Shown here: piece by piece, positions 1 to 64,000 of the stretch | How the letters are laid out: each line of letters begins with the position of its first letter | How positions within the stretch are numbered: position 1 is the stretch's first letter | Source: Vitellaria paradoxa | Lineage: Eukaryota; Streptophyta; Magnoliopsida; Ericales; Sapotaceae | Assembly: GCA_019916065.1 (NCBI GenBank) | Contig: CM034233.1 | Coordinates: forward strand, 50,921,947-50,985,946 | Direction of reading: 5' to 3' | DNA length: 64,000 nt | Notes under the pieces: generated by a model | The model's database searches: none | What the model saw: the letters and a program-made list of their open reading frames with translations, nothing else | What the model was told of the DNA's origin: nothing | Translations under genes and position numbers: made by a program

Positions 1-62
1 AAGTTTCATATGCATGAAGTTTTGATTGTAGAATATTAACAGTTGCTCCAAATTTGTTTCAG

Positions 63-1676
63 TAACGTCGTGATAAAAAACATGACCATCCTGGCACCAC
101 TCAATGCTCCAAATACTGATGGTATAGACCCAGGTAGGTCACTCCATTCTCTTCTTCTTACTTTTAGCACTGTGAGATCCTCTTCTCAGTTTACCTATTA
201 AATCCAGAAGAAACTAAATAGAAGTGCACTATGATGAGGACATCAACCTGCAGATTTATTTCCTTTTATTATTATTTTATTCCTTATTTGAACCTATTTG
301 TTTTAGGCTTTATTAATATTGAGTTTATTTTATTAGAGATATTTGGACCCATTTGTTTTGAGTCTTATGGCTATATTTGTTTTGAGGGATTGGATGATGG
401 AGTATAAGTAATACCATGAGATAATATATGGGATTGAATATAATATGGGACTAATTTTTATGTGAGATTATTTTTTCGTATTTGTTTGGTGAGATATAAA
501 GGGGATAAAATATGTGATTTGACATAAGATGTGACAAGAAATAATTTTGGACCTTTAGATTTTGGTGAGAAACAAATCTAGTGGGGTATAAGTGATACCA
601 TATCCCCCATGGTATTATTTATCCCCCATTTTGAAGGATATGAAATACAATCTGGAGTTATAATACTACAAACCAAATACAGGACTAAAATCAACTTAAT
701 CAAAAATGGTAGGCTACTCATCCAATCCCCTAATTTTATCCCCCAAACAAGCATTGCCTATTAGTATTGAGTTTATTTTATTAAGAGTTTTTTGTGTTTC
801 GACTCATGGATTTTAGAAGTTTATTATTTAAACCTTAATTGGAGTTAACAAGATTATTATGGAATGAACATTGAATACATTGGATTGCTTCTTCCTCTAC
901 AGCTGCTATTCGTCTCCCTCTCCTTCATCTCTTCTCTTCTTCTTCTTCTTCTTCTTCTTCTTCTTCTTCTTCTTTACTTCTTTCTTATTCTTTCAATATT
1001 CAATCCTACATCACACTAACCTCCTTGTCAAATATTAACAGACTCAAGCGTTAATGTGTGTATTGAAGATTGCTACATTGAGAGTGGAGATGATCTTGTA
1101 GCAGTAAAGAGCGGGTGGGACCAATATGGAATTGCAATGGCCCGTCCAAGCTTTAACATCATTATAAGGAGAGTATCGGGCACAACTCCAACGTGCTCTG
1201 GGGTTGGAATAGGCAGTGAAATGTCTGGGGGGATTTCAAATGTTATTGTGGAGGATTTGCATGTCAGAGATTCAGCAGCTGGGTTGCGAATAAAGACTGA
1301 CAAGGGAAGAGGGGGATATATAGCAAATATCACTGTAAATAATATGATGATGGAGAGAGTTAAGATACCCATAAGGTTCAGCAGAGGTGCGAATGACCAC
1401 CCAGATGAGGGATGGGACGCCAATGCTGTCCCAAAAGTAAAGGGTATCTTTATAAGTAACGTTGTCAGTGTAAATTCTACAAGAGCCCCATTGTTAGAGG
1501 GTATTGAGGATGAACCATATGAAGGTATATGCATGAGAAGTGTTAGTATAATTGGCTTAGCTCCATCTGCAAAGTGGAATTGTGAATTTGTTGCTGGATT
1601 TACCAATGGGGTAACTCCAATACCGTGTTCCCAATTGCGGAACAATAGCCCTTCATTGTTGTGTTTGCACCACTAA
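63..1676 (+). CDS. Polygalacturonase-like glycoside hydrolase family 28 protein, 3' part
   Basis: Two exons, 63-133 and 1042-1676, joined by a GT-AG intron with the split codon G|AC. The gene continues upstream of the window, so only about the last 235 residues are seen. The first exon carries NTDG and the second SGDDLVAVKSGWDQYG, both landmarks of the GH28 right-handed beta-helix with the acidic residues used to hydrolyse or bind pectin-type substrates. RIKTDKGRGGYI near the middle is the conserved substrate-binding RIK segment. Where classical polygalacturonases have G-H-G this protein has CSGVGIGSEMSGG. As far as I recall, that is usual for the plant clade annotated 'probable polygalacturonase', so pectin hydrolysis itself is not assured. 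It is expected to be secreted to the cell wall; the signal peptide would lie upstream. The stop is TAA at 1674-1676. The gene converges on PSAN. Confidence 0.92.
369..758. mobile_element. MITE-like element in the GH28 intron
   Basis: A non-coding unit of about 390 bp whose ends are imperfect inverted repeats. The left end begins GGCTATATTTGTTTTGAGGG. The right end, read in reverse, begins GGCAATGCTTGTTTGGGGG. Both ends then contain GGGATTGGATGA. The trinucleotide TAT flanks both sides (366-368 and 759-761) as a possible target-site duplication. No ORF is present. The family is unassigned (Harbinger-like would fit a 3-bp duplication) and the exact ends are tentative because of an indel in the right repeat. 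Confidence 0.5.
936..973. repeat. (TTC)n microsatellite
   Basis: About twelve TTC/CTT units lie in the 3' part of the GH28 intron, roughly 70 bp upstream of the splice acceptor at 1041. The tract adds pyrimidine-rich sequence near the acceptor but is too far away to be the polypyrimidine tract itself. Confidence 0.9.
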
Positions 1677-2838
1677 GCTTTTCTATATGGTGGGTTTATA
1701 CTCGGAGAACTTCTGTTTGGTACAAAGGGATTACTCAAATTGGGCATGGCTATCCAGGTTTGTGCAGAAATGAAAACGAACCATGCCATGATCTTTGAGT
1801 AGATTGGGTTTCTGCAGCTCTTATTGATTGGTCTTTTTGGTACCAATCTGTGAACTCGACATTCTTGTGCAAATGAGGTTGGAGAGCATTGTTGACCCGA
1901 CAGCTTCTGCAGAGAAATCCAGTTTTGATATGTAGTTGGATTGGCTGTGTTAAACAGGATCTGTTCACAGTTTTATAGATGAACAGTTCTCCTGACTTGA
2001 AAGACAGATTTTTTTTTTTCCCTACATTTTTGACAGTAGGGTGTAAAACTACAAGTTTCTGAACCCTAACCCATGCATAGTGAATTGAATTCATTTTTTT
2101 ACTAGTGATATGTGTGGAATGTAGATTACTGTCTTGTGAAATGAATCTTGATCTTTTACTGTCTTGTGAAATGAATTTAGATCTTTCTTCCATTGTTATA
2201 TATATATATATATATCTGTGTGTATATGTGCACATTTGAGTGGATTCTGGTGAGTAGTGAATGGGTTATGACAACAGGACACTTAACTATTGTTGTGCCT
2301 TACTCCTTCCTTCATAGAACCCAGATTTGAGGCCAAGCTTGAACGGCAGTTTTTTTTTTTTTTTTTTTTCTTCAGATTCCTGCACTTCTAAACATGAGTA
2401 ATATAAAGTAATCGACTATGAGCTTGAGCCTGATCTGTATTATTGATCGTCTTCTTTTACTTTTCAATCTTAACCCCATTCTTTGTGTGAAAATATATAT
2501 ATATAGATATATATATCTTTTGTATGATTCAGGGAGGAGGCACAGATTAAGATTGGCCTGCTAATGGAATCCAATGCCAGCTTCAGCCAAATCCAGGTGT
2601 AATGGTTCCAGTTAGCAGGCAAAATATTCCATAATTTTTCTATTTATATATATATACACACACACTAGCTAGGCACGTCTTGAACACAATGGACAGGAAG
2701 AGCAACAGAGGAAAACAAAAAGGAAAGGAAAGATTACATGCAGAACAAATTGATCAAAAGTTGTCGGTGAAATATTAAATACATGTTTAAGGGGAGGGGG
2801 AGGGGGAGGGGGAGGTGAAGAGATACTGGATAGATTTC
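1677..2838. other. Convergent intergenic region between the GH28 gene and PSAN
   Basis: This stretch holds the 3' UTRs of two converging genes. No coding exon was recognised. Low-complexity tracts include (TA)n near 2197-2215, poly(T) at 2351-2369, a second TA tract at 2494-2517, and a G-rich run of GGGGGA-type units at 2790-2814 just beyond the PSAN stop codon. Confidence 0.7.
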
Positions 2839-3993
2839 TCACTTTCCCCATTTCCAGAACACGTTGGAACCACACTTAAATTTGTCCTTCCCTTCACACT
2901 CCAACTCCAAATCATCAGAAAGGAATTTCACTTTCTGCATTCAGCAAACCAATTCAAACAAAATTTGGTTAAAAAGATGTTTGTTACATCAATTGAAACT
3001 GAAGCAAGTAAAAGAAAAGCAATTCCAACAAGAAGAGAAGGTATATAGAGAGAGAGAGACAGAGACAGAGAGAGAGACCTTTTGCTTGGCAAGATCTTGG
3101 CAGCCAGTGAAGTTCTCGGGGAACTTGCACGTCCCAAATTCAACCGTGTATGCCCTTGCAAAATTTGCACCACTTGTGGCCAACCTCTTCTTGTCATTTA
3201 ATTCCTAATATTTTCCAAATGCACCACACATACATTCATAAAATTGAGTAATGCTTCCCAAATAGAAAAATCTATCACAAAAAGAATGACTGAAATATTT
3301 ATGGACTTATTTTTTTGAAAGTGATATGGGTTAATAAATCCAAACCTATTTTTAATTACATCTCGCCACCGTTACATCATTTTGGTTATGTTTTCTAGTG
3401 TATATTTTTCTTAAAGTCTAATAGCATTTTTCATAAATTAATTAACTACTTTAAATGTTTAAAAGTATGTTTGATTTATTAAAAATCATTAAAAAAAACT
3501 TTAAAATTTTTTTAAAATCCTTAAAAACTATTCATTTTCTATTTCACTGCACGATTTACAAACCCACAAATTATCTCATTTTATCCTATTTCATCTCACT
3601 TCTTTTTCACTCCAAATGCATAAAAAAAAATGTACTATAGAAGAGACCTAGCAATAATGAACACGGATACAAATTAAGCAAACCTACCTTGTTAACTTTG
3701 CTCTTTTCGAGGTATTCTTCAATGACACCGGCGTTGGCATTGGAGGAGGCGGTGGTGGTGGAGATAGTGAAAACTGCGGCTGCAAGGCCAAGCAGCGCAG
3801 CTCTTCTTCCTTCGCCGCTGCTGGACTCACCCGGAAACTTGGACTGCTGAGCCCTGACGTTGATGACAGGCAACTTATTGTTATGAACACAAAATACCGA
3901 GGAAGTAAGCTTCGAGGTAAGCTCTGATGATCCAGCAGCGCCAGAGACGGCATAGTTGCAGGCCAGCACACTAGAAGAGTTCATGGCTGCCAT
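2839..3993 (-). CDS. PSAN: Photosystem I reaction centre subunit N, chloroplast precursor (PSI-N)
   Basis: Three exons on the minus strand: 3993-3688 (102 codons), 3204-3079 (42 codons) and 2934-2839 (31 codons plus TGA), all with GT-AG borders and phase-0 junctions. They encode 175 residues, against about 171 in Arabidopsis. The start MAAMNSS is typical of the family. Residues 1-90 are a two-part transit peptide: a Ser-rich stromal-targeting part, then a twin-arginine and hydrophobic thylakoid-transfer part (RRAALLGLAAAV) ending in ANA before the mature N-terminus GVIEEYLEKSK. The mature part has ATSGANFARAYTVEFGTCKF, the Cys-containing GCQDLAKQK, CEGKDKFKCGSNVFWKW and then GK. PSI-N is a small peripheral protein on the lumenal side of photosystem I that helps plastocyanin docking near PsaF. 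Intron 2 starts with a GTCTCT donor inside a microsatellite. Confidence 0.97.
3047..3077. repeat. (GA)n microsatellite abutting the PSAN intron-2 donor
   Basis: GA/CA-type repeats read as CT-rich sequence on the gene's strand. They begin immediately at the 5' splice site of PSAN intron 2 (exon ends AAG at 3079, donor GTCTCT). The donor therefore lacks the usual GTAAGT/GTATGT context. Confidence 0.85.
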
Positions 3994-6056
3994 TTTACTT
4001 GACTAGTTGCTGCTGCTGCTGCAATTCCTGACCTGAGAAGGAAAATGGAATATGAGGCAAACTTAATAATTCTTTGTTTTTATTTTTGTTGTACATGTGG
4101 ATGGATATATGCAGTTGGATTTGGGTGATGATGATGACGACTATTAAAGGGAAGCGAAGGTTGTGATGGGCGTGTGGATAAGGTGAGATTGCCTCACTCC
4201 TATTGGCAAATTTGTTCTCCTACCTAGTCCAGGCTGTGCATTTCTCATTTGAGTGGCTGGAGTTTGATATATCTTTAGGGCCCACCTTGGAACCCAAAAA
4301 AAAAAAAAAAAAAGTGTGATTTCTCTCTCTTTGTTTTGACATCCCAGCGTCCACCATATATAGAAACTTGGAACCTACCATTGATTTGAAAAATAAAAAA
4401 TAAAATTAAAAATAGCCGTTGGGACAAATTTTACTTTGATCCGAGTTTTATCCAAAATCTCATTGCATCACCTAATTTTTTTTTTTCTTTTGTAATTTGT
4501 TAGTCACAAATTTTTCTCGTTTACTTTCTTGTCTTATGCTCCAGTTAGCACAAATTTTAGTAGTAAGAAAAATCATTACAAAATATGCTATTACTACTAA
4601 TAAAAAAACTCAAACTCTTAATTGTTATTTAAAAAAAAGAAAAACGAGTTCTAAAGTAAGTTTTCCATAAAGTTCGGAGATAATGAATTTTTCTTGTTAA
4701 CTGACTTACTAGTATAAATTGTCAGGGCAAAAAAAAAACTAACGGGATGGGAAATTACAATTAATAAAAAATTCATACGCTTAATTGCTACAAATAAAAA
4801 ATAAAAATATGTACTTAAAGATGAATTTTGAATAAATCTCAAAGGTGAAAAGTGAAATTCGCGCTAAAGAAATATTTAAATTAATGCAGTGCCCTTTTTT
4901 TTTTTTTTTTGGGTGGCACCTTCTCTCTATATGTGCTTGTTTATTTCATTTATATTGATCGTCAATCTAAAAAAGTTACTTCAGCTGTTCCAATTGCTTC
5001 CTATTAAGTTAGATGTGGAATCTTGACACCAAGAATGCTTGTGTTAGTTCGTTATTCAAAAATAAAGATCAACTCGTTCATTCAATAAAGTTGTATTTTT
5101 CCAGAATGAACCAATAATTTTTGACAATTGAATCGAATAAGAAAACTTGAGCTGTAGAGTGCTCAAAGAGGAAAGAGGGCTAGTGCAAGTGGCGCAAGCA
5201 TTCGAGCAACTAATCTTAGTTCTCACAGGCTCTTTGAAATAATCAAGTACGAAGGACCCACACATGCATTCATGCACAATTGAGTGAAGACCATGATCAG
5301 TTTGATTTAAACTTTTTGCCGGTTTAATCATACATCTGGTCAAGTTGAACCCTACCATGTCAATCGTCCTATTACATGCTTAATTAAAGAAACATTACAA
5401 ATACACGGCGTCGTATCAGAAAATTTGGATAGAAAAACAAAAGTAATTGCGAAGATATTCGGTGACTGAGAGTAGTCATACTTAATGTTGCTGAAATTTA
5501 TGAATGCAGTCCAGTTGTATGGCAGAGGCACAATTGTTCACTACAAACATTACCTTCGTATGGATGGTGCTTAGCGTGTCATTAAGTACGTGTTCTAGAG
5601 ATTTAAGCATTCTATAGATGATTTTGCATATTGCGGTCTTGTGGTATTGGTTGATGGAACGGTCTTGTGATATTGGAGGATGGAACATATCAATATAGGA
5701 AGTACACTAGAAAGCTCCTTATTGCCATGGCAGTAAATGCTTAAATGCAAATTTTCTACTTTTGTTGTCATGAATACTGAGGACTACGATAATTGGTAGT
5801 ACTTTCTTTGAATGCTAAAGACACATATTTGCTCAGATCAACATATATTAGTTTTACATAAAAAATTAAAAAAAAATATTTTGCGCACATTTTTTTTATT
5901 TCATTCGATGCAAAAGGGAATATAGAAATATTATCGTGCAACATTGAACTATCATATCAAATTCAAAACTAACATCTCTTCTTTGTCATTCTGTGTAAAT
6001 TATAGGATATTGCTGATTGCATTCCATTGGTCCTTGGTGGTTTCATCTCATTATCT
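3994..6056. other. PSAN upstream intergenic region
   Basis: Apart from the promoter motifs near 4.1-4.2 kb, this is AT-rich DNA with homopolymer tracts (poly(A) at about 4297-4313, poly(T) at about 4896-4910). I found no recognisable exon or element. Short open frames here, such as 5056-5358 on the minus strand, resemble nothing I know. The region ends at the retrotransposon target site GTACC. Confidence 0.6.
4105..4206 (-). promoter_or_regulatory. Putative PSAN promoter elements (CCAAT, I-box, TATA)
   Basis: Upstream of the PSAN start (3993), read on the minus strand, there is CCAAT at 4206-4202. An I-box-type core lies at 4177-4182 (plus-strand GATAAG). GCATATATCC near 4112-4103 is the best TATA-like candidate, about 110 bp before the ATG. 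CCAAT and I-box cores close together are common in light-regulated nuclear photosynthesis genes. The motifs are seen; the promoter function is inferred. Confidence 0.45.
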
Positions 6057-6061
6057 GTACC

Positions 6062-6967
6062 TGTTCGGTAGTAAAATTTACCGCGGAACTGTTGACCACG
6101 CCAACCAGAAATGCAATTGACAACCTGCCGAACAAAGACAACAGAAAGGTTACGGCCGGAGTGGAGGTCTCTGGCCGGAAAATCCTCCGATGCTTAAATC
6201 AGCAAGTAGCTCAAAGAATAAAGCTTTTTCAGAGAAGAAGTGAGCAATAGCTTAAGTTGGCAATAGTCAACTTACCTTTATTGTCAAGTGGAATCTCGTA
6301 TTTATAGTAATGTAAATAATAAATAAGACAATACCTGTGATTTGACTGCATCCAGGCTTCCGTGCACCTCTTTTCCTTACTTACTTTAAATGCCTTTCAC
6401 CGTCATTTAATGCCTCATATCTTTCATTAAATACTCCATACCTTTCATTCAATGCTTCTGGTAGTTAAACACGGCAATATAGCCGGAATTTCGTGGTCAA
6501 ACTGTCTACCTGTCACATCCGTCAACTACTCATAATGAAATGAACTGAGCTAGTTACTCCCTCAGAAATAAATACTTAGTTCAGTCATAACTACGGTGCA
6601 TATATGGTTATAATCCCTCATTAAGGCTGTGGGTCCCAAGCATAACATTTACTAGCCGCCAATCAATGGGCCGAACAAATTGGCTATTGAGGTCTTCGGT
6701 TACAGCCACATAGCAACACATTATCCATAGATACTGAGAGTCAGGGTATCCCTTGGAATATTAATCCAAAGACACGTGTCCGTGTATATCACTCACGTGG
6801 AACTCTCGTGCTATTAATCAACTGTTCGGCGGAAAGCTACGTGTCAAGCATCAACGTGCTCGGTGAATGACTACGTGACTCACACAAATATGCTCGGCAT
6901 TGGGCCACGTGGCACCTTGGCTATACTTGTTCGGCACTCGTACGTCAAGGAATTATTTTGCCCAATA
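6062..6967 (-). repeat. 3' LTR of the Tat element
   Basis: 906 bp, nearly the same as 17299-18204. On the element's strand it begins TATTGGGC instead of TGTTGGGC, so the canonical TG terminus is mutated, and it ends CCGAACA. The polypurine tract GAGTGGGGACAAAA lies immediately outside it (6968-6981, minus strand). Confidence 0.93.
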
Positions 6968-7464
6968 TTTTGTCCCCACTCTAGTTGGAAAGAGATATTT
7001 TTCGAGCAGAGTAGCAAACCAAAAAAGCCTTACCTTACTAATCCCTTCAATCTTTCCCGTGAGATTTGTCGTTTAGTATCCTCCTGACGCGCTTCAAATC
7101 TGATTGGACTTTCTCTCTCCTAGTAATGACACGTGTAGCCCTTTCAGCTTTTCATCTGCCGCGCCGCTTACACAGATCCCCAAATTAGAGTGTTAAAACA
7201 TGAGTGGCCAAAAATTCGAAAATTAGGGCGGTAATAAATGCGTTTTTACCGCCCGCTGCCTTTTCTTGGGTGATGTTTCGATTGCCTCCCACAATATACA
7301 TACACATACTATATATTTGATTCATCTTCTTTGCTTCCTTTCTGTGATTCGAGCTATCCCATTTCCTTTGCTTTTTCTCTGTACTTTCATCTGCCCCAGC
7401 CTTCGTCTCTCATGTAGATTTTCATTCCTGGTGAGTCAATCTCTCTCATCTAAAATCTTCCAAT

Positions 7465-10046
7465 ATGGGTAAACTCGCGAATGAGCTCAACTCTAAGAAA
7501 AAAATTAGGGTTTTCAAGGAGAAATATCATATTCCTCAAAACGTAGAAATCTTGGGCGCGCGCACCAGGGGAATTCCCCATAGTAGCCATCACTGAAGGT
7601 GGCCTTAGGTTCCCCCTGCACCCTTTCCTTCGCTCTATGATGAGCATCTTAGACCTCGGCCCCAGGAACCTTACCCATAATTTCTATAGGATAGTCAATG
7701 GGGTAATAGAGATAAATAGGCGATACGGATTCCATATATCCGAGTGGGATCTACTTTACTGTTACTCTATCCAGAAGGTGAAGAATGATGAAACAGGTGG
7801 TATCTGAAATCCCGACCAGAAAAAGTCTTGGTCCATATGCTGCCTGATACGATTAAGTTAGAAAGTGACCTGTCTGTCGTCACGGGTCACTGGACACACG
7901 ATCCGGATGAATCATTTTCCAATCGTCCCTCTAGTTTCTTTGGGCCCAGGTTGGTTGATTTTGAATGCTGCCAGCTATTACTCTTCTTCGATTTCCTACT
8001 TTTTGGAAGCACACTAACCATTTGATTTAATTTCTATGTAGCCGATTAAGCAAAGAAGTTCTGGGCCGGCGGTACTCGTGCTGATAAGGATCACCTCGAT
8101 CAAGTGTTCAAGTTTCTCGGGGGTCCTGATCTTTATCCCTTTGCCAGGGCGGTTCCAATTTTGTTCAACTTCACCCCCACTCACCAAACGTTCATTACTC
8201 CCCCTCAAGGTTTTGCAACCTCAGAAGCTATCAGGCGGCTCCAGTGGTGGTTCAGGGCTTCTGCAAAGGAGAAAGAAAATTTCTATGCACTGAAGCACCC
8301 AGGGTGGGTTCGTCCACCTCCCTTTGCTATACCCTTAATTACCGAACAAGCTTATGCACCAGAAGCAGCTATCCCTAGTCCTGCTGAACAACCAAGAAGG
8401 CAGAGACTTGTGCTTTTGGACGAGGAGGCAGAAGAAGAAGAAAATGAAGAGCTAGAACCTCCTCCTGCCTTAGAATTTCTCTGACTCAAACGAAGAAGGG
8501 GAAAAAGATATGGCCCCCAAAATTGATTATAAGAAACTTGCCCTGCCAAAGCCAAGGAGCAAAAAATTGAGGAAGCAAAGAAAAAGAAGGCTGAAGAGCA
8601 GAAGGCTGCTGGGAAAATGAAGTTGGATGAGGGAAAGGCCCCTGCTCCTATAACCGCCGAACAGATCCTCAAAGTAAAAATGGAAAAAGGGAAGGAGTAG
8701 GAGGCTCTTTGGCAAAAACCCTCTGGTCCCCCTGAGCCGAAGAAGGCCAAGACGTTACCTACTGGGACGGTTCAGGTCGCCGAACAGCCAACGCTGTCAA
8801 AGGGGACCACTAAAAAGGGGGAGCACCTTTAAGGATGCACCACCCAAGATCGCTGAACCTATGCCTTCTCAGCCGACTGGGCCCGTGTCTCTCGCCATTG
8901 AATACCCAGCCAACCCAGTTCGAGATTCTCCTCCCTTCATCCCACAAATCCTCATTCCCAGTCTTGAGTTTCCTCAAGGCTGACCATTCACCATTCAAGA
9001 CACAGCTTTCCACCACGCCAAGGAGTATCTCAAAAGTGTCCTCCCTCCTCGGGATGTCCAGGCTACGAGGAAAAATAAACTGGAGGACATCCACAAAACT
9101 TTGATGAAGAACGCCATCTCTGTAAGTGTAACGATGTTCCCCTTAATGTTTTCCCTTTATGAATATCCTTTTGCCATTATGCTCTTTCTAACTCTCTGCT
9201 TTATCTACAAACTTCTCTCTATACAATGGAGCTGATTGCTCGAAGCCGGGCCTTTGATGCCAGAGCTGAGCAGGATAGATCAGATATAAAGGATCTGAAA
9301 TCAAATGTAAGGACTTTGGAGAAGGAGAAGAAAAATCTCCAATCCAGCAATGATGCTTTGGCAAAAGAGAGGAGCCAACTTCAAGATGAGAAGAAAGATC
9401 TCGAGCAGCAGCTCAACACTGCCCTTGGCCAAGTAGCGGGAGCAAGGCTCGCGTGGAATCCATGGACAAAATCTTGCTCAGGAAAGACGAAGAGTTATTG
9501 GAAACCAAGGGCAAACTTTCCAAGGCTGAGATTGAGCTGTCCTTTTCTAATGCCGAGCAAAATAGGCTCTTTAAAGAGTTGGAGGATTCCAGAGCCGAGC
9601 ATACCAAATTGAAGCAGGAGCTTGATGGCCTCCGAGCAGAACTTGCACTCAAGACTCGAGCTCTGGAAGAGAAAGAGGTTGCCCTCCGAGGGGCTGAAGA
9701 GAAAGCTAAGGCTGAGGTTGAGGCCCAAATAAGCGACTACGTGGAACAGATGAGGGATGCTCACAATGACTTCTTCCTTGAGGGTTAGGAGGCTGCCATG
9801 AAGAAAAACAACATTAATCACACTAACCCCATATATACAGAGGTCCCTTATTCTGATCCACAACGTCCAGCTCCTCAGTTCAGTTTTGAACTTTTACCTC
9901 AAACTCCTTTAATCCAAACTGCCGAAGAAACCATTGATGAAGGCGAGGTTGAGGTGGAGAGTTCCCAAAAGGACACTACCTCCCAGGCACTTAAAGAGAT
10001 TAATCTAATTGTGGAGAGTGATCCTACTAAGGAGGGAGAGAAGTGA
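7465..10046 (+). pseudogene. Antisense extra ORF of the Tat element (putative gypsy-type transposon protein, coiled-coil C-terminus)
   Basis: A degenerate gene on the plus strand, opposite to gag-pol, between the integrase/tandem-repeat region and the 3' LTR. It starts MGKLANELNSKKK at 7465. It then shifts frame into EGGLRFPLHPFLRSMM at about 7590, with YGFHISEWDLLYCYSI. This matches my memory of the plant family 'putative gypsy type transposon' (Pfam PF04195). Further pieces are WYLKSRPEKVLVHMLPD (7801 onward), FKFLGGPDLYPFARAVP (8107 onward), acidic and Pro-rich linkers, and a long heptad-rich coiled coil (9226-9780). The last part ends EGEK at 10046. An in-frame TAG (9787-9789) and several frameshifts break it. 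TATATAT at about 7309 is a possible TATA box. Extra ORFs, some antisense, are known in Tat-lineage elements; their function is unknown. Confidence 0.75.
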
Positions 10047-10850
10047 ACCCCTTAGTCCCTTTTTGTTTTTGCTTTTCCCTCCATTCACTTGTAAAGGCAC
10101 AATGAACAATGTAAAATTTTCACTTTGAATGAATGGAAATATTTCAGTCGTTTCTAATCTATTCCCTTGCTTTGCTTTTCATGTCTTTGCTTCTTTAGAA
10201 CTGCTGATGAACTGATTGAAGAATACCTTGACTTGGTCGCTGATGAAGTTATAAGAAGTGCAGCCGAGAGTATCTTGATGTATTCTCATACGAAATAGCT
10301 ACAAATCCTTATAATAAATGTTGATGCCTTGTCTTAAACTTCATTAAATAGCGTCCACAGTTAACAACAATGTACATTGTAACTGTACTCAGAAATACAT
10401 AATAAAAATTTATGAATTGTTTCCTTACTTGCTTTCACCTATTGGGGTTTACCTTACTGTTCATACGTTTCATGCTTGCGTTCATGAAAGTGTTTTGAAT
10501 GAACTTGATCAATAACCAAACTTTAATCAAACTATCATAAAACTTGACAGAAATGCTTTGAGCATCAAACCTTTCAAGAATAACAAAGTAATAAATTGCT
10601 TTTCGTCAAATACCTCAAAACTTTTGATAAAGATGAATAACTTTAATAAATCTCACATACCTCAATGAGCTCGGCTGTCCTCCAGCTTACATATAACAAC
10701 GGAGGTGTCTACCTTTTGATAAAATTTCGCTTTTCATATTAATGCCAAGCTCTGATGAAGTGATTCTTTATGTTGTGAGAGCTTTTGCATATCAATGCTG
10801 AGCTTCCTTGAAGTGATTCCTTGAGCTTTGAGAGCTTTTGCTTCAAGTGT
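10047..10850. other. Non-coding spacer of the Tat element
   Basis: AT-rich DNA after the stop of the antisense ORF. AATGAATGGAAATATTT near 10130 could serve as a polyadenylation region for that ORF. No reading frame on either strand resembles a known domain. Short GAGC/GAGCTTTTGC-like repeats near 10,760-10,840 lead into the tandem array. Confidence 0.6.
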
Positions 10851-11500
10851 ACCAACGCTAGGCAAACTGAACGTGGCTCCTTTAGCAATCTTTTCCATAA
10901 GCTAAGGAATTGAATCCCAGCTTAAAAAGACTGCCTAGTCAATAAATAGACTAGGATTGGACCGACATCCAAAGGGATGTGACATTTTTCTGTACTAATG
11001 GTCGGCAAGCCGAGCATGGTTCCTTTTTTATAATCCTTTTTCAGAAAATCGAGGAATTGAATCCCAGTTTAAAAAGAGTACCTGGTCAGTCAATAAACCA
11101 GGGTTGAACCTGCACCCAAAGGGTGCGGTTCCCTTTCTGCACCAACGTTCGGCAAATCAAGCGTGGCTCCTTTTTTATAATCCTTTTCAATAAGCCAGGA
11201 ACTGAATCTCAGCTTAAAGAAAAATCTGGTCAGTCAATAAACCAGGACCGACACCCCAATAGGATGTGGCTCCCTTTCTGTATCAACGTTCGGAAAACCG
11301 AGCGTGGATCCTTTCTGACAATCCTTTTCAATAAGCCGAGGAACTAAATCCCAGCTTAAAGAGAATGCCTGGTCAGTAAATAAACCAAGACTAAACCGAC
11401 ATCCAAAGGGACATGGCACCTTTCTGTACCAATGCTCGGTAAGCCGAGCATGGCTCCTTTCTGAACCAACACCCGAAGGGATGTGGCACCTTTCTATTAA
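10851..11500. repeat. ~143-bp tandem repeat array, about 4.5 copies
   Basis: Copies start at 10851, 10994, 11141, 11282 and 11428 (periods of 143, 147, 141 and 146 bp); the last is partial. Shared blocks are ACCAACGTTCGGCAA, GAGCGTGGCTCCTTT, GAATCCCAGCTTAAA and CAGTCAATAAACCAGG. The array lies between the integrase end and the antisense ORF, a position where Tat-lineage elements often carry tandem repeats. Confidence 0.9.
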
Positions 11501-11603
11501 ACACTTAATTATCTTAAGCTTTTGAAATTGCTTTATTTGCTTACATAAAAGAATAGCTTTTCAATGAATGTACAGAGCCTTAAACAATAAATGTACAATA
11601 ACA

Positions 11604-12685
11604 TTAATGATAGTATAGCTTCAAGTGGGCTATATTCCACGGTCTTTTGATTGGCTTTCCTTCCATGTCAGTCAACCTGTAAGCTCCATTGCCGAGCACT
11701 TCCTAGACGAGAAATGGTCCTTCCCAATTGGCTCCAAGCTTTCCTTCGGTCTGGTCCTTTCTGCTTCCCATCAATTTTCTTAACACCAAGTCGCCAGCGC
11801 TGAATTCTCTATGTCTGAGCCCTTTGTTAAATTTCCTCCTTGTCTCTTACTGGTAGTTAGCTAACCTTAATGTGGCCAGTTCCCTTCTTTCATCAATCAG
11901 ATCTAGACTCACCGCCATGGCTTTATCATTCTCTCCTTTATCAAAGGCTAGAGTCCTGATGCTTGGCAGGCCAACTTCCAGCGGAATGACGGCTTCAACT
12001 CCATAAGCCAGAGAGAAAGGAGATTCTCCAGTTGATCTTCTTGGGGTTGTTTGGTATGTCCAAAGCACTGACGGCAATTCATCTACCCATTTCCCCTTTG
12101 TTGCCTCCAGTCTTTTCTTGATACCACTGAGAATGACCTTGTTTGTAGCTTCAGCTTGACCATTGCTCTGGGGGTAGGCTGGTGTTGAGTAAATATTTTT
12201 GATTCCATATCTAAACAATACTCCCTGAATGGGGCACTGTCAAATTGTGTCCCATTGTCAAATAAGTGTCCTAGGGATGCCATACCTGGTAATGATGTTC
12301 TTCCAAACAAATCGAATGGTATTAGCATCTCTAATGTGGGCCAAAGGTTCTGCTTCCACCTATTTAGTGAAGTAGTCAGTGCGACCATTAAAAACTTTCT
12401 ATTTCCTGAAGCAGTGGGCAGTGGTCCCACAATGTCGAGCCCCCATTGAGTGAATGGCCAAGGACTGGTCAGCGGGCTGAGTTCTTGTGCTGACTGGTGA
12501 GGTATGGGAGCAAATTTCTGGCATTTCTTGCACTTCCGAACATAGGCTTGAGCATCATACCCCATCCTTGGCCACCAATACCCTTGTGTAATAGCTCGGT
12601 GTGCCAATGATCTGCCCCCAGTATGTGCTCCACAGACCCCTTTATAACTCATAGAGGAAGTCCTGCACTTTGTCAGGATGAACAC
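11604..12685 (-). pseudogene. Tat element integrase (broken)
   Basis: The start has the zinc-binding HHCC remnants (GAHTGGRSLAHRAI and CKKCQKFAP). The core follows with WGLDIVGPLP, FDNGTQF and, after a frameshift near 12.2 kb, YPQSNGQAEATNKVI (the QxxGQ-E part of the DDE centre), ESPFSLAYGVEAVIP and, at the end, GAYRLTDMEGKPIKRPWNIA followed by a stop at 11604-11606. At least two frame changes break it. No chromodomain follows, as expected for the Tat clade. Confidence 0.88.
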
Positions 12686-12920
12686 AAAGAAGATAAAGAC
12701 CTGTGAAGGACTTTTTGTACAGCTTATGATCAGGAGAAAGCTAAAACTGGTAGCCTTTATCCTCAGTTTCTTCGCTTCTATTTTTTCCTCTGGGAGAGTC
12801 CCATCCTTTAGGTAAACTAATTGGATCCATCCAAGATGGAGCCAATTCAGTACATTACCTCTTCATATTTTATTATGCTCAGCTTCTTGAGAACTTCCAA
12901 GAAAACCTGATCGGTCAGCC

Positions 12921-13373
12921 TTATTCGAGAAGAGCAGCCAGCGTAGCAAGTGCGTCAGCATGAGCATTATGATCTCTCCCAATGAGCTCCACGCTAGCTT
13001 TATTAAAATCTTTAATCTTCTCCTTTGCCAACTGTAGATACTCTGCCATCTTCTCACTTCTAGCCATATACTCACCCTTCAGCTGGTTGGCAACCAACTG
13101 GGAGTCAGTCTTTATTACAATATTTTTTGCCATCAATCGCCGAGCAATGTTGAGCCCGGCTAGGAGAGCTTCATACTCTGCCTCATTATTAGTAACCTTA
13201 AATTCAAGTTTTATTGCATATTCAATAGTGACCCCTTCCGGCATAATCAAAATAATGCCTACCCCACCGCCCTTCCTAGACGAAGACCCATCAACCTCAA
13301 TTTGCCAAGGTTGTTCGTCCTCGCTGTGTTCGGCTGGGGCAGACCTTATTTCCACTTGCCATACTTCTTCCAC
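12921..13373 (-). pseudogene. Tat element second (archaeal-type) RNase H
   Basis: An uninterrupted stretch of about 150 residues. WQIEVDGSSSRKGGG carries the first catalytic Asp, KVTNNEAEYEALLAGL the Glu motif, VIKTDSQLVANQLKGEY the next Asp, and IGRDHNAHADALATLA the final Asp. This is the acquired RNase H that marks the Tat clade, and it overlaps the end of the primary RNase H/tether region. It is the best-preserved domain of the element. Confidence 0.9.
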
Positions 13374-13750
13374 CGACCTGGAGCTGGGGTGATAAATTCT
13401 GCTACAAAATCGGTCAACACTTGAGCCTTTATTACGGTTCTTGAAATAAATTTTATGTCAAATGCGCTGAGGGAAACTGCCCATTTGGCCATCCTACCAG
13501 ATACATCAACCCTTTTTAATACATGGCCAATTGGCTGATCGGTGATCACCTGAATGGTATGGGCATGGAAGTAATGGGCTAACTTCCTGGAAGCCATCAC
13601 CAATGCTAAGGTCAACTTTTCTAGGGAAGGTATCTGGTCTCTGCCCCTTGCATTGTCTTGCTCATATAATAAATAGGATGCTGCTTCCCTTTTTCCTCCC
13701 TTAGCAGGACGACACTGACTGCATGTTCTGAAACTGCCAGATAGTTGCAA
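13346..13750 (-). pseudogene. Tat element primary RNase H, degenerate
   Basis: Recognisable segments are REAASYLLYEQDNARG (normally the start of the 'Y-x-S' core), EKLTLALVMASRKLAHYF, HTIQVITDQPIGHVLKR and SGRMAKWAVSLSAFDIKF. The upstream catalytic Asp region is frameshifted between 13,750 and 13,880. Confidence 0.8.
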
Positions 13751-13877
13751 AATCCCCCGGCTGCGGTGTTGACAATATCGGGACAGTTGTCAGATATTCT
13801 TTAAGTTTCTCCAGTGCTGTGTCTGCCTCAGCATCCCATTGCATCTTATTTGCACCCTTTAATAATCTGAAGAATGG

Positions 13878-14665
13878 TCAGCATTTGTCAGATGATCTAC
13901 TGATGAACCGATTGAGCGCCGCCACCATCCCTGTGAGCTTTTGGACTTCTTTTTTAGTGCACGGAGGAGAAACAGATTGGATGGCTTGTATTTGATCAGG
14001 ATCAGCTTCGATTCCCCTTCTGCTCACCAAGTGGCCCAAAAATTTGCCCGAGCCAACTCCGAACGCACACTTGGTAGCGTTTAATTTTAACCTACCGATC
14101 AATGGTCGAAAAGACATGCTGGAGATGTTGAAGATGAGTGTTCGTCTCGTTACTTTTTACCACCATGTCATCAATGTAGACCTCCATCGTTTGTCCGAGG
14201 TATTCTTTGAATATTTTCGTGACTAACGTTGGTAGATGGCTCCAACGTTCTTCAATCCAAATGGCATAACCTTGTAATACCTCGAGGGGTTATGAAAGAA
14301 GTCTTTTCCTCATCAGGGCCGAACATGGTGATCTGGTGGTATCCCCTATACGCATCTAGGAATGACATCATAGAACATCCAGCCGTTGAGTCAACGAGTT
14401 GGTCGATCTTCAGCAGGGGAAATGGATCCTTTGGGCAGGCTTTATTCAGATCCGTGTAATCTACGCAAACTCTCCATTTTCCATTCTTCTTCTTGACCAC
14501 GACTGTGTTGGCCAACCACTCCGGATATGAAACTTCCCGGATGGCCTCAGCCTCCAACAATCGGCCGACCTCCTCTATGACAGCCTCCGCATGCTGGAGA
14601 GCTGACCTTCTCGCCTTTTGTACTACAGGTTTTGCCCCCGGATTTACATTCAGCTTATGAGTCAT
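13878..14665 (-). pseudogene. Tat element reverse transcriptase (frameshifted)
   Basis: In order on the minus strand: EWLANTVVVKKKNGKWRVC, VDYTDLNKACPKDPFPL, DAYRGYHQITMFGPDEEKT, then a frame change into VMPFGLKNVGA, an in-frame TAG near 14,224, and the YIDDM catalytic box near 14,180 in another frame. The connection [20 protein letters not shown] follows from 14,090. The pattern is a standard Ty3/gypsy enzyme broken by at least two indels. Confidence 0.88.
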
Positions 14666-14689
14666 AATTTCGGGGAAATACCTGACATT

Positions 14690-15476
14690 TCATGTGGAGT
14701 CCAGGCGAATGTTTCCGATATTCTTCAAGAGCATCCCCGTCAATTCCAGTTTTTCCTCGACGCTCAAATTTGTGCCAACCAAGAAGAATTTGTCATCCTC
14801 AACAGGGCCAATCTGATACTTCTCTAAGCCTTTAATGGCTTTCTTCTGGGGATCACCGCCGACATCATCGATCTTTGGGGTGTCCTCGGGCAGCTCTGTC
14901 AATTGGACTGCTCGGGAATGGTCTTGGATTTGAGGGCTGACAGTGAAGCACTTTGAGAAGTGTCTTGGTCCCCCAAGATAGAGATCACTTCCCCACCATA
15001 GGAAAACTTCAGCACCTGATGGTAGGTTGAGGGACCACCTTCAAAGCGTGAATCCACCGACCTTCCTACTATAGCGTTGTAGAAGGAAGGAGAATCCACA
15101 ACAGTGAACTCAACCTCTTGCTCCACTAGGCCCACATGCACAAGGATAACAACCCTGCCCAAAGGCCAAACAGGGGCAGAATTGAACCCTATGAGGGGGC
15201 ATTCTGCCGATTCCAAATCCTCTGCAGTCAATCTAAGCTTCTTAACAAACTCTAAGAACATGATCTCTGTTGAACTTCCCGCGTCAACCAAAATTCTCCT
15301 TCACTTTCGGAGTCGAACATGTCCAAAGTAATTACCAAGGCATCATTGTGCGGCGACCGAACACCAGAGTGCTCGTCTTCACGAAAGGTGATTCCTTCTG
15401 TGGCATCTTTTCTCAGGCGCTTGCTCAGCTGACCTGCAACACCCAAGATTTCTCGACTTTGTGGGATCAGGGGCAT
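14690..15476 (-). pseudogene. Tat element protease region
   Basis: VDAGSSTEIMFLEFVKKLRL at 15,289 onward is the aspartic protease active-site region (D-A-G-S-S). GFNSAPVWPLGRVVILV and FYNAIVGRS are the flap and second conserved segment. Upstream SREILGVAGQLSKRLRKD lies in another frame. TELPEDTPKI to IRLDST (14,902-14,690) is the linker to the reverse transcriptase. Confidence 0.75.
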
Positions 15477-15589
15477 GGTTGACGACGCTCTAGGGCCGCT
15501 GCTCCATATGGATTACATGGATGACTGCAGGTCTAGGAACATCTCTACATGGCCTAGCTCTTGGTGGGGGTTTGCACCTCCTCGGCAGT

Positions 15590-17069
15590 CTATCCCCGGC
15601 TATCTCTTCTTGTTGCCTCATGGGCTCTCTGTCTTGCGGGGCTGTCTCTCCTTCCATTCCTGCCTTTATCTACGAACTCTTTAAGGTGGCCCTTCCATAC
15701 CATTCCTCCAGATGGTGCCGCAATGATCGGCAGGACCCGGTTGCGGTGCCCCCTACCTTGGTGGTACGCACAATAATCCTTGGAATTCTCCTTTCCAGGG
15801 AAATCTGGCAACTTCCCGGGCCATCTGAAATATGGCTTATTCTTGATTTGAGGGAGGATCTTGAAGATTGGCACCTTAAACATTGTATTGATCGCCTCGA
15901 TGATGGACTTCTCTTCATCTAGGAATCGGGGGCCTTTTCCCCGGCTTTTGTTTCCTCTTTGGCCTTGGGATCTTCCTTCTTTCTGTTCAGCTGGCTGTGT
16001 CTCGTCCTCCACCTTGGCATATTTCTCAATCCGGCACATGAGTCTGACATATTGGCCACGGGCTTTTTGGTCAAGGAGAGCCACATCTTATCGTTCTTCC
16101 GCAACCCAACTTGAATGAAGTAATGGCTAGTTGCTCTGAACACTCTCCCCACCTCATTGTAGAGCTCCAAGTACCGGCGGGAATAATCTCCCAATGATTC
16201 TCCAGCTTTTCTCTTCATAGTGAGGATAACGTCGGCGGTTTTTGGCTGTTTTGTGTTAGCTAAAAATCGGGTGACGAATTCCTCTGCCAGTTGCTGCCAG
16301 CTCCGGATACTGCCAGGGGGCAATTTATGAAACCATTGGAGTGCTGTATCCCCCAAACTGGAAGGAAATACTCTGCACATGAGATGATCATTGTTGTTCC
16401 ATAGCGTCATGGCTTGCATGTAATGGCGATAATGGGCCAGGGGGTCAGTCCTTCCATCATAGAGATTAAGCCTTGGAGTTTGGAACTTCTCCGGAGGCTC
16501 TGCGTCAGTAATTTCATCAATGAACGGAGAGGCTGAAATCCTCCCCAAAGCTTTCCTTGCCATCATGCGTGTGCTCTAGCCCTGAGCACCCCATTCCTCT
16601 TCATGCCCCGATTCCCCTACCTCGTGTTTCCACCCTCTTGCGTCTCAAAGTTACTTCTTCTTGCTCAGAGCTATCCGCATCTTCTGAGTGCGCTCTAGAA
16701 TCTTTTTGATGAACTCTTTTTAAGGTACGCTTTGGTGAGCGGGCCAACGTCAGATCTCGTGCCACGTTTTCCAACAGTTTTAACATAGCGCAAGCCCTTC
16801 TTGGAAGGAGTGACATCACGTCGCAAGTGAGAGCACACCTCCTCTTCTTCATAGGTATCTCCTTCATTTTCCTCAGTGGGTTCCTCGTAGAGAACATCAT
16901 AACTTTTGTCGGATTCTGAATCAGACTGATCAGAATCAACTGTGTAGCCCACGGCAGACTTTCCCTTTTCCTTACTTAATTCCAGCAGAATCTCCTCCAA
17001 TTCTGCTTGCTTCTCGCTGGCCTTAGCCATCAACTCCTCTCTCCGTTTAGTGCCTCTTGGGTCCTCCAT
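15590..17069 (-). pseudogene. Tat element gag
   Basis: The probable start is the Met at 17069, followed by a charged, Glu-rich N-terminal part. After two frame changes (about 16,730 and 16,600) comes the capsid domain: PRLNLYDGRTDPLAHYRHYM, LGDTALQWFHKLPPGSIRSW, FLANTKQPKTADVILTMKRK and GESLGDYSRRYLELYNEV. A further frameshift near 16,085 leads to a basic tail with KDYCAYHQGRGHRN, a CxxxH-type knuckle. These are the standard parts of Tat-lineage gag. Confidence 0.85.
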
Positions 17070-17280
17070 TTTCCTTCTCCTGACGTGCTCTAGACCCGGA
17101 GTCCGGATAACTAACGCACTCCCTTTACTCTTGGCAGGGGTAGAAACCGTCCCCTACCCGTGGAGATGGTGGCAGAGTAGTGTTTTCCTCCTAAAGTCGT
17201 CGTGTGAATAACTACTAGAAAACTTGATAAAGAACTGAGAAAAGTGCTAATGAGCTACAAGACAGGGCTAAACAACATGC

Positions 17281-17298
17281 CCTACGGTGGGCGCCAAA
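17281..17298 (-). promoter_or_regulatory. Tat element primer-binding site
   Basis: Immediately inside the 5' LTR the minus strand reads TTTGGCGCCCACCGTAGG. This is the position and TGGCGCC-type form of a tRNA primer-binding site. I do not assign the tRNA with confidence; it is clearly not the TGGTATCAGAGC initiator-Met type used by the other elements in this window. Confidence 0.7.
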
Positions 17299-18204
17299 TG
17301 TTCGGGTCAGTAAAATTTAACCGTCGGAACTGCTAACCATGCCAACCGAAAATGCAATTGACAACCTACCGATCAAAGACAAAGAAAGGTTACGACCGGA
17401 GTGGAGGTCTCTGGCCGAAAAAGTCCTCCGATGCTTAAGTCAGCAAGTAGCTCAAAGAATAAAGCTTTTTCAGAGAAGAAGTGAGCAATAGCTTAAGTTA
17501 GCAATAGTCAGCTTACCTTTATTGTCAAGTGGATCCCGTATTTATAGTAATGTAATAATAAATAAGACAATACCTGTGATTTGACTGCATCTAGGCTTCC
17601 GTGCACCTCTTTTCCTTACTTGCTTTAAATGCCTTTCACCGCTTATTTAATGCCTCATATCTTTCATTAAATACTCCATATCTTTCATTCACTGCTTCTG
17701 GTAGTTAAACACGGCAATATAACCAGAATTTCGTGGTCAAACTGTCTACCTGTCCATCCGTCAACTACTCATAATGAAATGAACTGAGCTAGTTACTCCC
17801 TCAGAGATAAATACCTAGTTCAATCATAACTACGGTGCATTTATGATTATGATCCCTCATTGAGGCTGTGGGTCCCAGGCATAACATTTACTAGCCGCCA
17901 ATCAATGGGTCGAACAATTGGCTATTGAGGTCTTTGGTTACAGCCACATAGCAACACATTATCCATAGATACTGAGAGTCGGGGTATCCCTTGAATATTA
18001 ATCCAAAGACACGTGTCCGTGTATATCACTCACGTGGAACTCTCGTGCTATTAATCAACTGTTCGGCAGAAAGCCACGTGTCAGGCGTCAACGTGCTCAG
18101 TGAATAACTACGTGACTCACACAAATATGCTCGGCATTGCGTCACGTGACAACTTGGCTATACTTGTTCAGCACTCGTACTTCAAGGAATTATTTTGCCC
18201 AACA
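17299..18204 (-). repeat. 5' LTR of the Tat element
   Basis: 906 bp with intact TG...CA ends on the element's strand (TGTTGGGC ... CCGAACA). It should contain the element's promoter. Differences from the 3' LTR are scattered point changes and small indels, so the insertion is not very recent. Confidence 0.93.
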
Positions 18205-18209
18205 GTACC

Positions 18210-19831
18210 CGATAATTTTGAGGAAGTATTTATATGAAAATTTTTATTGTGTTCTTATGACTTGGATACTTTAGTAATGTGTGAATTAAAATTGAGTTTA
18301 ACGAGGATGTTCGCTGGTTGAATGTTGTTCTCCATTTCGATGTATATAAATGACATAGGTGAGGCCATATTAATTTTGATGCGTTTATTGATGGTCGATG
18401 ATAGTCATTAGTTGTTGATAATGTGTTTGTTAGTGATTGGAATACCAGAGTTATTGGTCATTTTTCCAAGCGGTGTTTGCTGGAGTTTTAAAATTTGCAG
18501 GTGCTGTGTTTTCTGTTCAGGCGAGTTGCAGCTTGCAGCTAGGGCAAGTTGAGTTTGAAGTCGCACTAGTATTAGCATTGATTAACTTCTCCAAATTATT
18601 CCAGTTTCCAATGCAAACGATGGCTTCCTTAATAAAAAAAGAAAATGTAGAGCGTTGACCACTTTGCCTCTACTCTGTTAAATAAGTATGTTTTATTTTT
18701 ATTTCAATGTATTTATTCCCCCTCTTGATTATGGTAAAAGAGTATCCCTCCCTCTCTCTCCCCCTTCCTTCTCCCTCCCTCCCCCATTCATTGACGATAT
18801 ATCGGTGCATTTAAAATTGTATAAATTTGTATAATTTATAAAATTAGTGTCTTCTATTTTGCACAATAACAAAAAAATTTAAATTTTACAATCTCGTAAT
18901 TCTATTTATAGAAATTCACAAAATTTTGTATTTCTTTTTTTAACTCTAAATAGTGCCATTGTAATTAACTGAGATGCAATTCATTTGAAGGTTATTTTTA
19001 GTATTTTGAAATTGTATTTATAAAAAACAATTTTCCAAATTACTATTAAATGTCCTTAAAAAGTGCAAAGATTATCTTTGTGAAATAAAATTATTTAAAA
19101 AAAAGAAAAAAAAAAAAGGCCATTTGTTAAAACTTGGTGGTGATTAAAAAAACTCGCAAAGAGTTTAGAGGCAACAAATGGTCTGTTCTTTCGAGATTTG
19201 CTACAAAGAAGACTTTGTACAAGAGTGTATTTCCTGGCTTATTCGTGTGTCTAACAAGGTGACATTGTCTAGATTTTAATTTAAAAAATATTCCAGGGCA
19301 AGTACATACGCGGGTGTGAGTAAAACATCGGAGTCGTGAATCGATTGTCCATATGCTTTACATATATATATATATATATATAGCATCATTGGCTTATTAC
19401 AACAGAACTACTACTTCTTGCTCAATAGAGCAAAAATGAGAGACAGAAACGAGATCCCTCTAACCTTAACGCATCAATTCAATCCACAATCATCATGATA
19501 ATAAATACACACAAATACATTTTTCCTTTCTTCCTTCAGAGTTGAATCGACCTCAATCAAATTAAAGTCTGAAGGAAAGGATTCATGCTCTCACTTCAAA
19601 TTAATATTATAGCTACAAATCTTTGATAAATTTAGCATGCATGAATCAGTGCCCCTTCTCCGAAAGTAACACGAAGGGAACTTCCATGGCCCTTCCAAAT
19701 GAAACAAGAGTCCCCTAATCCTCTTAGCTTTGGTCGAATAGAGTGGTTTCAATATATAAACCACAAGGTTAAGTGCACTCTTAAGGCACAACTCATGTAC
19801 CTAAGAGATAGAAGCAATTTTTCCCAGCTTG
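18210..19831. other. Intergenic DNA and GONST1 3' flank
   Basis: AT-rich DNA that was contiguous with 6056 before the Tat insertion. It contains a pyrimidine run at about 18,745-18,785, a (TA)n tract at 19,362-19,382, and the 3' UTR of the transporter gene (minus strand, left of 19,832). The short plus-strand frame at 18,437-18,658 was not recognised. Confidence 0.6.
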
Positions 19832-22800
19832 TTAAGATTGAGATCTTTCCCGCATTTTTGCTCTCGCGAAAAACACTCCTGCAACCAGACCTACCCACAC
19901 GCACACACCCAGAAAAAAAAAAAGGAAGTTGGAGCTTATGGTTACTTCGATATCTGGAAGAAAATAACCCAAGCATGAATACAGACCGGTATAGGAAAAC
20001 ATGGGAGAATGGCACTTATAGAAAATAAAATAAAATAAAAAATAATGCTGAAGCGAACACCAACAAAACAAATTGTATATACTTTATACAATTTTTATTA
20101 GTTATATATATATATATATATGAATACATTTTCTAAAAACCACCAAAACATTGAAAAAGGATATCAGTAATTCAATATTTTATTCCATAACATACAAAAT
20201 AAATAGATAAAGTAACAAAATATGAGTCAACCTTTGAGATTTTAGATAATCAATCTCAAGTGTGTCCCAAGTATGTATGGTGTATCTGATTTGCATCTTG
20301 GTGTGTCCAAGGAATATACATGTCCAATACGCATCGGATGTGGATATAATGCCCTATTTTGGTATATCCATGCTTCGTGAAAAATAACATACTAGAAAAA
20401 AATATAAAGGCTATGACTTGACAAAACAAGTGCTGCTTTAATTAGTTCAATTGTGCTAGCGGTCAAAGCAACCGGTCGCATTGGCAAAGCCTCACTTAAT
20501 ATGGGAATGTCAGCCACAAAAAAAAAAAAAAAATGGAGAAAACTTACCAAAGAATATGCTTGCGGAGTTCTCTAGACTTGTAGGGACGTTGAACAGAACA
20601 ATGCCAGCAACAGAGAGGGAATTTTATTTAGTGATCCCACAAGGCTACAGAAGAGGAAGGATTTGCCAAGAAACAAAATAAATCATTAGGTTATTGAACA
20701 GATTATTAAATTTGCAATTACTGTTAACAGATACAAGTTAAACTGAACCCAGACTGTTAAGGCACCGAAAGGAGACGTGCTAGAGCCTCAGATAAAAATT
20801 TGATTCTGTCTGAAAATATGGTTTAAATGTCAGCTTTGTATGTGAAATTAATTTGCTCGATCAGTTTGCATGAAGCCTTGACCAAACACAGCCAACCAGA
20901 AATTCATACTTTGTCAACCCAGAACTAGCGCAATTTCAAACAATCATTTGTGGCACAAGGATCTAATAACTGATTCATGATTAATATCACACCAAGTTGC
21001 ATGGCTTGAAAACAAACTGAAATATTCACGATATTAGATTCTTACAAAAATCTTGGCCTTACCTATATGTAGTGGCCCCTGTTTGATGAAGAAACCACAT
21101 GGAAGTGAAGCTAATAGCTAGACCCAAAAATCCACTCATTGTTATCACCAACCAAAAGATGGGCATCCCCAAAAGTGGTCTGTCATGTTTTGAAAAATGC
21201 ACAAGGGTCAATAAAACAAACAGAAGACTGATATATATAACTGAGCACCAGCTGTAGCTAATAAAATGAATAGATTCTGTTAGGGAAAAATGTTATAGCT
21301 GTGTTCCACAAAGACTGAAGATCTAAGAAGCACGGATACTTCTACAAAAGTGACATACTGGTGTCGTTTCATGTTGTATACCTACAATCACCCGATACTT
21401 AAGAGAGTGACATATTTATAACTTCTACGTATATAAAACATATTGTAGTTTTGAAAAAGAAAACTTGCAATCAAATGATAAAATAAAAATGATATGAATT
21501 ACATTTATTTTTTATTTTAGGAATTTTAAAATCTAAACTTTTGAATTTGTTGTAAATACGATCTTTTAAAATAGGTATGAATAAAAGACAAATGCATTTA
21601 TATTATAAAAATGAATTAAGTAGTAGTTTTTTCATATACATAGGTAAAATTATATATTTATTCATTAATGTGTCCCTACTGTGTTATAATTTGGTAATTT
21701 TAAAAATTGATGTGTTAGGGTATTCGTGTTGTGTCATACCCGTATTGCATGTCAGTATTTGTGCTTTATAGCTGAAGACAAACCTAAGTACAGCAGTACA
21801 TCGGAAACCCAAAAAAAAAAAAAAGTGATGCAGACCTATGTATGGGCATCAGGGGATGGGAAATGATGCAAATTAGAATAGAGAGATAAGAACTTGGAGG
21901 AAATATGTCATGTACAAAATGCTAGTTAGCCCCATGGTTTTAGAAGGAAAATTTTTTATATGGTCTTGAACGACAACAACTTAGGATTAGATAGTTTGCA
22001 TTTAAAGTTGAGGATAATTGATGCACAAACCTTACACTGGACTAATGCAGCTCAACAGAAATTTTTGTATATGATTGAAGGTCTCCTACCTTGTTTTGGA
22101 GTTAGGAATAGGAAACGATAACAATGTTTTTCGTAGGTTAAAAAGCGAAGGAATTGACGCTATTGCACCTAGGAGTCCACACTTGCAGGCACTACTGAGG
22201 TATTCCAACCACGTTCCAGACTATAAGGAGTCAACAGTTTGGAGAGCAGGAGTCAACACCTTGGACCAGCAGAGCCATGATCTAGTAGAGGAGCTTTAGA
22301 GACCAAGACTTGACACCTTTGTCTAGAAAGTCAAGTTTAAAGACTTAGCATTGAGGAGTCAAAGACTTAGAGGGCCGGATTTGACACCTTAGACCAGAAA
22401 AGATCTAAACCCAGTCATGGAGGAGTCGATACCTGAGTCCACCTTGAAGAGTAGCCCTGTTAAACGAACCAACAATTACACTAAAGATACCAAGATCCAA
22501 GCCCAGTACTAAAGGAGTTAACACCTGAAGAAGAAGAAGTCCACAACTAAGGATAAAGGACTGCCCAGAGAAATGTACTGCTTCAAGGAATGGACCAATG
22601 GGCTCAAGGTACACCTCTGTCAAGAAATCTGACATTAGAGGCAAGAAATCAGGTAAAGATTTTGGGGATCTTACAATAAATGATCAGCAACAAGAAGTTT
22701 GACAAAAATACTTTAAAAGAAGGTTTTGAACACCTTTGAGAATACGCAAAAGCACATCAATGAGCATTAATTACGATCATACAACAAAACCCTGGCAATT

Positions 22801-25800
22801 CCGCAATTTTGTGTTCTTCATTGTATTTATAACTTTTTAGGGAGATTTTTCACTATGAAAATTATAATTATACTTATTTATTATCTTTGACAACGGATAA
22901 ATACTCTTGTAAGGGTTGTATGCATTCTAGTACTCAATATGAGTTCAGTATTGAGTAATGATGGGAGAATTCTAATTATGTCAGATGGCAGGTCTCTTTC
23001 ATTTGAAGAGTTGGGAAGCTTCTCTGCTTCATATTTGTTTAGGTATGCCAATGATTGCTTCAAATGTGACTTTACAGGAGTGTACCAGTCAGTCAAGTAC
23101 AAAGATAGGAATTTTTTTTTTCTTTTTTTTTTTTGGGGGGGGGGGGTGTTGGATAATTAAGAAGAGGAAATTGTTTTGGGATGAACTGTATGATATGGCT
23201 TTCCAATGAGAGGATCCATGGTATATTGGTGAGGATTTCAATTAAGTGAGATTTATACAACGTTGGGGGGTGAGTCAGTTTTTAACTCTATGAGAAGTTT
23301 CCCTGACTTCATCAGATAGTTGGGATTAATTGATCTATATTATCAAGAGGCAGCTATACGAGGTCCAATTCATATAGCAGATCCAAAATTGCTAGGCTAC
23401 TAGTAATTTGCAACCTAGAAAGAACACTTTCCTGAGATGGTATAGTCCCTTTTGACTAGAATGACCTCATATCATTTCCCAATCTTGTTGAACTGTGAAA
23501 GCATAGTGACCCTTCCCTGTTCAGAGTCAGGTATGTTGCGAGTGGAAGGGTTCAATGAGATGATTCAAGAGTGGTGGAGTTAACAGGTCAATGGCAATCC
23601 AAGTTGTCTTTCTAGTTGAACTCCAGAGAATTAAAACAGACCTGTAAGAGTGGAATATAGAGCCTTTCAGCAAAATCAAAGCGCAAAAAGTCAAATCAAT
23701 GGATGAGCTTTCACAGATGGGACCATCGCAATGAGAACAGATCCATGTCAGAAGTTGATTTATTTTGAAGGGAGAAATAAACAGAATTGAGTTCGAAAGG
23801 TTAGCCAAAATATAGGTGTGCTGGCACCAAAAGTTATGGCTTAAAGACTAAATGGCTAGTGCTCACATATGCTTTAATCACATTGACAAGGAAATAATTG
23901 ATGGGAGAGTTTCTGAGAGGGAGGAGATATCATCGCTGAAGATAGTGACAGAGTGCCTAGTGCTCACAGGCGCTTTCAACACATTGACAAGGTATTAACT
24001 GATGGGATAGCTTTGGAGAGGGGAGGCATGGTGGATTTTTATTGAAAGCTCTTGTTGAGAAGGGAACAATAACGGCCTAGACATAATAACTTGGATCAAC
24101 CTACCATTTACAGCGCTAAAAATTTGACCTGGAATGTGACGTTTCTGAGGAGGAAGCAGGCCTTGCAGTATTGCATGGAGACAAGACCCTTGGTCCTTAT
24201 GGGATGACACTAGTCTTCTTAGTAGCTGGAATGTTTTAAAGAAATATATTATGCATGGTTTTAATGAATTTTATGTATATGGGAGATTTTAAAAAGCCTT
24301 AATGTGTTACTCATTACTTTAATCCCAAAAAAAAGAGTGCAGTGGATGTTTGAGATTTCAGGCCGATAATCCTAATAGGAAGTTTGTACATACTAATAGT
24401 CTCAGTGTTCGGTGATAAGATTGAAGCATGTTCTCAAAAGTGTAGTGTCTAAGACCCAAAACATTTGTCGAGGTTACCAAATCATTGACAATATTCTTGT
24501 GACGAATGAGGTGGTGGACACTAGATTAAAAAGTGGGGATCCTTGGGGTTATTTGCAAGATTGACGTGAAGAAAACCTATCATCATGTAAATTGGAATTT
24601 TTTATTGTACAGATTCGTGAGAATGGGTTTTGGAATTGTTAATGCAGAAATGTAATTAGCAAAAGGGTATATTTGTCTGCACAAATTTATTAGTATAACA
24701 CAACTTACACAACCCTATTCGGGTGTCAAGCCGTTCAGTACTTCCTTGTTCATTATATTGTATTAAAACAAAGATTAGAGATGTCAATAAGACAAGTACA
24801 AGAGAGTACTGGATACCCCACATGACCAAACACTTTAAAAAACCAATTGGGAAATGCCCTAATATGATTGGATGAGTTTGGGATTAAAATTTAATACTCG
24901 TGCCGAGTATGGGACGGGTTTGGGATTTATCCATAGAATACTCGATATCTGGTACTCGTTTATGTTTATACAGTGCCAACTAGATACCCGTTTAATATAA
25001 TATAGTATATTAGTATAAATTTAAATAATTACAATTTTGTCCCTAAAATAAAATAATTAAACTCTTAGACCTATGGTTATTTGATTGTGGATTATCATCA
25101 GGTGGTTCATATTTTAAAGTGATAGTTAAATGATTAGTTTTGTAAAGTCATTTGAATATACAAGTAATGATTCAAACCTATATACACTACTAGTAATTAC
25201 CTGTACCTAAAAGCACAAAAATATAATTTGGCGTGCAAATAACTTAAATTTATATTTATAAAGTAAATCTACATTAAAAATTGTAAAAATAACCTATAAC
25301 AATAAAAATCAGTAATCAAAAAAAACTAAGGTACCCATATAGCGTTTAATGAAGGTATAAAATTTTATTATTTATTACAAATATTATCACATTTTTTAAA
25401 TATTAATTTAAAAAATTTCATATAAAAAGTATTTCAAAAAAATATAGAAAAAGTGAGAGAGTATGTTTTCATATGAAATGACCGAAAAGACAATCTAATT
25501 AGAAAGAAAAAATAATCTTGACCATCGAGTAAATCCAACGGTTGAAAACATTTCAAGTTCAAAACTTTAAGTTTCCTTATTATATAGATGATGTATATAT
25601 TCAAAATTTAAGTTTTAAGCACATTAAAATTGAAATTTTAATTTAAACGTTTATTTTTTAATAAATTTTTTTAAAAAATTAAAATTTAAACATAATTTTT
25701 TTTTTTTAAATTTAGATAATTTTGTCTAATGAGTATTTATATATTGTTTAATAAATGTGTACAATTTTATTATTTATTACAAATATTATCACATTTTTTA

Positions 25801-28800
25801 AAATCTTAATTTAAAAACTTTTATATATAAGAGTATTAAAAAAATATGAGAAGAGTGAGGGATTATATTTTCATGTGAAGTGATCGAAAAGACAACAAAA
25901 GCGAAGAGAGAAAGAAGTAATCCTTACTATTGAATAAATCTAACGGTTAAAAATATACAAATGTTAAATCAATGAGCTATATTGTTATATAGATATATTT
26001 TGTAGTTTATTTGAATGAGATTTTTTTTTAATTTTTAGCTTAACATGAAGAATAATAAAAATCTTGATAGAAGAAAATCTATATGAAGGAGTTTGGAGTT
26101 GTAAAAGTTCGTATAAATTTGTACAAGTTGCAGTCTCGTAATTCGTGTAATGAGTAGAAATTTTGAATTTTATAAAAATTTGTAGAGATTTATTTATTTA
26201 TTTTGTAGAGCTCCAAACACACACCACAGATATTCACAAATATATTTACTGAGCATTACAAAAACACATCAACTGTTTTAAAAAATACAATTTCTAAACA
26301 GTTTTTAACAGATCTTTTTAAACGGGTATATAAGGTTGAAACGGGACGGGACGGGATAGGTTAGGTTTGGGACAGGATAGGTTTGAGTAAAATAAACGGA
26401 TTTAAGACGATAATAGGTAAGAAAAAATAAACAGGTTTAGTAATTGTAATGGCTAATTAGATGGATACCCGACCTGTTTATAGCCCTAACAGAGATCTAT
26501 CACCTCTGACCAATGCCCTACCACCTGAATAGGCGACCCTTTTCTTTTTATACATGCATAAATATTGTTTCCGAAATCAAAGAAAATTTTCTTCTATATT
26601 ACTATGCACGCTATACCTCCCCATTTATTATACAAAAGAACATCTATAGAAGGAAATTAAACCCCTACAAATTAGCTCCTAATATCTCCTAGACATAGAA
26701 ACATTTACTAATCTAATTCTACTTCCCAACAATAATTCAATTACAATCCCACAATCATTGGAATATCTACACTCCCCCTCAAGTTGAATCATAGATATTG
26801 ATCATATCCAACTTGCAAATAAAATCATCGAAATTTTGCCTTGGCAATTCTTTGGTGAAGATGTCAACAGCTTGTTCTTTTGTGGGAACATAAGTCATAT
26901 AAATAGTTTCATCTTCCACCTTTTCCTTGATAAAATGTCGGTCCACCTCTATAAGTTTAGTCCTGTCATGCTAAACTGGATTGAAAGAGATGTTAATGGC
27001 TGCCTTATTATCACAGTACAATTTGATAGGAAACTCCACCACGATCTGTAGTTCTCTCAAGAGTCTTCGAATCTACGGTCCTTTACACATTTCTTATGCA
27101 ACAGCTCTAAACTCAACTTCAACACTACTTGCCACAACATTTTGTTTTTTACTTCTCCATGTCACCAAATTTCCCCGTACAAAGGAGCAGCACCCAATGG
27201 TAGATATTCTTTCTTCTGTTGAATTTGCCCAATTAGCATCTGTGAAAATTTCTACTTCCTTGCTTTTCCCCCTTTTTAAACAATAGGCCCTTGCCTAGGG
27301 AGCCTTTGAGATAGCTAAGGATCTTCTATACAACCTCTAGGTGAGTTTCCTTCAGTAAGTGCATATGTTGGCTCACTACACTTACTGCAAAGGCAATATC
27401 AGGTCTAGTATGTGAAAAGTAAATTAGTCTACCTACTAACCTCTGATACCTTTCCCTGTCAACCAATTTTCCAACCTCTTTTGTTCTCTTCCCTGCTTCA
27501 ATAGGAGTCTCACTTGCTTTGCAACCAAGCATGCCAATTTTAGTCAGAAGATCAAGTACATACTTCCGCTAAGAAACACTGATGCCCTTCGTTGATTTGG
27601 TCACTTCCATTCCCAAAAAGCACTGCATCTGGCCGAGGTCCTTGACTTCAAACTTGTTGGCTAAGACCTCCTTCAATCTTTCTATCTCCACTTGATTATC
27701 ACCAATGAGAATAATATCATCGACATACACAATCAGAATTATCAACTTTCCATCTTTGGACTACTGAAAAAACATTGTATGATCTGACTATCCCTGTCGA
27801 TATCCTTGTTCTTTAACTACTTTTGCAAATTTGTCAAACCAAGCTCTTGGAGATTATTGGAGTCCATGCAAGGCCTTCTTAAGTTTGCAGGCTAGATTTT
27901 CTTCACCCTTTTTACAAAATCATGATGGCAACATCATGTAGACCTCTTCTTCTAGTTCTCCATTTAGAAAAGCATTCTTGATACCTAACTGTTGTAGTGG
28001 CCAATCCAAATTGGCTGCCAAAGACAATAGGACCCAGATGGTGTTAAGTTTTGCCACTAGTGCAAAGGTCTCCGTGTAGTCAATGCCATATGTTTGAATG
28101 AACCATTTTGCCACCAACCGGGCTTTGTATCACTCTATTGTGCCATCACTGTACTTCACTGTGAACACTCATTTGCATCGAACTGGTTTCTTCCCTCTCG
28201 GTAGATCCATCACTTCCCAAATCCCATTTTTCTCCAGTGCTCTCATTTCCTCCATTACTGTCTCCCTCCATTCACAAGTCTTCAAGGCTTCCTGAATATT
28301 CTTAGGAATTTTTATGCTATCAAGGTTACATGTAAAAGTACGACACCCTGTAGACAAAGCATTGTAAGATATAAACTTTGAAATAGGATGGAGAGTACAT
28401 AAACAGGGTTGTTTTCTAAGAGCAATGGGTAAATCAGAATCATCGGGTTTAGATGTGTTCAAGAGAGATTCTGTCATCAGATCTGAAGTTGAAGGAGACT
28501 TATGATTACTTAGATCTATCACTGGGTTCAATTCTGGTAGTGCTTTGAGTGGGGGTTCTCTCAAGACTTAGATTCCGACCTCCTTAAGTAAACCAACATC
28601 TCCTTATCACTTTGCTTTCTTGCATCTCCCCCTAAATTCAAGTGTCCTTCAATCCATGGCAGAGGAGAGGAAGTCAGTGTAGGATTAGAAGTAGTGTTTT
28701 GGATGGGAGGATCAAAAATCCACATCAAAGTCAAAAACCTGACCTTCACTGATATTCTCCCCCTAAAGTAGGGACCTTGAGTAGTAGGAAGTGTTTTCAA

Positions 28801-31800
28801 AGAAGGTAACATAAAGGCTGACAAAGATTTTTTTTGGTAGCTAGATAATAGCACTTATAACATTTCTGGGTAGGAGAATAGCCAATAAACACACACTAAA
28901 GGGCCCGAGGATCCAATTTAGTGCGATGATGAGCATGAACATGGACAAAAGCTATACAGCCGAAGACTCTGAGAGGAAGAGTAGAGCTCAGCCGAGTGGT
29001 AGGAAAGACTCTTGAAACTTTTGGAGAGGTGATGCAAATGATAGGACCTTATTGGCATTCTATCGATGAGATAAGTAGTTGTTAGGATGGCATCGCCCTA
29101 GAAGAGTTTGAGTATGTTGGTAGTGAAGAGTAAGGCTTGGGCAACTTTAAGAATATGTTTGTTCTTTCTTTCATGAACCCCATTTTGCTGCAGGGTATCA
29201 ACACAAGAGCTTTGGTGAATTATACTATGTCCTTGAAGATAGGTGCCCAATATAGGTTAAAATATCCATTGCCATTATCAGTTCGGAAGATTTGAACTTG
29301 TGTGTGGAATTGTGTTTGCATCATGGAATGGAAATTGATAAACATTGAACAAGCCTCAGTTTTGTCATGTAACAGGTAAACCCAACAAATACAAATATGA
29401 TCATCAATGAAAGTAACAAACCATTTTGTGTGGGTTCGGATAGGAGTGCAATACGGACCTCACAAATCACTGTGAATTATAGAAAATGGCATAAAAAGTT
29501 TATAAGTAGATGTGGGGAATGAAGTACGATGGTGTTCTGCAAATTCACAAGACTCACATTGAACATCAAAGGCCATTTTATTCAAGCAAATAGAAGGGAA
29601 CAGACGTGTCATACATTGAAAGTTTGAATAACCTGGTTTAGAATGCCATAACAAAAATTCACTAGCTTTAGATGCTGGACACAAGCCCCTCTTATTATCT
29701 TCTACAAAATAGTAGAGACCCTCACACTCCTTAACACTGCCAATCGTCTTCCCCGATGATAGGTCCTAAAATACACAATGAGAGGGAAGAAATTTAGCAG
29801 AGCAATTAGAGTCTTTTGTCAACTTGTGATATGGATGCTTTTGTTGGAAAAACGTATCAAAGGAGAAAAAAGGGGGTGGTTAACAGCTGAAAGGGAGGAG
29901 AGAAATCAGGGTGGAACAACTGAAATGGAGGAGAAAAATCAGGATGATTAACAGCTGAAAGGGAGGAGAAAATCAGGGTAATTAACAGCTGAAAGGGACG
30001 AAAAATCAGGGTAATTAACAGCTGAAAGGAAGGAGGAAAAATAGGAGAATTTGATTAGAAAAATTACTGGCTAAGGAGCAGTTAATTTTTTTTTTTTTCT
30101 TTGATAGTTTCTTTCCTGATTTTATGTTATTTCTTTCCTATTAGAGTCCCACCCTAATAGGAGACCTAATTAGGGTGGAGTTGTTATTTCTTTCCTTGAT
30201 TAACACTTATGTATTCTACCTATATAATGGCAACTTTATCAATGAATAAAGCAGGCAATCAGATTATCAAAATTTAGAGTTTTTTTTTTTTTTTTTTGGC
30301 TGTAAATTTTCAGCTAGCTCTATCAAGAGCTAGCTAACCCTTTCTCGACATAGGTTCTTCCTCCAAAAGAAAGAACACCAATAGGGAAGAGAGGTGGACT
30401 TCCCTCTTAATCGTCCATTGACGAGATCATACGCTAGGGCCATCATCAACTTGGTATCAGAGCCGGTCACCATGGACGATACCAATAATTCCATTCCAGA
30501 GCTGACAACCCTTTATCAACATGCAAACCAATGTTTTATGGAGATAGAAGAAAAGTTTGATGGCCTGATTCAGATGATGGAAAGGCTTGGCCAGGAGAGG
30601 AGCAAGGAAGGGCTGAGAGGGGCAGAAAGCAACAATAGGGCAGTGCCATCTAGGGGAGAAGAAGGAGATGAAGGAAGATCAGGATCCCATACAGTGCCAC
30701 ATTATTCCAAGATGGAATTTCCTACGTATGATGGCTATAAAGATCCATTGGTGTGGCTCTATAGATGTGAGCAATTTTTTTTTTGGCTCAAAAAAAGCTA
30801 GAAGAGGAGAAGGTGAGACTGGCGGCTTTCCACTTGATTGGGCAAGCACAATTGTGTGCTACTTTCAATTTGCACAAGAGAAGCCAGTCCTACATTGGGG
30901 AATGTTTAAGAAGCATTGCAACTTGCGGTTTGGTCCCCATTTGAACCACAATCCAGTTGGGGAGCTAACAAATTTGAAACAAACAAGGAGTGTAGAGGAA
31001 TATCAAAACCAATTTCAAATTTTGTTAGCAAGGACAATGGGCCTTCCCAAAGATCTTCAGGTAAATCTATTTACAGCTAGCCTTGTTGATGGACTAAGAA
31101 TTGATGTTAAAATACAAAATCCTATAAATTTGGGGGCTGCCATGAACTTGGCAAGAGCATATGAGAGGAAGATGAAATTTACACAAGGTGTGGGAAGCAA
31201 GAAAACCACCGCCTCATGGAATTCTTGGAGGCCGCCGAGCTATTTTTCTACACCAGCCGCCTCCCAAGGGAGTAAGGGGAGTTTGGACAACAAGGGATCA
31301 GCTGCAAGTTCCGATAGTGTGGGAACACCTGATATAAGGAGGCTTACCCGAGCTGAGATGGCTGTAAAAAGGGAGAAAGGCCTATGTTACAACTGTGATG
31401 AGTTGTATACAGCATGACATAGGTGCAAAAGGCTATGTTGGATAGAGGTAGTGCAAGAAGAAGAAGAAACAAAGGAGGAAGAGGAGACCGACAAGCCAGA
31501 AATTTCACTACATGCCATGACGGAAACAAATAGCACTCAAACCATGCAAGTCAAAGCTAAAATTGATGAATGGCCCCTGTTGGTACTATTAGATTCGGAA
31601 GTACTCATAATTTCATAAGAGATAAGGCAGTTCAGCAGCTTGGGCTAGTTGTGAAGGGACAACAAGGGCTGAATGTGCCAGTAGCCCATGGAGCAAATAT
31701 ACCAAGCCAAGGGATGTGCAAAGGGGTAACCTTTAAGGTTAATGATGAATTATTTTGTCCCGATCTTTATGTTATACCTTTGGCGAGATTTGATGTAGTT

Positions 31801-34800
31801 GTAGGGGTTAAATTGTTGCAAACACTATGCCCTATAGTATGGGATTTTTGCACTTACTAGGAGTTTTAATGTGGAGGGGAGGAGCTTTCAGTGGCAGGGA
31901 TAAGTACAACAAATCAAGCCGAGACTGCATATGGTGCAAGGGCAATAGCTAGAGCAAGTTGAATTGCACCAACTTCTGAAGGAAAATTCTGTCTTGTTTC
32001 AAGAACCAACCGGCCTCCCTCCTATTAAGAATTGTGACCATCAAATCACTCTTATTCCAAGGACAGGACCAGTGGTAGTAAGACCGTATAGGTATTATTT
32101 TTTACAGAAAGAGAAGATTGAAAGACAATGTGATGAGATGCTAAAACAAAGGATCATCCAACCCAGTAGATCCCCGTTTTCCTCACCTGTATTGCTGGTT
32201 CGAAAGAAAGAAAGAACGTGGAGATTTTATGTAGACTATCATGCCTTGAATGATCAAACAGTGAAAGACAAATTTCCTATTCTGATGGTGGATGAACTAT
32301 TATATGAATTACATGGAGCGAAGTTTTTCACTAAGTTGAATTTGAGGTCAGGTTACCACCAGATACGAATGGATAAAGAGGATGTGGAGAAGACCACATT
32401 TAGAACTCATCATGGTCACTTTGAATTCTTGGTTATGCCTTTCGGGTTGGACCAATGCTCCATCGACTTTTCAAACCCTAATGAAATAGGTATTTCATTC
32501 TTATCTCAGGCGATTCATTTTGGTTTTCTTTGACAACATTTTGATCTATAGTAGGACATGAGAGGAACATATGTAGCATATTCGAGTAGTTTTTAATTCA
32601 CTACTTTCTCACCACTTATTTTTGAAGAGATCAAAGTGTTCACGATAGGGACTTTGATAACCGTTTCCGATTCAAATATTTTAGGCGGGGACGAAATTTG
32701 AATTGGATGGGTTAAGTTTGAAGGGCAGTATTTTAGGGATTTGATTTATTTGTTTTCCATAAAATATTTTGGTATGTGATTTATTTGCTTTCCATAAAAT
32801 TCGAGATTTGATTGATTTATTTTTGGATATTACTTCATGTGGTCTTTAACCTTAGCCTATATAAAGGGTTACAGATTGTAAGGAATCGGCAGTTTTTGAA
32901 TGATATTGAAATAATTTCCGTTTTACTTTCGCATTGTTTACTTTTATTTTATTATTGTATTCTTGCCTCCACAGTGCTACATCAAGTGGTATCAGAGCCG
33001 AAAGATCCTACAGCTCTCAATATCCGTCAGAAATCCACTCTTCCAAAGAACCCTAGTTTTCATCACCGTGCCCACCCAAATAACCTAAGCTGTCGTACAC
33101 CGTTATTGCAACAGATTCAGTGCTAGATTTTAAACAGCAGTCGCGACAGCAGTTACCACAGCCGCCGCCGTTGCTCTACGCATCCTCAAACCCTTCGAGT
33201 ACGTTTTCGTGCGTTTTACCAATATTTAATTCCGGCGAACCCCACCATTGGCACCACCTGCCTCCGGTGACTCCAACGACCTCCTGCGATTTTTTCGGCA
33301 ACCGACTGGCGACTTCCGACAACTTTTCTGACAACCTTCGGCGAAGTTCAGAATAACCACCACACTCCAGTGATTTGATCTATGCTCCGGCGACCTCCAA
33401 CGAAACTCCAGCGGCTTTTCGGAAAACCTCCGGCAACCCTAGAACAGTTTGTGCTTCGCAATGGTATGTGTCCTCTACTCCAAACTGTGATTACATATTC
33501 TGTTTGGTTAGGAAATATATTAAATTCGCATTTCGGCCTCTCTTTGACCTACATTGAATTTCTTTCTTGAGAGGTTACTGAGAGCCACCATTTCCCATAC
33601 CCCTATTATCCTAAATTTGAACACAATCATACTCGTCATTTCCATTACTTGCGTATTTGTGACATTTTACTTTGACCTAGCATAATCTTTAATTACTTGT
33701 CTCAATTTGAGTTAACATTAGAATCAAATTTCTATCTCACCCTCCCTTGCCAAAAAAAAAAAAAAAAAAATCAGTATCCATCTCCTTCCCTTTCATACTA
33801 TACCTCATATTCATTCATCAAACCCTTCTACCATGTAACAAAAAGTCTCTATCCTAGAATAAAACATGAACACACTACAGGATTCAATGAACCAACTCCG
33901 TAAGGACTTTGATAAATTAGCTAGAGCGTTAGGCAAACGTTAGGCGGATGATCAGAGGGGCGACATCCCTATTGCTCCCAAGCAGACGTTAGACCCTTCC
34001 CATAGTTCCATCGGTTCTGTTGGATTTTATTTAGGCAGTCACAGCCAAATGCAACTTCCTCAAGGTCCTCATGGGAGAGATATTGAGGATGATGCAAACT
34101 CTGTTTTAGGTTATGGTAATAGATTATCTCCCGTTGATTGTGTCACAAATCATAAACCGCATAGGGATAACTATAGGATTCGACCACCTGTGCAATACCC
34201 TAGAAACCACCAAGATGAGTTTAACAACATAGTCAAGGCTGTTAAAATTAAAGTTCCATCCTTTGATGGACAACTAGATCCCGATGTCTTTTCTGATTGG
34301 CTTCTTGAGATTGAGGATTACTTTAGGTTGTATCGTATGTCCGACTTGCATCAAGTCATATTTGCCCAAATGAAGTTAGTTGGTTCTGCCAAGTGGTATT
34401 GGCAGTGTGTTCAGATTGAGAGAGAGCGATTTGGGGCCCCACCCATTTATTGCTAGGTTGACATGAAAGTTGAATTGCAAAAGAAGTACCTTCCTACCTA
34501 CCATAGAGACCAACTGAACGATCAATTAATGAATTTAAGGCAAGCAACTCTTAGTGTCACTGAGTACATGTCTAGTTTTGAGTGCCTTTTTATAAGATGT
34601 GACATTAGGGAAGAGTCTTGGCGAACAGTGGGTAGATTTATTAATGGGTTACGCCCTGAACCCAAAAGAGAAGTAAGTTTGTTTTCTCCCGACTCTTTGG
34701 AGGACGCCTTTCACAAGGCTTTATCCATTGAACACCTGTATAAACTCTCCACCCCTAGATGGATGACTTCTCAATCCCAACAATCTAAGTCATTCTCTTC

Positions 34801-37800
34801 TCAGAAACCGAGTGGGAGTTTACAAGCTGGTACAGTTACTTCACAGGGAAGTAACAATCCTAACTTGGGAAATCAGGGTAGACACACTACTGAGCCTAAT
34901 TTTTCTGGGTTTCGCCCTGGTGCTTCAAATATCCAATGTCATAACTGTCATAAGAGGGGACACATTACTGCACAGTGTTCACAGCGAGCACTTGTACTCA
35001 GCCAGGGTCTAAATTCGTCCCCTGAGTATGAGTTTGAACAAGTAGATGGTTTTGACCCCGAGGATGGGTGCGAGGAACACGAGGCTGAAGATGAATTACA
35101 TCTTGGTGTCATGCGGTGTATCTTATCAACCCCTATGAAGGCAGAAGATTGGAAGCACACTAGCATATTCCAGACTTTCCTTAAGTGTGGAACTAAGGTT
35201 TGTAAGATTGTCATAAATGGGGGAAGTACCATGAACGTAGTATCCACTCGTGCACTTAAGAGGATTGGACTTACACCAGAGCCACACCCACACCCACATC
35301 CCTTTCGAGTAGCTTGGGTAGACTCTACTAGTCTATCTGTCACCCACAGATGTTTAGTCCCTCTTCAGATGGGAAGTTACTATAACAAAGTGTGGTGTGA
35401 TGTTCTTCCTATGGACATTGTGCATGTGTTACTTGGTCGTCCGTGGCTCTATGATATGGACGTGATACATCATGGACGATCTAACACTTATACTTTTCAA
35501 CAACAAGGTAAGACCATCCAATTGAACCCTGTTAAACCAAGGGAACACAACATTGAGTCTCCACTTAAGTCGGGTTCCCAGGCTAAGCCTATTTCACTGC
35601 CTCCTACTCCAAAGAACCACACCATCCAATTGTTGACTTGGAAAGAATTTGAGAAAATTGGAACAGAATGTGGATTTGTATTAGCTTTAGTGGTTGAGAA
35701 TGTTTTTCATGTTCAATCTACAAATGCTGAAGCTCTTGACCCTACACTAGCTCAGTTACTTGAACAGTTTAAGGATGTGAAACCTACAAACCTTCCCAAG
35801 GGGCTTCCTCCTATGCAGGACATTCAACATGCTATAGACTTCGTACCTAGATCCCAGTTACCTAATTTACCTTACCATAGGATGAATCCTAGTGAGTGTG
35901 CTGAGTTACAAAAGCAAGTAGGAGAACTTTTACAAAGGGGTGCTATTCGAGAGAGTCTTAGTCCTTGTGTTGTGCCTGCATTACTGACTCCTAAGAAAGA
36001 TGGGTCATGGAGAATGTGCATTGATCGTAGAGCCATTAATAAGATCACTGTCAAGTACAGGTTTCCTATTCCTCGCCTTGAGGATATGCCAGACATTTTA
36101 ACTGGTTCCCTTTGGTTTTCCAAGATAGATCTTCGTAGTGGCTACCATCAGATTCATATTAGATCAGGCGATGAGTGGAAAACTACCTTTAAGACTCCCG
36201 ATGGCTTGTATGAATGGCTAGTAATGCCATTTGGATTGTCCAACGCTCCTAGTACCTTTATGGGAGTCATGACTCAGGTCCTACGCCCTTTCTTAGGAAA
36301 ATTTTTGGTGGTATACTTTGATGATATATTTATCTATAGTAAAACCAAGAAAGACCACTTAGATCACCTTCGGCAAGTCTTTGAGATTTTGCGGGCTGAG
36401 CTACTTTATGCCAATCTCAACAAAGTGTTCGTTCATGCGGTCTCAGGTGTCTTTCCTTGGGTTCATTATATCTGATCAAGGAATTGCAGCAGACCCCAAG
36501 AAAGTTAGTGCTATCCTTGAGTGGCCTGAACCTAAGCCTCTCTTAGAGGTTCGTAGTTTTCATGGACTCGCCACATTCTATCGAAGATTCGTTAAAGATT
36601 TTGGATCTATTATGGCTCCCATCACAGACTGCATGAAAAAGGAGAGTTTCCAATGGACCACAACTGCCACTAGGGCATTTGAGGAAATCAGGAAGAGAAT
36701 GGTAGAGACTCCTGTTTTGAGACATCCTGACATTTTCAAAGTCTTTGAGGTTGCTTGTGATGCCTCTGGGGTAGGTATAGGGGGTGTCTTGAGTCAGGAG
36801 GGTCGGCCAATAGCATATTTCAGTGAAAAGGTTAATGAATCTAGGAAGTGTTAGTCTACATATGATAAAGAGCTGTTTGCTGTTGTCCAAGCCTTATGGC
36901 ATTAGCGATATTACTTGTTACCACAAGAGTTAGTGCTATACTCTGATCATCAGGCCTTAAAATACCTTCATTCACAAAAGAAATTGAGTAATAAGCATGC
37001 TTTATGGGTAGAATTTCTTCAAGAATATACATTTGTTCTCAATCACCGCGTAGGTGTAGAGAATAAGGTCGCTGATGCATTGAGTAGGGTTGCTCTCACT
37101 TTACAGTCTATGAGTGTTCGTGTCATAGGGTTTGATAGGCTCAAAGACGAATACCCGACCTGTCCCGATTTTGGCCTAATCTTTCAAGACGTCCAAGCAG
37201 GTAACCGTCGTGAACTAGTTGATTTTCTTATTCGAGATGGTTACTTGTTTCATGGGTCCAAGTTGTGCATTCCTCGTACTTCTATTCGCGACTATTTAGT
37301 TTGGGAGTCACATGCAAGGGGATTAGCTAGCCATTTTGGCAGGGATAAGACTATCGCTTTAGTCGAAGATCGATTTTATTGGCCATCCTTAAAAAAAGAT
37401 GTGGCTAGAATTGTTTCTCAATGTCGTACGTGTTAAGTCGCAAAGGCTAAAAAACAAAACTCTGGGTTATACACCCCCTTACCTATTCCACATGCACTAT
37501 GGCAGGATGTTAGTATAGACTTTGTTCTTGGATTACCTAGGACTACTAGAGGTCATGATTCTATTATGGTAGTAGTCGACCGATTTTTTAAGATGGCCCA
37601 CTTTATACCTTGCACCAAAACAACTGATGCTTCTCACGTGGCTAAGTTATTTTTTAGAGAGGTTGTCAAACTGCATGGCCTACCCACTTCCATAGTGTCA
37701 GACAGGGATGTTAAGTTTATGAGTTACTTTTGGAAGACTCTATGGAGACTGTTTGGTACCCATTTGAAATTTTCCTCTGCATTTCATCCCTAGACCGATG

Positions 37801-40800
37801 GTTAGACTGAGGTAGTTAATCGAAGTTTAGGAGACCTGCTGAGGTGGCTAGTTGGGGAACGTCAGGGAACTTGGGATTTGTTACTCCCTACAGCTGAATT
37901 TGCCTATAATAGCTCTATCAATCGTTCCACTGATAAGAGTCCTTTTGAGTGTGTTCATGATATTACCCCTCGCCAACCTATTGACCTTATTCCCTTACCT
38001 TCTGATAGCCGGCCATCCCAATCAGCTAAAATCTTTGCCCAACACATTAATGATATTTATGCTAATGTTAGACGGAAAATTACTACTAGTAATTTAGATT
38101 ATAAACTAGCTGCTGATGTACATCGTCGTAATGTTGCATTTAATGAAAGGGACCATGTTATGGTTCGTATTCGCCCAGAGCATTACCCTAAACATTCTTT
38201 CAAAAAATTGCATGCACGTGCCATTGGACCTTTTCGTATCCATACCAAATTGGGCCCTAATGCTTATTTAATTGATTTACCTACTGATATGAGTATTAGT
38301 CCAGTTTTAAACGTAGAGGACTTGTTACCTTATTGAGGCACATTCGAGCCTCCAGTTTTTCCTTCTAGTACTTCTGCAGGTCCTTCTAGTACTTCTGCAG
38401 GTCCTTCTGGTGGCACTTCTATTCCTTCACCGGTCCCAGCCCTACCCCCTCTTCAGCAGCTCGAGGTAGAGCAGATCACTGATGTGCTTGATTTTGAGAC
38501 CATTATTTCTCCTCAGGGGTGCCTTCAGCATTTTCTTGTCCGGTGGAAGCATAAACCAGACTCCGATGCTACTTGGATTACTGAGGAGGAGTTCCACCGC
38601 ATTGATCCAGAGCTCTTGGCACATTATCTTCACCAGCACTCTGCGGAGCAGAGTTCTTTTCAACCCGGAAGGAATGATGAGGACTTTGATAACCGTTTCC
38701 AATTCAAATATTTTAGGTAGGGAAGAAATTTGAATTGGATGGGTTAAGTTTGAAGAGCAATATTTTGGGGATTTGATTTATTTGTTTTCCATAAAATATT
38801 TTGGGATGTGATTTATTTACTTTCCATAAAATTCGAGATTTGATTGATTTATTTTTGGATATTACTTCATGTGGTATTTAACCCTAGCCTATATAAAGGG
38901 TTAGAGATTGTAAGGGATCAACAGTTTTTGAATGATATTGAAATAATTTCCGTTTTACTTTCGCATTGTTTACTTTTATTTTATTATTATGTTCTTGCCT
39001 CCGCAGTGCCACATCAGTTCATTTGAAGAAACCCAGGTGGCATATTTGGGACATATAATCCATGGTGCAAGTGTGTCCGCCGATGCTAGTAAGATCCAAG
39101 CAATGGTGGATTGGCCTACCCCTCACTCAGTTAAAGCTGTAAGGGGGTTTCTGGGATTAGCAGGATACTACAGGAATTTATTCGAGATTATTGACAGATA
39201 GCAACTCCCCTCACAAGCTTGTTGACAAAGAATTCCTTTAATTGGAATGAGGAAGCCGAGACAGCCTTCAACAATTTGAAGGAGGCTTTAGCAATTGCTC
39301 CAGTTCTACAACTACCAAATTTTGAGGAGGAGTTTGTGGTGGAGTGTGACGCTTCAAGATGCAGGATTGGAGCAGTACTCCAACAACAAGGCCATCCAAT
39401 CGCTTTCTTTAGCCGCAAGTTAGCCCCCCGCCACTTCAAACTTGCAACATACGAAGGAGAGCTAATAGGCCTTGCTAAAGCCATCTCACATTGGAGACCA
39501 TACCTACGGGGGAGGGCGTTCCTGATTAGGACTGATCATTACAGTTTTAAATTTCTCCTAAACCAAAGGCTAACAACTTCTCCCCAACAACATTGGATGA
39601 GTAAATTGCTTGGTTACAGCCAAAAATCACATTATTTGAAGCAATTAAGGAGGAGGTTGCCAATGTAAAAGAATTGCAACACCTATATCAGTGGGTTGCA
39701 GAAGGCAAAGAGGGGGCCGATTGGAGAGTGAATGATGGCTTGATTTTCTACACTGACCGGGTGTATTTACTGCCCACTTCACCTCTAATTCAAATGGTCC
39801 TAAGTCATTTTCACAATATGGCACATGAAAGGATACAAAAGACATTAGAGAGAGTGAAGGGAGACTTCTTTTGGAAAGGGATTTTAGGAGCGGTGAAGGA
39901 TTTTGTGCAGAAGTGTTTGGTATGTCAACAAAATAAATGGGACAACCTTCACCAGCAAGTCTACTTCAGGCCCTACAAGTCCCAAGTAGTGTCTGGGCAA
40001 ATATTTCCATGGATTTCATAAATGGACTTCCAAAAGTGGGACGTAAATTTGTCTTATTAGTGGTGGTGGATAGATTCTTAAAATATACTCACTTTATGCC
40101 CCTCACTCATCCTTATTTTGCTATTAATGTGGCTCATGCAATCTTTGAAGGCATCTTTCGCCTACATGGTCTCCCTGAATCTATTGTATCTAATAGGGAT
40201 TCAGTTTTTACTATCTTATTTTGGAAGGAGCTTTTCCGTTTGAGCAGTACCAAATTGGCCTTATCTTCTACTTATCACCCTCAGACTGATGGACAAACTG
40301 AGGTGGTCAACAGAATAATTGAAATGTATTTGCGGTGTTTTGTAGGGGATAGGCCAAAATCTTGGGTGAATTGGTTATCATGGGCGGAATACTGTTATAA
40401 TACTTCTTACCATTCTTCACTTCATACTACTCCTTTTAAAGTGGTTTATGGTAGGGAGCCACCCCCCCTGTTGTCTTATGTGTAAGGAAGCACTAGCGTC
40501 GATGCAGTCGACCAAGTATTGAAGGAGCGAGATGAATTTTGAGCTGAAATCAGGTTGCGCTTAGTGCAAGCACAACAAAGAATGAAGCATTTTCATGATA
40601 CTAAGAGGAGGGAGTTGTCTTTTGAATCAGGAACTTGGGTGTGGCTGAAGCTCCAACCCTACCACCAGCAGAGTGTTGCAAAACACAAGTTTCACAAGCT
40701 TGCTCCTGAATTTTATAGACCTTTCAAGATTCTGGAGAAAATAGAAGTTGTCGCCTATCGCTTGGAATTGCCCCCGGAGAGTCGTATTCATGATGTCTTC

Positions 40801-43800
40801 CATATCTCCTTGTTAAAGGAATTCAAGGGTACTCCTCCCACCTCTATTCCTTCTTTACCATCAATCAAGGAAGGCAAAATTATGCCTAATCCACAACAGC
40901 TTGTGAAGTCACGATGAAACAGGGGCCGAAGGGAGTTATTGATTCAGTGGGCAGGTTCCTCAGTTGAAGATGCAACTTGGGAGGAATTAGAGGACTTTAA
41001 ACAAGCTTATCCAGAGTTCGAGCTTGAGAGCAAGCTCGATGTCGGGGAGGGGAGTGATGATATGGATGCTTTTGTTGGAAAAACGTATCAAAGGAGAAAA
41101 AAGAAAGTGGTTAATGGTTGAAAGGGAGGAGAGAAATCAAGGTGGAACAGCTGAAAGGGAGGAGAAAATCAGGGTAATTAACAGCTAAAAAGGACAAAAA
41201 ATCAGGGTAATTAACAGCTGAAAGGAAGGAGGAAAATTAGGAGAATTTGATTAGGAAAATTGCTGGCATAAGGAGCAGTTAATTTTTTTTTTTTTTAAGT
41301 TTCTTTCCTGATTTTATGTTATTTCTTTCCTATTAGAGTCCCACCCTAATAGGAGACCTAATTAGGGTGGAGTTGTTATTTCTTTCCTTGATTAACACTT
41401 ATGGATTCTACCTATATAATGGCAACTTTATCAATGAATAAAATAGGCAATAAGATTATCAAAATTTAGAGTTTTTTTTTTAGCTCTAAATTTTCGGCTG
41501 GCTCTATCAAGAGCTAGCTAACCCTTTCTCGACATAGATTCTTCCTCCAAAAGAAAGAACACCAATAGGGAAGAGAGGTGGACTTCCCTCTTAATTGTCC
41601 GTTGAGGAGATCATACGCTAGGGCCCTTATCAACTTGCTAATGAACAATAAATTACAAGATAATTTTTGGACATGAAGAACAGATTCCAGGGTAATAGAA
41701 TCTGAGATATGAATACTCCCTTTCCAGCTACTAAAGAGAGTGACCCATCTGCAATTTTAACTTTTGAATGGCCAGCACATGGTGAATATGATGAGGAATA
41801 AGTGATAAGCTTCATTCGTATGGTCCGAATCCCCATAATCAATAACCCAACAAACATTAGTCCGAAAAGCAGTACTAAATGCTTGTGAAAAATTACCTCG
41901 TTGAGCTAAAGAGTTTGAAAGAACACTGGTGAATTGACTCGATGCTTAGAAGCTAGAGAAGAGTTCATAGAGTTTTTCTAACTAGTTGGGATTGAAGCCA
42001 CCACTAGTAGCAGACTGGGTGCTCTTCTCCCCTTGAATTTTCTCGGCCTGGTAATCCACAATAGGCTGATATCCCTGGGTTTTGGTGTTCTGTCTAGACT
42101 TCCAATCAACTAGCTTCCCATGTAGCTCCAAACAGGTGTCCTTGGTGTAACCTGATTTTTTGCAATGCTCACACCTGGGACACCTTTTTTTGTTGCCTTG
42201 AACCAACCTTGGAGGTGTAATGTGAGTCATTATGCTAACATTTCAAAACCAGAAGAAGTGTCTCATTTAACATCACCTTCCTTCTATTTTCTTCTTGCCT
42301 AACCTTTGAAAAAACTTCCCGAATTGATGGCAAAGGGCATCGGCCAAGAATCCTTTCACGAACATCATCCGAGTCAAAATTGAGGCCAGCAAGAAACTCA
42401 AATACCCTTTCATTCTCAAGTTTCTTTTTGTATCGGACACTATCAGCCGAGCACTCCCATTCTTCTTCACAACTCAGGTCGAGTTCCTACCAAAGAAACA
42501 TCATCTTCATATAGTAGTCAGGCACCTCTCTCTCTCCTTGCTTCATCTGCCATAGTCGGGTCTTGATTTCAAATATTTGGGAAGAGTTCTCAGCATCTGA
42601 GTAGGTCTCACAGACTGCTTCTTAAACATCCTTTACTGTAGGTAGGAACAGATACATCTTCCCAATGGATTGGTTCATGGAATTCATTAACCACAAAGTC
42701 ACCAATGAATTTTCCGACCTCCATCACTGGTAGGCAGCAGCATCAAAGGAAGGAGGTTGCTTCGTCTCACCAGTAAGATACCCTAACTTACCTTTGCCGT
42801 CATTGACAACCTTAATGATCTGAGCCCACTCGCAAAAATTCTTTCCATTCAACTTCTTGACAAGGAGTTAAACGGAGGAGTTATCCACTGGGCCCGTGGA
42901 GAAGCTGACTTTTGTTTTGCCCTCAGACAACTCAGTCGCCATGGATAGCTCGGTTTTAGACAAACCCTAGGGTTTTGATGACTGATGATGAAACAAGCGA
43001 TTTTGCGTTAGCAACGATTGACGATCAATGAAGCAAAACCAAGGCCGACAATCAATGATCAACAATCGACGATGAATAACTGTTTGCGATTAGCAATTTC
43101 ACCGAAGGTCAGGCTTTGTCAACTGAAGGTGCAGCGATTGGTGATGTATGATTGGCTGGACGGGACAGGCAGGACCGATTGTTGGACGGGATTAAGAATG
43201 ACTCAGTGATTAGGATTGATTCAGCGAATCAAACGAAGACTGACTTAGTGAATCAAACAAGAATGACTCATTAAGGCATCTGTGATGAGGCTGACTCAGT
43301 GAGTCGCCTACTCTAATACTATGAAATCAGAGAAAATTTTCTCCTAGATTACTATGCATGCTATACCTCCCGATTTATAATACAAGAGAACATCCGTAGA
43401 AAGAATTAAACCCCTACAAATCAGCTCCTAACATCTACTATAAATAGAAACGTTTCCTAATCTAATTCTACTTCCCAATAATAATTCAATTACAATCCCG
43501 CAATCACTGGAATATCTACAGTTTCCCTATCATTGTTAGCATCTATGTTACAGGTTAGGTTCATTGACATCATATGATTTGAAACTCACATCAAATAATA
43601 CATTAGAAACCCTTGATGAAACAAAAAATAAAATAAAATAATTGTCATGCAAAATAACAATAATTTCAGGAGACTTCGATGCATCAGCTTAATTTTCCAA
43701 CTACTAAACAATGAGAATATAAAAGAAAGAATAAAACTCACGTTTGAGAAAGATAATCCACCTCATTGAATACAAAAATAAGTAGAATTCCCAAAGGCAA

Positions 43801-46800
43801 TGAGATTGTGTTATTGAGTAAAACCATTGAAAACTCATTCAAGTTTCCAGATTTCGTAACTTGCTTTGCTGTATCCATGACCCTACGCAAGGTTAGCTGC
43901 ACCACAAAGGTTTAAAGATAAACAATCCTTCAGCTAAAAAATTTAACATCGACAATTAAAATAGATGAGGCAAAGGAATGTGAGAAAGCACTACCCATCC
44001 AAAAACTAGAGAAACTAACATTTAACGACTTAATAAACTACCCAGAAGAAAGTAACTCAACCAGATATATTGCAGCTAACATCATTCTATGAAGCAGAAT
44101 AACATATAGCAAACCAGTGCAGTGATTGAGGTGAATATTCAAAGAGAAAAACTTAATTACATCGATGTGCAAATTTTATGAAATAGGCTTAGAATTGAGC
44201 TGAATATACAAATTCGCATAGCAATAAAAAGCATATGGACGAAAAGCCATTACATCTGCTTAAACCTAGCAGCCAATTAAGTATCTCAAACCTCTTTGAA
44301 CCTGTTGACATAATTACTGTTGCTAAACTAACTGACCTTATTTACTCACTCAGAAAAACATACCTAAAGAAACAACTGACAATAACACTGAAAGCTTTCT
44401 AAAACATTTCTTCTTTGTGAGAGGAAAAACAATGCATGATATATATTTTTATTTGGAAACCAGAACATAAATAAGAGACATTTAATAAATACTACTTTAA
44501 TAATGACATTATACCAGTTGACATAAGTTGTAGTTGTATTGTTGGAAAAAAAAAAAAAAAAGGGTTTTCAAACATTCAACGTCAAACTCCAAGGGAAAAG
44601 TGATGGTATAACTGCATAATATAGACAAGGTGGTTAGACATTGCAGGGCAATGGCGTTTTTAGAATTTTTTTTAAAATATTGCAGTTAAACTGCTGTGAA
44701 AAGCAATTGACCAGGAATAGTATCTTCAGAAGGAGAAATAGGAAGACAAAAAACAAAATGAAAAATTAAAAATGAAAAGGATTGTTGAGACCCGTGATCA
44801 GATCCTCTGGAACAGTTCCCTGCTCAGCAATCAACCAAGAGAAATCATTCATTAATCTCTTTCCCTTGCATCACTTTTTGACTAGCCTGCTGACTCTCCA
44901 AAAGTTCCTTCTGTTTGCTGGCTGGTTTATTCCCAGCAACCTCTATTAAATCCCAACTTACTCAATTTGACAATATGTATATATTTGTAAGGAAATCACT
45001 AGACACTGAATTTCCTACAGGAAATGACATCTCCCACTCAACCATGAGGGGTTGACTGAAACAACAAACAAAACAATGAAACAAACAAATAAAGAGACCA
45101 ATGAAAACGGGAAAACAAAAGTCAAAAGCTATCATGTATGGTACAGTATCGAAGGAAGAGGAGGATAACAATAAATGAAGCAATACTCACAGAATATGAT
45201 GCTGTCAAGAAACAATTAATAATCTGCCATGTGTACCCAACAGCATGAAAAGAAATATCCGTAATTCCTCCAGAGATTGCAGATATAATCTGCACAACAG
45301 CAGAAATGCAACCCCTCTTCAAACTTCATGAATAAACCTTCCCCAAATATTCACACACGAAAAAATAAATAACAAAATTTAAATAATATATTGTAGATGG
45401 ATAAGCATACATAGAGCTTCAGAAGTAAAATGTGGATAAGCTTTAAAAAAGTGAAATAATGCTAAAGAACTACACAAAGAAGTAAAAAAAGTATTTATAC
45501 AAGCAACAAGATGTGTAAAAATATATCTGCTCAAGACATATAAAGCCATTGTACTGGCATTCAAAATAAAGATATTGCATTAAGCATAAGCCACATAGCA
45601 CCCACCAAGAAGTTCTAGCCACAGAGCATCTAAGTTCCCACCAAAGCCAGATTGTAAACCTTACGTAAATAGCCCAGGTAACCTAAGCCTTAGTTATTAA
45701 AGAATTTACTTCCTTGGTCATCCTATCAGAGAGGAAGATGAGAAAACATTTTATTATTTCTCAGAATTAATTATGACTTACATATAAAGCACATAACAAA
45801 GAAAAAGAAAAAAATAAATTTAAAGCTATTAGATAGAAGAAATGTTACATTACTAATGCAAGCACCAAGCTCAATAACTGACAGGAGAGTAAAATATTGA
45901 TCATATCCATTTAAAGTCCCAAAGAATTGGGGAAAATAATCCGAATCCCAAAAGAAGTCTTCATCATTCAACATACCATTAAGAATAAAGCAGCCCACAC
46001 TCTACTGTCGTGGTGCTTATTGAACAAATATATTTCACCAACTGCAGTTATCACATTCGTAACGTTCTTCAAGATTGTGACCATAGCGACATTAATATAC
46101 TTCAGACTGCAAACAATACAGATCATAATTAACTCACACACTGAAAATGAGAGTATTTCTATTTTCAACTGACTAATTAAGGCGAAAATGAGTTGGCTCA
46201 ATAAGCACAATACTTCAACAATTCACAAATTATAACTGGTCTTGCAGCCTCTACTAGAGATGAATCCCAGCATCACAGAAAAAACTTCCAAAGAAAAAGA
46301 AGCCAAAATTCATAATTCATCAGTTAAGATAACATATATCCACGTGAGATAAAAACGATAACATTGTTCCATAAAACAGCCCAAAATTATTCAAGCCACA
46401 TGAAATTTGGAATGTAGATATCCAAATATGACAACTATATCTGTTTAGTTAGCTTGATATATATTGTTGGGCTCACTCCTAATAACTTAGGATTTTGAGA
46501 TAGCAAGTCACTTTACATACCTCCTAGGAAGTCCTAGGCTACCTCCTAGGAAGTCCTACATTCAAGTCTTGTTATCTGCATTTGCCCCCCATGTAATGAC
46601 CCGAATTTTAATATATTATATTTTATTAGTTTCCGTATTATTTTATTCGATTAATCTAGCGCTGTAACTAATTAATTGTCCATTTGGAAATTTATAATTT
46701 TATTTATCTTGTTGTCGGGTAAATTGTCTAAATTTTAGGGTCTTGTATGTAATTTTCGCAAAATCCTAAGCCTATTATTAGATTACTATATATACATAGA

Positions 46801-48579
46801 TAAAGATGTGTGTACACACACACACACACACAACTCAGTGGATTAAACATGGGTTATCCATGAGAACCTAAACCTTTTGAAGGACAAAACTTATTTTCTC
46901 CACGTGGACTAGCTAACTTCATTAGCACCATGTACAAATACATGACTTGTATATGTGAAACAAGGGAGTGATTTTGAGACGGGGAGATGCGGTTTAAAAA
47001 AACAGAGAGATTTTCACTTGAGGAAAAAAAATGATCTGAGGGAGAGTTTTCTTGTCAAATCGAAGAAAGGAAGAACTGTACCTTTGTGCAAAAGCTTTAC
47101 AGAGGTAGGGATTTTATTCTTTTGTTTAATTATGTTTTAGATTCTTGGATGGGGATGATGGAAGACATAATGTTAAATAAATAATGTTGGGTTATTGTGT
47201 GGAATTGCAAATAATAAATTAGAAAATAAATCAGTCTTATTTAATTTGTGAACTGTGTAAATTGTTGAAAATTTATTTTATTTTGCAAAGTCTTGAATTA
47301 TTTATTACCTACATGAATTTGATATGGTTGTTTATTTAATGTTGACATTTTTATAAGATGTGATTATCAATTTGATACAAATTTTATGATATTAAAATTT
47401 TATATTTATCTTATTTTATTAAGATAAACTGAGATTTGAATGTATGTTGTATTGAGATTTGATTTTGGTTGAAAGATATTGATAAACAGTGGGTGTATAT
47501 ATACCCATGGGTTGGAAGTCCCTAGACCTACGAAGGAGTTTGGTTATCATTCTATTAGGCTAATAACCTACATAAAAACGTTGATCCCCACATATAGCAT
47601 ATTTTCCTCAATTGTGTGAGAGAATGCAGATACCTACGATAGCATATTTACATGGCTCAGGCCTAGATGCAGACAGTGTGGATTGATAAATTCTGACGGG
47701 ACCCGTTGGCTACATGTCAATCGTGCAGAGTAACTAGAACCATATGAGTTTTGGTATTTGATTGTGATTAAAATTCGATTATTAAATACTATTTTGAATA
47801 ATACAAATGATACGGTTTTATCATTTTAGGTTAACAGTTGTTGATTGTACAATCAATTATTCATGATAATGGCATAGTAGGACATTTTTTTTTTCTATGT
47901 TTTGTGCATAGTAACAGTCACCTAGTAGGATAAGGCTTATGTTGTTGTTGTTGTTGTTTTGTGCATAGTAAATATGTGGTTTAATACTAACTCCCCTATA
48001 ATTGATATTGCAAGTCTAAGCGCTGTGTAACCTGAGCATTTGGTTGGGCCCGTTGGGCGAGGAGTTTATTTTTTATTTATTTCTTTTGCCATTTAGTATC
48101 TGTTGTGAAGCAGCATTTGTATGGTAATGTACCAAACTTATGATTGCGTTTCTAGACCAGGTTGAGTCCAATTGTATATGGAGCTTGGTAACCAAGTTTA
48201 TAGCTAGAATTGTACAGTTATTTATGTAATTTATATTTTGTTCGCTCCATATATTGTGGTTTTGCTCGAATATGGCGTTATAGATGATGGGCTATACGTT
48301 TACATGTGATTAGTTCATGTCCTCGAGTTATGGAAATTCAGGGCTTGACACGCCAACCCCCCAAGAGTTTTATTTGTGTACACTATGTTTTGTTTGTGTT
48401 GGTACGCCTATTTAGCGTTAGTTCGGCTTGTTTGCCTTTCTAGGCCATGAACAAGACGAGGTCGCATACGAATAAAGCATTAAGTTAGCTGGGTGCATTT
48501 CTTTACGGCTTAAGCTTTTAGAATAATTGGTGACTTCACAAGGTCTTCCACATCTGCATAGAAAGAGGCCTAAGAAAGG

Positions 48580-48628
<49 letters not shown>

Positions 48629-49971
48629 TAAGGAAAATTTGATGTCTCATGTTATCACTCCAACATGCAGATTTCACCATTGGTGCTAGTGCTACCGGTC
48701 TTAACTCAGGTTAAACACATAAGTGTAAGAAAAGTTGAGATTCTCCAGTTCTCAGTTACAAGACCATAATTCATGGGTCTGTGAGTTGCCCGGATGATGC
48801 AAAAAAACTGACACACCCCATTAAAAATAAAAATCTAAAAAATGTAAGGATTCCAAATATTCCCATATTGCAAAGATTGAAGCCTGCTCCTCTGTATTTA
48901 GAATTTTAGGCCGAGCATCATCAAAATACAGGCCTCACTAATACTTGCTCAAAAGGAGAACAAAGTAGTAAAAACAAAGAGAAATAAAAAGCAGGACAGG
49001 AGTCCACATGCCAATATAATACACGATTCAGAATTTAGAGAAGATCAGTGAACCTAAAGTTTTATAAGGCATCAGTTAGACTTGCTATATTATATCATCA
49101 ACAGATACTTTTGCATTTGCAATTTGAGAAAGAGAAAAAAAATGAAGAAGAAGAAGAATAGAGTCAAAATCCAACCTAATTAAACAGATCCAAAATTGAA
49201 TAAACTAATCTAAAAAAAAATCAATATAGCAACCAAGACTTGAAATGATTTTCCTTTCTGATTTTCAACAAAAACAGGTACAAGCAAAAATCTGCAACAG
49301 CTTAAATAGACATAGAAATATCAAAAGATAGATATCTTTCAATGTAAAGACAGCTTTACCAATAAACAACTGAGATGCCAGAGACCAGAACATTTACGAT
49401 ATTAAGTTAGCTGAACAAATAATTAAAATAGGGTAACAGCTATGCATAGAAACGAAAAAACAAGACTTCCCACCTAAACATGCTTGTGACTAGCATCCCG
49501 ACAAATATGACATTCACAGGAAACCAGACCTTAATCAATCTCCATGTCAATGGTTCTGTTGTTATTACACTGAAGAAACTCAACAGGGACACAATAACCA
49601 CTGAGACAAAGTTCTGCACACACAAACAGATAAGAAAGTCATCAGTATCGAAAATGTATTTCCTTCCCAGAATCAATACAAATTAAATCTCTAAGACACC
49701 AAAGTTACAATCTCTATTATCAATCAACTAATAAGTTAAATGTGAAAACAACCTGGTAGAGCATCAAAAATATCCCGGCACTAAAATCATAGCCGGAAAG
49801 GACATACTTGTTCACCAGTATCATGCTACAGGATGAAATACAATATGCCAGGCCAGATAGCAAGGCCTGGTTGGGTATTTTAACTGTCTTGCTACTTCGT
49901 ATTGCCTTCTCATGGTCCTTTTCCAATTTACCACCTTCTACATCAATCTCATCACTACCATGAGTCTTCAT
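19832..49971 (-). CDS. GONST1: GDP-mannose (nucleotide-sugar) transporter, GONST1-like, eight coding exons over 30 kb
   Basis: Coding exons (minus strand): 49971-49753, 49613-49474, 46106-45977, 45289-45191, 43896-43742, 21179-21063, 20644-20548 and 19890-19832. All borders are GT-AG and phases fit, giving about 338 residues against about 333 in Arabidopsis GONST1. An acidic N-terminus precedes [19 protein letters not shown]. Hydrophobic segments of a ten-helix drug/metabolite-type transporter follow: [88 protein letters not shown] and [23 protein letters not shown] in exon 7 is the family's GDP-sugar motif. The protein should bring GDP-mannose into the Golgi lumen, in Arabidopsis for sphingolipid glycosylation. 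Intron 5 is 22,562 bp. Exon 7 lacks one base (separate entry), so the reading frame as given is broken. The annotated ATG is the first in its exon; translation probably begins after a 5' UTR intron. Confidence 0.95.
20548..20644 (-). other. GONST1: GONST1 coding exon 7 with a 1-base deletion
   Basis: The exon is 97 nt. With one base completing the upstream codon and one starting the next, the rest is 95 nt, not a multiple of three. The frame is correct through [10 protein letters not shown] and then shifts at a C run (about 20,617-20,619, minus-strand CCC). It gives 14 aberrant residues and TAG at 20574-20572. The rest of the exon and all of exon 8 still encode the expected C-terminus in the other frame, and the splice sites are intact. 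A single missing C explains everything. Confidence 0.85.
21180..22929. other. GONST1 intron 5, 3' portion without a recognised element
   Basis: AT-rich intronic DNA between exon 6 and the LINE. Regions at 22,060-22,680 have a more balanced base composition and several GGAGTCAACACC-like repeats (for example around 22,250, 22,385 and 22,515). They may be decayed transposon DNA, but no protein domain was recognised. Confidence 0.5.
22930..24650 (+). mobile_element. Decayed L1-type LINE (endonuclease to reverse transcriptase), truncated
   Basis: Translating piecewise on the plus strand gives an L1-type ORF2. Endonuclease fragments are [30 protein letters not shown] and PWYIGEDFN (the conserved GDFN box, with D changed to E). 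A central linker follows with repeated AHRRFN-like text. Reverse transcriptase begins around 24,170: PLVLMG (usually A-P-G-P-D-G), VTHYFNPKK (usually A-L-I-P-K-K), [15 protein letters not shown], and [16 protein letters not shown] (usually K-A-Y-D in the third box). It ends at about 24,650, before the YADD box. A poly(T)-poly(G) tract (23,111-23,150) interrupts the endonuclease, and a ~90-bp segment near 23,865-23,995 is duplicated. It lies in GONST1 intron 5, antisense to the gene. Confidence 0.8.
25340..25588 (-). mobile_element. Helitron-like 5' end, copy 1
   Basis: On the minus strand it starts TCTATATAATAAGG, preceded by A, and runs about 250 bp. It shares long blocks with copies at 25,740-25,993 and 63,720 onward (for example CAACCGTTGGATTTA, GTGATAATATTTGTAATAAA). 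A start with TC after a host A is a Helitron trait. No 3' CTRR end or hairpin was identified, so the class is inferred. Confidence 0.5.
25740..25993 (-). mobile_element. Helitron-like 5' end, copy 2
   Basis: On the minus strand it starts TCTATATAACAATATAGCTC after a host A and is collinear with copy 3 over about 250 bp. It lies about 150 bp from copy 1, in the same orientation, inside the hAT-like element. Confidence 0.5.
26572..26771 (-). repeat. 3' LTR of the copia element
   Basis: 200 bp, starting TGTAGATATTCC on the element's strand. The left terminus is CG instead of the expected TG (plus strand). The polypurine tract TTGAGGGGGAGTG lies just outside, at about 26,772-26,784. Confidence 0.92.
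26785..29821 (-). pseudogene. copia pol: integrase, reverse transcriptase, RNase H (multiple breaks)
   Basis: In order on the minus strand: the gag-pre-integrase box [15 protein letters not shown] (29,684-29,460), PFSIIHSDL opening the integrase, [10 protein letters not shown], and [20 protein letters not shown] with [14 protein letters not shown]. Reverse transcriptase has [37 protein letters not shown], then [16 protein letters not shown] and [18 protein letters not shown]. RNase H fragments (27,200-26,830) end in [14 protein letters not shown] in shifted frames. The order integrase before reverse transcriptase defines Ty1/copia. Stops and frameshifts occur throughout. Confidence 0.9.
29827..30448 (+). 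repeat. 5' LTR of element B
   Basis: It starts TGATATGGATGC and ends CATCATCA. A block at about 29,875-30,045 consists of five ~34-bp units of the type GGTTAACAGCTGAAAGGGAG followed by an A/G-rich part. The 3' LTR has four units. CTATATAATGG near 30,220 is a likely promoter TATA box. Confidence 0.93.
30472..31480 (+). pseudogene. Element B gag
   Basis: The start ATG (30472) is 8 bp after the primer-binding site. [20 protein letters not shown] is followed by a charged linker, then [21 protein letters not shown] frameshift lies at the poly(T) run near 30,776. Capsid text continues in another frame, then [20 protein letters not shown] and [11 protein letters not shown]. The zinc knuckle reads [10 protein letters not shown] followed by a stop, then HRCK, so the knuckle is interrupted. 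Confidence 0.88.
31490..32642 (+). pseudogene. Element B protease and 5' half of reverse transcriptase
   Basis: Protease: the D-S-G region is frameshifted near 31,590, followed by [17 protein letters not shown] and [18 protein letters not shown]. Reverse transcriptase: [51 protein letters not shown], then [10 protein letters not shown] (usually F-D-D, here D changed to N). It breaks off after KRSKCS at 32,642, where element C inserted. Confidence 0.88.
32643..32984 (+). repeat. 5' LTR of element C
   Basis: 342 bp. The first base is C instead of T (CGATAGGG against TGATGAGG in the partner LTR), so the TG terminus is mutated. It ends ACATCA. CCTATATAAAGGG near 32,858 is a clear TATA box. Confidence 0.93.
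33866..38720 (+). pseudogene. Element C gag-pol with chromodomain (eight stops, one frameshift)
   Basis: It starts [19 protein letters not shown]. The capsid has [20 protein letters not shown]. The zinc knuckle is [14 protein letters not shown], a perfect CX2CX4HX4C. Protease reads [12 protein letters not shown], with Asn where the catalytic Asp is expected. Reverse transcriptase: [43 protein letters not shown] 1-base frameshift lies near 36,420. RNase [21 protein letters not shown]. Integrase: [61 protein letters not shown]. Chromodomain: [20 protein letters not shown]. In-frame stops are at 33941, 34454, 36852, 36903, 37434, 37791, 37803 and 38334. The gag-pol fusion and terminal chromodomain mark a chromovirus. 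Confidence 0.93.
38675..39016 (+). repeat. 3' LTR of element C
   Basis: 342 bp, TG...CA. The element's coding frame runs into it and stops at 38,720. The purine-rich CCCGGAAGGAA immediately before it is the likely polypurine tract. Confidence 0.93.
39017..41121 (+). pseudogene. Element B reverse transcriptase 3' half, RNase H, integrase, chromodomain
   Basis: It resumes with [16 protein letters not shown] (39,020 on). RNase H follows: [47 protein letters not shown]. Integrase: [74 protein letters not shown]. The GPY/F-like tail is [21 protein letters not shown] chromodomain-like end ([20 protein letters not shown]) closes the protein. Stops at 40,483, 40,541 and 40,914 interrupt it. Confidence 0.9.
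41058..41632 (+). repeat. 3' LTR of element B
   Basis: 575 bp, about 95% like the 5' LTR by eye outside indels. The 47-bp length difference comes mainly from one fewer 34-bp unit and shorter poly(T) runs. Confidence 0.93.
41638..42942 (-). pseudogene. copia gag and start of pol, upstream of the nested insertion
   Basis: It begins [20 protein letters not shown] at 42942, followed by an in-frame TAA. The gag core has [30 protein letters not shown] and [18 protein letters not shown]. The zinc-knuckle remnant [14 protein letters not shown] has Tyr where His is expected. The final part (41,857-41,638) reads into the pre-integrase region and resumes exactly at 29,826 across the nested insertion, which confirms the insertion point. 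Confidence 0.85.
43322..43520 (-). repeat. 5' LTR of the copia element
   Basis: 199 bp with TG...CA ends on the element's strand. The primer-binding site next to it (43,321 leftwards, minus strand) reads TAGTATTAGAG, two transitions away from the initiator-tRNA-Met type TGGTATCAGAG. Confidence 0.92.
46592..48350 (+). mobile_element. Solo LTR in GONST1 intron 2
   Basis: 1,759 bp beginning TGTAATGACCCGAATTTT and ending GGCTTGACA, the end motifs of a common plant gypsy LTR type. Flanks are CCCCA (46587-46591) and CGCCA (48351-48355), a duplication with one mismatch. A (CA)n tract lies at 46,812-46,832. Internal text such as CCTAGACCTACGAAGGAG and GGCTAATAACCTACAT resembles the LTR at 60,848-63,014. 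No gag-pol follows. Confidence 0.68.
48579..48628. repeat. (CT)n/(CA)n microsatellite
   Basis: About eighteen CT units followed by CA units lie in GONST1 intron 2. Confidence 0.9.
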
Positions 49972-50127
49972 TGCAAAAGTCACCTATGCATAAACAATTT
50001 CAAAATCATTAACTTTGGTAGTCAGAGTTCAAAACTGCATTGTAGTATGCCGGCTCAATATATTAGAGAATGAAAAATATATAAATTCGAAAGCCACATA
50101 CAATAAAATGTTATTAGATTTAAAAAT

Positions 50128-50265
50128 GTTACAGAATGAAATACAATATGCAAGGCAAGATAGCAAGGCTTGGTTGGGCATTTTAACTATCTTGTTACTT
50201 CATATTGTCTTCTTGGGGTCCTTTTTCAATTCACCACCTTCTACATCAATACCATCATTATTAAG
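50128..50265 (-). pseudogene. Diverged duplicate of GONST1 coding exon 1
   Basis: A segment about 165 bp upstream of the real exon copies 49825-49963 over roughly 138 bp with clear similarity. On the minus strand it reads GIDVEGGELKKDPKKTI, then TGA, then SNKIVKMPNQALLSCLAYCI. The real exon has [19 protein letters not shown] and [15 protein letters not shown]. The in-frame stop and the lack of matching sequence beyond these borders make it a dead pseudo-exon in the 5' intron. Confidence 0.88.
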
Positions 50266-50639
50266 TGTGGGTACCTGGTCCACATCAGCAAGACTCAGGC
50301 CAAGTCAACACCTGGATAGGACATCAAGATGCACCACGCAACCATAGGATGACCAATTACCTTCCACAAGCAGGTCTCTAATCCCATGTCAGCTCACCCA
50401 ATGCCCCATAAGGCTAATGTGTTAGAAAATGAGCCAAACAATGTATACCATATTTTTGGTGGCTAACATTTACCACGTTGTAGAATGTTGCATTTAATAC
50501 AATTCAATTCAACCAGTATGTCTACACCATGAAGTAGCTATATTCATGGTTTCCTATTATAACTTGGTTTGTGGTGTGATTCCTTTTAAATTAAGAAAAC
50601 CATACTGATAATTCATCAATTTTCAAAGGATCATTAATA

Positions 50640-51900
50640 TCTAGTTGTGGCTTGTTTCTTTCTCATTATTACTAGTTGTCGTTATTTGTTAGTGCTAATG
50701 TAATTAGTATGGGTGTATTTTAGCATGTATACATTTATCTTATCTTATTAGCATAAATACAGCACAACCAACCTTATTTTAAAAGTTAAGTCATTCAGTT
50801 CATTCTAGTCTCTTGACAAGGTATGAGAGCAATGATTGTAACCCCTCTTAGTCCAATTAGTCTAACGATTATTAGGGTATTTGTGTGTATCAAGAATCCC
50901 TAGCCATGACCACATCTTACAGCCGTGTCTGCAGTAAGTACTTCCGATCAATTATCTACAATTGTCATCTAATCTCCACCAGCCTAGCCCACCAATTTAT
51001 CATTGTCGGAAGGCACCAAACATGGAGTTGTGACCCATTGTAAAGAAGGATCTCACAAACCTAGTCTATTTGTAAAGAAGTTGTCTCAACCATCTCAAAC
51101 CGAGTCACTTTTCTGCCAAACAACCACATCATACCCAACACCATCCTTTGGCGACAATAACGGTACCAAACTCATTGCCAGAAAATAGCCCAAACACTCC
51201 CACACGTTTTCCTCCGAGCGCCTAAATCTCACACATAGAGTAGCTAATAGAGTGAGATGAACATGATAAAATTTTTCCAGTGTACATGCCTCTTTCCATC
51301 ATGTCTCCTAGTCTAGTTTGTTCTTCAATCCAAAGCTTTAACTGAAATCACACACAGGCTCTGCCACAATATTCAACATCTAATTTACCTCCAGTTTGAA
51401 ATCTCAGTAGACTAGTTAGTCTAATTCCACTCCAATCTAGTTTTGCTGGACCTCTATTTTTTGTGCTAGACCAATTTGATTCCCATAATGTTCTTATTTC
51501 AGCCCAATCTATCCCTAGTTCATGCTCTAACCCAGTATGATAAGCATAAACACATCACTAAAATCTTCTCCTGTCTCAAATGATAAAAATTATGATACAT
51601 GGATTCAAAGGATGCCACAATGTTTGTTTGTTATGGAGTTCAATGGAACCAAACATTGCATACAAGTGAACTCACCTGGATACATGGAAGGAAATCTAAA
51701 ACTATATCTGTTTGTTGTTTCTAAGCAATATCAACCACATGTATAACTTGCCATTGAAATTCTTTTAGGTGCAATAGACACAAATTACTTTGCTTCTCTA
51801 AAACAAGTTTACGAGGAGTTAAACATTCTACAACTATTGTTCATGGATGTAAGATGCAAAAGCAGCATAAGCAAATGGTTGTACTATGATTTCATGCGAA
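50640..51900 (+). mobile_element. Possible decayed copia-like LTR, primer site and gag remnant
   Basis: TTGTTAGTGCTAATG near 50,690 up to TCTCTTGACA (50,818) looks like the 3' part of a copia LTR. It is followed by GGTATGAGAGC (50,820-50,830), close to the initiator-tRNA primer site. Downstream, around 51,560, SNDKNYDTWIQRMPQCL resembles the N-terminal gag box of copia elements (usually NY..W). No pol domain was found, so this is tentative. Confidence 0.35.
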
Positions 51901-51930
51901 CCTAGAAATTGAATTTGAATAAGTTTTTCA

Positions 51931-52545
51931 TTTTTTTTTTTTTTTGGGGGGGGGGGGAATTGGTAACAATAATATCTATTAAAAGTTATAAGAAAAATAC
52001 AAGAATAAGCATCAAGCCAATGCCCACAAAAAGGTTACAACCCACCCACGGCTAAACCACCATAAAGTCAGTAAAATATAAAAACGAATCTAAATCTAGA
52101 TCAACCCCACCCGCCCTCCAACTATGCAGATAATAAAAAACTCTTCCCCCTATATATTGGCATCTCAACTACTTTAAAAATTATCCTATTCCTCTCTTTC
52201 CTTATCAGCCACAAAAAAAAAAAAAGGAATAGAGTTGCATTCAAGTCATTTTCTTAGAACGACTTGGCTTGTAATTCCACCAAGAATTCAAAAACGTCTT
52301 TAAATCTTTAGGGAAAACCTATTGTACCACACATTGCAGACCCAACCACAATGAATAAATATATGCTCAATGGATTCTCCTTGCATTTTACAAAGACAAA
52401 ACCTACTTACTAACACTTGACCTCACCTTTGCAAATTATCAATAGTGAGGATCCTCCCCCGAACCACACACCAAATAAAAAACAACACTTTAGTAGGGAT
52501 TCCACGCCTTCGTATTTTCCTCCAAGGAAAATGCACATCGCCCCC
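51931..52545 (-). mobile_element. 3' end of an L1-type LINE (zf-RVT domain)
   Basis: On the minus strand: FPWRKIRRRGIPTKVLFFIW, CVVRGRILTIDNLQR, a stop, then GQVLVSRFCLCKMQGESIEH and IFIHCGWVCNVWYN. This is the zinc-binding reverse-transcriptase-associated domain (CxxC...HxxxxHC) found at the C-terminus of plant LINEs. A 3' tail follows, ending in poly(C)-poly(A) (plus-strand poly(T)/poly(G) at 51,931-51,957). The 5' part is missing, as is common for LINEs. It is in the same orientation as GONST1 and lies in its 5' intron. Confidence 0.78.
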
Positions 52546-54541
52546 TCAAACATTTTCTAGGATTATGCATGCTATATCTCAAGACTCATCCGATCCTACT
52601 CATTTTGCTCTTTTGAGCCAAAATACCAATTGTAGGGGTTTTGGCAGACAAATGTCGCAACAAATCATTGGGACCACAGTAGCCATGGGTGAGGTAGGCA
52701 TGTGATGGTCATAGTACAGGACAACAATGAACTGCAATCATTAAGGTAAAGATAATCATTATAGGGATCAATAGATCTATTTGTCAAACCTCCCCATATG
52801 GCCTATGTTGTCCATTCTGATTCTTCTACACAGGATCCCACTACAAATGAATATCCACAGACAATTACTCTTTTTTGAGAAGAGTAGTTTAAGCTCCTAC
52901 ATCGCCAAGATAATCCTATTGATTGTTTGTCTATTCATTTTCCTAATTCTTTGGTCATTATTCTTGTGCCTCAAACCATACGTATGGGACATCAACATTA
53001 TTTTTTGTTATTTAGATATCACATCCCTGCTTTCCATTAAACTTTTGCCATCCATATCTCTACGTGATCAAAGCAAGCACAAATACTCTAAAGACAAATA
53101 TAAAAATTGATTATGCCAACTAAAGATCATAGTTTTGGACTGAAATCAACTCTTGCACAAAGAAAACTGAGAAACTGAAGGTATGAGCCCCAAATAACAT
53201 TCAATCGCATGGTCAAAATGAATACCAATTCTCAAGTAGAAAAATGTCTCTTTCTCGACGTGGGTCATGTCTGTCTTCAAAAAAAAAAAGCCCTCAAAAG
53301 TACAAATCTGGTTGTCAATAATACACCAGAACAAAATCCATAGAACAATGCTTAGGGCCACTTAAGTAAAAGCTCAACATAACCACATGGCGAAACATGG
53401 CACTCTTGTGCACCACGTAACCTTTAAGCACCCAAGACCCTTTTCAGCTCTACCAAATGGAAACTCAACATTGAATATTAATATCAATAAAGCAAAATTG
53501 TCAAGTAATTTTCACTTCAAAAAAACAAACTCATCCAATGAGACACAACGCTGGTAAATCCTAAAGAAGCCCATCCTATTCACAAGTTTTTGTTGACTCA
53601 AATAACTACCTCAAGCCACAAATTGCAGATCAATATTATAAAGTAGCAGGCACCTCTACCTGAAGCTGCAAATTGCAGATCAACATTATAAAGTAGCAGA
53701 CTGGGTGTCTCTTGAGATACTTATGGATGCAACCTTCCTAGAAAAGCAGGATAATTAGGTAAAGGCAAATCTGTTCATTTCCTACACCATCTAGACTGCA
53801 CTCTTCTTATTAAAAAAAAAAAAATTATATTTGCACCTTTTGTCTTCAATTTCTATTCCACCAACCGACAAATATAAAAAGCTTTTACAGTTCTACCGCA
53901 CGAATTTTCCTCAAATCAACTAATGTTCAAAGAAATCAAAAACTCTTGTCAAGAAGCCCGACAACACATAAGAGGATGGCCTCAACCTTAAAACCTAATG
54001 TTAAGGCGAAGAAAGTCCAACTCTTAGATAGAGGGAATAACTCTTCTAATGGGGCGATGTGGACCACTACAAACAACTCTATTGAACTTAACACACTAAT
54101 TTATCAGCCTTTACCCCTGGAAATTATGGCATTTAACTACTTTGAAAGTTTCCATATTGAAACATTTAACTATTGTGAACAACAGTAAACTCACTTCTTG
54201 GGTTCAATTGTGTGTCTGTCCCCATGTGTGCATGTGCTTGTAAATATGCAGAAGGAGAATAAAATAAGACAAAGAAAATAACAACCACAACGTTCAGATA
54301 TACACACACACAGATATACAATTATTCATAGATATCAAACCTTATCAGTTTTACGTCAAGCAATAAACACCTATTACATCAAGCAACAAACACGTGTATA
54401 TATATATATATATAAGAATTAAAAAGAAGAACACCACATAAACCCATTTGATGTTCATCAAAGCATACTAAAACTAAACCCAGAAAACAAACAATTAAAA
54501 GAACCCATGTGAGGAGAAAGAGAAGAGAGAGAAATAATTAC
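52546..54541. other. GONST1 5' intron, remainder
   Basis: AT-rich DNA with a near-duplicate phrase TGCAAATTGCAGATCA at about 53,617 and 53,665, (TA)n at 54,396-54,413 and a poly(A) run near 53,812. No exon or element was recognised. Confidence 0.5.
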
Positions 54542-54860
54542 CTTTCACCGCTTAGGCCAATAGCTCTTCAAGTGCATATGAAGAGAACCCACACGGCGTA
54601 GGTATGTATATATGTGTTCATTTGAATCTCACAAAATCACAAGAAGAATTTGATACAGTGGGGAAAACGGGGAAACAAAAAAACGGACACCCCTTCTTTG
54701 ATTTGGGCAAACCCAAGAAAGCGCGTAGAGCCTGGTTCAAATCTGAAAAAATCAAGAGATAAAAAGCAAGTACTACCTTTGAACCGTCAACAAAATATGT
54801 AAACGGACCCAACAAGTTTTTGAAATTCCCAGACCTGTAAGAACTGAAGATCGACGAGAT
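54542..54860 (-). other. GONST1: Probable GONST1 5' UTR exon
   Basis: On the minus strand a good donor, AAAG|GTAATT, is at 54542/54541. It could splice to the acceptor ATAG at 49985-49984, just ahead of the first coding exon (13 nt of leader before the ATG). The upstream end is a guess. Further right the minus strand becomes A/T-only and then repetitive. This rests on splice signals alone. Confidence 0.4.
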
Positions 54861-55375
54861 TAATGGCTGATGAACCAAGGCGATCAATTAAATTTACCGT
54901 ATTTTATTTTTTTTATTTTTATTTTTATTTTTTCGTATTCTTTTTTCCGGAAATAAAAGCTCCAAAGTGCGCCATATTTGCGGTACATCTTAGCACGGAG
55001 TCGGCACAAAGGGGCATTTGTTATTTAGGCGTTTGGAAACATAATTTTTAATAATTTTTAGTCAAAAGTTGTTAGTTGTAATTTTGATGTACTTAGTGGA
55101 ATAAGTTATAATTTTTAATAATTTTTTGTAATTTTTGGGTTTGGGTAAAATTTTTGATAATTTTTCAATAACTTTTAGTAATTTTTGAGTATTTAGTAAA
55201 ATTTTTAGTACTTTTTTGTAATTTTTGTGCGTTTAGTAAAACTTTTAATAACTTTTTCATTTTTGAGTGAAACAAATTACTGTAACATAGTAGAAAAGTG
55301 GTAAAAGTTGAGATTTTACCAAATACCTTTTTTGCATCTTTTGGTAATTTTTTACACATTTTTGTGCTGCCAAAC
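54861..55375. other. GONST1 upstream flank
   Basis: A T-rich tract (54,896-54,935) is followed by about 330 bp of imperfect TAATTTTTAGTAATTTTT repeats (55,030-55,360). This would be the promoter side of the transporter gene. I see no clear TATA or CCAAT box. Confidence 0.5.
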
Positions 55376-57459
55376 TGTAATAACCTGAATATTTTTTTTA
55401 ATTAATTTGCTTAAGTGTGGTGGTGATATTTATTATATTAAAAATCTAGAAATTTGAGAATTTGAAAATTTTTTGAATGATAAAATTAGTTGAAAAGATT
55501 TTTGAATTTAATTTCACCCTATGTGAAAGTTTAATGTAAAATTTCTAAACTTTTATTCAAACAATTCCTGACCCGATTACTTTTTTTCGTTCAACCCAAG
55601 CCCATTAACCCATGGGTCAACCCATCCTTCGACTCACCTCAACTCACTTCAACTCACTTTATCACTCACTAAGTTGACTCATTAATAGTAACTCTCAATC
55701 ATTTTCCTACAAACTTTATCTTCTTCCATCCATCCTCCCATACTTCTCTCAAATTATTTAGTTAATTAGTCAAAAAAAAGCAAGATTCCCGAATCATGCC
55801 ACCTATTATACATTTAAGACACCTATTATACATTTAAGACTTTGAAGCATCTCTCAAATTATTTGGTTAATTAATCAAAAAGAAGCAAAATTTTTGAATT
55901 ATGCCACCTATTATACATTCAAGACTCTACATTAAAGTCTTTGAAGCATGGGAAGTGAAGGTTGTCTTCTCCACCGACACTTCCCCTACACCCCCATGAC
56001 TTCTTATAAAACACTTCATCTCTGTGAAAAAAAAAAAAAAATTCTAAGGTTTTCAAAGAGCTGTAAGGTTTGTGTGTGTGTTTTTTTTTTTAATTATTAT
56101 CAAGTGTTGATTGGAGATTCCGTGGTGCTTGGAGGAAGAAGAAAAGCTTAGAGCTTTCCAATTCGATTGGTGTTCAAAGCTAAACTTCTCTTTCTTCTTG
56201 GACTTGGTCACCAATATCTTCATTAAGGTAGGATGACGAACCTCCTAGAATGTGTTTGATGCCTTCAATTTGAGCTAGAATGAACATGTGTAGGATTAAT
56301 TTGAAGTTGAAGCATTTTTCTGAGTTTGAGGTATAAAATTTGATTGTGATAAAAAAAGTTTTTTCATTAATTATCTTCATAACTTGTAATATTAAATTTA
56401 TATTTACATGTTTGAGTTTGCATTATTGGTTGGTTAGTGTTCATATGTACTTATAATGATGGAGTTGGACGTCCTAATGAGAGAAAAAAAATAGAATACC
56501 CCGCATTTTGGGCGCAGAGAAGCTGAAACTTCGACCTGATGTAGCGTAGCATGCTGACAGCTCTTTGTTGTAACTTCTAACATGATTTTGACCTATAAAA
56601 CGGTGAAATTAAGCTTCGGCTAAAACATAAAAGTTGTAGCCCTTTAAGTTTTCTTTCCAACCCAAAAAGATTTGCATCAATTTAATTTGTGAGTCAAAAA
56701 GTATGCCTAAAATGCTGAACACATGTAAAACTGTATTTTCTAAACAAACTGAATTCAAGGCTGTTTTTGAACCTTCAGACTTTAGAATTGTAAAAAGTGT
56801 AAAACATGAAATTTGTAGGTCTCGAAGTCTAGTTTCTATAACTATATCGGAGTTCTACTCTATTTTATATGAATTTTCTTTCAAGCTGTTATCTCTGCTT
56901 AGCGTTTAATAAATGCTTGTTCGTTTTTTTTTATATATATATAAGAATTTTATGTTTATATATTAATTTAAATGTCCAATTACCTTCTGTTAGTTATAGA
57001 TATGTTAATGATTTCTATTCATGTGTAATTTTGTTCAAAATGCCTAATCTAGTAAAGCACTTATACTGATTGATGAAATACTAAAGTAGATTGTTAAGTT
57101 GATACTTCTTAGTTATCTTCCAATTGATATGAAATTATTTTAAATTGGAATAATTTTATGAACATTTGTGGATATCTTGAAGCAGAAAACCTATGATAAT
57201 GGTTTAGTTATAAATAAGATGATGACTGGAATTTATTCAAATTATCTTGAATAATATTATTCTCCTACCAAATCAAAAGTTTAGAATGTATTAGCTTTGT
57301 AATCTCACATTGGTTTAATTGTTCAACTGATGTACTATACTATCCAGTTAGAATAAATAAAACTTATAAATTTTTCTAAAATTAATATAAGCCCCAAGAG
57401 TTATCTATTATCTTCCTATTCCATAAAATAATAAAATAAAGGGGAAAAAGAGGCAAAAA

Positions 57460-57542
57460 CCGAGATTGAAGCCAATGAGGTTTGAACTTGCGACTTCAAA
57501 TCGCGATTAGGGTCACCCTTCCACTAAGCTGCCAACCTCGGC
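57460..57542 (-). repeat. tRNA-like segment (SINE head or tRNA pseudogene)
   Basis: On the minus strand: an A-box-like TTGGCAGCTTAGTGGAAGG, then the arm GCGA-TTTGAAG-TCGC (4-bp stem, 7-base loop), then a B-box-like AAGTTCAAACC. The outer ends CCGAG and CTCGG can pair like an acceptor stem. The T-arm stem is poor, so a working tRNA is unlikely. Confidence 0.42.
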
Positions 57543-58308
57543 TTACTTAATATACCATTAGAAATAATTTTATTCTTATCAAAGGTAGTACGGTAAACTA
57601 GTCAAAAAATTAACTAAAATACTAATTCAAATTCTAAATTATTTCTAGCTACTTGTTACTTGTTAATTTACATATAATACCTACCTTTGTGATAATAATA
57701 TTGGTGACTATGTTAAATCTTTGATTTATTGAGAATTATTATTGAATTATGAATTGAGATAAAATATTTAAAATATACTGCATGTGATTGAATAAATCCC
57801 ACTTAGGATTCATCACTAGGGAACATTGCCGGTTACTATTAAAAAAAATATCCTATTTCCATGCAAAGTATCCTTAGGAATGTTAAAGGGTAAGAATAAA
57901 TTAAGGCACTCGGTGTTAAAGTTATCTTTGGCAATGGGGTGGTGCGTGGGTAGAAATGGCCTTTTAGATGAAAATGGGAACATATGTATTTTATTTGGGA
58001 GATGTTCCTTTCCGACCTAGCCAGTCAGGTAACCGATTGCGACGGCTAAGTTTTTGGTGGGTGACACCGTTGGAATGCGTTGGATGCTAAGCCCATAAAG
58101 TCACTGGTTCCCAAGGCCGGGGTTAGAGGAGGATAGGAGTATGATTACCTTAGGAGGATTTAGATTAAACCCCTTTATCAAATGTTACTATGACTGGCAA
58201 CATCTTTTACTTATGTATGAATGATGTGTTGGAATTATTTAATTATATTTAATTCCTTTAAATGAATATTTTATAAGAAGATGTAGAAAAAATATATATG
58301 AAACATGT

Positions 58309-58378
58309 ATCGCTATGGGATTTGATCCCGAGACCTTAAAGATTTGAATCTGAGATCCCTACCACTTTAACATCGATT
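58309..58378 (-). repeat. Second tRNA-like segment (SINE-type)
   Basis: On the minus strand, GATGTTAAAGTGGTAGGG resembles an A box and GGGATCAAATCCC a B box, spaced as in tRNA genes. The orientation matches the segment at 57,460-57,542. An acceptor stem is not convincing. Confidence 0.38.
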
Positions 58379-59489
58379 TCATTATGGTACAAACAACAAC
58401 ATTAAACTATTTGATGTGTAAGTAAAATAGTAGTTACAGTGACGGTCACATTGAATTGTTGTAAGTATAATTTACATTATTCAGTTGGATCTATTAAATT
58501 ATTTGTTGCTTGAACAATATGCCACCTAATCACATTCACTATATTGGGTCACCTAATACAGTGTAGTATTATGACCACTGCATATAGGCACCTAGGAGAT
58601 TCTGATTACTAGGTTTTAGTAGCTCACCCCTTTGTGAGAATATTTTTTTCAAGATATTAAGCACAGGGATACTGAAGATGAACTATAAAGAGATTAATTT
58701 TTCTTAAATATTCCACCAAAAGAGCTATCTATTTTTTTTCTTACGCAGCACTGGAAGACTTTATTTATTATTGTGGTTTGTAATAATAATTATTAGATGA
58801 TTGTAATCATTAAGTTTAGACCTAACTTGCTTTTATTTGGTATGTAATGTTAATCGCGTGATTGGGACGCTTAGATGGCTCTATAATACTATTCTCTATC
58901 TTTATTTTGTACTCTACAGTGGAATCCTACCAAATGATTCAGTCTAATGGCTTATAAATATTGCTTGCAATAAACTAAGCATTTTGAATACCTTAAATTT
59001 TTATTGCGAGTCAACCCCAATTTAGAGAAAATTTTAGGGTGTGACAGCGTATTGTTATCATCTTATTTTTACATCCAATAAATAATCCCAAGTCACCCTC
59101 GGTCATTCGGGTTATGAAAATATAGGGCGTGACACAAACGGGGCCCATGTCATGTCATGTGTGGCTGTTATTAGTTTGATTTTAAAAATTCTGGCTAAGA
59201 GTTATAATTATTTTTCAAATTAAAAATAATTTATTGGGGGTGAAGAACCCAAAATGACTATGGATGATTATTATCTTGACATATGAAATTTAATTAGTTG
59301 TATAATTGTACAATGTATGGATAATTTTTAAATATAGTTATGAACCTAAAGTCAGTGCATAACCTAGTAAAAAAGAAAAGAAAAAATTCAATTCAAAAAA
59401 ATAAATTGCAAGATTTTCTTATACAGTTTTTTTTAGAATAACTTTTTTTATTTCCATTTCTCGTAAAGTGAAATTTGAAAAATTTTAGC

Positions 59490-60523
59490 CCCAAAATTTT
59501 AAATTTCAATATGTGCATATTCTTGTTTGAGTTTTTGATGAATTTAAATATATTTTGAATATTTATTTGTAATAAAAAAATTAAATTTACTCTTATTTTT
59601 GGACCCTTTAAACCCATGTCTTGGTGATAGTGTTCGTGTTGTGAAAATTTAGGACATTGTAGTTGGTATCATAATTCTAGGTTCACGATTTCCTCTGAGC
59701 TTTGGATAGTGGTATTAGAATTACTTTGTTAAAAGTGAATTTTAGACATTCAATAAAGTTTTAAAAGTTGAATTATTTTTTGTATGTTAGGTTTGAAATT
59801 TTAATATATGTTATAAATTTCATTTATTAATATTTGAATTTCATCTAAGATTGGTATATATATGATTTGATTGAAGTATATATTTTGCAAAGTTTGTTAA
59901 CTTTTGGTAACTGATTGTTCTCTATGAATTTAAGATTCTGTATTTAGTTTAAATTTTGATATATGTATAATTTGAAATTATTTAGAATTTTGATATGATA
60001 TTTCAATAAGAATTTATGATATATTAGCTAATTTGTTGATTAATTGTGATATTTTTAAATTATTGTTTTGAATAAGTCTTATTAATGAATTTGAGTGATT
60101 TATGTTGATTTAATTGATTTTAATATGGAATTTATTATTGAATTTGTTTAGTAATACATTTTAATATGATTATATTATGAAATTTTAACTTAAAAGAAAT
60201 GTAATTTTGAGATTTATTTTGATATTCGAATATAATTTTTTACAGTTAATTTTTACTTGTCGATGCAATTAATTTATATATACATTAAATTTATTAGTAT
60301 CCACATAAATTATTTTAAATTTTAAGGAAAAAATTTATTTTTAAAATTTTAAATTTCAGTATGTAAATGTTATTTGAACTTTTGGTGAACTTAAATATAT
60401 TTTTAGTATTCATTTGCAAAAGAAAAAAAAAAAAGGTTCAAAATTTTCTCTTTTTTTTTTCAGTTAAACCTATGCCATAGTAATAGAAGGGATTTTTGAG
60501 TCCTAAAAATCCGGGTCATTACA
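59490..60523 (+). mobile_element. Possible short LTR element (direct-repeat pair with primer-site-like motif)
   Basis: Two similar AT-rich segments, about 59,490-59,661 and 60,335-60,523, share TTTTAAATTTCARTATGT, AACTTAAATATATTTT-like text and an end of the form AAAATYYRGGNCATTRNA. After the first comes TTGGTATCATAATTC (59,663-59,677), close to a Met-tRNA primer site. The interior has no ORF. The left border was not found. A TRIM-like or decayed element is the likeliest reading. Confidence 0.35.
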
Positions 60524-60847
60524 CTAGATGCATACCAAATAAAATAGCATACATAATATCCAAAAGAATAAAAAAAAACTAAATGAATTTGATATCAATT
60601 TAATTTTCTATCTAAAAATTATCAAGTCACTATACTTTAATTCTTGAATTAATATCCTTTTAGGCTCGAATTGTTGCAACCCAATAATTATTTGAATTAT
60701 TCTATTATATTCAGTATTTTATTTATCATTATTATATTCGTGAGGATGCAATTGTCATTTTGCATGGGTTGAGTATTTCAACACTTAAAATTTTTGTAAG
60801 TCTGGGACTGTGTTGTTCAGAAGATGAGCCATTTAGACAGTTGTCCT

Positions 60848-63014
60848 TGTAATAACCTAAATTTTCAAATTTAATTAGCTGATAATTAGGAACCTAATTA
60901 CGATTTAATCGAGTGTTAATACAAGTGAATTGAAGAATTTATAGAATAGATGGATTAAGAATTTGAAATTAATATCAACATTTAGTAAAATAGATTAAGG
61001 AGAGAGTAGCCCGAGTGAATGGAGGAAGGGGGCAGGCGCAAGATGGGATTCGGGGGCACCCAAACTGTGTGATGTTTGATTGATTTTCAACCCTGTGTTT
61101 TGGTTCGCTGCACGCGCCACTCGATCATCATTTCAAGATCAGACCTATGAGAGAGAAGACATGAGGAGAGGAAAAGGTTGTCTACCTTTCTCTAGAAGGT
61201 GCATCATTATATATATCACTGTGTGTGTATAATGTTGGCTTCAGACGAAAGGGAGAACCAAGAATGGGAAGTGAATGTAGATTGGAAAGTGTATCAGACC
61301 TTGGCCAAATTCTGGCATTTTCGAAGAGTTTTCAACAGCTTACTGGGTTATGTTTTCTCTCATTCAAGAGCTCATGGTAGGGATTTAATGAATTTTAATT
61401 GCATATATGATATAAAGAAGACGTTTGAATGTTGTTTCTATATTCATTTTGAGTTTTGATGTATATTGATGATGAATATGTAAGCTATATACACATATAT
61501 CTGCATGTATACATTGAGGGGAAGATGATGCATTGTAAGATTGGATTTTGCTCTACAGTTGATGAAACATCAAATTGATTATATGATTAGATTCTTATAA
61601 GCTTAAATATGATGATTGAGTAATGAATTTTGAGGGAAAAAAGACATTTCTTAGTTTACAAAATTTGGTTACAAAGTGAAAGTTTGTGAAAAATGAAGAA
61701 TAGAGATTCCAAACCCTGCACACTACCATAAGCTCAGGTGCACGGACCTAAGGGGTTGGGCACACGGGCTTAGGTTACTTGGTCCAGAACCTCTTTTTCC
61801 CTTTTTTTTTTTATTTTTTAAAATGTATTTTCTTCCTTAACTTAAAATACAAAGTTTTTTTTTTTAAAGATTTTTAAACTTTATAAATGAGAAATACTTG
61901 ATTGGAAAACACATGACTTGATTATTTTGTAAATAATATTGTTGAAGTAAAAATGTTCATGTTAGGATTTAGTAAGGAATGCGAGATGTTGTTAAAAAAT
62001 ATGATAATACAAGCATATTACTGTGAGTTGTTAGTGAAAGTTGTCAGGATAATATGATTCATTGTTAGTAAGTTATGATTATGAATAAGGTATGAAAATA
62101 GTAAATGGAAAGCGCTAAATGAGAATAATGCTATAATTGCAAGTTGGTGGATACTGAAAAATAGGGAGGGTATAGAGACTACCATTGGGTTAAAAGACCC
62201 TAAACCTACACAAAGGTTGGTTATTGTGCCAATAGGTTAGCAACCTACATCACCGACGTTTATTCTGGCTAATCGTGGCCTTTAGATGTAGATTCATAAA
62301 CGACGATAATGATGATTTAGCTAATCGTGGCTCGTAAGCCCAGACTCATAAACGACAACGCTTTGGTTGATTGTTTCCATTGAGTGTTGACCCGTAAAAA
62401 TAATGTTGGTAGTATCTACTCTATAATTGTGATGTGAACTAGAAAAAAGATAAAGAAAGATAATAAATGGATAATTGGTTATATTGATTTGTTGGTTATT
62501 GATGTCGATATATGAATGTTGGATTATTGCGGTGACATGCAGTTATTGGATATTGATATTACGATGTTTATTATTTATTACTTCTATTGTTGTTTCATAT
62601 TATATATATTTTTATTATGCATTGTGGCACAAGTGAATAAGTGCTTATGTTCCTATAGATTGTGTTGTAGCTACAGAACCTGAAAGTTAGGTGGAACCCA
62701 CTGTGCTGGATTAAGTGTTACTTTATTAGGGTTTATGTTCATATCTTAATTATCGGGAATGTAATATTATTAAATTTGGACTTATTTGATATGGTTGTAT
62801 GGCCATAAGGCCAAGATATTATATCGGGTTTATAATGGAGCATTGATACTCGATTTGACTGTGGCATAACTATTATTATCATTTTATGGTTATATATTGT
62901 AGATGTCTGCTTTAGGGTAGTTATGATTCTGATCAGAATATAATTATGATTGGTACATGATGTGTGTGATTACATTCAGTTCACTCCTCAAGTCACAAGA
63001 TCCAAGGCATGACA
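60848..63014 (+). mobile_element. Solo LTR-like unit, 2.17 kb
   Basis: It starts TGTAATAACCTAAATTTT and ends CCAAGGCATGACA. Flanks are GTCCT (60843-60847) and ATCCT (63015-63019), one mismatch apart. Interior blocks such as AATAGGTTAGCAACCTACAT match the solo LTR in GONST1 intron 2, and the phrase GCTAATCGTGGC repeats about every 60 bp near 62,270-62,330. No coding domain was found; the open frame at 61,199-61,459 is not a known protein. Confidence 0.6.
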
Positions 63015-63719
63015 ATCCTTACGACAGTGCATTTTTTAGGTTTTTCCAACAGTTTTTCACTACTCGAAATATCTATAATTATATATCTGCATGGTGGTCA
63101 ATCCACACAAATGTTTACATGTTCAACTGTCTATCTAAGTACTATATGGCTTTGCCACTTCATTCCATTTGTATTTATGTATATTTATGAATGGGTTGGT
63201 GGTGAGAGGATGACCAATTGGACTTAGCTATAGTTGAGATTTGAGAGAAAGTTGGATAATACAAAGCGTGTGTCTGTGTTGTGAGAAAGAAAGAAAGAAA
63301 GAAATAGAAGAGAATAGGAAGAGAAAGAGAAAGAAATGAAGCTCACCCAACATTTGCATCATCTTCACCTTAAATAGAAGGATTTGGGTTTAAAATGCAT
63401 CAGTGTATGGAAAAAGGCTTGAAAATGGAAAATAATAAGATTTAAATGTTTCTGACCGTTGTTATTCGGACAGTCATTCATATAGTTAAGTCGTGTGGAG
63501 GTCTGTCTGAACGGAAGCTTAGAACTCAACCCTATGGTTTATATCTTTGCACTATTGGCTATTTCTATAGCATCTTGTCAACACTCACATGCACACGACG
63601 TCTCCGTTTGGACACTTGTTCGAATGGCAGAGGCCATACTTGAATTTGTTTGTTTATTTGAGTTAAACTGTAAGATTTTCGTTATGTGTTGATATATTGA
63701 ACTTAAGCAAACATTCAAA
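63015..63719. other. Non-coding flank
   Basis: AT-rich DNA with a (GAAA)n-like purine tract at 63,284-63,336. No gene or element was recognised. Confidence 0.55.
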
Positions 63720-63990
63720 TCTATATAATAATATATCTCATTGATTTGACATTTATATATTTTCAACCGTTAAATTTATTCAATGGTCTAGATTACTTTT
63801 TCTCTCTCCGCTTTAGTTGTCTTTTCAGTCACTTCGCATGAAAATATAATCCCTCGCTCTTCTCATGTATTTTTTGAATACTTTTTATATATAAAAGTTT
63901 TTTAATTAATATTTTAGAAATGTGATAATATTTGTAATAAATAATGAAATTGTACAAATTTATTAAATAATGTAAGGACACCTATCAAAC
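63720..63990 (+). mobile_element. Helitron-like 5' end, copy 3 (continues beyond the window)
   Basis: It begins TCTATATAATAATATATCTC after a host A and is collinear over about 250 bp with the minus-strand copies inside the hAT element. Shared blocks include CAACCGTTAAATTTATTCAA and GTGATAATATTTGTAATAAA. If it is a Helitron, its body and 3' hairpin lie to the right of the window. Confidence 0.5.
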
Positions 63991-64000
63991 AAAAGCAACT

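What the first reader, a model, noticed from the sequence alone, without database searches (positions are those of the whole stretch)
26572..43520. Three LTR retrotransposons nested inside one another, every insertion site resolved
A copia element (TSD GTTTC) was hit in its gag-pre-integrase region by chromovirus B (TSD ACTTG), which was hit in its reverse transcriptase by chromovirus C (TSD GTTCA). Host reading frames resume exactly across both inner insertions. By-eye LTR divergence (copia about 10%, B about 5%, C about 6%) agrees with copia being oldest; B and C are near-contemporary. This is a clean relative clock within a single gene intron.
Basis: partly seen in the sequence, partly recalled or inferred. 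Interest (0 to 1): 0.75.

Follow-up and report, generated by a model that had tools for sequence, protein, structure and literature searches.

The report
Three jumping genes nested in intron
Three virus-like jumping genes inserted one inside another within one intron of a plant sugar-transporter gene; the nest is real and its order is certain, but such nests are common in plants and the divergence clock is too coarse to date the two inner ones apart.

Summary
The nest is real and correctly delimited. A Ty1/copia element A (26572-43520, minus strand, TSD GTTTC) is split by Ty3/gypsy element B (29827-41632, TSD ACTTG), itself split by chromovirus C (32643-39016, TSD GTTCA). Relatives elsewhere in the genome that lack the insert have contiguous flanks with the duplication once (B's site: 5 of 5 places fetched; C's site: 5 of 6 close places, the sixth stops short of the site). 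The host is a GONST1-type gene; the nest fills 75% of a 22.6-kb intron that spans about 0.1 kb in a paralogue. Two qualifications. (1) The clock is coarse: K2P is A 0.115, B 0.053, C 0.068. C must be younger than B but measures nominally older (Fisher p 0.38); within the nest only A>B is nominally significant. This inversion occurs in about a quarter of published plant nests. (2) The region occurs twice in the assembly, 769 kb apart, with 12 substitutions but 210 small indels over about 54.6 kb, the second copy ending at a 100-N gap: most likely a false duplication. Both copies carry all six junctions. An ordinary, well-resolved example of a known kind.

The parts
26567..26571 (.). TSD GTTTC of A, left copy (right copy 43521-43525)
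   Evidence: sequence
26572..26771 (-). A (Ty1/copia) 3' LTR, 200 bp; a polypurine tract lies next to it on the minus strand, read by eye
26772..29826 (-). A internal region, 3' part; gag_pre-integrs match at about 29538-29720 (in ORF 29463-29765), then decayed integrase, RT and RNase H by eye
29822..29826 (.). TSD ACTTG of B, left copy (right copy 41633-41637)
29827..30448 (+). B 5' LTR, 622 bp, with a 33-bp minisatellite
30449..32642 (+). B internal region, 5' part: PBS-like start by eye, gag (Retrotrans_gag), RT (RVT_1) up to the C insertion
32638..32642 (.). TSD GTTCA of C, left copy (right copy 39017-39021)
32643..32984 (+). C 5' LTR, 342 bp
32985..38674 (+). C internal region: Retrotrans_gag, RVT_1, RT_RNaseH, Integrase_H2C2, SH3_Tf2-1, Chromo (the last ORF runs into the 3' LTR)
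38675..39016 (+). C 3' LTR, 342 bp
39017..41057 (+). B internal region, 3' part: RNase H, Integrase_H2C2, SH3_Tf2-1, Chromo (below Pfam's cut-off)
41058..41632 (+). B 3' LTR, 575 bp
41633..43321 (-). A internal region, 5' part, with the right copy of B's TSD; its end next to B gives a weak Pol_BBD match (E 0.008, below cut-off)
43322..43520 (-). A 5' LTR, 199 bp
43742..43896 (-). host gene exon 5 (GONST1-like)
21063..21179 (-). host gene exon 6; the intron 21180-43741 (22,562 bp) holds the nest
49753..49971 (-). host gene exon 1 as modelled from an ATG (exons 2-4: 49474-49613, 45977-46106, 45191-45289)
19832..20648 (-). host gene last two exons, about 20546-20648 (frame broken in this copy, open in the second copy) and about 19832-19890; ends read by eye

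Best explanation
Three successive integrase-mediated insertions of LTR retrotransposons into one intron of a plant GONST1-type gene. First a copia element A in the gene's sense direction; then Ty3/gypsy element B (probably a chromovirus) into A's coding region, antisense to the gene; then chromovirus C into B at the end of its RT domain, also antisense. Each left a 5-bp target duplication. Insertion order and the two inner target sites are shown; the mechanism follows from established knowledge of LTR elements; dates, and any effect on the gene, are inference. The intron is inferred to have grown from a short one to 22.6 kb; the two exons that flank it keep splice sites and open frames. The second near-identical copy in the assembly is most likely the same locus assembled twice.
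For: LTR pairs and TSDs. Uninterrupted relatives at both inner sites with the duplication once. Domains. Host gene identity and exon junctions. A paralogue with 108 bp between the same two exon matches. A's LTR distance highest. All six junctions in both assembly copies.
Against: C measures nominally older than B (0.068 against 0.053), opposite to the nesting order, though within sampling error. A's own empty site in the intron was not tested: the second assembly copy carries A too, and no related species is held. About 5.6 kb of the intron outside the nest was not explained. Host exon 7 has a broken frame in the window copy, open in the second copy. B's chromodomain match is below Pfam's cut-off.
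Confidence: 0.96

Rival explanations
1. The nest is an assembly chimera: contigs of different repeat copies were joined and the nesting never existed.
For: The region appears twice in the assembly and shows error-like indels.
Against: Matching 5-bp duplications at all three levels and exact register in relatives at the inner two are not expected from misjoins, and both assembled copies agree on each 40-base junction string.
Confidence: 0.02
2. The LTR distances date the three insertions reliably, with B and C near-contemporary.
For: The confidence limits of B (0.034-0.074) and C (0.042-0.099) overlap broadly, and A is highest.
Against: A versus C is not significant and B versus C is inverted. 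B has a 106-base identical run reached by 323 of 5000 shuffles, so conversion between its LTRs is possible but not shown. Conversion and inversion are reported for about a quarter of plant LTR pairs and nested elements (PMC7251063, abstract).
Confidence: 0.2
3. The second copy 769 kb away is a genuine, very recent segmental duplication of the GONST1-like locus with its nest.
For: Both copies lie on one contig in the same orientation and are nearly free of substitutions over about 54.6 kb.
Against: 210 indels of at most 5 bp against 12 substitutions, with the direction of the indels switching along the segment; in window 1-4000 the relation is reversed (67 substitutions, 11 indels). The second copy stops at a 100-N gap. 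Exon 7 is broken in one copy only.
Confidence: 0.07

Closest known systems
Nested LTR retrotransposons of plants (Jedlicka et al. 2019, PMC6911290; abstract and passages seen)
   Same: Ty3/gypsy elements over-represented among nested ones. The paper lists the region separating RT and RNase H among the places most often hit, which is about where C sits in B, and mentions multiple-level nesting.
   Different: Nothing in kind; here three levels are resolved inside one intron. The paper's main text does not use the word 'intron' (0 occurrences).
Nested elements with inverted LTR divergence (Jedlicka et al. 2020, PMC7251063; abstract and passages seen)
   Different: Here the inversion is not significant.
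TE-expanded introns of grapevine (Jiang and Goertzen 2011, PMC3058033; abstract seen)
   Same: TEs, recent LTR retrotransposons in particular, make up most of expanded introns in a woody dicot.
   Different: That is a survey; this is one gene, with the order of insertion resolved.
GONST1 GDP-mannose transporter (PMC7980081; start of abstract seen in a search listing)
   Same: The modelled protein is 77-90% identical to the 120 proteins listed; the solved relatives are GDP-mannose transporters (9s35, 5oge).
   Different: The intron after exon 5 is 22.6 kb here.

Membership tests
LTR retrotransposon (each of A, B, C) | two direct LTRs, TG...CA ends | tested here: met
   the left ends of A and C read CG on the plus strand where their right LTR copies read TG
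LTR retrotransposon (each of A, B, C) | target site duplication | tested here: met
   5 bp for all three; site without the insert seen in relatives for B and C, not for A
Ty1/copia (A) | gag_pre-integrs domain; integrase before RT | tested here: met
   gag_pre-integrs 33.4 bits, cut-off 28.4; Pol_BBD E 0.008, below its cut-off. The order integrase before RT was read by eye only
Ty3/gypsy (B, C) | RT and RNase H before integrase | tested here: met
   order of RVT_1, RT_RNaseH, Integrase_H2C2, SH3_Tf2-1
Chromovirus (C) | chromodomain after the integrase | tested here: met
   PF00385 27.9 bits, cut-off 25.1
Chromovirus (B) | chromodomain after the integrase | tested here: inconclusive
   PF00385 E 0.00033 but 20.9 bits, below the cut-off 25.1; right place and direction
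Chromovirus lineage (Reina, Tekay, CRM, Galadriel) | lineage-specific RT and integrase phylogeny | not tested
   no lineage library used
GONST1-type GDP-mannose transporter (host gene) | sequence similarity over the protein | tested here: met
   77-90% identity over 97-100% of the query among the 120 listed of 977 proteins; AG/GT junctions for the five modelled introns
GONST1-type GDP-mannose transporter (host gene) | transport of GDP-mannose | not testable with these tools
   needs an assay

The most novel reading that the evidence does not exclude
The locus is genuinely present twice, 769 kb apart: a very recent segmental duplication carried the whole gene with its three-level nest, so that one nest became two dated by shared insertions.
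Probability: 0.07. Interest if true: 0.3.

Novelty: new member of a known kind. Interest (0 to 1): 0.15.

Why it matters
It is a clear three-level nest in which insertion order, target sites and host intron are resolved, and it shows why nesting rather than LTR distance should be used for order. It also flags a probable false duplication in this assembly that would double-count a gene and three retroelements.

Tried and rejected
Rejected: that ACTTG at B's right end belongs to B rather than to the target. B's internal region also begins ACTTG, but the three close copia relatives have ACTTG at that place without B, and the two B relatives with both ends read have other duplications: GAATT, and GAGAG within a simple AG repeat, where the length is ambiguous. 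Of the four B relatives fetched the other two gave only one end each at the predicted places (C8 right, C9 left), so their duplications are unknown.

Rejected: that assembly errors distort the LTR distances. None of the 12 substitutions between the assembly copies lies in an LTR of A, B or C.

Led nowhere: Rfam gave no match at the gathering threshold; 5 of the 10 ORFs that lie outside the LTR elements gave no Pfam domain. The lineage of B and C, the species and the empty site of A were not resolved. The named proteins most like the host gene come from Actinidia (89-90%), then Davidia, Bertholletia (88%), a hint only. Literature listings were seen; from them only PMC3058033 was opened (abstract), besides PMC7251063, which was already opened.

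Full report
What is there. Self-comparison of the window gives LTR pairs for A (26572-26771 / 43322-43520), B (29827-30448 / 41058-41632) and C (32643-32984 / 38675-39016). A lies on the minus strand, B and C on the plus strand. Lengths without inserts and without the extra TSD are 5138, 5427 and 6374 bp.

Are the inner insertions real? On each side of the C insertion, B's RT frame reads up to and on from the TSD without a shift, and A's frame does the same at the B insertion; both were read by eye. The better test uses relatives in the same genome. For C's site, 493 bases of B gave 42 scored matches, 40 besides the window and its second copy; only 40 of 160 candidates of the first look were scored, so the list is a lower bound. 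Loci were fetched for 23 of these 40. Six loci (5 places, about 88-92% identical) have both flanks contiguous with an overlap of exactly 5 bp; 3 more distant loci fit the same register; 14 do not carry both flanks to the site, among them two loci of one close place on C6 (90-92%) whose match stops 73 bases short. For B's site, 457 bases of A gave 45 matches, 43 besides the window and its copy (40 of 182 candidates scored). I fetched 5 of the 43, chosen because their match reached the site or nearly so; in 5 of 5 the flanks are contiguous, with ACTTG once in the three close ones and the same register in the two distant ones.

Domains. B: Retrotrans_gag, RVT_1, RT_RNaseH, Integrase_H2C2, SH3_Tf2-1, and a chromodomain below Pfam's cut-off. 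C: the same set with a chromodomain above the cut-off. A: gag_pre-integrs. B's insertion lies 106 bp upstream of the gag_pre-integrs match, at the end of a weak Pol_BBD match, so 'in its gag-pre-integrase region' is slightly off. C's insertion lies at the end of the RT domain: in C's own RT the Pfam match ends at about the homologous place (homology by eye). Jedlicka et al. 2019 name the region separating RT and RNase H among those most often hit by nested elements (PMC6911290, passages).

The intron. Six exons of a minus-strand gene with AG/GT junctions join to a 286-residue protein. The 120 proteins listed of 977 found are 77-90% identical over 97-100% of it; many are named GDP-mannose transporter or GONST1, others sugar phosphate transporter domain-containing, hypothetical or unnamed. 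The two solved relatives are GDP-mannose transporters. Exons 5 (43742-43896) and 6 (21063-21179) enclose an intron of 22,562 bp; the nest is 16,949 bp, 75% of it. Besides the window and its second copy, each exon has one further match in the genome at E up to 0.001, both on C12 (68 and 72% identical), with 108 bp between the two matches, part of which is unmatched exon end.

The clock. K2P with bootstrap limits: A 0.115 (0.069-0.172), B 0.053 (0.034-0.074), C 0.068 (0.042-0.099) (an earlier run with B's ends a few bases off gave 0.054 for B). Fisher tests: A-B p 0.011, A-C p 0.10, B-C p 0.38, uncorrected for multiple tests. C must be younger than B, yet measures older; with equal ages a difference this large in this direction would arise in 19% of simulations. 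B's longest identical run, 106 bases, is reached in 323 of 5000 shuffles, so conversion between its LTRs is possible but not shown. About one fourth of nested elements in a study of fifteen plants (4126 pairs) are more diverged than the element that they hit (PMC7251063, abstract and passages). At a rate of 1.3e-8 per site per year (recalled, from grasses; not for this species) the distances give roughly 4.4, 2.0 and 2.6 million years.

A second copy. Window 6749-61347 matches C1:50159999-50214544, the continuation of a match from C1:50156832, about 769 kb away in the same orientation. Over that stretch there are 12 substitutions and 210 indels, none longer than 5 bp, mostly extra bases in the second copy up to about 24 kb and mostly missing bases after 32 kb; in window 1-4000 the counts are 67 substitutions and 11 indels. 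Further left the identity is 93-99% out to the end of what I fetched. The second copy ends at a 100-N gap. Exon 7 of the host gene has a broken frame in the window and an open one in the second copy. This is the pattern of one locus assembled twice with leftover read errors, next to a stretch of allelic divergence. All six junctions occur in both copies, which supports the nest if the two were assembled independently, which I could not check.

Verdict. The nest is confirmed, its order is certain, its place in an intron is confirmed, and its clock is coarse. Nesting is common in plant LTR retrotransposons (PMC6911290, abstract); interest is low.

Noticed in passing
window 6749-61347 and G000:C1:50159999-50214544: Second copy of most of the window 769 kb away with 12 substitutions but 210 small indels, ending at a 100-N gap: probable false duplication in the assembly.
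   Followed up: yes
window 6062-18204: A fourth LTR retrotransposon (about 906-bp LTRs, K2P about 0.055, TSD GTACC, minus strand) with RT_RNaseH plus a second RNase H (RVT_3), which recalls the Tat lineage (recalled, not tested), and an opposite-strand ORF at 9163-9609 with weak coiled-coil matches.
   Followed up: partly
window 10848-11460: 147-bp tandem array, about 4 copies, inside that fourth element.
   Followed up: no
window 29827-30448 and 41058-41632: B's LTRs carry a 33-bp minisatellite; the left LTR is 47 bp longer than the right, mostly from one 35-bp gap in the array.
   Followed up: partly
window 30449-30453: B's target duplication ACTTG equals the first five bases of B's internal region; the two relatives with both ends read have other duplications, so probably coincidence.
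   Followed up: partly
window 49823-49957 and 50126-50260: Partial tandem duplication of GONST1-like exon 1, 86.7% identical.
   Followed up: no
window 20546-20648: Host exon 7 frame broken in the window copy, open in the second copy: likely a residual sequencing error.
   Followed up: yes
window 25337-25589, 25739-25994, 63719-63974: A repeat of about 255 bp in three copies, one inverted, 78-88% identical.
   Followed up: no
G000:C11:29170299-29175925: A copia relative of A is split by about 5.1 kb some 95 bases from the site where B hit A (query bases 361-364 of 457): another nest or insertion.
   Followed up: no
window 1020-1673 and 3610-4002: Polygalacturonase-like (GH28) and PsaN coding stretches at the left end.
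   Followed up: no
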